DNA of 64,000 nt from Tubulanus polymorphus (Eukaryota > Nemertea > Palaeonemertea > Tubulaniformes > Tubulanidae), in contig NC_134027.1 of assembly GCF_964204645.1 (NCBI RefSeq), positions 19,518,485 through 19,582,484 of the forward strand, read 5' to 3'. Numbering within the stretch: position 1 is the stretch's first letter; each line of letters opens with the position of its first letter. This document shows, in pieces, positions 1-64,000 of this stretch. The position numbers and the translations under genes were made by a program. The notes beneath the pieces are model-generated. The model had not been told where the DNA came from and made no database searches. It was given only the letters and a program-made list of their open reading frames with translations.

Positions 1-239
1 TTTACTATAAATTCATTACAAACTTCACATTTTATTTCATCCACATTCATATTTTCTAATCGTTCTTTTCTTTCATTGGAATTTTCTGGGGTTTCAAAAT
101 CTATAACATTTTTTATATGATTTGAAGATTTTTCATGTTTAGATTTATTAGATTTATCGATGTATTTTTTACAATATTGGCAATAATATTGATTTTTATT
201 AACATTATTGTTTTCTGTTTGGTACTCACTCTCTCCCAT
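1..239 (-). pseudogene. Polinton D PolB N-terminus (partial)
   Basis: Start of a PolB-type gene, cut by the window edge. The ATG at 239 sits in an AATAAATGG context shared by the other Polinton genes. The product begins with a Cys2-His2-like finger (YYCQYCKKYIDK then two spaced His) and a second Cys pair (CEVCNEF). The same N-terminus precedes PolB in Polinton B at 48669. Only about 80 codons are visible, so the state of the catalytic part is unknown. Confidence 0.7.
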
Positions 240-324
240 TTATTAGGAAAAAAAATTACTTGTGGTGATGAGTGGTGTTTAGTACTCTAGTACTCTGGTA
301 TGAAACCCCACTTTTACAATTACT
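1..324 (-). mobile_element. Polinton D terminus, copy 1
   Basis: The end of a third Polinton lineage, running off the left edge of the window. Read on the minus strand it starts AGTAAT at 324, keeps the GGTTTCATACC block and the CACCACTCATCACC block of Polinton B's ends (8841 and 48753), and leads into a start codon at 239. Position 325 onward is LINE sequence, so 324/325 is the insertion junction. A neighbouring doublet differs between lineages: GAGTACTA twice here, GAGGTCGA twice in B. Confidence 0.8.
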
Positions 325-467
325 ATTTGGGATGACATAATTTTGGCAGAGGGAGTCGAAGAAAACGGGCGTCTTTCTCTCAATGCACGTACTGGAATGG
401 ACCTAAAACTATGAAAGAGGTTAGAAACATAAGGAGGACAAAGTCTGTTTGAAGCTTTGAACATATA

Positions 468-798
468 ATTCCTTTTTACTATAAATTCATTACAAACTTC
501 ACATTTTATTTCATCCACATTCATATTTTCTAATCGTTCTTTTCTTTCATTGGAATTTTCTGGGGTTTCAAAATCTATAACATTTTTTATATGATTTGAA
601 GATTTTTCATGTTTAGATTTATTAGATTTATCGATGTATTTTTTACAATATTGGCAATAATATTGATTTTTATTAACATTATTGTTTTCTGTTTGGTACT
701 CACTCTCTCCCATTTATTAGGAAAAAAAATTACTTGTGGTGATGAGTGGTGTTTAGTACTCTAGTACTCTGGTATGAAACCCCACTTTTACAATTACT
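468..798 (-). mobile_element. Polinton D terminus, copy 2
   Basis: Second copy of the Polinton D end, with its AGTAAT terminus at 798 and LINE sequence from 799. It contains a second copy of the PolB N-terminus (start codon at 713, running down to about 475). An open frame from 713 to 279 runs across the duplication junction into antisense LINE sequence, so it is a chimera rather than a gene. Confidence 0.8.
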
Positions 799-1095
799 AT
801 TTGGGATGACATAATTTTGGCAGAGGGAGTCGAAGAAAACGGGCGTCTTTCTCTCAATGCACGTACTGGAATGGACCTAAAACTATGAAAGAGGTTAGAA
901 ACATAAGGAGGACAAAGTCTGTTTGAAGCTTTGAACATATATATATATATACTTAATCGGTCTATTCTCTGCGTTGAAAGGGTAGACCAGTTTAACGAAT
1001 ACAATACTTTTTCAGTATTAGAGCCATGTATACAGCCAGAAACAAGTACGGCTGCTCTGTAATGTAGCCGCTCTAATCTATCTAGTGTTGTCTTA
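799..1095 (-). pseudogene. LINE ORF2 C-terminal fragment
   Basis: Continuation of the LINE at 2620-3830 after a MULE-like insertion. Read on the minus strand it gives the post-RT tail of CR1/RTE-like elements: a LDRLERLHYRAA-type segment, a LNWSTLSTQR segment, then a FKASNRLCPPYVSNLF-type segment. A short TA run at about 937-951 interrupts it, and Polinton D is inserted at 798/799. Family placement comes from motif resemblance only. Confidence 0.7.
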
Positions 1096-2619
1096 GGGGC
1101 ACTGTGGGTACTTCTAAAGTACGAAACTACGAAATTAAGAAATATGAAACGAAATTACGAAATGCAAAACGAAATTAAGAAATGCTAAAGTACGAAACGA
1201 AATACTATACGAAATGCTAAACTACGAAACGAAATGGTCATTTTTTCGCGGGTCCTGCTAAAGTATAAAATGTAATACGAAACGAAAATTTTGTAATTTT
1301 TTGCGCTATAGCAGCGGATTCGTGGAGCTGGCTAAAACATGCGCACCCGGTCTAGTGTGGCAGGGTTCCGTGCCGCGACTGAGTTTAGCGATGCCATCAG
1401 GGATAATGATCTGCGCATGCTCATATACAACTGGAAGGTAGCGATTAATAAATTACGGGTTAGAGAACGAAGTGTGCCTTAAAATATATCCTGCAGTGTT
1501 TAGGCTAAAAAATTGATACCTCGTTTCTCCTCTGCTGAGGAGCTTAAAAGTTGACCCGACCGGCCGCTAATCTACCCTGTACATTAATTTTTTCTGAGCT
1601 AAATGATCGATACTAGACAGGTTCAGATATGTCGGCCCGTGTCCAAGAACGGGATAATCCTATCGCGGTTACGAGCTCGGTGTCGCGTGAAGCGCTTGCC
1701 TTTCCTTTCAGCTACAGTCAACCCCGCATAAGTCGTCATCGAATTAGTCGTATCATCACATCTCTCGTATAATTATTTTGGTCCCGATTTTTTTCTTCTT
1801 TAAACCTTATAAAATAATGCTTATAACTCGTACTTTATAAGTTGTATTTTCACGTAAGTCGTATCAATTATAAATTCCAAATCGACCCTCCGCTATAACG
1901 CCAATGAAATCATACAGTCCTATTCTAACTCTTAGAAAAAACTTTCGTTATAAAACGCCAATGATGTTTGTTATGTTAATAATTGATACATGTGGTCAGC
2001 AGTATCGCACTGTATCATTTATTTTCCATTATCAAAATGAAATAAACTAAGACCTTTACCCTGTCTGGATTTTGCAAGGGATGCGGATTCGAAAAGAAAA
2101 TTCACGGCCGGAATTTTTTTCAGATTGCTCGTCACTACGCTGTTAAGCGGTAAAAAGATCGTCTTGTAGTCCATGTGTAGGGCCTATCATTTCACTATGC
2201 TTTACCGCGTCTGAGTTCGTCGAAATGGCTCAGCGTATTCATTATTTATGTTTGAGAACATCCTACAAGTTTATACTAATTGTAGACGTTCTTAAAACCC
2301 TCCAGTTTAAGAAAATAAATTCTTGAATATGGTACTTTCAAAAGATCATTTACATGCACCGCCGAGATTTTTACAGTCCCGTAGCGTTAAAACGAGCTTT
2401 GACCATAGTATGGGCGTGTGTTTGGAATGTGACCATTTCGTTTCGTATTTCGGTTCGTATTTTAGCACTACTGGCAAAAAAATTTCCATTTCGTAATTTC
2501 GTAATTTCTTAATTTCGTAGTTTCGTAATTTCGCTCCATATTTCGTAATTTCGCTCCATATTTCGTAATTTCGTTTCATATTTCGTAATTTCGTACTTTA
2601 GCAGGACCCGGGGCACTGT
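1096..2619. mobile_element. MULE-like non-autonomous transposon with 10 bp target duplication
   Basis: Element 1106-2609 is flanked by direct repeats of GGGGCACTGT (1096-1105 and 2610-2619). The duplicated bases lie inside the LINE, whose reading continues across once the insert is removed. Ends are inverted: GGGTACTTCTAAAGTACGAA on the left, and the reverse complement of GGGTCCTGCTAAAGTACGAA on the right. Both subterminal regions consist of short iterated ACGAAATTACGAAAT-type units, resembling Mutator-like (Rehavkus-type) elements. I see no transposase gene inside its 1.5 kb. The MULE label is an inference from the long duplication and subterminal repeats. Confidence 0.75.
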
Positions 2620-3830
2620 TGTAGATCGCGTCACAGTAGTCGAAATGGGGTCGGATGAATGACATATACATAATATTTAGGTGTCGAGATTTAATAGGTT
2701 TACTGAGGTATTTATGAGAGGATTTGATTTGGATTGAACCTTGGATTCAAGTTCCTGAATATGAGCCGAGTAGGACAAATTGATGTCAAGGACAAAGCCT
2801 AAATATTTATGTTTTATTTTGATAGGGATATTGTCGCCATATAACTGTAATGGTGGATAGTTTTTACATGGTTTAGATTTAAGTCCCCACGTAGTAGACC
2901 AGTCTCCTATTTTATGGAGGTCTTCCTGAGTTATAGTGTTTCCTATACGGGGATTTTTTGGATCGACTGGAATATATATTGACGAATTGTCGGCATGCAA
3001 AATTACCTCAGAGGATAGATTATCGGGTAGATCGTTTATGTAAAATAAAAATAAGAGTTGACCTAGTATGGAACCCTGAGGCAGACCACGGTTGATGAAA
3101 TTGTCTTTGGATGGGCTAGAAAGGGACCCATTTACTGAAATCTGAATTTTCCGAGTATAGGTAACTGCCTAGGATATCATATAAGTTGCCGTTGATGCCG
3201 TAGGCAGACGGTTTATGTAGTAACAGGGAGTGTGCGATGGAATCAAATGCAGCTGCCACGTCCAAAAATACCGCGCGAACATTGAAATTGCGCTCAAATT
3301 GTTCATGGATGAAAGAAGTTATACACAGCATTTGGTCAGGAGAAAACGTGATTGATTCATATATAATAGATCATTAGACAACAGATGATTAAACATCGGA
3401 TCAAAAATAACCTTTTCGAAAATTTTTGATATTGTACTGTGCAGACTAATGGGACGATTAGGGTCGTTTCTTTTGTCTTTTTATGTAATACAGTAATTGA
3501 ATTCTCCAGATGTTAGAATTTTGTTAAATAAAGAGGCTAGGACGGGCGAGATCGCACGGGCAGACAATTTAAGCATTTTATTCGTGATACCATCTAAACC
3601 ATTGGCTTTATAATTATCTAACTTAGATATGATCTTCAGTACTTCAGCTGAGGAGGTATGTATATCAACTAATTTGCTGTTACAACGAGTAGGGAAGTGA
3701 GACATATGGGTATAAGGCTGTTTTAGGTGGTATTGGATAAAAAATTGAGAAAAAGTTCGGATTTTTCAAAATAAGTTTCGCATATTTTATCAGTTACCGG
3801 GTCAACCATAGATGGTATATTTACAACAAA
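2620..3830 (-). pseudogene. LINE ORF2 reverse transcriptase fragment, inactive
   Basis: Minus-strand remnant of a CR1/Jockey-like non-LTR retrotransposon with several frame breaks. Recognisable pieces in order are a KANGLDGITNKMLK segment (about 3620-3560), a NRPISLHSTISKIFEKVI segment (about 3460), VFLDVAAAFDSIAHSLLL (about 3280), GLPQGSILG (about 3090) and the catalytic box, which reads HADN instead of the usual FADD (about 3000). The lost second aspartate and the frameshifts mean it cannot be active. The 5' boundary near 3830 is approximate. Confidence 0.8.
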
Positions 3831-4586
3831 TAGCTTTACCCCCCGTCTCGCAACCTTCGGTCGGTCGGACATCGCCGCTGAGCAGCTCGCTGGTCGCAGT
3901 CTCTTCATTACGTTTCTTGTCAGCCACCCCCTTTGAAAAATCCTAGATCCGACCCTAGAATTGGCCCGATGGGAGATACAAACGGGGGAAAAAGGTTCGA
4001 GCAGAGAAGGAGAGTGCTTGTAAAGCGAAGCCTAGAATTATCAAGATGTGCCCGCGAAAAAATATTCAGCCGAGGCGAAGGAAGCATTGAGGCAGCGGCT
4101 GAGTATGGGAGGAAGGTTGAGGAAGAAGAGGAGGTGAAGAGAGGAAACGTTTGGAGAAGAGGAAGTCGGAGTTGGACCAGTTGGAGAAGAAGAGGGATGA
4201 GAAAGAGAACGATATCACCCCGTATTCACCCGAAGATCTGGGGACGCAGTATCAGAATAGGTGGGGAAATCTAACACTTACATATGTACCTACCGCCTTA
4301 CCGATGCGAGCCAACCACAGATCGTACAGTCACCGGTTTTGAACTCGGACGAGCCACGTCCAGTGAAAGAGGCCCGACGCCTTCCAACCTCGCAGCAGGT
4401 ATTAGCGCATGTACATCCAACCATTCGCGGCCGTCCAGCAACATTCCGCATACACCCACTGGAGACGGGCGATATGCGTATATTTGATTCGATGACGCCT
4501 CTGTAGACCATGTCGCCCGTTTAATCGAAGAACATTAAGGAGATACAAGATCACGAGAAGACTGAAGATTTATAGGGAGGGGGTGA
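3831..4586 (+). other. Degenerate sequence upstream of an LTR, no recognised gene
   Basis: Higher-GC stretch with only short overlapping open frames and Lys/Glu/Arg-rich translations (for example around 4151-4260), none of which I recognise. It ends in a purine tract (AGGGAGGGGGTGA, 4574-4586) directly against an LTR start. That is the expected position of a polypurine tract, so this is probably the decayed 3' internal part of an LTR retrotransposon. Confidence 0.5.
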
Positions 4587-5306
4587 TGTAGTAAAAGTTT
4601 CCGGTTTCGCCAAAATTTGGCGCTAATTTTGAATCACCTTTCTCCCGGATTTCACTGGCCAATATTTCTATTAACTAATTTTAAGACTGTAAATACACTA
4701 TTTTATGGCTGTACATTTTATTATATCGGGAACGGCCGGTTCTACTGTTATAACCCGTTTTTGGTTGATGTTCCGGCTGCGGCTGGGTAATTTCCGGGTC
4801 TCCTGAATACTATTAACCCCTTTTCTCGAATTGTATTTTTTAATATTTTATCATCCTTGTCGCGCACGTAGGGTTCGAATCCTTTTAACTCCGGGAATTC
4901 TTATATGTCTATTTTGTTTAGTATTGAACGTTACCATAGTCGGTAATGTTTATTATTTATCTCCGTTCGCGTGTCCGCGGTGACCTTTTTAGCCGGCGTG
5001 CGGTTGCCCGGTCCCGCTCTCATTGTTGCTGGAATGAAGCCAACTGTGAAGTCATGTGACACGCGCGGCCAATCACGCGTGTCCGGACTTTTGTTCCAGC
5101 CAATGAGAGCGAGTCCCGGGCAGCCGCGGGCTATTAAAGGCGCGCAGCGCGTGAGTTTGGGGAGAAAGCTCCTGCGCTCATCCGCTGAACTTTCAAAGTC
5201 ACTTTGTAGTGTTCACTAGCATATAGATTGAAGATGTAAGAACCAAATCGTTTTGGCGGGTGTCCGTGCCTGGACAGTAAATTGTCTGTATATCCCTGAC
5301 ACTACA
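4587..5306 (+). repeat. LTR (720 bp), probably a 3' LTR
   Basis: Begins TGTAGT and ends ACTACA, a 6 bp inverted terminal match typical of LTRs. A polypurine tract lies immediately upstream. A CTATTAAAGG box at about 5131-5140 could serve as TATA. The flanking 5-mers (GGTGA and TTAAT) differ, which fits a 3' LTR still joined to internal sequence rather than a solo LTR. The family (Gypsy-like) is a guess; no coding domain supports it. Confidence 0.65.
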
Positions 5307-5311
5307 TTAAT

Positions 5312-5880
5312 AAGTAAATTAAACGATACTTACCTGGGTAAGGAGAAGTTTGACCATGTTTATTTAAACAAGTCAAATTCAAAATAAGTCGAAATGATCC
5401 ATCTTTTTTCGGAACGAGGAAAATATTAGATAAAAATTGACCTTTTTCAGGTGAGGCCAATTCAATAATTCCACGACTCAAAAAATCTGATTATAGTGAG
5501 TCAATAGCAGAAGTTCCAACCTCATTAAAGTGCCGAGTTCCATTCAATGTTATAACCCAAAACCAAATTCAAAATTAATTTGTCAGAAGTTAAAGTCTCC
5601 AAAAAATGTTTAATTCGGCCAGCAACAGAAGAAGAAACAGGGGGTAATTGGGAACTTACTATATCCTCTGATGTTGACCTCTTATTCAAAAATCCTGTTT
5701 TGGAAAATTGGAAGAAGCAGGCCTTCTATAAGGCTGGAATCGCCTGTTTCCATAAACCTCTAGATCGGTAGTTCCCACGACCCCGATCTACCATTTTCGT
5801 GACCATGCGACTTGACCTTTCTATGTCACGCAACTCGTCGTCAAGTGGATCTCCAAAAAGATCCTTTCCAATACGGGATA
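5312..5880 (-). pseudogene. DIRS-like retroelement, gag end and RT start
   Basis: Minus-strand coding remnant. From 5880 downward it reads a GDPLDDELRDIERSSRMV-like segment, then an AGRIKHFLETL...TSDKLILNLV segment, then FLVPKKDGSFRLILNL (about 5440-5390). The last two are characteristic of DIRS-type Gag/RT junctions. Stops and frame changes make it a pseudogene. Its upstream half lies at 50911-51480, beyond a 45 kb nested insertion. Confidence 0.7.
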
Positions 5881-6200
5881 TCGACAAATTCAAGTTCTTG
5901 AATTACTCGTTCGATGGCGCTAGTCAGAACCGGAAATTGGAACCTAAATCCGCCATGTTCTAGTTCTCTCGCTTCAAGTTTTTGGTTAGCGATATTTTAC
6001 TTACTATACAACGGCACGCATAATCCTTTGAGTATGATATCCTGACAATGTGTTGAATTCGATAAAACCCCACTTCGAACGCTAAAGATTACTAGAAATG
6101 TAAAAAAACTACCAAAAAATACAAATTTAGCGATGACGCTCGAAGCAGCTAACGGAAGTAATGACTGGTGCCGGGTGTCATCACTTTGTTGGTGAGTTCA
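5881..6200 (+). repeat. Left inverted repeat of the outer DNA transposon (X)
   Basis: About 310 bp that match the reverse complement of 50590-50910 with moderate divergence. The best-conserved blocks are ATCGACAAATTC, the GCGCCAT..ACGAGTAATTC area, TTTTACTTACTATA and CACGCATAATCCTTT. The pair encloses the PIF/Harbinger and everything nested in it. The terminal hexamers and target duplication are not clear enough to assign a superfamily, and no transposase for it is visible. Confidence 0.7.
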
Positions 6201-6374
6201 AAGGCGTTTTTATTTATGATACGCGCGTATGCCGACAGCAAATTTTCCATTTATTTAACCAACTCGCCTAATCTGCGTATACAAATCGTCGCATTTATTT
6301 AACATACTTGCATACATGCGTATCATACGCAACCAACTCGTTGTTTAAGACGCGTTGCTGTCGCGTTAAGCAAG

Positions 6375-7987
6375 ATGGCGGATCCGGTGCGCGTGAGGTA
6401 CGGTGTTAAAGAAACAAATTATTTTGTGAATAAGATGATGAAATCATGAGATACGTTTCTGAAAGTTGTTCACGTGTGTTGTACTTGTTTACTTATTACG
6501 GCAGTAATGCTCTGGAAATCTCACCAGTGACGTATTCTTGGTGAAAAGCGGTTTTAGTGTGTAACTAGTCAATCCTGTCTGTGTAGTAGTGTGTGTACTG
6601 AGTAGGCCTACCACAGGCACCCACACAAGGACTCATCTCGTTTGACAGTGCCGTGAGGTCGCCAATTCCCAAATTAATACTGAATTGGCGACTTCAATCA
6701 ACTAATCAATCATGATTTTTTATGATACTTCAGTGAAGGCATACGTTTCTTACTTTTTTACAGTACATGCAGTGGAACTGCGAGCTGTGTTTCTGACGAT
6801 GAGGGGTTAACAGTCACATTGGATATGGGTGATGCCCTTGCGACGTTCACGGTGGACAGGGCCACATATGTGGCAGTAGTGGAAAATAATGGTAGGTAGG
6901 CCTGTTTTCGTCATTACTTGCAATGCTACTTTCATTCCAGATCTATCTCATTTGAATCTCATTCATGTCATGTGAATGATAATAATAGCAATATTTGTTA
7001 GGCTTATTCATATTTCATCTATGATGATACATGAAAATTCATTTGAATTTTATATTTTTGTAGATGAGGAAGAAATAAAAAGCTCAAGGATGCTTATCGT
7101 AGACAGACAGGCGGATCAATTGCAATTGTTGAAAGTAAATCAAATGCCAAAGGTGTGTGGTCTTCAATATACAATAAACCTTGATTGTGTTCTTCCCAAT
7201 AATTTGATGTTTTTTGGAATCAAATGGATCCTAAAAAATCTTGAACCTTAATGTAATACTTTGATGATTTTGGGCTATGTGACCTGCAAGGGGTGGATGA
7301 AATCGGTTGTATTTATTCTCAGAGAAAATTTTGAATAATAGGTAAACTATGTTTTATGATTTCTACAATTCATTTTTCAGCTGATGCAATGTCACGTGCT
7401 GCCGTGTTGTGCCTTATTGATCTTTATAGTAAAAATGCAACTAAGATGGCTGATAAAAAACTGTGAAGAAAAAAGTATGGAATGATATTGCTACAGAAAT
7501 GAAAAAGCAGGGACATTTTTTTGAGTGGTTTCAACTAAAGAATAAATTTAGTAATCTTCTGCGTTACTATCGGAGCGTAAAAGACCACAACAACAAAACT
7601 GGCAGAGAACCCAAAACATGTCCTTATTTTGAGGAGTTGGACAATATTTTTGGTGCGAAACAAAACACCCATCCAGATTTCATTTCGGATTCATTTTCGG
7701 ATGAACCAAATGATAGAGGGTCTTCTACTGACACCGAAAATGATCTGTTTGATAGTTTGCCCGCTTCGTATAAACGTAAAAGTGTCCAAACACCAAAGAA
7801 ATCAAAAGTATTGAAATCACTCGAAAGTTTCCATCAACAGAAATTGGAGGAAAATGAGAAATTATCTCATCAAATGGAAACGCAACATCAACAGATCATG
7901 GAGATTGAAAAACAAAAATTAGATTTGCTGAGGGCAACAGAGGTGAGAAAGTTAGACCACCTTCAAAAACTAGTAGATAAATTCTAA
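6375..7987 (+). pseudogene. Harbinger Myb/SANT-like DNA-binding protein, multi-exon, frameshifted
   Basis: Accessory protein that in PIF/Harbinger elements works with the nuclease by binding element ends. Likely exons: 6375-6397 (ATG to an AG/GTACGG donor), 6764-6891, 7064-7152 and from 7381, each bounded by plausible GT/AG sites; the phase into the last exon does not fit perfectly. The last exon carries a SRAAVLCLIDLYSKN...KKKVWNDIATEMKKQG trihelix/MADF-like domain and a Gln/Glu/Lys-rich coiled-coil C-terminus. A one-base frame break near 7461 splits the DNA-binding domain. The frame from 7463 to 7987 is open. Confidence 0.7.
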
Positions 7988-8834
7988 AAAAGAGAAAGTG
8001 AAATAGGACCAAGTATCAGTTTTGTATTTTAATGCAGATGTTAGCATTTTATGAATTATATTTTCAGTGCGAGCGTAAGCATTTTGTTAGTTAAATTTTC
8101 TGTTCAAGTGACCTCTAGAATTTTAAATTTTTATATATATTTTATCTGTATATTATATGGGACGACCGATTGTCTTTCAAACACAATGCAGGTTCATCTT
8201 GTCTAGAAACAAGAAAAATAAAGTTGATTTGAGTAATTCGATGTAGTAAAATTCAGTCATTTATTAGGTTCTATCCTTAAAATCATGGTCCCTTTGTTGA
8301 CAGCTATTAGCCTCAATCCGTCCAATTGTAGTTTCTTTCGTGGCCGTATATTTACTAAGAGGATCATCATTCCTGGAATCCAGGAAGCAAGGGATTTGGT
8401 GTGTTAAGGGAGAGGAATCTAATTTAGTCTTGAGCTGCTTCATATTCTGTACTACATGCAGCTAATTACATATATGTATCAATGATAAATATACCCCGAA
8501 ATCAAATTTAGATCAGGATTTACATGGAGAGCTAATCACTTAACATGGGATTATTTTCCCTGTTTTCAACACGCTGTACTCAGTAGATTTCCCTCAAACC
8601 TAAAATACACTCAACTTGGCAAATCATTAATATTTTTCCTGTCTCCTATGTTTTCTATAGAACCCTCGAACTCAAAATCCATTTAACCGAATGATTTTGT
8701 AATCAGCTTTCGCCATTCAATTTGAGCTGACGGGAGTCTACTGTATTACTGCAAGTCTCCACCACATGCAAAATGGAAAAGAAAATCTGTGTAATTTGGA
8801 AGAGAGCATTGTATTTTCATACATTGTATCATAA
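7988..8834. other. Harbinger interior, no gene seen
   Basis: Region between the Myb-like gene and the Polinton B insertion point. Only short antisense frames are present. An AATAAA at 8217-8222 could be the polyadenylation signal of the Myb-like gene. TCATTA at 8835-8840 is the left copy of the Polinton B target duplication. Confidence 0.5.
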
Positions 8835-8840
8835 TCATTA

Positions 8841-8933
8841 AGTAATAGGAAAAGTAGGCTTTCATACCAGAGGTCGAGAGGTCGAGACACCACTCATCAC
8901 CACAAGTAATTTTTTTCCTTATAAATGGGAGAT
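8841..8933 (+). repeat. Polinton B left terminal inverted repeat (about 93 bp)
   Basis: Matches the reverse complement of 48661-48753 nearly base for base, ending at the first codons of the gene on each side. Compared with Polinton A (557 bp) the repeat is short and has no palindrome. It shares the outer AGTAATAGG and GGCTTTCATACC blocks and the doubled GGTCGAG unit with A. Confidence 0.9.
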
Positions 8934-9253
8934 AGAAAAGCATTCTTAGCAACAATAAATAACAGAATAAAACGAGCAAAAAAACAACTTGAAATAAAAA
9001 AAAGTTAATTGATGTTACTAAAGAAATTGAACATAAAATATTGAAATTAGAAAAGATAAAAACTAAATATAGAGAGAAAGTATCATCGAATTTAAGCTAC
9101 TGTAATTTTAGTACATCGCGAGAATTTAAAGTATTTTTACCTGATAAATGGGTTTCATTGAGTACAGAGGAATTAACAGATTTAGAAGGATTTAAAATAA
9201 TCTATCATGGAAAAAATGAAGACGGTCATCATGATTTAGAAATTGTTGATTAA
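8925..9253 (+). pseudogene. Small LPDR-type Polinton protein, frameshifted
   Basis: ATG at 8925 lies in a TATAAATGG context inside the terminal repeat. The first 27 codons are basic; the frame then breaks in an A-run near 8995-9003 and continues to 9253. The C-terminal half (FKVFLPDKW...YHGKNEDGHHDLEI) matches the protein at 27459-27800 of Polinton A (FRTYLPDRF...YKGKNEKGHHEIDF). In B this gene sits at the end opposite PolB, whereas in A it directly follows PolB. Confidence 0.7.
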
Positions 9254-10337
9254 ATAAAAAATAAAAATAATGAATATCTGAAAATGACCTTAGTCGTTTT
9301 ACGAACAACTACAATCATACAGCCAAACATCTGTTACATGTTATTATAAGAGAGTGCTTCATTTGAATATTGATCGATCAAACAGGTGTTGCAATTCAAC
9401 GTTGTTGTTATATTGGATAGCTAGCAGTTATATAATAAGCACGCAATACATACAACACACACAGGACAGGATACATTCTCTCTCTCGTGATTAAAAGGAA
9501 TATTTCAGTGTTTTTAAGGTAAGTTTTAGCAAAACCACCCGACTTGACTCGCAGAGTTTTTAGGGGATGAGGATCCCGTTATTGAGAGGCGCCACGAGAT
9601 ACATATCCCCAAGCATTTCTACTTACACCCCTGTGACCCACACCCTCACTAATTCTCCTTCAATGGTTGACAGGAAACACATTATATTAAAGGCGCCTAA
9701 TGCATTTCCTATCAACCCCTTACCCCCGAAAGGAGGATCGAAAGTCGAAACTGAAGGAGAACCACGGAGGGTGGACAAAGGTGCATTTTCGAAATGCCCC
9801 TGCAAGCCAAGCCCGGCGGCACTCCAGTGGTCGAATGAATTGCCTTATATACTTAGCTAAAACACCGAAGTAAATGTTGCTGGTGTTTACTAAAGAAATA
9901 TGTGAAATTTGAAATTATAAATTATTCCGAATGAAAAGAATATAGGAATGAAAACTGATAAATGAATTATGGATTTTTAACTTAATTATGATATAATTTT
10001 TAATCAAATTAGTTATCAATTATCCATGTTAATTGATTAACAAATTCAAATTCAAATATTCATTTTAGCATCACACCCAGTGCTGCCATCTTTCAATTTA
10101 AGAAAAAACTAATGATAAGAAACGACTGTAATACAATATTCAAGTAAAAACTTCAAATTAAAAAACAAAATAAATTAATAAAAATAATGAATATCTAGAA
10201 TCCGAAATGACTTATCTGGACAATTTAATTGCTCCGCATAGATAGACAAAAGTAGTGAGATGGTGCCGTATGGCACCCACATGGTGATATTCAATTAATT
10301 TAAAAAAATTATTTTTTTTTGCTTTTTTTCTAAAATA
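9254..10337. other. Noncoding end region of Polinton B with a GC-richer island
   Basis: No convincing gene. About 9330-9890 is clearly less AT-rich than the surrounding Polinton. It contains TATATAA (about 9430), a CT-rich run, and AAGGTAAGT (about 9517), which looks like a splice donor, so it may be a foreign insert such as a solo LTR beginning TGTTACATG at about 9331. I could not find a matching target duplication. 10195-10250 is related to the sequence beyond the HNH gene in A and C (ATCCGAAATGACTTATCTGG). Confidence 0.5.
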
Positions 10338-10694
10338 TTATTCCATTTTTTTTATTGCCAATTTTGGAATTTCAGCATTATTTTCATTTTTGATAGCAGT
10401 TGTTTCAGAATTATTAATATCATGAATTTTATTTGATTTCTTATACCAATTACACCCAATCAAAATGAATACAATTACAAATCCAACTGTAAAATATAGA
10501 CGTTTATCAAATATTCTATTATTAGAAGGAGTAGAAATAACAATATTTTCACCATTTTTATTACTTATTTTTTCTTTTACAGCTTTTTTATATTCTTGTG
10601 ATTTAATTCCTAATTGCCGAGACCATTCCATTTGTTTCTGAGTTCTCGGTTTTTTCTTCACAGTTAATTCCTTCACTTCTTCCACCTCGCTCAT
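10338..10694 (-). CDS. Small single-TM Polinton protein (114-type)
   Basis: 118 residues, open. It has a basic N-terminus with a KPRTQKQMEWSRQLG segment, one membrane span (FTVGFVIVFILIGCNW, about residues 56-71) and a polar tail. The equivalents are 37287-37631 in A and 57685-58035 in C, with the conserved pattern R..KQ..WAR.LG. The ATG lies in AATAAATGAG and overlaps the end of the upstream 200-type gene, as in the other copies. Function unknown; a virion membrane or DNA-associated role is a guess. Confidence 0.75.
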   Translation of the reverse strand: MSEVEEVKELTVKKKPRTQKQMEWSRQLGIKSQEYKKAVKEKISNKNGENIVISTPSNNRIFDKRLYFTVGFVIVFILIGCNWYKKSNKIHDINNSETTAIKNENNAEIPKLAIKKME

Positions 10695-11233
10695 TTATTA
10701 TAGAAAAATTTTTACTTTCAATATTTGAAAATGTTATAACTCCAGTTGATAATAATGTCATAAATCCGCCTAATTGAAATGATAAATATCCAATCCATTT
10801 ATTTAATTCAGTCATAACTAAATAATCATTTTTTAAATCGGAATATAATCTATTTTCATCTTCAATTGGTACTATATAATTACATAATTTACTATAACCT
10901 TTTACTACATTTTCTGATATTGCGTCATTAATTCTAGCTGTTCTCGCGGCTTCATAAATCTTAAATAATCTAATAATTTCATCTGATTTCATTGTATCTA
11001 ATTCATTATAAGTTAAATTTTTACCGATAAAATTTTTACATTTTCCAGATGCTATTAATATTTCTAATTGATGTTAACAATAAAGATAATATTCATAATT
11101 ATTATTTTTTGTAACATTATTTAAAGCACCATCATCTGGAGTTAATTTTGTTTCTGTTATTCCTAAATCATCTAACCTTTTTTTCAATTGGAACATCACC
11201 ATTTTTAGATTTTATTTTCTTTTCACCTCCCAT
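10695..11233 (-). pseudogene. 200-type Polinton protein, broken
   Basis: Homologue of 37624-38226 (A) and 57057-57692 (C). The start is at 11233 in a TATAAATGG context. A frameshift near 11190 and a stop at about 11078 break it, but 10992-10700 remains readable: the conserved KIYEAARTARINDAISENVVK helix region, NDYLVMTELNKW, then a membrane-like stretch (GYLSFQLGGFMTLLSTGVITF). Function unknown. Confidence 0.75.
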
Positions 11234-11261
11234 TTATATAACAAAAAAAATTAGTTGCGAT

Positions 11262-11545
11262 GTTGCAACTAGAATTCAACTAGAATGTAACTAGAATTCA
11301 ACTATATTAACAAGCTAGTTGAAATATTGTTGTTTTTAATTTCTTGTTAAATCTAGTTGATTTTTGTTCCAACTACCAATAACTAGAATTCAACTAGAAT
11401 GTAACTAAAAATATACTAGATTAACAAGCTAGTTAAAATATTGCTATTTGATTTGATGAAAATATTTTATTTGATTTTTGTTTCAAATACCAATAACTAG
11501 AATTCAACTCGAATGTAACTAAATATGTAATAAATTAACAAACCT
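11262..11545. repeat. Tandem repeat between ATPase and 200-type genes
   Basis: About 2.5 copies of a roughly 115-120 bp unit. Each begins with iterated AACTAGAATTCAACTAGAA-type steps and ends with TTAACAAGCTAGTT. The CTAGTT/AACTAG steps are themselves inverted repeats. It lies between the end of the ATPase pseudogene (11554) and the start of the 200-type gene (11233). A and C have no equivalent there, because their gene order differs. Confidence 0.8.
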
Positions 11546-11553
11546 GTTGAATT

Positions 11554-12158
11554 TATTTAAATTCATATTTAAATGGGTGTTGTAATCTAAATAGTAATTT
11601 TGATCTTTTAATATTTTTCAACTTATCCATATATTCATTATGTAAATCATGTGGAATTATATCATTTTCCTCAAGTGCATTTTTCATCGATTTTCTATCT
11701 TTATTGTAGAATAAAACTAGAAATCTAATGTTTTCTCTAAAGTCTTTAACAATTGAATTATATTTTTGATTTAAAACCCAAGTTGTTATCCCAAAATGTC
11801 TGCCAGAAAAAGCTAAATAACATAACTCACTCTCTCTAATTTTTGAATCATGTAAATTTGCACAATCATCTATAATGAATAATGTATTTGATCCTTTATA
11901 AATATCTATTGCTATTTTAATACAATTATCTAAATTTTCTTTTACTGTTTTAGGATCTAATATAATAAATTTATTATTTCAAGTTATATTTCTATCATAA
12001 GTTTGATTAAATTCATATGTTGGACAAAATAATACTATATTATCAAAATAGTTTTCATAAACAGTTTCTAATAAATTTAATATAAAATAAGTTTTTCCAC
12101 AATTTGTTACACCAGAAATTAACATATTATGAGGCTCAATAAATAATTCCTTATTCAT
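11554..12158 (-). pseudogene. Polinton packaging ATPase (A32/FtsK-like), one nonsense codon
   Basis: Homologue of the ATPase at 35591-36202. The Walker A motif GVTNCGKT, the Walker B area (TLFIIDDCANLHDSK) and the GITTWVLNQK segment are all readable. A TGA at about 11981-11983 interrupts the frame, and the C-terminal YEFK ends at 11554. The start at 12158 overlaps the integrase 3' end, with the same integrase-ATPase coupling as A and C. In capsid-forming elements this ATPase would drive DNA into the particle. Confidence 0.85.
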
Positions 12159-13283
12159 TTATATATTTTTAATTTTACTTGATAATGTCCATTCATTGAA
12201 TTTATCCGGCCATCCAACCCATTTTACTAAAGAATATTTTTTTCTTTTAATAGTTTTTGTCTTTAATACTTTTTCAATTTTATATTCTTGTTCTAGATTT
12301 TCAGTAGTTAAACTTAATTCTTCTTCGTAAAAGTAGCCATCAACTTCTTCACCATCTAAATCTTCTAATTTATAGACATATGGTTTTGTTGTTATTACCT
12401 TTTTTATTTTATATATTTCTCTAGTAAAATTTCGATCGTATCCTTTATCAAATATCTTTTTATACTTAGAAATTCTAACATTTTGACCAACTTTAAATTT
12501 AGGTTCACCAAAATCATCTACAAGAAATGCTGCATATAAATTATTCCAAACAATTTCAGCATTTTCAGGTTTTCTAGCATCAATAGGTTTCATTCCAATA
12601 GAAGAATGATAAGAATTGTTATATCCTTCTATCAATTTTGGTAAAACATCAATCCATTTAAAAGTATTATTTGCTGTAAAATATTTCCACATTCTTGTTC
12701 TTAATGTTCTATTAAATCGTTCAACAACTGCTGCTTTTTTATCCGATTTTGTTGAAAAATATTTAATATTATGATTGTCTTAGAGTTCATGAACAAGTGA
12801 ATTATCAAATTCTTTTCCATCATCAAATTGTATTTTTTCTGGCTTTAGTTTATCATCCGAAAGAAATTTTCTTAAAACATTTTTGATGTTTGTACAGCAT
12901 CTTTTCTATAAAGTGGGAAACTCCATACATAACGACTAAAAATATCAATTATATTCAATATCCACCAATAATCATCATTATCTTTCTTAACATTTTTCAT
13001 ATCAATTAAATCTCCTTGCCACTGTCTGTTGATCTACATAACTTACCATAGTTTTACGAGTTTTATATTTTCTAACAATTTTTTTATGTGTTGTGTATGT
13101 AAGTTGTTCTAACATAAATTCATTTATATCTTTAAATTTAACTAAATTTTGTGGGATTATCTTATCTTGTTTTACTTGACGCCATATATTTTTGGTAGAA
13201 GAATAAGCAACCGAACTCTCAGGGTTGTAATATAAATTTCTTAAATATTGTTCTTTAGTATTGGGAGTTTTTTTACCGCCCAT
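12159..13283 (-). pseudogene. Polinton integrase (rve with chromodomain), broken
   Basis: Homologue of 36195-37283. 13283-13002 carries the N-terminal part (EQYLRNLYYNPES to VSYVDQQ). A frame break near 13015 precedes the catalytic core, whose DLIDM aspartate is still readable in another frame; further stops lie at about 12780-12900. 12692-12159 is open and holds the end of the core and the chromodomain (IEKVLKTK...LVKWVGWPDKFNEW). It follows MCP in the same direction here, unlike in A, where it faces MCP. Confidence 0.85.
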
Positions 13284-13313
13284 TTATATATCCTTAATTT
13301 TAACTTTATATTT

Positions 13314-13366
13314 CTAATATTGAATACTATCTAATTGTGAATTTACAATATTTAATTGTGCGTCAG

Positions 13367-13457
<91 letters not shown>

Positions 13458-14608
13458 TTTTTCATGAATAATTGTATTCCATCTTTAGTGTTCTGTAGTT
13501 TTTTTCCAGAACCATGTAATGAATTATCCTCTGTTGTTCTAAAATCTAACCATAATGCATATTTATTACCGGCATAATAATCAATTTGATTAATATTACA
13601 ATTTTCAGATGATTTTACTTTTTCATTCATAAAATTTTTTCTAATTTCTGGCCATTGATCTATCATTCTCATTCCTTGACAAAATATTTTATTTGCTATT
13701 CCTTCGATAGTTATTTCTACTTTTGTTATTTCAGGATTAAAATAATTATCTACCTTTATTGCACCATAAGAATATGTTGCAATGGTAAAAAATATGAATA
13801 TACCTTTAATAGATCTTCTTGGGAAGTTGATAGTTCTCATTGATTATTTCATCATTTGCATTAATAGTTACAGTTTTAAATTTATCAATACAATCATATA
13901 ATAATGAAAATCCTTGATTGTGTTGAGTTTGAATTGTGTTAGCAATATTTTCATTAGTTACTGTCATATTCTAAACATATATTCGATAATTTATAACCCA
14001 TATCTTTAACAACGCTAGATAATACAATTTCATTTACAGGAGCAAATGTTATCTCAAATATAATATCTTCTTGAATTACATATTTATATAAAGGTGCATT
14101 ATTATTTATCAATTCATAGTGTAATGGAATTTTATATTTGCTTCCATAAATCTTTTTAATCAAATTATCTACATCATTAGTTACTATTGCGTTATCAGAG
14201 TCTGATCTTAATTTATTTTGGTTTTCTGATTGGATTCCTTGAAATATCATATTATTTCTATTTTCTTTAATTAACCATAAATCTTTATAATGCATAAATA
14301 AATTATAATCATCTAATGAGTAAACTTTTTCTGGACCAATCTTTATAGTTAATTTTTTTAATCAAATATCTTCCAACATTATCAACAACATAATTATTAT
14401 TATTACCGGTTACTTTTATATCGGCTGATAAATAAATACTATTTGGAACATAAAAAGTAGTTTGTGTTAATCGAGGAATTCTAACATATAAAGTTTCATC
14501 AGGATTAATATTAGAAGGGTTATGAGTAATTATATGAGGAGATCTTTCTGCTTTAATAGCATTAGATATTCTATGATTCTCAGAAGGATTGATATAACGC
14601 CCACTCAT
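13314..14608 (-). pseudogene. Polinton major capsid protein, broken and microsatellite-expanded
   Basis: Homologue of the double-jelly-roll capsid protein at 33203-34452. The start at 14608 lies in AAATAAATGAG. Readable blocks are 14608-14309, 14295-13954 and 13840-13490 in different frames, including YVRIPRLTQTTFYVPNS, the SNICLEYD segment and VEITIEGIANKIFCQGM. A long TA tract (13366-13455) has expanded inside the last 40 codons. At least three lesions make it non-functional. Confidence 0.85.
13366..13455. repeat. (TA)n microsatellite
   Basis: About 90 bp of nearly pure TA with one G interruption, inside the 3' end of the Polinton B major capsid gene. The equivalent places in A (about 34385) and C (about 60885) hold only a short TATATT stretch, so the expansion is specific to this copy. 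Confidence 0.95.
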
Positions 14609-14632
14609 TTATTTAACTAGAAAATTAATCAT

Positions 14633-14717
14633 TTATTTTTTATCATGTTTACTTGATAAAATAATATGTTCAGCAGCAAAGTTGATAATGTTTCCTGCAG
14701 ATTTCAATATAAAACCA
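14633..14717 (-). pseudogene. 3' end of the coiled-coil/TM protein gene (Polinton B)
   Basis: Downstream piece of the gene at 21238-22541, separated by the BEL insertion at 14723-21232. It reads the VGFILKSAGNIINFAAEHII membrane segment of the A protein. About 12 codons of the last hydrophobic stretch are missing compared with A. ACAAT at 14718-14722 is one copy of the BEL target duplication. Confidence 0.8.
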
Positions 14718-14722
14718 ACAAT

Positions 14723-15144
14723 TGTTCTAAATCGACGAAACGAATCCTCGAAAATCTATTGAACACGAAAGCACAGCTACATTTCAAACTCAGCGTGTTT
14801 ATTTTAACAACTAACGATGCTGCACTATGCCATATAATGCCGGTTTGCTACAAATATGAAAATATATATATAAGTAATCAATTCAATTTATGCAAAGAAA
14901 ACTAACCCACAGCAAATCTAAAAATTCGTTACTTACAATTACTGTAGCTCCTCGAGCAAGTTTCTACGAAAATGACCAATGCTCAACTGTGAGATATTCA
15001 ATATATACTGTATATATAATGTACTAGACTTAGTAACAACAAAGCATGGAGAGGTTCAATGATGGGTTACAAATCCTACAGTACTAAAGCTAAACTCGAC
15101 TACAATAAAATTCTATAGCAGCAACCGGACTTCAATTTACAACA
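14723..15144 (-). repeat. BEL 3' LTR
   Basis: 422 bp. On the minus strand this is the downstream LTR, 151 bp after the pol stop. It matches 20810-21232 with few substitutions and one length difference (a run of A near the integrase-proximal end). Confidence 0.93.
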
Positions 15145-15295
15145 CAGCACCTCCTAAACATCCGTATCAGACGGTGTTTGAAAATATAACGATATCATAT
15201 TACAAAGATTACATGATTACTTCAAATACATATTATTGTCGTATCAAATATAAGTAATTATCTCGCACATACAAATACAAATTTAATCAAGATAA

Positions 15296-18200
15296 TTATA
15301 CAATACTCTCTTCCAATACGCAAAGCTTAACTACTGGTCGAACATATTCTGACGAAGAGGTTTTTACTTTTACCGAACGAATTCGTCCATCATTAGGACT
15401 AGCATAAACTTCAATAGAACGACCCAATGGCCATTGACCACGAGGAATGTCTTTGTCTTTGATTAACACTAAGTCACCTAATTTGACATTTTCTGTATTT
15501 TCTAGCCACTTGCTTCTCATGGTTAAGGGTGGCAAATACTCTTTCAGCCAGCGACGCCAAAAGTGGTCTGCCAGAACCTGGGACTGACGCCATCTTTTTC
15601 TACTGTTGATTTCACGCTCATGAAATACTCCAAGGGCCACGACAGAACTAGCACCCCCGTGTAAAAAGTGGTTTGGTGTAATGGGTGTAAAATCTGCAGG
15701 ATCCACGCTATTATAAGTTAAAGGTCGACTATAAACAGATGCTTCCACCTCTATAAGCGTTGTTCGCAGCACGTTTTCAGGAAATGGTTGTCCTTTAAGG
15801 ACTGATTTGATAGCCGCCTTTACCGTTCGAACCAATCTCTCCCAAACCCCACCAAAATGGGGGGCACAGGGACTATTAAAGGTCCATTTAATACCCTTTT
15901 CATGACAAAAATTAGAAATACGAGATTGATTTAATTGTGTTAAACATTCTCTTAACTCTCTCTCAGCTCCAACTAAGTTGGAACCATTGTCACTATAAAT
16001 ATGACTCGGCTGACCACGTCGCCCAATGAAATTCCTCAGAATTAGTAAAAATGTGTCAGTTTCCATTGAGTCAGCTACTTCCAAATGTACTGCACGAGTT
16101 ACTAAACACGTGAATAAGCAAACCCATACTTTGATTGTAGAACGCCCTCTTTTGATGAATAAAGGGCCAAAATAGTCTACCCCACTAAATTGAAAGGGTC
16201 TGCAATGGCTAGTAATTCTATGTGCGGGTAAATCCGACATAAAAGGAACTCTAGACTTAGCTAATCGACGACGACAACCGAAGCACCGCGAAATCGCACG
16301 CTTTGCGACAGATCTAGCTTTAATTGGCCAGTACTTTTGACGAACTAATGAAATCAAGTGCTCTGGACCAGCATGGAAATGAATAAGGTGTTCTTTTCGT
16401 ACAAGAAGCTCCGTGATATGATGAGAGAAAGGGAGAAGCAACTGATGGCGCGCCTCTACGGAAACATTTGGAGCATTGTGAATCCTTCCACCTACTCTGA
16501 TACAGGAGCCATCAAAAACTGGATCAAGACAGCGCAAAGAACTATGATCCTTTAACTTCCCCTTTTTAAGGAAAGAGAACTCCTCTGGGAATGAGTCAGG
16601 TTGGGCTTGAGAAACTAAGCATGTTTCCGCAAAATCAAAATCTTCCACTGTCAAAGTTTTTGCTTTTACAGCTGTATATCCCAAACGTGGAACGTGTGAG
16701 GCAAAATTCCTGATAGCCCTTAAAATCCAAGCTGTTCTGCGTAACAAAGGGTACCAACGAGAATAATCCTCCGGCTGTACAAGACCCGTTAAGTCAATGA
16801 CTGGCTCAGCCTGAGGAAATGCTAAGACTTTATTCACTACCTTAGTTTTCTTGAGATTTTCATCTATATCTGAAATGATACCTAGATCAGGCTGAGACGG
16901 CCATTGCTTTTCAGGAACACGGAGAAATTCGGGACCTGCAAACCAACGATGCGAAAAAGTCAGATCAGAAGCTAAAAGCCCCCTTGAGCAATCGTCCGCA
17001 GGATTCGACTCGGATGCAATATACATCCACTGATTAACCGATGATATTTCACGAATTTCCCCCACTCTATTGGCTACAAAAATCTTGAATCTTTTTTTTT
17101 CATTACGAATATATCGTAAAACAGTTTGTGAGTCAGTCCAATAAGAGACTTCAATGTCACAAATTTCTGACAGTTCTCGCTTCAAAACCTCACCCAAACG
17201 AACCGACATAACTGCACCTTGCAGCTCCAATTTCGGCATGGTTAAAGGATGTTTTGTAGGAGCTAAGTGAGTTTTTGAAGCGAGAAAGGTAGTTTGAAAT
17301 GAACTATCAATCAAATAACGCAAATATGCTACACTACCAAATGCCCTCTCGGACGCGTCACTAAACAAATGCAACTGTACATTACTAACAGAAGGAGAAA
17401 ACAACTCATGGTGACGAGGAATTTTCAGCTCATGCAACAACTTCAACTCATTTTGCCATTCATCCCAGGTTACCAATAAGTCCCCAGAAATATCTTCATC
17501 CCATTCGAACCCAGACCGCCATATATCTTGAATCAAACACTTGGCCCTAAGTATGAATGGTGATAGGAAACCTAATGGATCAAAAATGGATGAGACAGCG
17601 CTTATGATACCTCGTTTAGTAAGTTTAACATCTTTGATAACAGGTTTAAATACAAAGGAATCATTCTGAGCGTTCCATTTCACACCTAAAGTCCGTTCTA
17701 CTGATAAGTCACCTAAGTCTAGGTCTAACGAAGGGTTAGCAAGTTCTTCAGGGTGAATTTGGGATAGGACCCATTTACTTGATGACATCCACTTTGTGAG
17801 ATGGAAACCTCCTTTAGCAAGAATATCTTTTACCTCATAAGCTAATTGCAACGCTTTGCTATCACCAGGAACTGACTTGAGAAAATCATCCACATAGAAA
17901 TTTCGCAAGACAGAATTTACAGCGATGCTACTAAAACAATCAATGTTATCACGAGCTGATCTTTTTAGAGCGTAATTCGCACAACAAGGCGAGTCTCGAG
18001 CACCGAAAATGTGCACCAACATCTTAAAAACCTCCGGAGAACCATATGAGCCATCTGGCCGCCAAAGGAATCTCAATGTTTCAGATTCGCTTTCAGAGGT
18101 TCTCACTTGATGAAACATCGCTTGTATGTCCGCAACAAGCGCTGTTTCAAATAAACGAAATCTTTGTAAGACACCAAACAAACTATTTAACAGATCAGGG

Positions 18201-19033
18201 CCTGTCATTAGTAAGTTGTTTAACGAAGAACCCCTGAACTGCGAAGCTGCATCAAACACTACCCGAAATTTACCCGGCTTGTTCGGGTTCAAAACGCAAT
18301 GGTGAGGGAGATACCAAGTTCTAGGTGTCGAAATAATTTCTTCCTCCGGAGTCAACTTTCGAGCATACCCAGCGGAAATATAGCCATTAAGTGTATCACA
18401 ATAGCCATTTTTAATTACAGAATCTTTACACAGGCGGTTTGTTAGCAAGTCAAATCTTCTCTTAGCTAATGGAAAGTTATTTGGTAAAACACTATTTTCA
18501 TCTCTCCATAGCATACCTACTTGATAATGATCACCCACAAGTTGGGTTGTTTCTTCAAGAATTTTAAGAGCTCTTTGATCTTCAACCGATCCAATCTTAT
18601 CAGGGTAAGTTACACCAAAGGATTCTGTTGACCAAAAGTTCTCAATTTGTCGTGAGAGTGAATTTTCATCAACAAGAGAGCATTCCGAAACAATTGAATG
18701 GACGTGAACATCGCACAAGTCATTTGACATGTTCCCAAACAAACACCACCCTAATCTAGTCCGAATAGCTAAGGGCTGATTTGATGTCCCTTCCCTTACC
18801 TCTAATTGTATATGTGCTCTAGGTACATTTGCACCCAAAAGTACTTTAACCTGACGTGGGAATGTATCAGGAAATCGCAGACCCTCTAAATGTTTCAACT
18901 TATGAGGAGAAAATTCATTATATTTCTGAAGTGGACAACTGATATTACCAGATGTAGTCATGCTTGGGACACATGAATGACAAAGGATCATTGCTTCGAA
19001 CGGTAAAGGAAACACGGCGAGATAACTGTGCAT
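15296..19033 (-). CDS. BEL/Pao pol: protease tail, RT, RNase H, integrase, DUF5641-like end
   Basis: Polyprotein for reverse transcription and integration. About 1245 residues open. The RT core includes WYLPHHCVLNPNKPGKFRVV (about 240), the FGARDSPCCANYALKR segment (about 345) and the catalytic YVDDFL (about 378-383). RNase H follows with LFSDASERAFGSVAYL and a WTDSQTVLRYI segment. The integrase has an HHCC zinc domain (about 855-905) and a DDE core with GVDYFGPL, YSDNGSNLVGAERELRE and a FGGVWERLVRTVK segment. The end (GDLVLIKD...WPLGR) is the DUF5641-like tail. The frame lies +1 relative to gag and overlaps it by 89 bases, so expression needs frameshifting or the copy carries one small lesion. 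Confidence 0.93.
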   Translation of the reverse strand: MHSYLAVFPLPFEAMILCHSCVPSMTTSGNISCPLQKYNEFSPHKLKHLEGLRFPDTFPRQVKVLLGANVPRAHIQLEVREGTSNQPLAIRTRLGWCLFGNMSNDLCDVHVHSIVSECSLVDENSLSRQIENFWSTESFGVTYPDKIGSVEDQRALKILEETTQLVGDHYQVGMLWRDENSVLPNNFPLAKRRFDLLTNRLCKDSVIKNGYCDTLNGYISAGYARKLTPEEEIISTPRTWYLPHHCVLNPNKPGKFRVVFDAASQFRGSSLNNLLMTGPDLLNSLFGVLQRFRLFETALVADIQAMFHQVRTSESESETLRFLWRPDGSYGSPEVFKMLVHIFGARDSPCCANYALKRSARDNIDCFSSIAVNSVLRNFYVDDFLKSVPGDSKALQLAYEVKDILAKGGFHLTKWMSSSKWVLSQIHPEELANPSLDLDLGDLSVERTLGVKWNAQNDSFVFKPVIKDVKLTKRGIISAVSSIFDPLGFLSPFILRAKCLIQDIWRSGFEWDEDISGDLLVTWDEWQNELKLLHELKIPRHHELFSPSVSNVQLHLFSDASERAFGSVAYLRYLIDSSFQTTFLASKTHLAPTKHPLTMPKLELQGAVMSVRLGEVLKRELSEICDIEVSYWTDSQTVLRYIRNEKKRFKIFVANRVGEIREISSVNQWMYIASESNPADDCSRGLLASDLTFSHRWFAGPEFLRVPEKQWPSQPDLGIISDIDENLKKTKVVNKVLAFPQAEPVIDLTGLVQPEDYSRWYPLLRRTAWILRAIRNFASHVPRLGYTAVKAKTLTVEDFDFAETCLVSQAQPDSFPEEFSFLKKGKLKDHSSLRCLDPVFDGSCIRVGGRIHNAPNVSVEARHQLLLPFSHHITELLVRKEHLIHFHAGPEHLISLVRQKYWPIKARSVAKRAISRCFGCRRRLAKSRVPFMSDLPAHRITSHCRPFQFSGVDYFGPLFIKRGRSTIKVWVCLFTCLVTRAVHLEVADSMETDTFLLILRNFIGRRGQPSHIYSDNGSNLVGAERELRECLTQLNQSRISNFCHEKGIKWTFNSPCAPHFGGVWERLVRTVKAAIKSVLKGQPFPENVLRTTLIEVEASVYSRPLTYNSVDPADFTPITPNHFLHGGASSVVALGVFHEREINSRKRWRQSQVLADHFWRRWLKEYLPPLTMRSKWLENTENVKLGDLVLIKDKDIPRGQWPLGRSIEVYASPNDGRIRSVKVKTSSSEYVRPVVKLCVLEESIV

Positions 19034-20780
19034 CGCTTGAGTGAAGTGTGTTGATAGTCAATACTTGTTTTTTACCAGACAACCCTAAATCAATAGCCAG
19101 ATCTTCACGGATTAATGTCACGTCACTCCCAGAATCCAGCAGACCATACGTCGATATACGTCTTCCGTTAGCACCCTGAACCACAATCGGCAAAACCTGA
19201 AAATACACGTCAGAACAATTACTATCGAGACCAAGAACTATATTGCGTTCTATTGCGCTAGGTGCTACACCTTGACTACTACTGGCTTGCGATTCACTAT
19301 TACAAGTGTCTAGATTCTGAGTTTGATTCTTTTGTTCAATATCATTAATTTTGATTTTACGTTTAACATGAAGCAGTGTATGATGTCTCTTGCCACACCC
19401 TGGTTCTTTACAGCAAGAAAGAGATTTGCAAGTCGCAATGAAATGACCAGGTGACAAACAATTAATACACAAACGTAATCTCTTGACTAGAGCAAATCTT
19501 TCATCTACCGATTTATCAATGAAATCTCCACAATTACTCACAGAATGACTACCTGAACAAATAACACATTCAAATATTTTCCCACCTGACACGCAACTGC
19601 TAGACATCTGTTTCGTGGAATTATTCACATTGATTTTCCGTGATCCTAAAGCATTACTAGAAAAATTATTACGTTTCAATTTCAACCTATTTTGTTGTAA
19701 TGAAAATGGACCGAAGTCAGCGTCAACACAATCTTTGAGCCAACTTTCTAGATCAAACAATGTAGGATCTCGTTTTCGAGATATACGTCTAACGAATTCG
19801 TTCCATTTTGAACGCTTGTCAATCGGGATACGTTTTACAACTTTCTGTAATAAATCACTACTGCCAATTTCAGAAAGATAATTCATTTGTTTTAGAGTAA
19901 TTAAGCAATCTCTCACACTAATGTAAAAGGAACGTAATGATATTGAATCATATGAATTTGTGGGTGGACCGTTCGTAATTGATTCAATATAAGCCCTAGC
20001 TACGTGTACTCTGTGTCCAAACACAAACTTTAGCTCCTTAAGGGAGCGTGCATAATTACAACCACTAAACCCAAGACCTTGAATGAGCTCTCTGGCCTCA
20101 CCTTTCACATGCGACTGCAGAAGGTCTTGACGTCTGGAATCTTTGATCCCGGGACGATTATGTACTTGCACATAAAACTGCTCAATGAACCTTGGCCATA
20201 CAAGTGGTGAACCGTCGAACATCGGGAGACCAACTTTCGGTAAATCTCGATCAATCTCCATCTTGATAACGGCTTCTTCCAGGGAGGTTGATGATTCCAC
20301 ATTTACTATAGTTTCGACTCCTTCGACCAAATCATCGATCCACGCATCAATGGTCCTAAGCGACGAGTTGTTTACAGCATTCGTCACGACATTCTCTGAA
20401 AGATCCTCTGCAACTGGATGCGACACGGAAGATGTAGACGACGCTTGGAAAACGGGTGCATTCGGATCAAGAGACGAGTCTCTTTTAGCAAAATTGTCTA
20501 ACCTTTCTAAAGCAACCATAGCTTTATCGAAATAACACTCCATCCAACGCCCAGCGGTTTCGATTTCTTCTTCATTCTCGAGTACAGACATGAACTTGTC
20601 GTGAGCAGTTTGCAGATTTTGCAAACATCCAGTGATACGTTGCTTTGCCGGTTCAACAGCCGCCGATATGCGAACTGAATCCGCAGCATCAATAGCACGA
20701 GTAAGCCAACCAGCGAGACTTGTACGAGTGGCTTTCAACGACTTACTTTTACTAGTATTTGAATCTTCGTTATCGGTCAT
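18945..20780 (-). CDS. BEL/Pao gag-protease
   Basis: 611 residues. The N-terminal two thirds is Gag-like (VGLPMFDGSPLVWPRFIEQF, about 178, typical of BEL capsid regions). A zinc-knuckle cluster follows (CINCLSPGHFIATC, then a Cys/His-rich CCKEPGCGKRHHTLLH), then an aspartic protease with GLLDSGSDVTLI (about 545). The end of the frame runs past the point where pol takes over in the +1 frame, so the last 30 residues may not belong to the native product. The start is 29 bases inside the right LTR. Confidence 0.9.
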   Translation of the reverse strand: MTDNEDSNTSKSKSLKATRTSLAGWLTRAIDAADSVRISAAVEPAKQRITGCLQNLQTAHDKFMSVLENEEEIETAGRWMECYFDKAMVALERLDNFAKRDSSLDPNAPVFQASSTSSVSHPVAEDLSENVVTNAVNNSSLRTIDAWIDDLVEGVETIVNVESSTSLEEAVIKMEIDRDLPKVGLPMFDGSPLVWPRFIEQFYVQVHNRPGIKDSRRQDLLQSHVKGEARELIQGLGFSGCNYARSLKELKFVFGHRVHVARAYIESITNGPPTNSYDSISLRSFYISVRDCLITLKQMNYLSEIGSSDLLQKVVKRIPIDKRSKWNEFVRRISRKRDPTLFDLESWLKDCVDADFGPFSLQQNRLKLKRNNFSSNALGSRKINVNNSTKQMSSSCVSGGKIFECVICSGSHSVSNCGDFIDKSVDERFALVKRLRLCINCLSPGHFIATCKSLSCCKEPGCGKRHHTLLHVKRKIKINDIEQKNQTQNLDTCNSESQASSSQGVAPSAIERNIVLGLDSNCSDVYFQVLPIVVQGANGRRISTYGLLDSGSDVTLIREDLAIDLGLSGKKQVLTINTLHSSDAQLSRRVSFTVRSNDPLSFMCPKHDYIW

Positions 20781-20809
20781 GATGAGCTTTCGAGTAATTC
20801 AAACTATAA

Positions 20810-21232
20810 TGTTCTAAATCGACGAAACGAATCCTCGAAAATCTATTGAACACGAAAGCACAGCTACATTTCAAACTCAGCGTGTTTATTTTAGCAACTA
20901 ACGATGCTGCACTATGCCATATAATGCCGGTTTGCTACAAATATGAAAATATATATATAAGTAATCAATTCAATTTATGCAAAGAAAACTAACCCACAGC
21001 AAATCTAAAAATTCGTTACTTACAATTACTGTAGCTCCTCGAGCAAGTTTCTACGAAAATGACCAATGCTCAACTGTGAGATATTCAATATATACTGTAT
21101 ATATAATGTACTAGACTTAGTAACAACAAAGCATGGAGAGGTTCAATGAAGGGTTACAAATCCTACAGTACTAAAGCTAAACTCGACTACAATAAAATTC
21201 TATAGCAGCAAACCGGACTTCAATTTACAACA
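20810..21232 (-). repeat. BEL 5' LTR
   Basis: 423 bp, upstream LTR on the minus strand, ending 29 bases before the gag ATG. A TATATAT-rich stretch at about 20948-20958 may hold the promoter. I could not recognise the tRNA primer site next to it with confidence. Confidence 0.93.
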
Positions 21233-21237
21233 ACAAT

Positions 21238-22541
21238 TGACGCAATAATTCCTGGTAAAGCTGCAGCAGATTTTTTAGATAGTTCCCATAAATATTTTGC
21301 TAATTTCTTTAAACCATCTTTAACTTTATCTTGTATAGAATTATTATCATTCGGGGGTTTATCCGGTTTATTGGGAGTAGGAGTAGATTTTAAAGAATTT
21401 GATATTGCTAAACCAATTGTTGTAAATAACATAGTTACAGCTGTTAGAATTGAAAGAATTGTTATTCCTTCTAATTTAAATAATAATTTTATTCTATCTT
21501 TCAATGATATTTCAGAATTTGGTTTTATCAACAAATTTTTAAAAATAACTTTTAATCTATTAATATTATAATCATATGATTTTAATAATATATCTCTTTC
21601 ACCTTTTTGTACTTCTAAATTATCTTTTAAATTATTAATTTCTTTTTCTAAACGTAATTCTTTTTGCCTATATTCCATTTCATCAAATGCTTGATGGTCT
21701 AAATCAGACTTTAGTTGTTCTATTTCTTTATTTTTATCAGTTAATTCTTTTTCTAAAGTTCTAATTTTAATATCTCTTATACTTTTATTATGCGCAATTT
21801 TATCAGCTTCATTTCTTATACTAATAATTTCTCTAATTGCTTCATCAGAAAATATATTTAAATCTTCTAATTCTTGATCTGTTGCATCAAGTAACCCATT
21901 TTGTAAAAGTTTTTCAGTTTGAACTTCGGTTGATTTAACTTTACTAGTTTTAGAATTATCAGCTTCTTTAGGAATTGTTTCTGGCTCTAAATTTTCATTA
22001 ATCATCTTCAAAAAATTAACATTTCTTAGATTAAATTCTTTTCTATTTAGAATTATATCTTGTTCTTTAACATCAGTTATAACATCATTAATGATTTTCT
22101 TAATTCTAGATTGTTCTAATTTAATTAAAGTTGGTTTTGTTATTATTTTATCAGGACTTTTATTAAAGAAATCTTAAAATAATAGTCATCTTTCAATTTC
22201 CAATAATAATCACCATTTAAATATTTCAAATCTTTTACTAAATAATTCATACCTTTATTTGTTATATTGAAACCAGATCTTTTTAACATTGGTTTAAATT
22301 CATGAATAATTTCATTATATTTGTATTCTTTTTCTGTTATTTCTGTAACTTCATTTTCAATATTTATCTTTGAACGTGTTTTATCAATATATTCATTAGT
22401 ATCAGGTGAAGTTAAATTAGAATTACGTCCTAGCTCATTACCGTCATTAAAACTTGTTTCACCAATATCAGGCGGTTGTTCATCACTTATTCCAGGTTCA
22501 TCTGAAGGATCCAACTGAATATCTACTCCACCTTCTGCCAT
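21238..22541 (-). pseudogene. Coiled-coil/TM Polinton protein, broken (Polinton B)
   Basis: Homologue of 31494-33182 (A) and 62095-63537 (C). The start at 22541 is in TATAAATGG. An acidic N-terminus is followed by a frame break near 22140-22010, then a long coiled coil (about 21950-21580), a membrane segment (ILTAVTMLFTTIGLAIS), a Pro-rich linker (STPTPNKPDKPP) and an amphipathic stretch. It is cut by the BEL insertion at 21237 and resumes at 14717. Confidence 0.85.
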
Positions 22542-22557
22542 TTATATAATAAAAAAA

Positions 22558-22936
22558 TTAAAATTTAAAATATAATATTCCTCCAATTACAATTCCTATA
22601 AAAATTAAAGCTAATTTAGCATTTTCATGGGATTTATTATCATCATTTAGTTTAATTATTTCATGTTGAATATTATCAGTTTTAATATTTTCTGTAGTAT
22701 TATAATCCGGTTTAGAATCATTATTTAATTTAATATTCTTAGTTTTAGTTTCTGTTGATTGAATATGATTTTTATTTTTTTCACCTTCCATTAATTTTGG
22801 AGCAGTAATAATCTTTTTATTTATATCATTTAATCCAAACGAATTATTTATTGTTGCAGTTTTAATTAGATTATTATAACCATTTATATTTCCCATCTTT
22901 AATGCTAAATCATTAGAAATAATTAATAGATTAGGG
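22558..22936 (-). pseudogene. 3' part of the 462-type protein gene (Polinton B)
   Basis: C-terminal part of the large conserved protein, separated from its 5' part at 41284-42223 by Polinton A. It reads the IGPNLLIISNDLALKMGN junction, a KIITAPKLMEGEKNK segment and a single C-terminal membrane span (LALIFIGIVIGGILYFKF). CCTATA at 22937-22942 is the left target duplication of Polinton A. Confidence 0.88.
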
Positions 22937-22942
22937 CCTATA

Positions 22943-23328
22943 AGTAATAGGGGTAATAGGCTTTCATACCAAAGGTCGAACGGTCGAGCCCATTAAAAAA
23001 CAAAATATTAAAAAACTATAATATATTTTCATAACCGCGTGCATTTTATATCAAAACTAAGTATTTATTCTAAGATATCAATAATATAAAAAGCATATTG
23101 TATTAAATCAATTGGTCGCTCCACTTCGCTACCGCTCCGCTCCGCGACCAATTGATTTAATTACAATACACAAATTCAAATAATCAAATATATTCAAATG
23201 ATAATAATTATTCTATTATTCAACTGAAATGCACGCGGTTATGAAAATATATTATAGTTTTTTAATATATGTTATTAATGAACTCGATCATTAAACCTTT
23301 GATATGAAAGCCCATTACCCCTATTACT
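22943..23328. repeat. Terminal palindrome with GC-rich hairpin centre (left)
   Basis: The first 100 bases (AGTAATAGGGG... to CGCGTGCATTT) recur inverted at the inner edge, ending CCCCTATTACT at 23328. The structure looks like two Polinton ends joined head to head. Between the arms the sequence is AT-rich and only partly self-complementary, apart from the central hairpin at 23102-23161. The same arrangement occurs at 40892-41277 and 53982-54384. Confidence 0.92.
23102..23161. other. Central hairpin of terminal palindrome, 18 bp stem and 24 nt loop
   Basis: A perfect 18 bp stem (23102-23119 with 23144-23161, containing CAATTGGTCGC) closes a GC-rich 24 nt loop made of GCTCC/CGCT steps. The loop is identical at 41077-41100 (reverse complement) and 54167-54190, although the surrounding arms of Polinton C have diverged. 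Its conservation in an AT-rich element suggests a functional site, for example for replication priming, end resolution or packaging; that role is inference. Confidence 0.85.
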
Positions 23329-23410
23329 CTTAAAATATTCATATATATATGAATAACATTTAAATCATTGAACTTCTAAAATCAATTTTAATAAAAAATA
23401 TAGTATTAAA

Positions 23411-26400
23411 ATGGAAGCAAATAAATACTACTGCCCAACATGTAATATCGATATAGATAAATCCTAAAAAGCAAGACACAATAAAACTAGAACACATTTA
23501 GAGAATAAATTGAAACTAGAATATAAAGATGATATATTAGAAACTAAATTAGAAGAATTAAAGAATGAAAAAGAAACATATAAATGTGATACATGTAATC
23601 AATCATTCAGTGATAAAAGATATTATAAAGAACATTTAAAATCTATAAGTCATATTAGAAATAAGAATAATGATATTTTAGGTGAAGATTATTTTGATAA
23701 TGATAACGATAAGAAACAGAAGACAATTAAAAGAATAAAAAATAAATTAAACAATAAAAGACCATATATGGAAGATGTAAGAAATTATATTAATTCATTA
23801 GATAATAAAAAAGATATAGAGATAACCGAAGCATTTAAAAGTGATATTGGTCCAGCAGCTATCGAGTTTAAATTTCATAATGGAAAAACATTAGAAGAAA
23901 ATAAAAAACATTTAGAAAATATGAAAGAAATAATAGAAATAATTACAGATGTTGAATATCCTAAAATTAGTATATCAGTTAAAGTAAAGTTTATAAAATC
24001 TGAAGATAAACCAATATATAATATAAATTCTCATTCACAACATATTATATCTAAACAACATATAGATGATAAATTAAATAAATGTTATAATGAAATAAAA
24101 ACTAAAATAGAAGAGAAATATTTTGAAGGATCTGGTTTAATATTTGATGAGATAATATTTATAACTTTACATGTTTATAACACAAAATATAATAAGTTAA
24201 CTAAATCAAAACCAATTGATGAAAATAATTTATCATATTATAAAGAACCAGATATTGAAGCATCGAGTTATATTAAACTACCATTTAAAACTAATGCTGT
24301 AATAAATATACAAAATGAAGATGATAAATGTTTTCTATGGGCTATAATAAGTTGTTTACATCCAACAGAAGATATTACACATAGTTTTAGATTAACTCAT
24401 TATAAACAATTTGAAAGTAATTATAAGATAGATAAGTATCCTGTTAGAATTAAAAATATCCCAAAAATAGAAAGAGATAATAATTTAAAGATAAATGTAT
24501 TTGATTTAATCAAATTACCAAATACAAAAGGAAATAATATTAAACATTATACATTAGAACCTTTATATCTATCAAAAGATTATGATTCAAATGATGTTAT
24601 AGATATACTATATTATGAGAATCATTATATGTGGATTAAACTAATCGATTTATTTTTTAGAACAGAAAGTGATCACCATAATAAAATATATCTATGTAGA
24701 AAATGTTTACATAAATTCAGTAATGAAAGTACATTATTAAATCATAAACAAATATGTGATAATCATGATTATTGTAAATTAGTTTTACCAAATGAAAAAG
24801 ATAAAATATTAGAATTCAAAAAATATGATTACAAAAATAAAGTACCATTTGTAATATATGGAGATTTTGAATCATTAAATAAAGAATTAACAGATAAAGA
24901 TAGAAAAGATATATATTATAAAAGAAAGAAATTAAATTCTAATGAAAGTGATTATTCAGATGAACCACCAATAACAAATACAATTAAAAAGATTCATCAA
25001 TCAGCTGCAGCTTTCGGGATATATATTAAATCTGATTATCCAGAACTAATTGAAAGTGAATATTATCAGTATAGAAATGAAAATGTTATTAATCATTTTT
25101 GTGACTTATTAATTGAATATGAAATAAGATTTAATGAAAAGTTGAATACAAATAAAGAAATAATTATGACAGAAGAAGATAAAGAAGTATTTGCGTTTGC
25201 AGATAAATGTTATTATTGTGAAAAGATATTTAATTATAAAGTTAAAAAAGTAAGAGACCATGATCATTTGAATGGAAAGTTTAGAGGCGCTGCACATGAG
25301 AATTGTAATTTGCAAGCCAAAAAAGTAAATTTTGTCCCCATTATATTTCACAATTTATCGGGGTATGACGCGCATTTATTCATTAAGCAACTGTGTCATA
25401 AAATAGAAGAAATTAATAATGAAATAGAAATATTAAATTCAAATAAATCAAAAGATAAAATACCAACGAATGTTAGCTAAAACATCTGAGAATTATATAT
25501 CATTCCAATTTGGTTGTCTAGATTTATAGATTCATATAGATTTCTAGCAAGTTCATTAGATAATTTATCAAAATCATTAGTTGATGATGAATTAAAGATA
25601 TTAAAAGAATATTACCCAAATTATGATGATTTTAAATTAATGAGATATAAAGGCGCAATTCCATATTCTTTCTATAAAAATCATAATGATTTTAAAATAA
25701 CTGAATTATTGAAAGAACAATTCTATGATGAATTAAAAAATGAATATGTTAAAGATGAAGTCTATAATAGAACATTGAATATTTGGAATCATTTCAAAAT
25801 AGAAAATCATGGACAATTAGTAGATTTATATTTAAAATCAGATGTATTATTATTAACCGATATATTCGAAAGGTTTAGAGATGTAAACCTAAAATATTTC
25901 AATATTGATCCTTGTCATTGTTATTCTAGCCCAGGATTAACATGGGATTGTGGTTTAAAATTTACAGATATAAAAATGGATTTGTTAACAAATATAGATC
26001 AATTACTATTATTTGAAAAATCTATAAGAGGAGGTGTTTCAGGTGTATTGGGTGATAGATATTTCAATGTAAATGATAATCCTGGATATAAATTATTATA
26101 CATAGATGCAAATAATCTTTATGGTTGGGCAATGATGGAACCACAACCTTATGGGATGTTTGAAATAACTGAAGTTTTACAAATTGATAAATTTGATTGG
26201 AAGAAAAGAATCCTAGATATTGCAGATGATTCAGATACTGGTTACTTCTTTGTTGTAGATTTAGAATACCCTGAAAATATTAAATTCAAATCTAGAAATC
26301 TAGCATATTGTCCCGAACATAAAACTGTTAAACATGAAGAATTATCAAATTATCAAAAAAGAATTAAACCTGAAAATCATATTCATACAGAAAAGTTAAT

Positions 26401-27430
26401 GGTAACTCAAGAAGATAAATATAATTATGTAGTACATTATAGAATGTTGAAGTTTTATTTGAATCAAGGAATGATATTAAAAAAAGTACATAGATATATT
26501 TCATTTAATCAATCTAAGTGGTTAGAAAAATATATAGATTTTAACACCAAACAGAGAACTGAAGCTAAAACAGATTTTGAGAAGGATTTTTTTAAATTGA
26601 TGAATAATGCATTTTATGGAAAAACATGTGAAAATATTAGAAATAGAAATGATATTGAGTTAGTTAGTAATGGTAAAAGAATTAGACATTTGCAATCGTA
26701 TCCGAAATTCATAGGTAATAGAATATTCGATGAAAATTTAGCTGCAGTTAAATTAAAAAGAACTTCTATGAAGTTCAATAAACCTATTTATGTTGGAGCT
26801 GCAGTTTTAGAAATTTCAAAGCTATTGATGTATCAATTTTATTATAATGTTTTACAACCCCATTTTGGGGAAAAACATATAGAAATCTTATATCTAGATA
26901 CAGATTCTTACATATTAAAGATAAAAAGTGATAACATAACAAAAGACTTAAAAATATTAAAACACCATTTTGATTTCAGTAACTATCCAAAAAATCATGA
27001 ACTATTTAACAATGATAATAAAAAAGTTTCTGGGAAGTTTAAGGATGAATTAGGTGGTGAAGAAATGATAGAGTTCATTGGTATTAGATCTAAAATGTAT
27101 TCATATAAAACTAAAGAACATGAAGCTAAAAAGTTAAAAGGAATTACCAAAAGCGTTGTTGAAAAGAATATTCATTTCAAAGATTACATCAATTGTATAT
27201 TTAATGAAGAAGTTAGAAAACATAAAATGAAATGTTTAAGATCTGAAGATCATGAAATGTATATTGAAGAGATAGAGACGATAAGTCTAAACCCATTTGA
27301 TGATAAAAGATATATTTTAGATGATGGAATCCACACAGTCGCCTATGGTTGCAATTTAGATGAATATATAAAATTCAAAAGAGAAGAAACAAAAGAAAAT
27401 GAGATTATGAAAAGGATTCTAGCGTGTTAA
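23411..27430 (+). pseudogene. Protein-primed family B DNA polymerase (PolB), disrupted
   Basis: Replicative polymerase. N-terminal C2H2 fingers (YYCPTCNIDI; YKCDTCNQSF) precede a CFLWAIISCLHP...HYMWIK region that could be an OTU-like Cys/His module (inference), then a RCLHKF Cys/His motif. Exonuclease motifs are YGDFES (about 24860) and FHNLSGYDAH (about 25348). Polymerase motifs are DANNLYGWAM (about 26106), NNAFYGKTCEN (about 26602) and YLDTDS (about 26889). Damage: TAA at 23465-23467, where C keeps a sense codon, and two frame breaks at about 25483 and 25520. The ATG at 23411 is chosen because the same start and finger are kept in C. It lacks the intein found in B. Confidence 0.92.
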
Positions 27431-27458
27431 TCAATTTCAATAAAAATTTGTATAATAA

Positions 27459-27800
27459 ATGGAGAGTAAACAAGTACACAGTGAATTCTTAGATAGAATT
27501 AAAGATACTTCAAGCGTCAAATCTGTAGATTATAAATTCAAAAAGTTAACAGAATTAACAATTCACAAGAAATATTTAATTACTAACATTGAAACAATTA
27601 CTAATAAATATGGAGATAAATTAATAATTCATTTAGAATATGAAGGATTAAAAGGAAATAAATATAAATTCAGAACATATTTACCAGATAGATTTCATAG
27701 ATTATCAAGTGAAGATCTAGAAGAATTATGTTCTGGAGATTTCTATTTCGTATACAAAGGTAAGAATGAAAAAGGGCACCATGAAATAGATTTCGAATAA
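27459..27800 (+). CDS. Small conserved Polinton protein (LPDR-type), possible ssDNA-binding
   Basis: 113 residues, open, 28 bases after PolB, with ATG in an AATAAATGG context. The pattern TNIETITNKYGDKLII...FRTYLPDRF...FVYKGKNEKGHHEI recurs in B (8925-9253), at the opposite end of the element. The predicted beta-rich makeup and position next to PolB suggest an OB-fold single-strand-binding protein, but this is a hypothesis only. No membrane segments. Confidence 0.7.
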   Translation: MESKQVHSEFLDRIKDTSSVKSVDYKFKKLTELTIHKKYLITNIETITNKYGDKLIIHLEYEGLKGNKYKFRTYLPDRFHRLSSEDLEELCSGDFYFVYKGKNEKGHHEIDFE

Positions 27801-27817
27801 GAAAATATATAAAATAA

Positions 27818-28573
27818 ATGGTGGAATTAAAAGAATACAGAATATTTATAGATTCTAGAAGGCTTACAAATTATAAATCACATAATTTATTAGTACAATT
27901 AGACAGAGAATTTAAGAATTGTGTAGATTTAAAATTAGTTAATATAAGTTTATGTAATTCTTTTTACAATGTATCGGATAAAACTTTTGAACATAGAGGG
28001 TTTATGATTTATATGAGAAATAAAGATAAATGGTTTCATATATTTTTAAAACCAGGATTATATAATTTAGAATCATTAGCACAGGAAATTAATAGAAGAG
28101 CTCGGTTGAAAATCGGGGGCACTTCTGTATTTGAAATTAAATTTAATAAAATTGATAGTACTAATAAAATAAGAATAAAGATATCTAATGAACAACATAA
28201 ATTTATGGTAAACAAACCACTGGCTAAAATGTTAGGAATTAAACCACTTACAGTTACTGGAAACGCAGAAGGCAGCTCAAATATAATACCTTTTACACAC
28301 TTTTATATTTATTGCAATTTAATCGATCCTACAAAAACATTCGAAGCAACTAAAGAAACAATTTGTAGTTCTAGTATACTAAATATTTTACCGCTAAAAA
28401 ATGTTAAACAATTTGGAACTCAAATAAATTATAATTTAACAGAATGTGATTTTAAACCTTGCATTCCTAAATTTAATAATTTTAAATTAGAAATAAGAAA
28501 TCATAATGGATACTTAATTGATTTAAATAACTTTCCTGTGATATATGAATTAGTTATAAGATGTAGAGAGTAA
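27818..28573 (+). CDS. Minor capsid protein, penton-like single jelly roll
   Basis: 251 residues, open. Beta-rich throughout. Features in order: LVQLDREFKNCVDLKLVNISL (about 22-42), FHIFLKPGLYNLESLAQEINRR (about 73-94), KPLAKMLGIKP (about 130), HFYIYCNLIDPTK (about 163) and the C-terminal FKLEIRNHNGYLIDLNNFPVIYELVIRC. This layout is what penton-type minor capsid proteins of Polintons and adintoviruses show; it would occupy the capsid vertices. It partners the major capsid protein at 33203. The broken copy in B is at 43334-44089. Confidence 0.82.
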   Translation: MVELKEYRIFIDSRRLTNYKSHNLLVQLDREFKNCVDLKLVNISLCNSFYNVSDKTFEHRGFMIYMRNKDKWFHIFLKPGLYNLESLAQEINRRARLKIGGTSVFEIKFNKIDSTNKIRIKISNEQHKFMVNKPLAKMLGIKPLTVTGNAEGSSNIIPFTHFYIYCNLIDPTKTFEATKETICSSSILNILPLKNVKQFGTQINYNLTECDFKPCIPKFNNFKLEIRNHNGYLIDLNNFPVIYELVIRCRE

Positions 28574-28589
28574 TTTTTTTGATATATAA

Positions 28590-28949
28590 ATGAATATAAC
28601 TGTTGGACCAAGTATATGTTTTGGATTTGATTTTAAACATGAGAAAGAAATGAAATTTAATATTAATGATGTAATTACACATATCAAAAATATTGCATTT
28701 TCTAATGAAACAACATTTGAGTATGAAACAACAATAGATAAAGAAACTTTAAATGTAGAAAAGATTACTAATTTAATTAGAGAATCTTTAAGATTTTATG
28801 AATTAGATGAAGATTTTATCATCGATGATATTAAAAACATATTATCCAAAATATATGATAATCATAAAACTAGTAATGAAATAAATGTTGAATTAATCAT
28901 AAATAAGTTAACTAAATATTTTGAAGATAGTAATTTTTTTGATAAATAA
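28590..28949 (+). CDS. Small acidic Polinton protein, unknown
   Basis: 119 residues, open, no match recognised. Mostly predicted helical, with several Glu/Asp/Lys-rich segments and no membrane span. ATG lies in TATAAATGA; the stop lies in the T-rich start context of the next gene, with no gap between the genes. The equivalent is deleted in Polinton B (between 43330 and 43334), so it may be dispensable or lineage-specific. Confidence 0.65.
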   Translation: MNITVGPSICFGFDFKHEKEMKFNINDVITHIKNIAFSNETTFEYETTIDKETLNVEKITNLIRESLRFYELDEDFIIDDIKNILSKIYDNHKTSNEINVELIINKLTKYFEDSNFFDK

Positions 28950-29171
28950 ATGAGTGATATTAAGTGGATAATAACTGGATTATATAATGGCGCATTACTA
29001 TCAGTTGGAACTGTTGGTTATTCAATGGTATTAAAAAAAGTATTCAAAATGGGAAGTGTTAATGTTGATAGATTTGATATAAATGATATTTTAAAGTTAA
29101 CATTAGCAGTTACTTTATCTAATTTAACTATTGATTATTTGGAAAAACAAAAATATATTCCTCCCATATAA
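28950..29171 (+). CDS. Small membrane protein, unknown
   Basis: 73 residues. One hydrophobic segment near the N-terminus (GALLSVGTVGYSMVL) and a second moderately hydrophobic one (DILKLTLAVTLSNLTIDYL), ending KQKYIPPI. It follows the previous stop directly, in an AAATAAATGA context. A degraded copy is at 43132-43330 in B. Small membrane proteins in this position are common in Polintons; the function is unknown. Confidence 0.7.
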   Translation: MSDIKWIITGLYNGALLSVGTVGYSMVLKKVFKMGSVNVDRFDINDILKLTLAVTLSNLTIDYLEKQKYIPPI

Positions 29172-29195
29172 ATACATAATTTTTTTGCTAAATAA

Positions 29196-29618
29196 ATGGC
29201 TTCTGCAATTATAACTATTATAGGATCAGCAATTGTTAACGCTTTAGGATTTACTGGTGGTGGTTATTTATTTAAACATATTGATAAAAATAGTTCATTA
29301 GGAGAACAAAGAAGACATAACTTAGCGTTAGAGAAATATAATAAAGCTGCAGAAGAATATAGAGAAAAGAGACAAAACTATATGGATTACATCAATAAAG
29401 AATTATATGATCAGAAGATTTCACACAGAGATTTTCAATCAGTTGATGATGCAATGAGTTTATATAACGCAGTAACCAATAAAGAAAAATTACATCTATA
29501 CAAACCTAAATTATCAGATTATTATACCCCGAGTAAAGAACAACAGAAATATGAAATAATTTGGATTTTAGGTGGAACTGTTATTGTTATATTTGTTGCT
29601 TATAAGTTTACTAATTAG
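29196..29618 (+). CDS. Two-TM Polinton protein
   Basis: 140 residues, open, and kept intact in B at 42685-43107. It has an N-terminal hydrophobic, Gly-rich segment (IITIIGSAIVNALGFTGGGYLF), a charged helical middle (LALEKYNKAAEEYREKRQNY), a DFQSVDDAMSLYN segment and a C-terminal membrane span (WILGGTVIVIFVAYKF). Conserved among Polintons as far as I can recall; a structural or membrane role in the particle is plausible but unproven. Confidence 0.75.
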   Translation: MASAIITIIGSAIVNALGFTGGGYLFKHIDKNSSLGEQRRHNLALEKYNKAAEEYREKRQNYMDYINKELYDQKISHRDFQSVDDAMSLYNAVTNKEKLHLYKPKLSDYYTPSKEQQKYEIIWILGGTVIVIFVAYKFTN

Positions 29619-29637
29619 TAATTTTTATTCTAAATAA

Positions 29638-30072
29638 ATGGAAGATAAAGTTGATAGTATTGATATTATTCCTCATGATATAAATAAAACTAAATTAAAA
29701 ACATATTTAGAAAAACAAATATTAGAATTTGAAAGTGACTTAAAGATAAAAAAGAAAAAATATTTAAAAAGTAAAATTATATATTATTTGATTATAAGTG
29801 GTTCGGTTACAATTAGTTCTGTAATAACATTTCTAGCAATATTCAGCCCATTAACACCTTTAGCTATATCAATTGGTGTATTAGGATTAAGTTCAAGTGT
29901 TTTAACTGGTATAAGTTCAAAATTAAATATAAAAAGTAATAAAGAAAAAATAAAATCTAATATAAAAGAAATTAATAAATTAAAGAACACACTAGATTAT
30001 ATAATAAGTTTAAATGGTCATATAACAGTTGAAGAACAAGATAAATTATTAAAAGAATTAATAAATTATTAA
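29638..30072 (+). CDS. Membrane-hairpin Polinton protein
   Basis: 144 residues, open. Charged N-terminus, then two closely spaced hydrophobic segments (IIYYLIISGSVTISSVITFLA and ISIGVLGLSSSVLTG, about residues 50-100), then a Lys-rich helical tail. Start context AAATAAATGG. The B copy (42240-42665) has a stop in the second half. Function unknown. Confidence 0.72.
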   Translation: MEDKVDSIDIIPHDINKTKLKTYLEKQILEFESDLKIKKKKYLKSKIIYYLIISGSVTISSVITFLAIFSPLTPLAISIGVLGLSSSVLTGISSKLNIKSNKEKIKSNIKEINKLKNTLDYIISLNGHITVEEQDKLLKELINY

Positions 30073-30088
30073 TTTTTTAATTATATAA

Positions 30089-31477
30089 ATGGCAGATAGT
30101 TTTCCAAAAGCTTTCCAATATAATAAATCAATTAAATATAATATTCCAGCAATAGATTTTAATAAAGATATTACATATAGAAATGAAGTTTTAGATTCAT
30201 TAACTAATTTAGAAATTTATGTTACTGAAACTAATAATTTTAATGCAAAGATGGAAAATATATTTCATGTATATTTAATTAATTTTAAAAAATTGAAAGA
30301 TGAAAAACAATGGTTATTAAAATCTAATATGAAGTATTGGCAGAACCAATTAAATTTTGCTGTTTATTGTGCAACAACAGGATGTGGAATAAGTTGGAAT
30401 GATCATTTGAATAATTCTAAATATAAACTAATTCAAAGTTTATTTAGATTTCATACATACTTTCAAATCAGAATAATATTAAATGAATTAGAGTGTGCTT
30501 TACCAGGATCTAGATATTTTAAAGAATTAGATAATAATATTAATTTATCAAAGTTTTATAAAATTTGTAATGAATTTAATATAGATATAAATAATTCTGA
30601 TTTTAGAACAAAAATTGGAACAATAAGATCACTTCCTTGCCCTAAAAAGATTGCAGAATATTGTGCACTTCCCATACCATCTAATAGTTTTTATAATATC
30701 TATAATAAAAAATTAGGTTATGGTAAAATAGAAACAAAGGATTTAGAAACATTAAATTTCAATAAATTACCAAAATTTTATGATAATTTAAAACAAGAAA
30801 ACAATAATGGTTGGGTTTATTTTATTTTAGAAAATAGTGAAGGTTTTACTAAATCAGGTATAGAAAGAATAAATCAATCTATTAGAACTTATTTGATTTG
30901 TATTCTAGGATCACAAGTTGAAACAAGATCACCGATAATTGGAAATTTGAATACATCATTCGATGCGCAGAAACAGTTTAAAGTTTTATTTGAAGATTCA
31001 ATTCATAATGATAAAAATAGATCGATTCCAGAAAACATTATAAGATATCAAAATTATTTAGATAAATCTCATGTAAGACTTAATTATTGTATAGGCCCTA
31101 ATCTATTAATTATTTCTAATGATTTAGTATTGAAGATGGGAAACATAATTGGTTATAATAATCTAATTAAAACTGCAACAATAAATAATTCATTTGGATT
31201 AAATGATATAAATAAAAAGATTATTACTGCTCCAAAATTAATGGAAGGTGAAAAAAATAAAAAACATATTCAATCAACAGAAACTAAAACTAAGAATATT
31301 AAATTGGATAATGATTCTAAAATAAAAGATTACAATACATCAGAAAATAATAGAACTGATAAAATTCAACATGATATAATTAAACTAAATGATGATAATA
31401 AATCCCATGAAAATACTAAATTAGCTATAACTTGTATAGGAATTGTAATCGGAGGAATATTATATTTTAAATTTTAA
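30089..31477 (+). CDS. Large conserved Polinton protein (462-type)
   Basis: 462 residues, open. Globular N-terminal 350 residues with conserved segments FAVYCATTGCGISWNDHL (about 90) and NNGWVYFILENSEGFTKSGIERINQSIRTY (in part at about 250), then a polar linker and a single C-terminal membrane span (LAITCIGIVIGGILYFKF). The B copy is split by Polinton A itself (41284-42223 and 22558-22936), and the C copy runs off the window end. It is one of the largest structural-region genes, so a virion component is likely, but no fold was recognised. Confidence 0.75.
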   Translation: MADSFPKAFQYNKSIKYNIPAIDFNKDITYRNEVLDSLTNLEIYVTETNNFNAKMENIFHVYLINFKKLKDEKQWLLKSNMKYWQNQLNFAVYCATTGCGISWNDHLNNSKYKLIQSLFRFHTYFQIRIILNELECALPGSRYFKELDNNINLSKFYKICNEFNIDINNSDFRTKIGTIRSLPCPKKIAEYCALPIPSNSFYNIYNKKLGYGKIETKDLETLNFNKLPKFYDNLKQENNNGWVYFILENSEGFTKSGIERINQSIRTYLICILGSQVETRSPIIGNLNTSFDAQKQFKVLFEDSIHNDKNRSIPENIIRYQNYLDKSHVRLNYCIGPNLLIISNDLVLKMGNIIGYNNLIKTATINNSFGLNDINKKIITAPKLMEGEKNKKHIQSTETKTKNIKLDNDSKIKDYNTSENNRTDKIQHDIIKLNDDNKSHENTKLAITCIGIVIGGILYFKF

Positions 31478-31493
31478 TTTTTTTATTATGTAA

Positions 31494-33182
31494 ATGGATG
31501 TAGAAGGTGGAGAAAATATTCCATTGGATGACATGGGAAATGATAATGAAGGATATATTGATGATGATTATAATGATGCAGGTGCTAATATTGATAATAA
31601 TGATGAATCAGCATATAATACTAATTTAGGTGAAGATGATGATTATGATGATGGAATTAATACCGAAGTACGTGAAAAAATAAATAAATATTTAGAAGCT
31701 CTTGAAAGTGGTAAAATTTCAACTAGAACAGAAAGAAAAGAATTCATGGAACTATTAGTAAAACAAGAAGAAAAATATCCTAATGAACGTTTGGAATTAT
31801 ATAAAATGAAATCTAGAGTAACAGATACAATTGTTAACGAATTACTACCAATAGCTCTAATACATGAAATTGATCCAAAAGGTGTTGTAGAACAAATTTT
31901 GAAAGATGACCCATATTTCATGAATAATTTAGAATTTAAAAATGATGCATGGTATTATAATCTTGATTTAAATAACAAAATTGTATCAATTCAATTATCT
32001 AAAATGGGTCAAGAAAATATTTATGAACCTGAAATGCGAGCATTATCTACAATTGAACATTCAAAAGGTGGCACAGAATTTCTCAGAATTATATGGAATG
32101 CACTCGATAGAATAAATGAAAAAGAACCAATTCCTAAAATTGATATAAACAAATATTCACCATTTAAAAATCCATTTAAAAATCCAAATCCAAATCCTAC
32201 TGATTTTGATCCAGAAATGGAAGAGAATAGAAATCGATTAGATGGATTAAGATCTTCAACACCCGAAACATCTAGAAGAGACACTCAACAAATTGATAAT
32301 GATTCAAGTAAATTACAATTAGAAAAACAAATTGATAGATTAAGAGATTCAGAAGAACTGATGAATAGTGCTGGAATAAATCGAATACAATCTTTACTAG
32401 AAAAAGGATTATTTGATTTAACTGATGATGAATTAGAAGCATTTCCTGAACAAGCACGTAGAGAAATTAAAGGTATGCAAGAATCAGCTGATAAAATTGC
32501 GCATGAAAAAAGTAAAAGAGATATTAAAATTAGATTTTTAGAAAAAGATAGAACTGATAAAAATAAAGAAATAGAACAATTAAAATTAGATAGAGATAAT
32601 AAAGTTATTGAAGAAATTGAATTTAAAAAAAGAAATGCATATTTAGAAAAAGAAATTGATGATTTAGAATATAACATAGAATTACAAAAAGAAGAAATTA
32701 AATTATTATTAAAATCATATGATTATAATATTAATAGATTAAAAGTTATTTTTAAAGATTTGTTGATTAAACCAAATTCTGAAATATCATTAAAAGACAG
32801 AATAAAGTTATTATTTAAATTAGAAGGAATAACAATTCTTTCAATTCTAACATCTGTTACTATGTTATTTACAACAATTGGTTTAGCTATATCAAATGCT
32901 TTGAAATCTACTCCTACTCCCAATAAACCAGATAAACCCCCAGGTAATAATTCTATACAAGATAAAGTTAAAGATGGTTTAAAGAAATTAGCAAAATATT
33001 TATGGGAACTATCTAAAAAATCTGCTGCAGCTTTACCAGGAGTTATTGCATCAATTGTTGGTTTTATATTGAAATCTGCAGGAAACATTATTAACTTTGC
33101 TGCTGAACATATTATTTTATTTTTAATTACAGTTGTAAGTGCTATTATTTTTAGTTTAGTGAATATGATTAAAAATAAATAA
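31494..33182 (+). CDS. Coiled-coil transmembrane Polinton protein
   Basis: 562 residues, open. Acidic Asp/Asn/Glu-rich N-terminus (1-60), helical middle, long coiled coil (about 260-410), a membrane segment (ILTSVTMLFTTIGLAISNAL, about 445), a Pro-rich linker, an amphipathic region (LAKYLWELSKKSAAALPGVIA) and a terminal hydrophobic segment (HIILFLITVVSAIIF). The homologue in C (480 residues) differs mainly in the N-terminal part. It precedes MCP directly; a spacer or membrane-associated virion protein is a reasonable inference. Confidence 0.75.
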   Translation: MDVEGGENIPLDDMGNDNEGYIDDDYNDAGANIDNNDESAYNTNLGEDDDYDDGINTEVREKINKYLEALESGKISTRTERKEFMELLVKQEEKYPNERLELYKMKSRVTDTIVNELLPIALIHEIDPKGVVEQILKDDPYFMNNLEFKNDAWYYNLDLNNKIVSIQLSKMGQENIYEPEMRALSTIEHSKGGTEFLRIIWNALDRINEKEPIPKIDINKYSPFKNPFKNPNPNPTDFDPEMEENRNRLDGLRSSTPETSRRDTQQIDNDSSKLQLEKQIDRLRDSEELMNSAGINRIQSLLEKGLFDLTDDELEAFPEQARREIKGMQESADKIAHEKSKRDIKIRFLEKDRTDKNKEIEQLKLDRDNKVIEEIEFKKRNAYLEKEIDDLEYNIELQKEEIKLLLKSYDYNINRLKVIFKDLLIKPNSEISLKDRIKLLFKLEGITILSILTSVTMLFTTIGLAISNALKSTPTPNKPDKPPGNNSIQDKVKDGLKKLAKYLWELSKKSAAALPGVIASIVGFILKSAGNIINFAAEHIILFLITVVSAIIFSLVNMIKNK

Positions 33183-33208
33183 TTAATTTTTTTGTTAAAT
33201 AAATGAGT
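33180..33208 (+). promoter_or_regulatory. Conserved T-run plus TAAATG start context (example at MCP)
   Basis: TAATTTTTTTGTTAAATAAATGAG. A T-rich run followed within 4-9 bases by TAAATG fused to the start codon occurs before nearly every Polinton gene in all copies (for example 28590, 28950, 29196, 29638, 31494, and on the minus strand 22541, 42223, 43107 and 62074). Genes with the weaker TATAATAAATGG form (27459, 34485, 39204, 56077) may be a second class. It resembles virus late-promoter/start fusions; the role is inferred. Confidence 0.7.
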
Positions 33209-34452
33209 GGGAGTTATATCAATCCTTCTAAGAATCATAGAATATCTAATGCTATTAAAGCAGAAAGATCACATCATATAATTACTCATAACCCTTCAAA
33301 TATTAATCCCGATGAAACTTTATACGTTAGAATTCCTAGATTAACACAAAATACTTTTTATGTTCCAAATAGTATTTATTTATCAGCTGATATAAAAGTA
33401 ATCGGTAATAATAATAATTATGTTGTCGATAATGTTGGAAGATATTTGATTAAAAAGTTAACAATAAAGATTGGTCCAGAAACAGTTTTCTCATTAGATG
33501 ATTATAATTTATTTATGCACTATAAAGATTTATGGTTAACTAAAGAAAATAGAAATAATATGATATTTCAAGGAATCCAATCAGAAAACCAAAATAAATT
33601 AAGATCAGAAGCTAATAGCGCAATATTAACAAATGATGTAGATAAATTGATAAAAAGTATATATGGAAGCAAATATAAAATTCCATTAGACTTTGAATTG
33701 ATAAATAATAATGCACCTTTATATAAATACGCAATTCAAGAAGATGTTATATTCGAAATAACATTTGCTCCTGTAAATGAAATTGTAATATCTAGCGTTA
33801 ATAAAGATATGAGTTATAAATTATCGAATATATGTTTAGAATATGATACAGTAACTGATGAAAATATTTCAAGTATAATTCAAACTAAATACAATCAAGG
33901 ATTTTCATTATTATATGATTATATTGATAAATTTAAAACTGTAACTATTAATGCAAATGATGAAATAATAAATGAGAATATTAACTTTCCTAGAAGATCT
34001 ATTAAAGGTATATTAATATTTTTTACTATTGGAACGTATACTAATGGCGCAATAAATGTTGATAATTATTATAATCCTGAAATAACAAAAGTAGAAATAA
34101 CTATCGAAGGTATAGCGAATAAAATATTTTGTCAAGGAATGAGAATGATAGATCAATGGGTAGAAATTAAAAAACATTTTATGAATGAAAAAGTAAAATC
34201 ATTTGAAAATTGTAACATTAATCAAATTGATATTATTATACCGGTAATAAATATGCATTATGGTTAGATTTTAGAACAACTGAAGATAACTTATTACATG
34301 GTTCTGGAAAAAAACTACAGAACACTAAAGATGGAATACAATTATTCATGATAAAGAAAAAAGGAATCAAAAATTTTAAAATGCACATTTATATTATATC
34401 TGATGCGCAATTAAATATTGTAAATTCACAATTAGATAGTGTTATGTATTAA
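33203..34452 (+). pseudogene. Major capsid protein (double jelly roll), frameshifted near the end
   Basis: Forms the icosahedral shell in Polinton/adintovirus particles. The N-terminus has YVRIPRLTQNTFYVPNSIYL (about 34) and a VGRYLIKKLTIKIG segment. The middle has an IFEITFAPVNEIVISSV and LSNICLEYD block (about 190-215), typical of the first jelly roll's end. The second half has RRSIKGILIFF (about 273) and VEITIEGIANKIFCQGMRMIDQW (in part at about 300). A 2 bp insertion near 34232 breaks the frame; the original C-terminus continues to 34452. The start is in AAATAAATGAG. No intact copy exists in the window. Confidence 0.88.
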
Positions 34453-34484
34453 AATTGTAACTTTAATAAAAATATATATAATAA

Positions 34485-35432
34485 ATGGAAGGAGGTAAAG
34501 TATATAAACATATTCCATACATCGATACACATGAAAATAATGATGGTTTATATTATGTAATACCTTGTAATATAGCTTTGATATTTGATCCTATTTTTAG
34601 AAATTATAAAACTAAACTGATAGAAATCGATAATAATAAAAGTGGTGTTGTTAATAATAGTGTAATTGATAATAATGTAATACCTACTACTACATCTGTA
34701 ATACCTACTACTACATCTGTAATACCTTCTACATCTGTAATACCTACTACATCTGTAATACCTACTACTACATCTGTAATACCTACTACATCAAATAATG
34801 TAATACCTTCTACATCTAATAATGCAATAATATTAAATGTTAGTGAAAATAGAAATTATTGTGGTTATTGTAATGGTGAATTTTCAAACGCTCCATCAAA
34901 TTGGAATAAACATATGAATACAAATTCACATATTACTAATGTTATAGAACGTGTTGGTTTAAAAGAATTTATAGAACACCCATTTAGATATGTTACAAAG
35001 TTTGTTTCAAATAAAAAAGTAAATGGTAAAGAATTATATGAAGATTTTTTATTAACAACACCTAATAAAGATGAATTAGATTTAACTGATGCTAATGAAA
35101 TATTAGGATCAAACACTGTAAATGAAATATTAGGAGCAAACACTAATAAAGATGATAATGAAAATGATGCCATACACCCACATGATGATATAGTTACAGT
35201 TAAACATATTGATAATAAAGATTCTATAAAACTTAAAGTAGAAAATAATGATAAATTTGATTGGATGAATAAGTTTAAAAATGAAACAACTATTGATGAT
35301 TTGGTAAAAAAGGTGAAAAAGGTGAAAAAAAATTATAAAGATGTTGATGTAGATTCGGTAGAGCATTTAAATATGTTGTTAGCGTCTGATAGTGAAAGTG
35401 ATTCAGAAATTGATTATCTAAAACTCGAATAA
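34485..35432 (+). CDS. C2H2 zinc-finger Polinton protein with Val-Ile-Pro-Thr repeats
   Basis: 315 residues, open. N-terminal 65 residues are unique, followed by a low-complexity VIPTT/SVIPT array (about 65-115) encoded by a minisatellite. Then a finger (YCGYCNGEFSNAPSNWNKHM..SH), and an acidic, Asn-rich C-terminal half. The same gene in C (59900-60795) has a different repeat number and is broken; B lacks it. Last gene of the left arm, converging with the ATPase gene. Probably nucleic-acid binding; the role is unknown. Confidence 0.75.
   Translation: MEGGKVYKHIPYIDTHENNDGLYYVIPCNIALIFDPIFRNYKTKLIEIDNNKSGVVNNSVIDNNVIPTTTSVIPTTTSVIPSTSVIPTTSVIPTTTSVIPTTSNNVIPSTSNNAIILNVSENRNYCGYCNGEFSNAPSNWNKHMNTNSHITNVIERVGLKEFIEHPFRYVTKFVSNKKVNGKELYEDFLLTTPNKDELDLTDANEILGSNTVNEILGANTNKDDNENDAIHPHDDIVTVKHIDNKDSIKLKVENNDKFDWMNKFKNETTIDDLVKKVKKVKKNYKDVDVDSVEHLNMLLASDSESDSEIDYLKLE
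34670..34830 (+). repeat. Coding minisatellite in the zinc-finger gene
   Basis: Imperfect units of 15-24 bp built on GTAATACCTACTACATCT, in frame, giving a Val-Ile-Pro-Thr/Ser-Thr repeat. C has a related but differently sized array at 60465-60605. The TAATACC core also appears, inverted, in the intergenic minisatellite at 35491-35580. Confidence 0.85.
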
Positions 35433-35490
35433 TAAAGGTTGAAAATTGTATAAAATAATAGTAAATAAAAAAAGGGTTTTAATTATTTAA

Positions 35491-35580
35491 GGTATCTAAT
35501 AGGGTATCAGGTATTAGGGTATCAGGTATTAGGGTATCAGGTATTAGGGTATTAGGTATTAGGGTATCTAATACATAGGT
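35491..35580. repeat. Minisatellite at the convergent junction of the two gene arms
   Basis: Copies of a GGTATTAGGGTATCA-like 15 bp unit with variants such as GGTATCTAATAG, between the last plus-strand gene and the ATPase stop. Polinton C has the same unit at the same junction (59745-59850). The site is where the two transcription units meet, so a bidirectional 3'-end or spacer function is possible. Confidence 0.85.
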
Positions 35581-35590
35581 ATACAAATAG

Positions 35591-36202
35591 TTATTTTATA
35601 AATTTATATTCATATGGAAATTGTAATCTCATAAGTAATTTGGAACCTTTATTATTTTTTAATTTATTCATATACTCATCGTGTAATTCAGTAGGTATAA
35701 TTTGATTTTCTTCCAATGATTGTTGCATAGATTTTCTATCTTTGTTGTAGAATAAAACTAGAAATCTTATATTCTCTCTAAAATCTTTCACAATTGAATT
35801 ATATTTCTGATTTAAAACCCAAGTTGTTATCCCAAAATGTCTACCAGAGAAAGCTAAATAACATAACTCACTTTCTCTAATTTTAGAATCATGTAAATTT
35901 GCGCAATCATCAATAATAAATAATGTATTTGATCCTTTATAAATATCTAATGCAATTTTTATACAATTATCTAAATTTTCTTTTACTGTTTTAGGGTCTA
36001 ATATAATAAACTTTTTTATCTTAACTATATCTCTATTATATGTTTTATTCATTTCATAAGTAGGACAGAATAATATTATATTATCAAAATGATTCTTATA
36101 AATAGTTTCTAACAAATCTAATATGAAATGTGTTTTACCACAATTGGTTACTCCAGTAACTAACATATTATGCGGTTCAAATATAAATAAATCTTTATTC
36201 AT
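35591..36202 (-). CDS. Genome-packaging ATPase (A32-like FtsK/HerA superfamily)
   Basis: 203 residues, intact. Walker A GVTNCGKTH (about residues 16-24), a LFCPTYEMNKTY segment, Walker B LFIIDDCANLHDSK (about 95-108) and a FSGRHFGITTWVLNQKYN sensor-like segment (about 120-137). The usual size for Polinton and virophage packaging ATPases is 200-300 residues. The ATG overlaps the integrase stop (RINE end) in an ATAAATGAA context, so the pair is probably translationally or transcriptionally coupled. Pumps element DNA into the capsid by analogy with A32. Confidence 0.92.
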   Translation of the reverse strand: MNKDLFIFEPHNMLVTGVTNCGKTHFILDLLETIYKNHFDNIILFCPTYEMNKTYNRDIVKIKKFIILDPKTVKENLDNCIKIALDIYKGSNTLFIIDDCANLHDSKIRESELCYLAFSGRHFGITTWVLNQKYNSIVKDFRENIRFLVLFYNKDRKSMQQSLEENQIIPTELHDEYMNKLKNNKGSKLLMRLQFPYEYKFIK

Positions 36203-37283
36203 TTATTCTTTTAATTTTACTAGATAAAATCCATTCATTAAATTTATCATCATATCCTTTATATTTCACCAAAGAATACTTTTTTCCTTTAAGAGTTTTT
36301 GTTTTCAATACTTTTTCTATTTTGTATTCTATTTCATCTGGATTTGGTACTAATGATAATTCTTGTTCATAAAAATAACCTAATATTTCTTCATCTTTTA
36401 AATCAAACAATTTATAAACAAATGGTTTAGTTAATATTATCTTTTTAATTTTAAATATTTCTTCTGTAAAATTAGGGGTATAACCTTTATAAAATGTTTT
36501 TCGATATTTAGAAATTCTAACATGTTGTCCTATTTTAAATTTAGGTTCTCCAAAATCATGTGTAACAAATGCTCCATATAAATTATTCCAAACTATTTCT
36601 GAATTTTCTTCTTTTCTAGCTTGTATAGGTTTCATATTTATAGAACTATGTTTAGAATTATTATAACCTTTCATTAAATCATCTAACACATCGATATATT
36701 TATATGTTTCATTAGCAGTAAAATATTTCCACATTCTAGTTTTCAATGTTTTATTAAATCTTTCTATAACAGATGCTTTTTTATCTGAATGTGTTGAAAA
36801 ATATTCTACATCGTTATCAGATAATAGTTTTTTAAAATGTTTGTTATAAAATTCTTTACCTTCATCAAATTGTATCTTATCTGGAATAGCTTCTTTAAAT
36901 ATTAATTTGAAAACATTTGTTACTTCTATACCAGTTTTATTTTTAATCGGGATACTCCATGCGTATCTACTGAATATATCTATAACATTTAGTATCCAAA
37001 AATATCCTTTGTTGTATTCTTCTAAGTTTTTCATATCAATTAAATCTGCTTGCCATTGTTGATCAATATATGAAACCATTACTTTTCTTGTTAAATATTT
37101 TTTATCCATCTTTTTATGAATTTGATATGTGGGTTGATTTTGTAACCATGATTTTAATTCACTATATTTTATTTTTTCTTTATCAGATTTAATTTTATCC
37201 CATAATTCCGAAACACTTGAATATGATACTTCACTTTCTGGGTTATAATATAACTCTCTTAAATATTGTTCTTTTTTCATCAT
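36195..37283 (-). CDS. Retroviral-type integrase with C-terminal chromodomain
   Basis: 362 residues, intact. Catalyses insertion of the linear element, giving the 6 bp target duplications seen here. The rve core includes QADLIDM (first Asp, about 79), IQFDEGKEF (second Asp, about 141) and VIERFNKTLKTRMW (Glu, about 177), keeping the D,D-35-E spacing. A GYNNSKHSSINMKP segment follows, then an SH3-like stretch (FKIGQHVRISKYRK). The end is a chromodomain: YKIEKVLKTKTLKGKKYSLV and KGYDDKFNEWI. The chromodomain may steer insertion to certain chromatin. The copy in C (58042-59127) is also intact. Confidence 0.95.
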   Translation of the reverse strand: MMKKEQYLRELYYNPESEVSYSSVSELWDKIKSDKEKIKYSELKSWLQNQPTYQIHKKMDKKYLTRKVMVSYIDQQWQADLIDMKNLEEYNKGYFWILNVIDIFSRYAWSIPIKNKTGIEVTNVFKLIFKEAIPDKIQFDEGKEFYNKHFKKLLSDNDVEYFSTHSDKKASVIERFNKTLKTRMWKYFTANETYKYIDVLDDLMKGYNNSKHSSINMKPIQARKEENSEIVWNNLYGAFVTHDFGEPKFKIGQHVRISKYRKTFYKGYTPNFTEEIFKIKKIILTKPFVYKLFDLKDEEILGYFYEQELSLVPNPDEIEYKIEKVLKTKTLKGKKYSLVKYKGYDDKFNEWILSSKIKRINE

Positions 37284-37286
37284 ATT

Positions 37287-37631
37287 TTAATCCATTAATA
37301 ATAATTTAGATTTAGTTTCATTTGATTTATTTTCTGGTATAATATGTTTATCATCATCGGAATCATCTTTATCGTCAGATTTGATTTTATATTTATATAT
37401 TACACCAGAGAATATAATAACTGTGATTAACCCAATTGTAATATATAATTTATTATTACTTCCAACATTATAAGAATTAGATGGATTATTATTTGAATCA
37501 ATATCAGATTCATTTATATCAGTTAATTTCTTTTTCTTAGCTTTTTTTAATTCTGAAGATCTTTTACCTAATTCTCTTGCCCATTTAATTTGTTTCTCGG
37601 ATCTAGCTTTTTTCTTAACTCCATCACTCAT
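37287..37631 (-). CDS. Small single-TM Polinton protein (114-type)
   Basis: 114 residues. Basic N-terminus with KARSEKQIKWARELGKRSSELKK in part, a Ser/Asn-rich spacer, one membrane span (LYITIGLITVIIFSGVIY, about 68-85) and an Asp/Lys-rich tail. It overlaps the 200-type gene by 8 bases and ends 3 bases before the integrase start codon, giving a tight four-gene unit (200-type, 114-type, integrase, ATPase). Function unknown. Confidence 0.78.
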   Translation of the reverse strand: MSDGVKKKARSEKQIKWARELGKRSSELKKAKKKKLTDINESDIDSNNNPSNSYNVGSNNKLYITIGLITVIIFSGVIYKYKIKSDDKDDSDDDKHIIPENKSNETKSKLLLMD

Positions 37632-38226
37632 TTATTTTAGTTAATTTTTGTTCTGATTCATTTTCTGTTTCGATGTTTTGTTGTAGTACATCTGTTTCGT
37701 TCTTACCTGATTTATATTCCATAGGCTTGATGTTCGAAAATGTTATGACACCAGTAGAAATTAATGTCATAACCGATCCTAATTGAAATGAAACATATCC
37801 AACCCATTTTTGTAATTCAGTCATAACTAAATAGTCATTTTTCAAATCATTATATAATTTATTTTCATCATCAATTGGTATTAACTGGTTACATAACTTA
37901 GAATAACATTTAACAATACCATCACTTATAGAGTCGTTTATTCTAGCTAATCTTGCCTCTTCATAAATTTTAAAATATTTTATTACTTTATCGGGTTTCA
38001 TAGAGTCTAGTTCTTGAAAAGTTATTATTTTTCCTAAGAAGTCCTTAGATTTCCCGCCAGCAATTAATAATTCAAGATGATGCTTACAATATAAATAGTA
38101 TTCATAATCTATATTGTTATTAACTTGAGCACAATTAGTTGCAACTGTATCTTTATTATCACTTATACCCAAATCATCTAATGTCTTTTCAATATCAATA
38201 CTATTCTTATTAGATTTCTTTGACAT
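37624..38226 (-). CDS. 200-type Polinton protein, possible membrane anchor
   Basis: 200 residues, open. N-terminal polar region, a YYLYCKHHLELLI segment, a helical KYFKIYEEARLARINDSISD region, NDYLVMTELQKW, a hydrophobic stretch (GYVSFQLGSVMTLISTGVITF, about 147-167) and a polar tail. Start context TATAAATG. Conserved in A, B and C. First gene of the 200-114-integrase-ATPase block. No fold recognised. Confidence 0.75.
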   Translation of the reverse strand: MSKKSNKNSIDIEKTLDDLGISDNKDTVATNCAQVNNNIDYEYYLYCKHHLELLIAGGKSKDFLGKIITFQELDSMKPDKVIKYFKIYEEARLARINDSISDGIVKCYSKLCNQLIPIDDENKLYNDLKNDYLVMTELQKWVGYVSFQLGSVMTLISTGVITFSNIKPMEYKSGKNETDVLQQNIETENESEQKLTKINE

Positions 38227-38529
38227 TTATATTAGAGAAAAAAAGCAAAAAAAAATATTATAAGTATTCTTCAAATGATATTAGATAGTTAAAGTTAAAG
38301 AACTCTAGTATTGACTACTGATACTAGCTATTTGAATTTAAAGAATTTCTATTCGGATCTATTCAAAATATAAAGTATTCTCTTTTTGAAAAGAAAATAT
38401 TAAAAATATAACAGAATTCACTAGCAGTTGAAGTTATTGTTTTTTTAATATATTTTATTTGAATTCTATTTGATATCTCACTACTTTTGTTTATCTATTA
38501 GGAGCAGTAGTTATAACTGTCCAGATAAG
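38227..38529. other. Intergenic spacer between 200-type and HNH genes
   Basis: About 300 AT-rich bases, no gene. It contains short ACTAGTATT/AATACTAG-type inverted steps and an ATCTCACTACTTTTG block also present near 10250 in B and 56800 in C. May hold the promoter of the 200-type gene. Confidence 0.5.
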
Positions 38530-39204
38530 TCATTTCGGATCCTTGATATCAAATTCCTCAACATATTGTTCATTCTGTGGGTTACTATTCCACCAATCAA
38601 TAAATTTCCTTGCTTTATTCAACTGTTCCAAATATAATTGTAAATCTAGTTTATTAGATTTGGTTTGATTTTCTTTCTTTTCTAAAGGTCTTAAATTTTT
38701 CCAACCCCAAATAAGTTTTTTATTGTATTCATCATTCATGTTAAATTTAGATATTGGTAACACGTGATCAATGTGGTAATAATCCCCATAATTATCTATA
38801 TTCATTTTATCATCGAATTGAAATATAATCCATGATTTGAGAAATTCATCTGAACAACCCAATAGATTAGATAGTGTTTCTGAATGCGTTTCTTTGTTGA
38901 ATAATTGTGTTAATCTAGACCGTAAACATTGTTTCAATCTAAAATTAAGATCTGTTTGATATCTTTCTCTCATATATTTTGTCATATAATAATTATAATG
39001 TTTTATATTATCTTCTCGATATTGTTTGGTGTATAGTTTAGTACAAGTTTTACAACAATATTGAAAACCATCTTTGCTAATCTTACGCTTACTAAATTCT
39101 GTTAATGATTTATTTAATTCACATTTAGAACATTTCTTGTAATATATGTTTATAACGCCAGTGTTATTTGTAATATTGATAGTTTGTGGTTGTTCTGGTT
39201 CCAT
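38530..39204 (-). CDS. HNH endonuclease with N-terminal zinc ribbon
   Basis: 224 residues, intact. Cys-rich N-terminus (CSKCELNKSLTEFSKR then CCKTC, about 23-55), a helical middle (YMRERYQTDLNFRLKQCLRS) and an HNH core: YHIDHVLPISKF (about 144) and WKNLRPLEKKENQTKSNK (about 166), supplying H, N and metal ligands. The C-terminal tail (WNSNPQNEQYVEEFDIKDPK) recurs fused to another finger protein at 54464-54715. Homing-type or resolution nuclease activity is likely by family; the target is unknown. Start context AATAAATGG. Confidence 0.88.
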   Translation of the reverse strand: MEPEQPQTINITNNTGVINIYYKKCSKCELNKSLTEFSKRKISKDGFQYCCKTCTKLYTKQYREDNIKHYNYYMTKYMRERYQTDLNFRLKQCLRSRLTQLFNKETHSETLSNLLGCSDEFLKSWIIFQFDDKMNIDNYGDYYHIDHVLPISKFNMNDEYNKKLIWGWKNLRPLEKKENQTKSNKLDLQLYLEQLNKARKFIDWWNSNPQNEQYVEEFDIKDPK

Positions 39205-39339
39205 TTATTATACATATTTTTTTACTAAAACTGATTTATTTTTGTTCGAAATCTATGAGCTGCTCTTTTCCGTTCCTTGATCTTTTTCATTCCTCGCCGC
39301 CGTAGTTGATAAATCATTTCGGATCCTTGATATCAAAAT

Positions 39340-39660
39340 CATACAAGCGGCCGGCCATTTATGGCCGGTTTTGCTTAATGCGCATGCGTTAATTATAATT
39401 ATAAATTCATTCTATAAATTATGTAAAATAGAAACGACCGACATAAAATATCAAAACGTGTTCGTATTAGGCAAAACCGCTCTTATTGGAGCGTTTTTGC
39501 TTAATGCGCATGTGTTAAACATAATTATATATTCATTCTATAAATTCTGTAAAATAGAAACAACTGAACATAGAAAATTCAAACGCATTCATGTCTGCGT
39601 CACATGTGTTACATGCGTCACATGCGGCCATTTGTGGCCGGTTTTGCTTAATGCATATGT
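39340..39660. repeat. Array of hairpins with differing but self-complementary stems
   Basis: Three units about 120-135 bp apart. Each has a central hairpin followed by GTTTTGCTTAATGCGCATG or a variant and an AT-rich spacer ending ATAGAAACGACYGA. The inner stems differ yet remain paired: CCGGCCATTTATGGCCGG, CGCTCTTATTGGAGCG, CGGCCATTTGTGGCCG. C has four units at 55555-55955 with GCGCGC..GCGCG and CGCTCCTATAAGAGCG stems. Maintained pairing with changed sequence suggests selection on structure. Confidence 0.82.
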
Positions 39661-40208
39661 GTTAATCATAATAGAAACGACTGAACATAAAAATTCACAA
39701 ATCAGATTTACACAATACATTATACAAGTTGTTCAGTCATTTCTTCTAATACATCATTTGATTTCTATAAATACAATTTATAATTACAAACATTTTTTCA
39801 ATTGCTGGTAAATATTTAACTACATCAACAAATGATAAACTTAATCATTGGAGTCTTAATGTTTTTGAAATTCTTATATAGTTTCTTCGTCGATCTTTTG
39901 GTGATTCTATTGGTTTGATATCCATTGCTGTTGATTCCTCAGTCAGAAAGAGTATCTTGAGTTTCTCTATTGCTTCTTGATGTGTATGACGTTTTATTAA
40001 CCTAAAAGATATTAGCGGTAACTCTAGCAATCTAAAAGATATTCTAAATACGCTTAAATATATCTAAAGGTTTCGTATTTAATAGCCTTAATAACTACAA
40101 CAAACAGTACTTACATTTAGATTTATAATTGTAAACTATAAACTCCTTATTTCGTTTCGAAAGATAGAATATCCTGAGCACAATATTACAGCGTATATCC
40201 ATTTCCGG

Positions 40209-40300
40209 GGTGATTTCTAGAATGAACACGTCGTTGATTATGTCACGTCATCTAGTTCCGGCGCGCCTTTCTAGAATATTCTACACGTTTCTGATTATGA
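40209..40300. promoter_or_regulatory. Heat-shock-element-like and CRE-like sites, duplicated
   Basis: Two units about 54 bp apart. The second holds TTCTAGAATATTC (40269-40281), an exact triple TTCnnGAAnnTTC; the first has TTCTAGAA (40215-40222). Each is followed by GATTATG and CACGTCA or GACGTGT. Further GAAC/TTCTAG steps occur to about 40432. Polinton C repeats the pattern at 54833-54960. By consensus these match HSF and ATF/CRE sites; no expression evidence is available. Confidence 0.55.
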
Positions 40301-40720
40301 CGTGTAATAATGTCTCGTCGTTATAGTAACAACTGTAACAGCTGCGAATTTATAGATTTATTCTATGGCTCTGTACATTGAATGTATATAGGCTCAAATA
40401 GAATCATGTTCTAGTATAAACATCTAGAACAAGCGTGTTGAGACTTGTAAATTATGAGATTTGTGATTCGCTAACGTTCGCCGTATACACAACGCGTTGA
40501 AGTTGAAAAAAAATCAATAATAAAAACATTTAGATCAATGAAATTAATTAACTCTTTACAATTGAAATATAAGCTGGTAACATATGTTTACTAGAGTTAA
40601 TACAACCAACTATATAGCTGAGTATTATCAGGTGTTTATAACGATTCAACGTATTTTTCACTATGTGTTGAGTTCCTTAATTCGATAAATGTCTTTGCTT
40701 TAACCAACTGGACTAAAAAC

Positions 40721-41277
40721 AAATGCGTTCTAGTTTTATTGTGTCTTGCTTTTTGAGATTTATCTATATCGATATTACATGTTGGGCAGTAGTATTTATT
40801 TGCTTCCATTTTAATACTATATTTTTTATTAAAATTGATTTTAGAAGTTCAATGATTTAAATGTTATTCATATATATATGAATATTTTAAGAGTAATAGG
40901 GGTAATGGGCTTTCATATCAAAGGTTTAATGATCGAGTTCATTAATAACATATATTAAAAAACTATAATATATTTTCATAACCGCGTGCATTTCAGTTGA
41001 ATAATAGAATAATTATTATCATTTGAATATATTTGATTATTTGAATTTGTGTATTGTAATTAAATCAATTGGTCGCGGAGCGGAGCGGTAGCGAAGTGGA
41101 GCGACCAATTGATTTAATACAATATGCTTTTTATATTATTGATATCTTAGAATAAATACTTAGTTTTGATATAAAATGCACGCGGTTATGAAAATATATT
41201 ATAGTTTTTTAATATTTTGTTTTTTAATGGGCTCGACCGTTCGACCTTTGGTATGAAAGCCTATTACCCCTATTACT
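40721..41277 (-). repeat. Polinton A right terminal inverted repeat (557 bp)
   Basis: Inverse of 22943-23499. It contains a second PolB start region on the minus strand (ATG at 40809), which runs through the finger for about 29 codons and then leaves the repeat into a decayed frame. The outer 386 bp (40892-41277) is the terminal palindrome, with its loop at 41077-41100. Confidence 0.93.
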
Positions 41278-41283
41278 CCTATA

Positions 41284-42223
41284 CAATAATTTAATCTAAT
41301 ATGTGATTTATCTAAATAATTTTGATATCTTACAATGTTTTCTGGAATCGATCTATTTTTATCATTATGAATTGAATCTTCAAATAATACTTTGAATTGT
41401 TTCTGCGCATCGAATGAAGTGTTATCATTTACAATTATTGGGGATCTTGTTTCAACTTGCGAAACCTAAAATACATATCAAATAAGTTCTAATAGATTGA
41501 TTTATTCTTTGTATTCCAGCTTTAGTAAAACCTTCACTATTTTCTAAAATGAAATTAACCCAACCATTATTGTTTTGTTGTTGTATATTATTATAATATT
41601 TTGGTAATTCATTCCAATTTAGTGTTCTTACATCTGAATTTGTCATTATTTTTCCAAATTCTTTAGTATATAATATTCCTAATCCACCCATTGTTCCAAT
41701 TTTTTGCTCTAAAATCTTTATTTGAATTAATATTAAATTCATTACATATTTTATAAAACTTAGAAAAATTAATATCATTATTCAATTCTTTAAAATATTT
41801 TGAACCTGGTAAAGGACATTCTAATTCATCTAATATTAATTTTATTTGAAAATATGTATGAAATCTAAAGAGTGATAACATCATTGGTAAACTTGGTTTG
41901 TTTAAATGATCATTCCAACTAATTCTACATCCTGTTGTCGCGCAATAAACAGCAAAATTTAATTGGTTCTGCCAATACTTCATATTAGATTTCAATAACC
42001 ATTGTTTTGCCTCATTTAAATTTTTAAAATTAATTGTATACACATGAAATATATTTTCCATCTTTACATGAAAATTATTACTTTCAGTAACATAAATATA
42101 TAAATCAATTAATGAATTTAAAACTTCATTTCTATATGAAATATCTTTATTAAAATCTATTGCTGGAATATAATATTTTATTGATTTATTATATTGGAAA
42201 GCTTTTGGAAAACTATCTACCAT
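41284..42223 (-). pseudogene. 5' part of the 462-type protein gene (Polinton B), split by Polinton A
   Basis: Starts at 42223 in TATAAATGG and matches the A protein from residue 1. A frame break lies near 41705, another near 41470. The segment corresponding to A residues about 180-210 differs. It is cut at 41283 by the Polinton A insertion (target duplication CCTATA at 41278-41283) and resumes at 22936. Confidence 0.88.
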
Positions 42224-42239
42224 TTATATAATAAAAAAA

Positions 42240-42665
42240 TTAATAATTTATTAATTCTTTTAATAATTTATCTTGTTCTTCAACTGTTATATGACCATTT
42301 AAACTTTTTATACAATCTAGTGTATTTTTCAATTTATTAATTTCTTTTATATTAGTTTTAATTTTTTCTTTATTACTTTTTATATTCAATTTTGAACTTA
42401 TACCAGTTAAAACGCTTGAACTTAATCCTAATACGCCAATTGATATAGCTAAAGGTGTTTATGGTGAAAATATTGCTAAAAATGTTATTACAGAACTAAT
42501 TGTAACCGAACCACTTATAATCAAATAATATATAATTTTACTTTTTAAATATTTTTTCTTTTTTATCTTTAAGTCACTTTCAAATTCTAATATTTGTTTT
42601 TCTAAATATATTTTTAATTTAGTTTTATTTATATCATGAGGAATAATATCAATATTATCATCCAT
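42240..42665 (-). pseudogene. Membrane-hairpin protein (Polinton B), one nonsense codon
   Basis: Homologue of 29638-30072. It reads in frame to a TAA at 42459-42461, where A has a Leu codon, and the remaining frame continues to the equivalent stop at 42240. Start context AAATAAATGG. Confidence 0.8.
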
Positions 42666-42684
42666 TTATTTAGCAAAAAAATTA

Positions 42685-43107
42685 CTAATTAGTAAATTTA
42701 TACGCTACAAATATAACAATAACTGTTCCACCTAAAATCCATATTATTTCATATTTCTGTTGTTCTTTACTTGGGGTAAAATAATCTGATATTGTAGGTT
42801 TATGTAGATGTAATTTTTCTTTATTGGTTACCGTGTTATATAAACTCATTGCATCATCAACTGATTGAAAATCTCTATGTGAAATTTTCTGATCATATAA
42901 TTCCTTGTTAATATAATCCATATAGTTTTCCCTTTTTTCTCTATATTCTTCTGCGGCTTTATTGTATTTCTCTAATGCTAAGTTATGTCTTTTTTGTTCT
43001 GTTAATGATCCATTTTTATCAATATGTTTAAATAAATATCCACCACCAGTAAATGCTAAAGCGTTAACAATTGCTGATCCTATAATAGTTATAACTGCAG
43101 AAGCCAT
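42685..43107 (-). CDS. Two-TM Polinton protein (Polinton B), intact
   Basis: 140 residues, the same length as and highly similar to 29196-29618, with both membrane segments and the DFQSVDDAMSLYN block kept. One of the few uninterrupted genes in Polinton B, so either the lesions elsewhere are recent or short length spared it. Confidence 0.78.
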   Translation of the reverse strand: MASAVITIIGSAIVNALAFTGGGYLFKHIDKNGSLTEQKRHNLALEKYNKAAEEYREKRENYMDYINKELYDQKISHRDFQSVDDAMSLYNTVTNKEKLHLHKPTISDYFTPSKEQQKYEIIWILGGTVIVIFVAYKFTN

Positions 43108-43131
43108 TTATTTAGTAAAATAATTATGCAT

Positions 43132-43330
43132 TTATATAGGAGGAATATATTTTTGTTTTTCCAAATAATCAATAGTTAATTTAGATAAAGTAACTGCTAA
43201 TGTTGATTTTAAAATATAATTTATATCAAATCTATCAACATTAACACTTCATTTTAAATACTTTTTTTTAAACCATTGAATAACCAACAGTTCCAACTGA
43301 TAGTAATGCTAATATATGAATATAATGAAA
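43132..43330 (-). pseudogene. Small membrane protein (Polinton B), broken
   Basis: Homologue of 28950-29171. The first codons are fused to a deletion that also removed the 119-residue gene found at 28590-28949 in A. A frame break near 43265 and a lost methionine make it non-functional. The C-terminal KQKYIPPI is still present. Confidence 0.75.
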
Positions 43331-43333
43331 AAA

Positions 43334-44089
43334 TTACTCTCTACATCTTATAACTAATTCATATATCACAGGAAAGTTATTTAAATCAATTAAATAACCA
43401 TTATGATTACTTATTTCTAATTTGAAATTATCGAAATGTGGAATGCAAAGTTTAAAATCACATTCTGTTAAATTATAATTTATTTGAGTTCCAAATTGTT
43501 TAACATTTTTTAATGGTAAAATATTTAATATACTAGAATTACATGTTGTATCTTTAGTTGCGTCAAATGTTTTTGTAGGATCAATTAAATTGCAATAAAT
43601 ATAAAAGTGAGTAGAAGTCATTAAATTTGTCTAAGTTTCGATACTTGAATAATCTCTATCTGGAAGAATTCCAAACAGTTTAGCTAAAGGTTTTCTTACT
43701 AGAAATCTATGTTGTTCATTAGTTAACTTTATTCTTATTTTATTCGAACTATCACTTTTGATAAATTTAATTTCAAATCTAGCAGCTGCGCCCATTTTTA
43801 AACGAGCTCTTTTATTAATTTCTTGCGCTAATGTTTCTAAATTATATAATCCTGGTTTTAGATAAAGATGAAACCATTTATTCAAATTTCTAACGTGAAT
43901 TTTAAAAGCTAAATGATCAAGACTCTTATTCGATATATTATGAAAAGAATTACATAAACTTATATTAACTAATTTTAAATCAACACAATTCTTAAATTCT
44001 CTATCTAATTGAACTAGTAAATTATGTGATTTATAATTTGTAAGTTTTCTAGAATCAACAAATATTCTGTATTCTTTTAATTCTACCAT
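43334..44089 (-). pseudogene. Penton-like minor capsid protein (Polinton B), one nonsense codon
   Basis: Homologue of 27818-28573 over its whole length. 44089-43631 is open; a TAG at 43628-43630 then interrupts, and the same frame continues to 43334 with THFYIYCNLIDPTK and the conserved C-terminus. The segment just before the stop is more divergent from A. Start context TATAAATAATGG is altered from the usual TAAATG. Confidence 0.85.
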
Positions 44090-44157
44090 TATTTATAACA
44101 CAAAAAAATTACTTCGAACCATTAAAAATTAATTTTAATAAAATCTTTCCTAAATAA

Positions 44158-44790
44158 ATGGATGAGAAGATACCATGTGAAATTTGTGGTGAACTTATCA
44201 GAAAAAGTAATATGGCTCGACATATGAAAAAACATGATGAAAATTATAAACCCCCTAAAATAAACTGCCCAAAATGTAATAAATTATTCTCAAGAAATTA
44301 TGTTAAAAAACATTCAGAGAAGTGCAAAATTAATGGCGCAACAGCTAATGTTGATAGTAACGAAAGAAATAGTAATTCTGTTGAAGTTGAACCTGAAATT
44401 ATTTGGAAAAGACCTTTCTTATTCTATGACAAGGATAATATAAAAGATCATTTCTGCGAGCCTTGTCGAATAAAATATAAGAAAACGTTACCAGATAATA
44501 AAGAAACAGTTGAAAAGTTAGAAAAACAATATAATGAATTAACAAGAAAAACATATTATTGTAAATATTGTAAATTGATTATTACAACAAGTAATTCAAA
44601 TCTACATAATAGAAAAATAAAACATAAAGAAAACGTAAGAAAATACCAAGAGCTTAATGAAGATCTATTACCATTAAATTATAAACAAAAATGCCCACAA
44701 TGTAGTTATGCGACCTTAAGGCAAGAAGGTACTGTGTTATTTTGTAATGAATGTGGATGGCAAAAGAATTTATGGGGTGAAATTATATTT
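44158..44790 (+). CDS. Multi-finger Cys/His protein (Polinton B specific)
   Basis: About 210 residues, reading outward from the penton gene on the opposite strand. Two N-terminal fingers (CEICGELIRKSNMARHMKKH; CPKCNKLFSRNYVKKHSEKC), a CEPCRIKYKK motif, a further finger (YYCKYCKLIITTSNSNLH) and a C-terminal Cys4 ribbon (CPQCSYATLRQEG...CNECGW). The frame stays open to 44838, but from about 44775 it is antisense to the intein, so the true end is lost at a rearrangement junction. A has the LPDR-type gene here instead. Probably nucleic-acid binding. Confidence 0.65.
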
Positions 44791-45438
44791 TATAGCAAAA
44801 TCTTTAGGATTATTTACAAGTATTCTATAAACTGCTGATGATTTCATAACATCCATGATTTTAAATGTTTTATTTGGATAAACTTCTTCACAATATTTCT
44901 TTATTCTTTCTAATAATATCAAATCTTGATTGCATAAATACCAACAATATTTATTACCCCAAACATATTTATACACACCTGCTGAACCATCTTCCATAAA
45001 AAATCCTTTGATAAAATATTCTTTTTCTTCTAATGTTTCAGGTTCTATATTATAAATATTATCAATTATTTCATCAAATGACATATGATTCATTCTTTGG
45101 AAAAATCTTTTATGTAATAATTCATCTCCAATTTTTATATCAGTTGGTTTTATTTCATCGCCATTTCGTTTAATTAAACTATGATCTTCTGTAACATCTA
45201 CAAACCCTAATTTAGTTCTAACTCTATAGATTTTCTTATTTGTTTTATGCCTAATAATATTCTTTAATTTTTTCCATCCATTTCTTTTCCAAACATCCAT
45301 TAAACCATTTATTTGTATTAATTCTTTTTCACCATATGAAATATAAAGTTCATTTTGTTTTGGAATTATTTCTGAAATTCTTCTTATCAATATTTTATCA
45401 TTACATTTTAATAATATTGGGGTGTCAGCTGTTACAGA
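44770..45438 (-). other. Truncated intein with LAGLIDADG motif at the PolB active site
   Basis: Read on the minus strand, PolB proceeds to HIEILYFD and then into SVTADTPILLK, a splicing block A. Block B is GFVDVTEDHSLI (about residue 75), followed by PTDIKIGDELLH and a LAGLIDADG-type dodecapeptide (FIKGFFMEDGSAG, about 140). The second endonuclease motif, the C-terminal His-Asn blocks and the PolB C-terminal extein are missing beyond 44770. Polinton A shows the uninterrupted site (YLDTDS at about 26889). In B two residues of the DTD motif are also missing just before the intein. Truncation means it cannot splice now. Confidence 0.92.
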
Positions 45439-48400
45439 ATCAAAATATAATATTTCAATATGCTTTTCGCCAAAAAGTCTTTTTCAAAATCTGTTGTAGA
45501 TATGGTTCTCTGTTGGGTATTAAAATCTATATATTTTTCTAACCACTTCGATTGATTAAATTCAATATATCTATGTACTTTATTTATTTTCATTCCTTGT
45601 TTTAGATAAAATTTTAACATTCTATAATGAACAATATAATTATATTTATTATTTTGAGTAAGTATTAATTTTTCTGTAAAAACATGATCTTTCAATTTTA
45701 TTTTCTTCTGGTATTCACTTAAATAACTATCATCTACAGTTAAATGTTCTGGGCAATAAGGTAAGTTTCTTGTTTTAAACTTTATATTTTCAGGATATTC
45801 AAAATCAACTGCAAAGAAATAACCAATTGGTGCTTCATCTTTTAAACTCGCAATTGCGCTTTCCCAATCAGTTTTATCACCATTTTCAACTTCTGTTAAT
45901 ATAAAATCTTTATATGGTTGAGGTTGCATCATTGCCCAACCATATAAATTATTGGCGTCAATATATAATAATTTATATTCATCATTTGCTTTAAAATACC
46001 TATCTCCCATAACACCACTAATTCCACCTCTAATTGATTTTTCAAATAATAAAACCATATCTGGTTCTTTTAATAAATTTAATTCTACGTTAGTATATTT
46101 CAAACCACATTGCCAGGTTAAACCAGGACTAGAGTAGCAATAACAAGGATCAACATTAAAATGATTCAAATTAACTTCTCAAAATTTTTCAAATATGTCA
46201 GCTAATATCATAACATCTGATTTTAAGTAAAGATCAACTAATTCACCATGATTTTCTATCTTAAAGTGATTCCAAATATTCAATGTTCTATTATATACTT
46301 CATCTTTAACATATTCATGTTTTAATTCATCATAGAAATGTTCTTTTAATAGTTCAGTTATGTTAAAATCATTATGTGATTTATAAAATGAATAAGGAAT
46401 TGCACCTTTATATCTTAATAATTTAAAATCTTGTTCATTTGGATAATAATATCGAGTTATAACAAAATCATTATCAACTAAACTTTTTGATAAATTATCT
46501 AATGAACTTGCTAGAAATCTATAAGAATCTAAAAATCTAATGCAACCAAATTGAAATGAAATATAATTTTCAGATGTTTTAGCTTTATCATATTTTCTTA
46601 CATTTACGCCATTCATAGCAGTATATTCTTCTATTTCTTGATTAATTGCGCCCAATTTTCCCGATAATTGTTTTATAAATAGATGGGTATCATAGCCTGA
46701 TAAATTATGAAATAATATTGGAACGAAATTTACTTTTTTAGCTCGTAAATTACAATCTTCATGAGCAGCTCCACGATATTTTGAATTTAAATGATCATGA
46801 TCACTAACTTTTTTATCAAATGAATAAAAAGGTTTTTCACAATAACAACAATGGGTTGCATAATTAAAATCAATTTCATCTTCTTTTGTCATAACTATTC
46901 TTTTATTTTTGTTTAATAATTCTGCAAAATCACTTTCAAATTCAATAATTTTGTTACAAAAATTATTAACTACATCTTCACCTCTAAAAGAAATATATTG
47001 ACTTTCATATAATTCAGGATGATTTGATTTTATATAAATTCCATAAGCAGCAGCTCTTTGATGAACTTTTTTGATTGTGTTTATAATTGGTGGATCTTGA
47101 ATTATATCTTCATTTAATTCATTTCCTTTATCCATTGATTTTAATAATTGCTTTTTGTTATATATTTCTTTTCTATCTTGATCAGTTAATTCTTTATTCA
47201 ACGATTCAAAATCCCTACAAATTACAAATGGAACAATATTCTTAAATTTATGATTAGTAAATTTCAATTTATAATCTTTTTCTGTTGGCATTATTAATTT
47301 ACGTTTTTTTATGTTTTAATAATGTATTCTCAGTCATAAATTTAGATTAACATTTTCTACATAGATAAATTTTATTATGGTGATCACTTTCTGTTCTAAA
47401 GAATAAATCAATTTGTTTTAACCACATATAATGTTCATTTTCATCTTTTTTGTAATATAACAAATCTATAGCATTTTCATCATCATAATATTCTGTTAAA
47501 TATAAAGCTTCCAATGTATAATCTTTAATATTTTCACCTTTTGTATTTGGTTATTGCATTAATTCGAATACATTTATTTTTAAATTATTATTTTTTTCTA
47601 TTTTGGGCATCATTTTTATAGTTACTGGATATTGATCAATTTTATATAATGTTTCATATTTCCGGTAATTTGTTATTCTAAAACTATGCGTAATATTTTC
47701 TGTTTGGTGTAAGCAACTAATAATTGACCATAGAAAACATGTATTATCTTCATTTTGAATATTTATTACTGCTTTTGTTGTAAATGGTAATTTAATATAA
47801 GATGATGCTTTAATATCCTTTTCTGTTGTAAAGTTTGAATCATTTTTAAACATTTTATTACTTTTTGATGTTTTATTTCTTTTTGTATTATAAACATTTA
47901 AATCTAAATATATAATTTCATTCAATGTTAAGCCAGAACCCTCAAAATATCTTTCTTCAATATGACGTTTAAATTCATTAAATATTTTTTCTAACTTCTC
48001 TTTTATTTGTGTTTTTGAAATTATTTCTTCAGAGTGTGTTTGAATATTATAATCCATTTTTTCTTCTGACTTTATAAAACTTACTTTCCCAGAGATACTA
48101 ATATTCAACATCTGTTATCAAATCTAGTATTTTTTCTATTATTTCATTAAATTTACTATAATCTTCTATTGTTGTTCCTTTAAAATCTAAATATAATAGC
48201 TGCAGGACCAATTTTACTATGTAATGTTTCTAAAATTTCAATTGTATCTTTTATTTCTAGTGAATCAATATAATTTCTAACATTTTCCATGTAAGGTTTA
48301 TTTGAAATGGATTTAGTTTTTGAAGTTGGTTTTTTTAATTTTCAGGTTTATCATCAAAATAATCTTTTCCTAAAACATTATTAATCAAATTTTGATGGTG

Positions 48401-48669
48401 TTTTTGTGATTCGAGATGTCTATTATAATTCCTTTTTACTATAAATTCATTACAAACTTCTCATTTTATTTCATCCACATTCATATCATTTAATCGTTCT
48501 TTTTTTCATTGGAATTTTCTGGAGTTTCAAAATCTATTACATTTTTTATACGATTTGCAGATTTTTCATGTCGTGATTTTTGGGATTTATCGATGTATTT
48601 TTTAAAATATTGGCAATAATATTGATTTTTATTGACATTATTCTTTTCTGTATGTTTTTCATTCTCCAT
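45439..48669 (-). pseudogene. Protein-primed PolB (Polinton B), heavily broken
   Basis: Homologue of 23411-27430. The start at 48669 is in TATAAATGG, with an N-terminal finger. Readable pieces: 48111-47551 (CFLWSIISCLHQ region), 47291-46179 (exonuclease RDFESLNKEL with YGDFES changed to CRDFES, FHNLSGYDTH) and 46169-45484 (DANNLYGWAM). About 95 residues including the YG motif B are deleted at about 45483, joining EKDF directly to FGEKHIE, just before the intein. Numerous frame breaks lie in 48120-48660 and 47290-47550. Confidence 0.9.
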
Positions 48670-48753
48670 TTATAAGGAAAAAAAATATTTGTGGTGATGA
48701 GTGGTGTCTTGACCTCTCGACCTCTGGTATGAAAGCCTACTTTTCCTATTACT
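48661..48753 (-). repeat. Polinton B right terminal inverted repeat
   Basis: Inverse of 8841-8933, ending at the PolB start codon. TCATTA at 48754-48759 is the right target duplication copy. The sequence resumes inside the Harbinger transposase 3' region. Confidence 0.9.
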
Positions 48754-48828
48754 TCATTATACACAACTGAAAAATTACTTTGGATCTTACAGAGACACGT
48801 ACGCATTGATTTTTGAAATCTTTTGAAC

Positions 48829-50159
48829 CTACTCGAATACTTCTAGGATTACTGCAATAGCACGACGTTTTGCAATGGCTGATGGAAGAGGTTCATTTCC
48901 ATGAGTAACATTATCATCATCAATTTGTTCTTCATCACCTTCATTTAAATTATCTTCTACTGAGTCACTACTTAACAAACTGATATTGTGCAAGACAAAA
49001 CAACTTATTATAAAATCTACCAGTCTGTTTGGGTCATGCATATCAATATATTTAAGTCGGCGCAAACGACCTTTCAATAAGGCAAAGCATTTTCGATCCT
49101 CATTCGGGTAGAACTGTGTAGAAAGTTGTAGTTCTTTTCTAATTTTTCTAGTCCACCGGTATCTCGGAATGGTGTTAGTATGACATCACTCAATTCATAG
49201 GCCGAGTCTGCCAATAAATGGCTATTTTCTGGAAAAAGCTTACGTCGCTTCTCAAGATCTTCACAAGCAAGTCCAAGTTTGGAGTTTTTGAGCACTCGGG
49301 AATCATGTGTCGAACCTGGCCATCCAACATAGACATACGTGAAAATCATCCGATGATCACATATGGCGGCAACATTTATCGAATGGTATTTCTTACGGTT
49401 AAGAAACGTCTCTGGGTTCTTTACCGGTGTCTTAATAGGAATGTGTGTACCATCCAGAGCACCAATTACCTTTTAAAATTAAGAAGATAACGTTTTATAA
49501 ACACAATTGGTCAATATGATTATTCTACAAAATCAGAGTGGTATTAGACGATACGACCTACCTTTGGAAATTGTCGCATTTGCTCAAATCCACGAAAAAC
49601 TTGATAAATATTGTCACCAGTCGGCCACTTAATAAATTTCTTCAGCAGCTTGTTGTTCATGACTTGGCTGATGGTGGCTGGAAGAATAGACAATATGTAG
49701 CAAGTCATATTTTAATTTTTTCTGCATTTATCTCTTGATCAATATCAACTCTTAAGGTGTCGGCTACAGTTCTCTGAAAAATAATCAAACAACGAACTCA
49801 CCAATTATCTTAAAGACTGAAGCTTCACAAACTCCAAATACGTCAGCCACTCTTATCAACGGGTCTTGAGTAGCACAATAATAAACATAAATCAACATTA
49901 GTTTTTCGTACGATATACAAGAGTTTCTGTCAGCAGCGAGTATAGGGATGAGATGGTCTTTCAGGACATCAAAGGTCGTTCTGCTAATTCTAAACCGAGC
50001 CTTGAAATCGTCCGGTGTATATCTACTGATAATTGCAGACAGAGAGTTTTGAATTCGAGGTATTTTTTTTTCTTTTAGATTTTTGAGTTCTTCAGTAACC
50101 TTAAATTCGTCAATTACGTCGTCCTCGAATAATTTTCTTTTTCGACAATGGTATACCAT
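48829..50159 (-). pseudogene. PIF/Harbinger transposase (DDE nuclease), three exons, frameshifted
   Basis: Likely exons 50159-49802, 49677-49562 and 49469-48829, each with GT donor and AG acceptor. Exon 1 holds the helical N-terminus (FRISRTTFDVLKDHL; KLMLIYVYYCATQD). Exon 2 reads a FIKWPTGDNIYQVFRGFEQM segment. Exon 3 has VIGALDGTHIPI (first Asp), GWPGSTHDSRVLKNS (second Asp), LLADSAYEL and STRMRIENAL (Glu). A one-base deletion near 49077 breaks the frame directly after the catalytic Glu. An acidic tail follows. It would cut and join element ends together with the Myb-like protein at 6375-7987. Confidence 0.88.
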
Positions 50160-50205
50160 TGTCGAAAAAGAAAATTATTCGAGGACGACGTAATTGACGA
50201 ATTTA
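50102..50205. repeat. Perfect 104 bp palindrome over the transposase start
   Basis: 52 bp arms without spacer, centred at 50153/50154 (GGTA/TACC), perfectly complementary. The left arm is the first 19 codons of the Harbinger transposase and the right arm is their inverted duplicate. The sequence beyond 50205 is unrelated to the coding strand. Confidence 0.95.
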
Positions 50206-50555
50206 GATTTAGAGATACCGGCCTACGCAAGAGCGCGTATCCGGTACACTGAAACATTCATCTATCACAAAAGTACATAAAATGTTACGAGCGATTTCAC
50301 GCCGCACGTTTACTTCCTGGTACGCCATTTTGTTGCAGCAACGCGGCGGCCGTTTATTTAAGCGAATTCGATTATGGATACGCTAACATACGCAGCAGAT
50401 AACGCGCGTTATGACGAGTTGCTTAAATAAAAACGCCTCAAGACTCTTAAGGTAAATTTATTGCAGGCTACACTGATAAATATAAAATTAATATTATGAT
50501 ATAAAATTGATTTTAGAAGGACTAAACTCGTAGATTCATAATAAAAATATGAAAA

Positions 50556-50622
50556 GTACCAGGACTCGAACCAACAATCAAAATTGGGCCGTCAAGTGCT
50601 GCCACCATGTGACACCTGGCAA
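50556..50622 (-). other. tRNA-like (SINE head) sequence
   Basis: On the minus strand a B-box GGTTCGAGTCC (50572-50562) lies about 40 bases after a GTCACATGGTGGC A-box-like element (about 50615-50600), matching the internal Pol III promoter layout of tRNA-derived SINEs. Pairing of acceptor and anticodon arms is not evident, so it is not called as a tRNA gene. It overlaps the inner part of the right X inverted repeat. Confidence 0.45.
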
Positions 50623-50910
50623 ACAGTCTTTGCATCGTCAGCAGTTGCAAAATGTTTTTTGATAATTTTAGGACATTTATAGTGATTTCTAGCCTTTGCA
50701 AAGAGGTTTTATCATATCCAACGTAGCGGTAGGATATCACATATAAAGGATTATGCGTGACGATATATAGTAAGTAAAATATCGCCCATTGAAAACATGA
50801 AGCGAGAGATTTTCATTGCAAATGAACTAGAGCATGGCGGATTTAGGTTCCAATTTCCGGTTCTGACTAGCGCCATCAAACGAGTAATTCAAGAACTTGA
50901 ATTTGTCGAT
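50590..50910 (-). repeat. Right inverted repeat of the outer DNA transposon (X)
   Basis: Inverse of 5881-6200 with moderate divergence; the outermost ATCGACAAATTC is kept. Beyond 50910 the DIRS-like frame continues, showing that X is inserted into it. Confidence 0.7.
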
Positions 50911-51480
50911 TTCCCGTTTAGGATTAGATAAGAGCCAAATTGGCTTATAAACATCGTTAAAACCACGCTTCAATAGTTCCCGCCGCCTTACATTCGTCTC
51001 ATAGCTGCCTTGTGCAAATTAACTCAAGGAGTGGTACAACGTCATACCTAATGTGTTTTTATCCAAAGGGTCTGAGCCTGATAAAAGATCCATTACTCGA
51101 GTAACCGCAGTTATACCACTTAGGTTATAATTCTGGATTGTTTTGACGCTTTAAATCGAAAGCAGCTGACTCTTTGCTTAACTTGGACCAAATTGGTTGA
51201 TTTACTTTTTGGTGACAGCCAAACTATATCAGGCCAAGCATATTGCCTTACAGATTTCTCTAATTTCTCAAATAAATCCTTCTGAATATCTGAATTTTCT
51301 CCACTAAACCCCGATGTGGTTTCTCCGTCATAAGGAAGTAAACATCAACGCTTAGTTTCATACGCTTCGACAGATTTATTTTCTTCATAAATCAGCATTA
51401 AACGAAGGTTTAAAACAATTAGCTCATCGCCATTTCTTTCTTCAAACCACGCTACCCTTTAATTCCGTTTTTTCTAGTCT
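50911..51480 (-). pseudogene. DIRS-like retroelement, gag part
   Basis: Minus-strand coding remnant preceding 5312-5880. Readable pieces are DIQKDLFEKLEKSVRQYAWP (about 51280), a VMDLLSGSDPLDKNTLGMTLYHSLS region (about 51090) and RRRELLKRGFNDVYKPI (about 50970). Together with the GDPLDDELRDIERSS segment across the insertion this forms one gag-like frame. Several stops and frame changes. Confidence 0.6.
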
Positions 51481-51873
51481 TCCCCCCAGAGGGCAGCACA
51501 TCCTAGCTAAAATTGTTGCCAACATACCCTCCTCCTTAAGGGAACCTACCCCTTAACGAAATTACAATACAGGCACAATTTTCGATAGCCCATTTGAAAA
51601 TTGCAAAATTGATTAACCAACAATAATCTATGAAAAATTAACACAAAATTTAACTAGAGATAAACACTAGAGGCTTATGGCCTTAATAAAACCCCATCTA
51701 AGATACATGCCAAATAAAACAAAAACAAAATCATCAACATACGTAGCTTACAGTATCCAACATCTCATACATCATAATTAAGTATTAAATGCTTCAAATA
51801 ATCATAAGGATTATTAGCACAACTGCAGTTTAACAAATACAGCCAACTGAAAACATTTTAAAGTTTACACTTC
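51481..51873. other. 3' noncoding region after a BEL pol gene
   Basis: No gene seen. On the minus strand a purine-rich AAGGAGGAGGGTA lies at about 51537-51525 followed by TGTTGGCAAC, which could be a polypurine tract and LTR start, but no second LTR copy is in the window to confirm it. Confidence 0.4.
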
Positions 51874-53981
51874 TTAATCGTCACACTCTAGGGAAACCAG
51901 CTTATCGATAGGACGAGTTATAACGCGATTGCCCTTAGTTTTGACTAAAACGCTTCGAACTAGACCATCATTTCCTGGGAAGACCTGCATAACGCGCCCC
52001 AACGGCCAGAAATTCCTAGGAGTGGCATGATCGGCCACTAGGACTATGTCGCCTATACGCAAATTCCGTTTCGCATCGAACCCTTTATACCGGGCTTGCG
52101 CACGTAAAAGACTGGATTCTTTCACTTGATGATCCTTCGTCAGATCTCGCACGTCTCGAGAAAAGCTCTCGCTCTGAACGCTTTTCAGAATCAACGTTTC
52201 GGCATTCCTAAGCTCAGCCACGGTAATGTGCTTAGGTTTCGTACATGTAGTAGCATTTCGATCCAAACCTCGTCTACGGCTGATGACAGCTTCTTTGAGC
52301 GACTTAACGAACCTTTCGACCCAAGCAACGACGACTTTAACTTTATACCAGGTCGAGAATTTGTTTACGACTTCCATTATAACCGACGGAGTCGCACGTT
52401 GCTCGGCAATCTGTCCGAACGATTTAAGCCCAGAATTTTTCAGCTCGGGATCGTCGACCAAAAACGCGAGATCCGGAGATACGTTCGGCCATTTCGGCTT
52501 TTATCCTTTCGAAGAAACTCCGGTCCAAATAACCAATTCGACGTGCAGGTCATCTGGTGAGCAGGAAACCCCCTGGAAACGTCATAAGCAGGGTTAGACT
52601 TGCCATCGATAAATTGCCACTGCGATGGACTCGACGCGTCGTGGATTACCGCCAACTTATTAGAAACGAATGTCTTGAATCTTTTATCGCGATTCCTGAT
52701 ATATTTAATGACGGTAGTAAAAACGGAATCATCGACCGGTAATTCTAAATCATTCTTTATCGCTTTATCGATATTCACGGACACCACGGCAGCAGACAAT
52801 TCGAGTCTGGGTATCGATACAGTTTTCAATGGAGCCAGTCACGATTTACAAGTCATGAGCGCAGTGTGTATTTCGCCGAGTTCATTTTCGACCCTCATAT
52901 AGGACACCGTGCCGTAACCAACTTCGGACGCATCGGAAAAATGATGAAGTTGTGTATTCACTACACGACCGAAACCAGGCGGAAATAAACAACGCGGTAT
53001 CTTTATTTCCTCGAGCAACGAAATATCCTCCAACCACGCGTTCCATTTATCTACATAGACGAGTGGGATAGGGTCATCCCAATTGAGCCCTAGCTTACAC
53101 AGCTCTTGGCCAATAATCTTTCCGGGAAGCATTATCGGCGCCACGAAACCAAGAGGATCGTATATCGAGCGAGTCACCGACAGCAGACCGCGGCGAGTTA
53201 ACGGGCGAGGTTTCAGTTTGACTTTAAACGTGAAAACATCATTCTCCATATCCCATAAACATCCAAGCGCTCGCTCGCTGGGCAGATCATTTGAGCCTAG
53301 CTCTCTGAGACTAGCTGCTCTCTCCTCGGGTGGAATAGCCTCAAGTAACGCTCTGGAATTCGACGCAAATTTCGTGAGATTAAACCTGCCCTTTCGTAAT
53401 AGAGTCTTTACGTTTTTCGCAGTTCTTATTGTGTCGTGTTCATCGTCTAATGATTTCAAGCAATCGTCGACGTAGAAGTCTTTCCTCACGGTATCAAACG
53501 TTGTCGTGTCAAAATCATCTTTATTGTCTTCGGCCGTTTTTTTTAACGCGTAATTACATACACATGGAGAAGAGATCGCACCGAAAATATGCACGTTCAT
53601 GCGATACGGGACGGGTTCAATAGCCAGGTCTCCATCTTGCCACCGCAAGAACCTCATGGCGTCACGATCCCTGCTCGGCACTCTGACTTGGTGAAACATA
53701 TTTTCAATGTCAGCCATAAATGCAAATCGGCCTTGACGGAAACGCATCAGGACCCCCACCAAAGCGTTGGTGAGGTCAGGACCCTGGATAAAGCACATCA
53801 TTCAGTGACACATCCCTGTACTTAGCGGAACAATCATACACCACACGCAGTTTCCCAGGTTTCTGCGGATGGAAAACTGGATGATGCGGTAAGTACCAGA
53901 TCGTCGAATCTGGAGATTCATCACTTAAACGATTCGGAACGACTTCGGCGAAACTACGTTCGACTAATTTATTAATATAGT
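51874..53981 (-). pseudogene. BEL/Pao pol copy lacking the integrase core, cut by Polinton C
   Basis: Different BEL family from 14723-21232. From 53981 down: WYLPHHPVFHPQKPGKLRVV, a frame break near 53795, an open RT block 53801-52839 with HIFGAISSPCVCNYALKK and YVDDCLK, RNase H HHFSDASEVGYGT, a TGA at about 52842, then SIPRLELSAAV to WLFGPEFLR and a frame break near 52450. In 52461-51874 the linker (ITVAELRNAE) passes straight into the DUF5641-like tail (IGDIVLVADHATPRNFWPLGR). The HHCC and DDE integrase domains are gone. The 5' half was displaced by Polinton C at 53982. Confidence 0.85.
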
Positions 53982-54384
53982 AGTAATAGGGAATATCTTG
54001 TTTCAGATCAAAGGTCGAACGGTCGAGTTCATTAAAAACAAAACGTTAAAAGTAATTTAAAACTATAATATATTTTCATAACCGTGTGCATTTTATATTA
54101 AAACTAAATATTTATTCTAAGATATCAATAATTTAAAAAGCATATTGTATTAAATCAATTGGTCGCTCCACTTCGCTACCGCTCCGCTCCGCGACCAATT
54201 GATTTATTTACAATACACACATTCATATAATCAAATATATTCAAATAATAATAATAATTCTATTATTCAACTGAAATACACACGGTTATGAAAATATATT
54301 ATAGTTTTAAATTACTTTTAATATTTGTTATTAATGAACTCGACCATTCAACCTTTGACCTGAAACAACATATTCCCTATTACT
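53982..54384. repeat. Terminal palindrome of Polinton C
   Basis: 403 bp, the same plan as 22943-23328: AGTAATAGGG at the outer edge, CCCTATTACT at the inner edge, and a central stem 54149-54166 with its complement from 54191. The arms differ from A at many positions, and the stem is one base pair shorter at its base, but the 24 nt loop at 54167-54190 is identical. Confidence 0.9.
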
Positions 54385-54463
54385 CTTAAAATATTCATAT
54401 ATATGAATAAAATATAAATGAATAACTTCTAAAATCAATTTTAATAAAAAATTTAGTATTAAA

Positions 54464-54715
54464 ATGGAAGCAAATAAGTACTACTGCCCAACATGTAATA
54501 TCAATATAGATAAATCCAAAAAAGCAAGACACAATAAAACTAAAACACATTTAGAGAATAAATTGAAACTAGAATATTTACAGTTATATTCAGAACAGTT
54601 AACAAAGGCAAAGAAATTTATTGAATTATGGAATAATGATCCAAATAATGAACAATACGTTGAGGAATTTGATATCAAGGATCCGATGTTTATACTAGAA
54701 CATGATTCTATTTGA
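54464..54715 (+). CDS. Finger-plus-HNH-tail frame carried by the terminal repeat
   Basis: 83 residues, open. The first 35 or so residues are the PolB N-terminal finger (YYCPTCNINIDKSKKARH), present because the PolB 5' end lies inside the terminal repeat. The rest (LYSEQLTKAKKFIELWNNDP then EEFDIKDP) matches the C-terminal tail of the HNH protein. It is a fusion made at the repeat boundary. A has a decayed version at 40640-40809. Whether it is expressed is unknown, but it keeps a PolB-type start context. Confidence 0.6.
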   Translation: MEANKYYCPTCNINIDKSKKARHNKTKTHLENKLKLEYLQLYSEQLTKAKKFIELWNNDPNNEQYVEEFDIKDPMFILEHDSI

Positions 54716-54819
54716 ACCTATATACATTCCATGTACAGAGCTATGGAATAAATCTATAAATTCACAGCTGTTACAGCCGTTACTATGACGCCGAGACATT
54801 ATGACTCATAATATTACAA

Positions 54820-54965
54820 ACGTGCAGAGAAAATTCTAGAAAGGTGTGCTGGAACTCTGAATAGAGATGACATGTCATAATCAGAAACGTGTAGAATATT
54901 CTAGAAAGGCGCGCCGGAACCAGATGATGTGGCATAATCAACGGCGTGTTCATTCTAGAAATCGC
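54820..54965. promoter_or_regulatory. Heat-shock-element-like cluster, Polinton C
   Basis: Three units: TTCTAGAA at 54834-54841, GAATATTCTAGAA at 54894-54906 (exact GAAnnTTCnnGAA) and TTCTAGAA at 54953-54960, with GACATGTCATAATC and GATGTGGCATAATC between them. Inverse counterpart of 40209-40300 in A, with one more unit. Confidence 0.55.
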
Positions 54966-55554
54966 CCCGGAAATGAACAGACGCTGTAACATTGTGCTCA
55001 GGATATTCTATCCCTCGAAACGAAATTAGGAGTTTATAGTTTACAATTATAAATCTAAATGTAAGTACTGTTTTTTGTAGTTATTAGGGCTATTAAATAT
55101 GAAACCTTTATATATATTTAAGTGTATTTAGTATATCTTTTAGATAGCTAGAGTTGCCGCTAATATCTTTTAGATTAATAAAACGCCATACGCATCAAGA
55201 AGTGATAGAGAAACTCAAGATACTCTTTCTGACTGAGGAATCAACAGCAATGGGGATATCGAACCAATAGAAATTAGCACAAGAAACACAAGAATCGCCA
55301 AAAGATCGACGAAGAAACTATATAAGAATTTCAAAAACATTAAGACTCCAATGATTAAGTTTAACATTTGTTGTTGTTGTTAAATATTTACCAGCAATTG
55401 AAAAAATGTTTTTAATTATAGATTTTATATATAGAAATCAAATGATGTATTGGAAGAAACGGCCGAACAACTTGTATAATGTATTGTGTAAATCTGTTTG
55501 GTGAATTTTTATGTTCGGTCGTTTCTATTCAGAATGAATATATAATTAGGATTA
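54966..55554. other. Noncoding block in Polinton C
   Basis: No gene. Matches A 39700-40190 in inverse orientation with small indels, including the ATATCTTTTAGAT steps at about 55133-55175 and the AATTGCTGGTAAATATTTAA block at about 55380-55400. A short decayed frame is seen in both copies but has stops in each. Confidence 0.5.
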
Positions 55555-55955
55555 GCGCATGCGCATTAAGCAAAAGCGCGCATGAATGCGCGGTTTGCCT
55601 AATGCGAACACGTTTAGATGTTTCATGTCGGTCGTTTCTATTTACATAATTATATATTCATTATGTAAATATAATTATGATTAACGCATGCGCATTGATC
55701 AAAAACGCTCCTATAAGAGCGGTTTTGCCTAGTGCACATGCGTTTGAATTTTCTATGTTCAGTTGTTTCTATTTTACAGAATGAATATATAATTATGATT
55801 AGCGCATGCGCATTGATCAAAAACGCTCCTATAAGAGAAGTTTGCCCAGTGGTATTATTTAGATATTTCATGTCGGTTGTTTCTATTATGATTAACGCAT
55901 GCGCATTAAGCAAAAGCGCGCATGAATGCGCGGTTTGCTCAGTGGTATGATTTAG
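55555..55955. repeat. Hairpin array, Polinton C
   Basis: Four units about 110-130 bp apart (near 55560, 55690, 55805 and 55895). Each has GCGCATTAAGCAAAA or GCGCATTGATCAAAA, a variable inner stem (GCGCGC/GCGCG or CGCTCCTATAAGAGCG) and TTTGCC/TTGCTC with a TAATGCG-like outer arm, plus a GTTTCTATT spacer. The third unit has lost its 3' stem (AAGAGAAG). Counterpart of 39340-39660. Confidence 0.82.
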
Positions 55956-56076
55956 ATATCAAGGAATCGAAACAACTTATCAAAAGCAGCGAGGAATGAA
56001 AAAGGATGACGTTGGTCGAAGAAATGGAAGAGGATTCTAAAATATTAACCAATTTAGTAAAAAATACGTATAATAA

Positions 56077-56755
56077 ATGGAACCAGAACAACCACAAATT
56101 ATCAATATTACAAATGACGCTGGTGTTATAAATATATATTACAAGAAGTGTTCTAAATGTGAATTAGATAAATTAGCTTTAACAGAATTTAGTAAGCGTA
56201 AGATTAGCAAAGATGGTTTTCAATATTGCTGTAAAACTTGTTTTAAACTATATACCAAACAATACCGAGAAGATAATATAGAACATTATAATTATTATAT
56301 GGCAGAATATATGAGAGAAAGATATCAAACAGATCTTAATTTTAGATTGAAACAATGCTTAAGATCTAGATTAACACAATTATTCAACAAAGAAACACAT
56401 TCAGAAACACTATCTAATTTATTGGGTTGTTCAGATGAATTTCTCAAATCATGGATTATATTTCAATTCGATGATAAAATGAATATAGATAATTATGGGG
56501 ATTATTACCATATTGATCACGTGTTACCAATATCGAAATTTAACATGAATGATGAATACAATAAAAAAACTTATTTGGGGTTGGAAAAATTTAAGACCTC
56601 TTGAAAAGAAGGAAAACATAATTAAATCTAATAAACTAGATTTACAGTTATATTTAGAACAGTTAACAAAGGCAAAGAAATTGATTGATCAATGGAACAA
56701 TGATCCAAATAATGAACAATACGTTGAGGAATTTGATATCAAGGATCCGAAATGA
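56077..56755 (+). pseudogene. HNH endonuclease (Polinton C), frameshifted
   Basis: Homologue of 38530-39204. Open from 56077 through YHIDHVLPISKF; an extra A in the A-run at about 56562-56568 then shifts the frame inside the HNH core. The remainder (IWGWKNLRPLEKKEN to EEFDIKDPK) continues in the other frame to 56755. One extra residue (LDKLALTEF) near the N-terminus differs from A. Confidence 0.85.
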
Positions 56756-57056
56756 CTTATCTGGACAGTTATAATTACTGCTCCTAATAGATAAACAAAA
56801 GTAGTGAGATATCAAATAGAATTCAAATAAAATATATTAAAAAAACAATAACTTCAACTAGCCATTATTTCTATTTTAATTTTTAATATTTTCTTTTCAA
56901 AAGAGAATACTTTATATCACAAATAAAAAATACTAAAAAAACAATAACTAATACTAAAATTCTTTACTTTTAACTAAGCTAGTATTAATCGAAAGAGATA
57001 CTGGTATCATTTTATAATACTTATAATATTTTTCTTATTAAATTTCTCTAATATAA
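56756..57056. other. Intergenic spacer, Polinton C
   Basis: About 300 AT-rich bases without a gene; counterpart of 38227-38529 in A with several indels. Confidence 0.5.
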
Positions 57057-57692
57057 ATGTCAAAGAAATCTAATAAGAATAGTATTGATATTGAAAAAAC
57101 ATTAGATGATTTGGGCATAAGTGATAATAAGGATCCAGTTGTTTCTAATTCTATTCAAGTTAATAACAATATTGATTATGAATACTATTTATATTGTAAA
57201 CACCATCTTGAACTATTGATTGCTAGCGGAAAGTGTAGAGAGTTTTTAACTAAGACTATTACTTTTCAAGAATTAGATGTTATGAAACCAGATAAAGTAA
57301 TAAAATATTTTAAGATTTATGAAGAAGCTAGATTAACTAGAATAAATGATTCTATTTCAGATGGTATTGTCAAATGTTATTCAAAATTATGTAACCAGTT
57401 AATACCAATTAAATTATGTAACCAGTTAATACCAATTAATGATGAAAATAAATTATATAGTGATTTGAAAAATGACTACTTAGTTATGACTGAATTACAA
57501 AAATGGGTTGGATATGCTTCATTCCAATTAGGATCGGTTATGACATTAATCTCTACTGGTGTCATAACATTTTCGAATATCAAGCCTATGGAATATAAAT
57601 CAGGTAAGAACGAAACAGATGGCGCTGTACTACAACCAAACGTCGAAACAGAAAATGAATCAGAACAAAAATTAACTAAAATAAATGAGTGA
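57057..57692 (+). CDS. 200-type Polinton protein (Polinton C) with internal duplication
   Basis: 211 residues, open. Same layout as 37624-38226. An in-frame tandem duplication at about 57390-57440 repeats LCNQLIPI, accounting for most of the extra length. The hydrophobic GYASFQLGSVMTLISTGVITF stretch is kept. Its last codons overlap the start of the 114-type gene, as in A. Confidence 0.75.
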   Translation: MSKKSNKNSIDIEKTLDDLGISDNKDPVVSNSIQVNNNIDYEYYLYCKHHLELLIASGKCREFLTKTITFQELDVMKPDKVIKYFKIYEEARLTRINDSISDGIVKCYSKLCNQLIPIKLCNQLIPINDENKLYSDLKNDYLVMTELQKWVGYASFQLGSVMTLISTGVITFSNIKPMEYKSGKNETDGAVLQPNVETENESEQKLTKINE

Positions 57693-58035
57693 TGATGTTA
57701 AGAAAAAGGCTAGATCCGAGAAACAAATTAAATGGGCAAGAGAATTAGGTAAAAGATCTTCAGAATTAAAAAAAAGCTAAGAAAAAGAAATTAACTGATA
57801 TAAATGAATCACAGACTTTATCTGATAATGATTCAAATAATAATCCATCTGATTCTTCTAATGCTGGAAGTAATTATAAATTATATATTACAATTGGATC
57901 GGTGTAATATATAAATCAAAATTCAAATCTGATTATAACAATAATGATTCCGATGATAATAAACCTATTATACCAGAAAATAAGTCAAATCATAAAACCA
58001 TTGAAACTAATTCTAAATTATTATTAATGGATTAA
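57685..58035 (+). pseudogene. 114-type small TM protein (Polinton C), broken
   Basis: Starts at 57685 and reads KARSEKQIKWARELGKRSS; an extra A at about 57770-57777 then shifts the frame, and a deletion near 57900 removes most of the membrane segment. The original stop is at 58033-58035, just before the integrase ATG. Confidence 0.78.
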
Positions 58036-58041
58036 AATAAG

Positions 58042-59127
58042 ATGAAAAAAGAACAATATTTAAGAGAGTTATATTATAACCCAGAGAGTGAAGTATCATA
58101 TTCTAACGTTTTAGAATTATGGAATAAAATTAAATCTGATAATGGTGGTATAAAATATAGTGAATTGAAATCATGGTTACAAAATCAACCAACATATCAA
58201 ATCCACAAGAAAATGGATAAAACTTATTTAACAAGAAAAGTTATGGTTTCATATATCGATCAACAATGGCAAGCAGATTTAATTGACATGAAGAACTTAG
58301 AAGAATACAACAAAGGATATTTCTGGATACTGAATGTTATAGACATATTCAGTAGATACGCATTGTCAATTCCAATCAAAAATAAAACTGGTATAGAAGT
58401 GACAAATGCTTTTAAATCTATATTTAAAGAAGCTATTCCAGATAAGATACAATTTGATGAAGGTAAGGAATTTTATAACAAACATTTCAAAAAACTATTA
58501 TCTGATAACGATGTAGATTATTTTTCAACACTCTCAGATAAAAAAGCATCTATTATAGAAAGGTTTAATAAAACATTGAAAACTAGAATGTGGAAATATT
58601 TTACTGCTAATGAAACATATATTTATATCGATGTGTTAGATGATTTGGTGAAAGGTTATAATAATTCTAAACATAGTTCTATAAATATGAAACCTATACA
58701 AGCTAGAAAAGAAGATAATTCAGAAATAGTTTGGAATATTTTATATGGAGCGTTTGTTACACATGATTTCGGAGAACCAAAATTTAAAATTGGACAACAC
58801 GTAAGAATATCTAAATATAGAAAAACATTTTATAAAGGTTATACCCCTAATTTTACAGAAGAAATATTCAAGATTAAAAAGATAATATTAACTAAACCAT
58901 TTGTTTATAAATTAGAAGATATAAAAGATGAAGAAATATTAGGTTATTTCTATGAACAAGAATTATCACTTGTACCAAATCCAGATGAAATAGAATACAA
59001 AATAGAAAAAGTATTGAAAACAAAAACTCTTGAAGGAAGAAAGTATTCTTTGGTTAAATATAAAGGATACGATGATAAATTTAATGAATGGATTTTATCT
59101 AGTAAAATTAAAAGAATAAATGAATAA
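58042..59127 (+). CDS. Integrase with chromodomain (Polinton C)
   Basis: 361 residues, intact. All landmarks of 36195-37283 are kept: QADLIDM, IQFDEGKEF, IIERFNKTLKTRMW and the C-terminal chromodomain (YKIEKVLKTKT; KGYDDKFNEW). Few substitutions separate it from A (for example YALSIP for YAWSIP and HDLEDIKDEE-type changes near 293). Overlaps the ATPase start by 8 bases. Confidence 0.94.
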   Translation: MKKEQYLRELYYNPESEVSYSNVLELWNKIKSDNGGIKYSELKSWLQNQPTYQIHKKMDKTYLTRKVMVSYIDQQWQADLIDMKNLEEYNKGYFWILNVIDIFSRYALSIPIKNKTGIEVTNAFKSIFKEAIPDKIQFDEGKEFYNKHFKKLLSDNDVDYFSTLSDKKASIIERFNKTLKTRMWKYFTANETYIYIDVLDDLVKGYNNSKHSSINMKPIQARKEDNSEIVWNILYGAFVTHDFGEPKFKIGQHVRISKYRKTFYKGYTPNFTEEIFKIKKIILTKPFVYKLEDIKDEEILGYFYEQELSLVPNPDEIEYKIEKVLKTKTLEGRKYSLVKYKGYDDKFNEWILSSKIKRINE

Positions 59128-59731
59128 AGATTTATTGATATTTGAACCGCATAATATGTTAGTTACTGGTGTAACAAACTGTGGTAAAACACATTTCATA
59201 TTAGACTTGTTAGAAACTATTTATAAAAATCATTTTGATAATATAATATTATTTTGTCCTACTTATGAAATGAATAAAACATATAATAGAGATATAGTTA
59301 AGATAAAAAAGTTTATTATATTAGATCCTAAAACAGTAAAAGAAAATTTAGATAATTGTATAAAAATAGCAATTGATACTTATAAAGGATCAAATACATT
59401 ATTCATTATAGATGATTGCGCAAATTTACATGATTCAAAAGTTAGAGAAAGTGAGTTATGTTATCTAGCTTTCTCTGGAAGACATTTCGGGATAACAACA
59501 TGGGTTTTAAATCAAAAATATAATTCAATTGTTAAAGACTTTAGGGAGAATATAAGATTTCTAGTTTTATTTTATAACAAAGATAGAAAATCTATGCAAC
59601 AATCATTAGAAGAAAATCAAATTATACCTACTGAATTACATGATGAATATATGAATAAATTAAAGAATAATAAAGGTTCAAAATTATTACTGAGACTACA
59701 ATTTCCCTATGAATATAAATTTATAAAATAA
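59120..59731 (+). CDS. Packaging ATPase (Polinton C)
   Basis: 203 residues, intact and nearly identical to 35591-36202, including GVTNCGKTH and LFIIDDCANLHDSK. High conservation beside decayed neighbours suggests either recent insertion or chance survival; synonymous and non-synonymous counts would separate these. Confidence 0.92.
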   Translation: MNKDLLIFEPHNMLVTGVTNCGKTHFILDLLETIYKNHFDNIILFCPTYEMNKTYNRDIVKIKKFIILDPKTVKENLDNCIKIAIDTYKGSNTLFIIDDCANLHDSKVRESELCYLAFSGRHFGITTWVLNQKYNSIVKDFRENIRFLVLFYNKDRKSMQQSLEENQIIPTELHDEYMNKLKNNKGSKLLLRLQFPYEYKFIK

Positions 59732-59744
59732 CTATTTATATATC

Positions 59745-59850
59745 TATGTATTAGATACCCTATTAGATACCCTAATACCTGATACCCCATTAGATACCCT
59801 AATACCTGATACCCTAATACCTGATACCCTATTAGATACCTTAAATACTT
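59745..59850. repeat. Convergent-junction minisatellite, Polinton C
   Basis: Units TACCCTAATACCTGA and TAGATACCCTAT, the inverse of those at 35491-35580, in a different number and order. Located between the ATPase stop and the zinc-finger gene stop. Confidence 0.85.
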
Positions 59851-59899
59851 AAAACCCCCTTTTTTATTTACTATTATTTTATACAATTTTCAACTTTCA

Positions 59900-60795
59900 T
59901 TACTTTTTGAGTGTTAGATAATTACTTTCTGAATCACTTTCATCATTACTCTCCAATTCACTATCATACCCCATCAATTTTTTCAAATTCTCTACCGAAT
60001 TTTCTTCTTCAAATTCTTTATTATTTTTATACTTATTTTTCACCTTTTTTACCGAATCATCAATAGTTGTTTCATTGTTATGCTTATTCATCCAATCAAA
60101 TTTATCATTATTTTCTACTTTATGTTTCATAGAATCTTTATTAGTGTTTGCTCCTAATATTTCATTTACAGTGTTTGATCCTAATATTTCATTAGCATCG
60201 GTTAAATCTAATTCATCTTTATTAGGTGTTGCTAATAAAAAATCTTCATATAATTCTTTACCATTTACTTTTTTATTTGAAACAAATTTTGTATCATATC
60301 TAAATGGGTGTTCTATAAATTCTCTTCAACCAACACGTTCTATAACATTAGTAATATGTGAATTTGTATTCATATGTTTATTCCAATTTGATGGAGCGTT
60401 TGAAAATTCACCTTTACAATAATCACAATAATTTCTATTTTTACTAACATTTAATATCATTGCATTATTATATGTAGTAGGTATTACATTATTAGATGTA
60501 GTAGGTATTACATTATTAGATGTAGTAGGTATTACATTATTAGATGTAGTAGGTATTACTGTAGTAGGTATTACATTATTAGATGTAGTAGGTATTACAT
60601 TATTATCAATTACATTACTTAAATTATCAACAACTTCACTTTTATTATTATCGATTTCTATTAGTTTAGTTTTATAAATTTTGAAAATAGGATCAAATAT
60701 CAAAGCTATATTACAAGGTATTACATAATATAAACCATCATTATTTTCATGTGTATCGATTATGGAATATGTTTATATACTTTACCTCCTTCCAT
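59900..60795 (-). pseudogene. Zinc-finger/VIPT-repeat protein (Polinton C), broken
   Basis: Homologue of 34485-35432. The start at 60795 is in TATAAATGG. Frame breaks at about 60760 and 60328 split it. The finger (YCDYCKGEFSNAPSNWNKHM) and a VIPTTSNN repeat array (60465-60605) are readable in 60703-60326. The C-terminal part is shortened and diverged. Confidence 0.8.
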
Positions 60796-60827
60796 TTATA
60801 TAATATATTTTTATTAAAGTTAAAATT

Positions 60828-62074
60828 TTAATACATAACACTATCTAATTGTGAATTTACAATATTTAATTGCGCGTCAGATATAATATAAATGTGCATT
60901 TTGAAATTTAGACTTCCTTTTTTCTATGTCATGAATAATTGTATTCCATCTTTAGTGTTTTGTAGTTTTTTTCCAGAACCATGTAATGAATTATCCTCTG
61001 TTGTTCTAAAATCTAACCATAATGCATATCTATTGCCGGTATAATAATCAATTTGATTAATATTACAATTTTCAGATGATTTCACTTTTTCATTCATAAA
61101 ATGTTTTCTATTTCTGGCCATTGATCAATCATTCTCATTCCTTGACAAAATATTTTATTTGCTATTCCTTCGATAGTTATTTCTACTTTTGTTATTTCAG
61201 GATTATAATACTTATCAACCTGTATTGCACCATTAGAATATGTTGCAATTGTAAAAAATATTAATATACCTTTAATAGATCTTCTTGGGAAGTTAATATT
61301 CTCATTAACAATTTCATCATTTGCATTAATATTTACAGTTTTAAATTTATCAATATAATCATATAATAATGAAAATCCTTGATTGTATTGAGTTTGAATT
61401 GTGTTAGCAATATTTTCATCAGTTACTGTATCATATTCTAAACATATATTCGATAATTTATAACTCATATCTTTAACAACGCTAGATAATACAATTTCAT
61501 TTACAGAAGCAAATGTTATCTCAAATATAATATCTTCTTGAATTGCGTATTTATATAAAGGTGCATTGTTATTTATCAATTCAAAGTCTAATGGAATTTT
61601 ATATTTGCTTCCATAAATCTTTTTTATCAAATTATCTGCGGTACGAGTTACTATTGCGTCATTAGCTCCTGATCTTAATTTATTATGGTTTTCCGATTGG
61701 ATGCCTTGAAATATCATATTATTTCTATTTTCTTTTGTTAACTATAAATCTTTATAATGCATAAATAAATTATAATCATCTAATGAGATAACTGTTTCTG
61801 GACCAATTTTTATAGTTAATTTTTTAATCAAATATCTCCCAACATTATCAACAACATAATTATTATCATGACCAGTTACTTTTATATCGGCAGATAAATA
61901 AATACTATTTGGAACATAAAAAGTATTTTGTGTTAATCGAGGAATTCTAACGTATAAAGTTTCATCGGGATTAATAATTGAAGGATTATGAGTAATTATA
62001 TGATGTGATCTTTCTGCTTTAATAGCATTAGATATTCTAGAAATCTTAGAAGGACTTATATAACTCCCACTCAT
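60828..62074 (-). pseudogene. Major capsid protein (Polinton C), broken
   Basis: Homologue of 33203-34452. The start at 62074 is in AAATAAATGAG. TAG at 61742-61744 replaces a Trp codon. The frame then continues 61739-61100 with the SNICLEYD and RRSIKGILIFF blocks; a base is lost near 61108 and the C-terminus is readable in another frame to about 60924. The last codons end at 60828. Confidence 0.87.
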
Positions 62075-62094
62075 TTATTTAACAAAAAAATTAA

Positions 62095-63537
62095 TTATTT
62101 ATTTTTTATCATGTTTACTAATCCAAAAATAATTGCACTTACAACTGTAATTAAAAATAAAATAATATGTTCAGCAGCAAAGTTAAGAATATTCCCTGCA
62201 GATTTTAAAACAAACTCAACAATTGATGCAATAACTCCTGGTAATGCTGCAGCAGATTTCTTTGATAGTTCCCATAAATATTTTGCTAATTTCTTAAAAC
62301 CATCTTTAACTTTATCTTGTATAGAATTATTATCATTCGGGGGTTTATCTGGTTTATTTGGAGTAGGAGTAGATTTTAAAGCATTTGATATTGCTAAACC
62401 AATTGTTGTAAATAACATAGTTACAGCTGTTAGAATTGAAAGAATTGTTATTCCTTCAAACTTAAATAATAATTTTATTCTATCTTTCAATGATATTCTA
62501 GAATATGGTTTTATAAGATATCTTTTAAAAACATCCTTTAATCTATCAATATTATAATCATATGATTTTAATAATGATTTAATTTCTTCTTTTTGTAATT
62601 CTATGTTATATTCTAAATCATCTTTTTCTTTTTCTAAACGTAATTCTTTTTGCCTATATTCTATTTCATCAATTGCTTGACGATCAAGATCAGATTTTAT
62701 TTTTTCTATTTCTTTATTTTTATCAGTTAATTCTTTTTCTAAAGTTCTAATTTTTAAATCTCTTATACTTTTATCATGCATAATTTTATCAGATGCATGT
62801 CTTATACCTTCAATTTCTCTAATTGCTTCATCAGAAAATATATCTAAATCTTCTAATTGTTGATTTGTTGCGTCAAGTAATCCATTCGGTAAAAGGAGTT
62901 CAGTTTGAACTCCTTTTGAATTAGGTTCACTAGTTTTAGAAGTTATATCTTCTTTAGGAATTGTTTCTGGTTCTAAATTTTCACTAATTATCTTCAAAAA
63001 ATAATCATTTCTTTGTTTAAATTCTCTTCTTTTTTGATTTATCTCTTCTTCTGTAACATCAGTTATAACATCATTATTGATTTTCTTAATTCTAGATTGT
63101 TCTAATTGAATAAAAGTTGATTTTGTTATTATTTTATCAAGACTTTTAAGATTTGAAATCTTAAAATAATAGTCATCTTTCAAATTCCAATAATAATCAC
63201 CATTTAAATATTTCAAATCTTTTACTAATTTATCCATACCTTTATTTGTTATATTGAATCCAGATTTTTCTAATATTGGTTTGAATTTATCAGCTAATTC
63301 TTCATATCCTAAATTTTTCTTTAATAAATCTGGATCTTCATTTTCAATATCTATTCTCGATTTAGCTCCTCTAATATATTCATTAGTATCAGGTCTTGCT
63401 AAATTAGAATTATATGCTGTTTCATTACCATCATTAAAACTTTTTTCATTAAAATCAGGTTGTGGTTCATCATCAATATATCCTTCATTATTAATTCCCA
63501 TGTCATCCAATGGAAAACCTTCTCCACCTTCTGCCAT
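62095..63537 (-). CDS. Coiled-coil transmembrane protein (Polinton C)
   Basis: 480 residues, open. The acidic start MAEGGEGFPLDDMG resembles A, but residues 25-200 follow the B version more closely (a KPILEKSGFNITNKGM...LVKDLKYLNGDYYW region), indicating recombination or two allelic N-terminal types. Coiled coil at about 215-335, membrane segment SILTAVTMLFTTIGLAISNAL, Pro linker and C-terminal hydrophobic segment as in A. Confidence 0.78.
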   Translation of the reverse strand: MAEGGEGFPLDDMGINNEGYIDDEPQPDFNEKSFNDGNETAYNSNLARPDTNEYIRGAKSRIDIENEDPDLLKKNLGYEELADKFKPILEKSGFNITNKGMDKLVKDLKYLNGDYYWNLKDDYYFKISNLKSLDKIITKSTFIQLEQSRIKKINNDVITDVTEEEINQKRREFKQRNDYFLKIISENLEPETIPKEDITSKTSEPNSKGVQTELLLPNGLLDATNQQLEDLDIFSDEAIREIEGIRHASDKIMHDKSIRDLKIRTLEKELTDKNKEIEKIKSDLDRQAIDEIEYRQKELRLEKEKDDLEYNIELQKEEIKSLLKSYDYNIDRLKDVFKRYLIKPYSRISLKDRIKLLFKFEGITILSILTAVTMLFTTIGLAISNALKSTPTPNKPDKPPNDNNSIQDKVKDGFKKLAKYLWELSKKSAAALPGVIASIVEFVLKSAGNILNFAAEHIILFLITVVSAIIFGLVNMIKNK

Positions 63538-63553
63538 TTACATAATACAAAAA

Positions 63554-64000
63554 TTAAAATTTAAAATATAATATTCCTCCGATTACAATTCCTATACAAG
63601 TTATAGCTAATTTAGTATTTTCATGGGATTTATTATCATCATTTAGTTTAATTATATCATGTTGAATATTATCAGTTTTAATATTTTCTGATGTATTGTA
63701 ATCTTTTATTTTAGAATCATTATTTAATTTAATATTATTAGTTTTAGTTTCTGTTGATTGAATGTGTTTTTTATTTTTTTCACCTTCCATTAATTTTGGA
63801 GCAGTAATAATCTTTTTATTTATATCATTTAATCCAAATGAATTATTTATTGTTGCAGTTTTAATTAGATTATTGTAACCAATTATGTTTCCCATCTTTA
63901 ATACTAAATCATTAGAAATAATTAATAGATTAGGGCCTATACAATAATTTAATCTAATATGTGATTTATCTAAATAATTTTGATATCTTATAATGTTTTC
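63554..64000 (-). CDS. 462-type protein, C-terminal part (Polinton C, partial)
   Basis: Open across the window edge and matching A from about residue 316 to the end, including IGPNLLIISNDLVLKMGN, KIITAPKLMEGEKNK and the terminal membrane span (LAITCIGIVIGGILYFKF). The N-terminal two thirds lies outside the window, so integrity cannot be judged. The uninterrupted CCTATA site here (about 63936-63941) is the sequence into which Polinton A inserted in element B. Confidence 0.82.
   Translation of the reverse strand, partial: ENIIRYQNYLDKSHIRLNYCIGPNLLIISNDLVLKMGNIIGYNNLIKTATINNSFGLNDINKKIITAPKLMEGEKNKKHIQSTETKTNNIKLNNDSKIKDYNTSENIKTDNIQHDIIKLNDDNKSHENTKLAITCIGIVIGGILYFKF

Follow-up and report, generated by a model that had tools for sequence, protein, structure and literature searches.

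What occupies the catalytic motif of a broken DNA polymerase gene in the 64,000-nucleotide stretch of Tubulanus polymorphus DNA analysed here (the window), and does it still do anything? In a neighbouring element, Polinton A, the same motif reads YLDTDS without interruption (26711..27088, plus strand), an empty site in a polymerase that is itself broken into two ORFs. In Polinton B, an ORF on the minus strand (44770-45483) reads ...HIEILYFD|SVTADTPILLK..., and comparison with other copies places the insert of this lineage at YFD|TDS. We put the probability at roughly 0.86 that the insert belongs to a class-1 intein whose LAGLIDADG homing endonuclease has two motifs, that this intein is seated in YxD|TDS, the best-conserved motif of the protein-primed polymerase of one high-copy animal Polinton lineage, and that the window copy is dead.

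The ORF joins the end of the N-extein (KRLFGEKHIEILYFD; 45439..45483, minus) to the N-terminal 219 of 355 intein residues (44782..45438, minus), an extent based on the ORF, the profile match, the alignment of copies and shuffled controls. Splicing block A, SVTADTPILLK, begins with Ser1 (45406..45438, minus, counted from the ORF) and is followed by block B, VTEDHSLI, with its Thr and His (45172..45195, minus), and by the first LAGLIDADG motif, FIKGFFMEDGSAG (44977..45015, minus). Across a ten-row alignment the T, D, H, S and L of block B are invariant, and Ser1 and TEDH are likewise unvaried. The ORF matches NCBIfam intein_Nterm (TIGR01445) with an E value of 6.9e-08 and 33.4 bits, above the curated cut-off of 24.5, while Pfam Intein_splicing (PF14890; 1.1e-05, 25.7 bits) stays under its cut-off of 35.8, as it does for the other copies of this genome, and exceeds it for the homologues P0002 and P0003. 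The best PDB sequence match of the piece is the PI-PkoII intein (E 4.1e-05). Every one of the 120 listed intein homologues is matched by the 219-residue piece at E<=1e-3, with a best score of 287 bits; the top score among 100 shuffled versions was 13.3 bits. Upstream, two ORFs in a broken frame (45484..47315, minus) hold the N-extein as probable pieces of a Polinton protein-primed DNA polymerase, in which PF03175 is matched on 46179-47315 just below its cut-off (8.7e-06, 25.3 bits; cut-off 25.8). At the level of sequence comparison, window positions 44782-45438 (minus) are thus confirmed as part of an intein at the polymerase active site.

Two deletions account for the state of this copy. The first, of 274 bp relative to L006, is placed by comparison with L006, L002 and L008 at a joint with a 7-bp overlap within 45472..45478 (minus); it shifts the frame and takes out the polymerase segment that we take to be motif B. 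The second, of 1,426 bp relative to L006, has its joint at 44781..44782 (minus) and removes the last 136 intein residues, including the terminal Asn, together with the C-extein, leaving only the first of the two LAGLIDADG motifs. With motif B, the end of the intein and the C-extein gone, the window copy is dead, a remnant from a family that also has full-length inteins. An earlier note on this DNA had read an intein here from the letters alone. The ORF and its SVTADTPILLK, VTEDHSLI and GFFMEDGSAG are all present in the sequence, and the loss of motif B that the note described is real; of the span it gave, 44782-45438 holds and 44770-44781 falls beyond the deletion joint. Its proposal that the TD of the DTD motif had been deleted beside the intein start was mistaken, as the intein lies between D and TDS, and TDS was lost with the C-extein in the separate 1,426-bp deletion. 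The FFMEDGSAG that it singled out is found in the window copy, but its E is a G in the seven other copies read.

The contig that holds the window measures 27.8 Mb, in an assembly of 267.8 Mb, and a search of that genome with the piece gave 502 first-look candidates, of which 150 were scored and all matched, at 88-100% identity. By hand count the matched part is free of stops in 104 of them and contains at least one in 46, which weighs against our main reading; eight of the 150 are occupied copies with open frames of 1,686-1,690 residues. Among the seven other loci first fetched, the insert is open end to end in L002, L005, L006 and L008, contains one stop in L003, and is frameshifted near its end in L004 and L007. 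The full insert has 355 residues, running from Ser1 to Asn and followed by TDS or TDA, with LAGLIDADG motifs at residues 142 (FIKGFFMGDG) and 253 (WFFIGFYAADG), and full-length copies match the LAGLIDADG_3 profile above its cut-off. The earlier idea of an intein at a Polinton PolB active site is borne out by the intein_Nterm match, which clears the curated cut-off, and by the entire insert with its C-terminal Asn and Thr+1 in those four copies.

Allowing up to three mismatches, the occupied-site junction pattern has 315 matches in the genome (reversed control, 0) and the empty-site pattern 657 (control, 0), a ratio that is rough because the two patterns are unlike in length and degeneracy. A 126-residue query across the Polinton A site gave 1,613 first-look candidates; all 150 scored align over residues 3-125 or more, and the 30 matches fetched are all empty sites. 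Hundreds of intact or decayed intein copies are present in these animal-type chromosomes. The Polinton load of this genome, with 1,613 candidates for a single polymerase segment and 657 empty plus 315 occupied junction matches, is very heavy.

The surroundings are Polinton-rich as well. An adjoining element carries a Polinton-type packaging ATPase (Pox_A32) and an rve integrase, both over their Pfam cut-offs (35591..37286, minus); no rve integrase or A32-like ATPase was seen in the truncated element B itself. Several Polinton copies are packed head to head at 31031-41462 and 41278-64000, and among their long inverted pairs 35557-37330 matches 57992-59765 (1,774 nt, 93%). Pao-type retrotransposons and a DDE_Tnp_4 transposase, presumably Harbinger-like, lie beside the Polintons (15296-19057, 49074-49472 and 52839-53801). 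A 224-residue ORF at 38530-39204 (minus) looks like an HNH endonuclease by eye and has no Pfam match at 1e-3. Three 7tm_6 odorant-receptor-type matches were also noted, as were TTAGG arrays at two places in the assembly; with the Pao and DDE_Tnp_4 elements these would suggest an insect-like animal. One 7tm_6 ORF had no homologue at E<=1e-3, and a search of the assembly for COX1 found none.

Beyond this genome, the intein has 289 protein matches at E<=1e-3, and the top 120, which were listed, include ten whole carriers in protein-primed polymerases (pPolBs), P0001-P0009 and P0011, whose inteins share the clade and site of the window lineage at 41-63% identity (P0001, 63%; the other nine, 41-49%), and two partial carriers, P0060 and P0073. 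Nine of the ten match Polinton A polymerase pieces by BLAST, P0001 at 58-60% identity over two stretches and 57% and 37% over two others, with a PF03175 score of 62.3 bits; the exception, P0005, has no such match at 1e-3, yet has PF03175. P0007, which its record assigns to a bacterial symbiont of the clam Ctena, is possibly host DNA. The other listed relatives are mostly PF00136/PF03104 polymerases, plus type II topoisomerases. We take these polymerases for proteins of large DNA viruses, since P0023 is named as coming from a viral metagenome and two IMG/VR loci have such polymerases with the intein. IMG/VR holds three loci with the intein and 38 with alignment A1; L042 and L043, the longest matches of the 38 (32 and 35%; the other 36 untyped), are PF00136 polymerases. 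The PF00136/PF03104 inteins (P0010, P0013-P0017, P0020-P0025 and others, with L042 and L043, from metagenomes and IMG/VR) occupy the same site at 30-41% identity, several ending in GFPLIVKN|TDS, but differ from the Polinton intein in sitting in another polymerase class and forming a separate clade. In all polymerase rows shown, insertion is between the D and T of YxDTDS. A protein named as the catalytic subunit of DNA polymerase delta of Chloropicon primus (P0085) has a related intein at this site.

The pPolB inteins fall into a single clade (SH-aLRT 100), placed among PolB inteins in a 113-row tree, from which nine rows were dropped for coverage under 300, and this clade lies next to large-virus-type PolB inteins in a 53-row tree (100/99). 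Both trees were midpoint-rooted and built without archaeal pol-c inteins; the intein groups with the pol-c inteins in the tree. Because the insertion site is shared and the intein clades are neighbours, a link between Polinton inteins and large DNA viruses is supported, in line with the possible link that the earlier note raised. The topoisomerase inteins (P0079, P0082, P0092-P0096, P0102, P0105, P0107 and P0111) form one clade among the PolB inteins, a putative jump to another gene.

In a tree of the polymerases themselves, built from about 262 residues before the site, seven carriers among 112 rows need six changes, of which at least five are forced by starred branches (21 rows were skipped by filters, and the carriers P0005-P0009 and P0011 are absent). 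As 59 of 500 shuffles gave values as low, carriers are no more clustered than expected by chance. One intein clade with such scattered presence is the pattern that a mobile intein would give, repeated precise loss being the alternative. Under that alternative, an intein entered an ancestral Polinton pPolB once and was inherited, and its scattered presence reflects many precise losses without homing. The single clade of pPolB inteins agrees with this history, as do the one occupied lineage in this genome and the identities of P0001 to the window lineage, which are similar for the intein (63%) and the extein pieces (58-60%). However, close pairs with and without the intein occur: P0002 is sister to the intein-free P0135, and L006 to the intein-free P0121 (99 in each case). 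Precise loss of an intein from an essential motif requires an exact deletion, and P0005 has a nested intein in a polymerase without a BLAST match to the Polinton A pieces at 1e-3. We consider inheritance from a single entry unlikely, though it deserves to be kept in view.

Within this genome, the two kinds of copies are cleanly separated. In the N-extein tree a single branch parts 36 distinct occupied copies from 30 empty ones, and one in the C-extein tree does so for 25 occupied and 30 empty copies; in both, the empty copies had been picked for their similarity to Polinton A. We looked in these two trees for recent homing into the other Polinton lineage of this genome and did not find it, and the position of all 36 occupied copies on one side speaks against the homing part of our main reading. 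The C-extein context of the occupied lineage has 231 exact matches with an Asn codon and eight with GAT; three of the eight, which we interpret as Asn-to-Asp mutants, have an intein start at a distance of about 1.1 kb, one (L018) is a true empty copy, and four are unassigned. L018 is a mosaic empty site, with a C-extein like that of the intein lineage and an N-extein grouping with the other lineage. The intein is thus close to fixed in its lineage (231 against at most 5). Together with the split across one branch, this means that multiplication with the element, rather than recent homing into the other lineage, accounts for the copy number, and that within this genome the intein stays with one high-copy Polinton lineage.

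For the C-terminal junction, the 38 occupied loci represent 36 distinct copies; 11 without an alignable C-junction and three with rearranged flanks were dropped, leaving 22 aligned copies with a recognisable junction, copies that lost theirs being outside this set. None of the 22 differs in the Asn codon or in the first two bases of Thr+1. Around them, diversity at nucleotides -9 to -3 reaches 0.49-0.70, whereas 12-nt windows have a median of 0.03. This hypervariable block flanks the Asn codon on both sides, covering nine bases at the end of the intein and nine at the start of the C-extein. Of the 239 junction matches 100 were listed; the 94 left after six were dropped end in CFN (34), AKN (15), QKN (14), AVN (10), AFN (8), CLN (5) or other residues (8), followed by TDA (55), TDS (37) or TDG (2); as the search pattern demands Asn or Asp and Thr-Asp, conservation of Asn and Thr is drawn from the 22 aligned copies only. 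The penultimate residue is F (43), K (31), V (12), L (6), R (1) or A (1). The His usual, though not universal, at this position in inteins is found in none of the 94 listed junctions, and the block F position that is usually His is Thr in most copies read; both observations count against our main reading. Of the C-terminal His-Asn block sought since the earlier note, Asn and Thr+1 are therefore present, whereas His has been replaced here; it is kept in seven of the ten related protein-primed polymerases.

Such an end raises the possibility of a relic in which the noncanonical C-terminus blocks splicing, the lineage having multiplied as a passenger on the polymerase of intein-free Polintons. 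In addition to the 94 junctions without the penultimate His, the many broken copies and the 657 empty junctions in the same genome are what such a passenger would leave. Selection, however, tells another story. Pooled pairwise dN/dS in the 22 copies is 0.131 for the N-extein, 0.154 for the N-splicing part, 0.237 for the endonuclease, 0.237 for the C-splicing part and 0.217 for the C-extein, and in the nine copies with an unshifted intein frame (two with one stop) 0.158, 0.120, 0.247, 0.288 and 0.183, respectively; these values are descriptive, as pairs share ancestry, but each of them lies well below 1. The N-splicing part, at 0.12-0.15, is constrained to the same degree as the N-extein (0.13-0.16), the C-extein behind the intein is also constrained (0.18-0.22), and Asn and Thr+1 are kept in 22 of 22 copies, the 11 of 36 without an alignable junction not being counted. 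Splicing inteins with a penultimate Phe are known, as in the PEP synthase of M. jannaschii. A relic unable to splice is accordingly improbable. Purifying selection is observed in intein parts and exteins alike, suggesting that the intein was functional while the family evolved; the decay that the note put down to loss of function fits the window copy and not the family. A different animal Hint domain (Hedgehog or BIL) or an assembly contaminant in place of an intein is already contradicted by the analysis and can be set aside almost entirely.

For the intein family favoured here, a model of the homologue P0011, which is not this genome's copy, aligns residues 99-431 with residues 1-537 of PI-PkoII and predicts a Hint fold closed by both ends. 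Splicing would begin with attack of Ser1 on the upstream peptide bond, Thr+1 of the extein would take over the chain, and cyclisation of the terminal Asn would leave the polymerase halves joined and the DTD motif restored. The freed endonuclease could then cut an empty site, and repair would copy the intein in.

Copies also exchange sequence. In the endonuclease and C-splicing parts dS is 0.18-0.29, compared with 0.08-0.10 elsewhere, and in this stretch mosaic blocks are common to different copies, 1,271 of 1,770 site pairs fail the four-gamete test, and r2 drops from 0.50 at distances of up to 15 nt to 0.05 at more than 250 nt, a combination which shows that the copies recombine. The diversity of the endonuclease was considered as a special sign and rejected, as the extein stretch from -1490 to -1190 shows a like diversity (0.08-0.12, 31 copies). 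Association across the C-junction is weak (mutual information 0.80, where shuffling gives 0.68 on average and reaches the observed value in 28 of 2,000 shuffles); as a unique scar of homing this was likewise rejected, with at least three places inside the endonuclease equally weakly linked. A broader proposal is that a homing intein has been moving from one Polinton polymerase to another within animal genomes, and likewise between large DNA viruses and Polintons; its patchy distribution on the polymerase tree and the loosely linked, hypervariable junction bases would then be traces of repeated homing and gene conversion among co-resident copies. We offer this proposal tentatively.

Among known systems, the closest in position is the Mimivirus PolB intein, a pol-c allele at YGD|TDS, which shares with the Polinton intein the YxD|TDS site, Ser1, a LAGLIDADG endonuclease and nearly the same length (351 against 355 residues), but has as its host a non-protein-primed PolB in a virus of amoebae rather than a protein-primed polymerase in animal-type chromosomes (PMC549080). 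The Polinton intein also differs from it in its many copies and in having no penultimate His. Archaeal and yeast inteins (PI-PkoII, TliVMA and PI-SceI) share 16-20% identity. The nuclease insertions that Jeong described in polinton pPolBs in 2023 are reportedly HNH and VSR domains. A later paper states that homing endonuclease domains occur in polinton pPolBs and suggests intein invasions (PMC11071308, citing Jeong 2023); endonuclease domains in polinton polymerases are thus common to both cases, whereas the insert described here brings a LAGLIDADG enzyme at motif C together with the two splicing halves and exact splice residues. In the literature searched, which took in PMC12220804, PMC11071308, PMC5718144 and PMC3671162 but did not extend to most subscription papers, no intein that splices is described from a Polinton or from any animal genome.

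A survey (PMC5784728) and a review (PMC8529194) state that metazoan genomes are without inteins, and the Polinton inteins in animal-type chromosomes stand against that published absence. The intein sits in an element thought to move between hosts, which offers a possible route into animals for the inteins of large DNA viruses. Inteins with such varied penultimate residues are material for splicing studies, and the family as a whole is a multi-copy natural system in which intein spread and decay can be observed inside one genome. If the spread by homing is real, the chromosomes of one animal would hold a selected population of hundreds of inteins.
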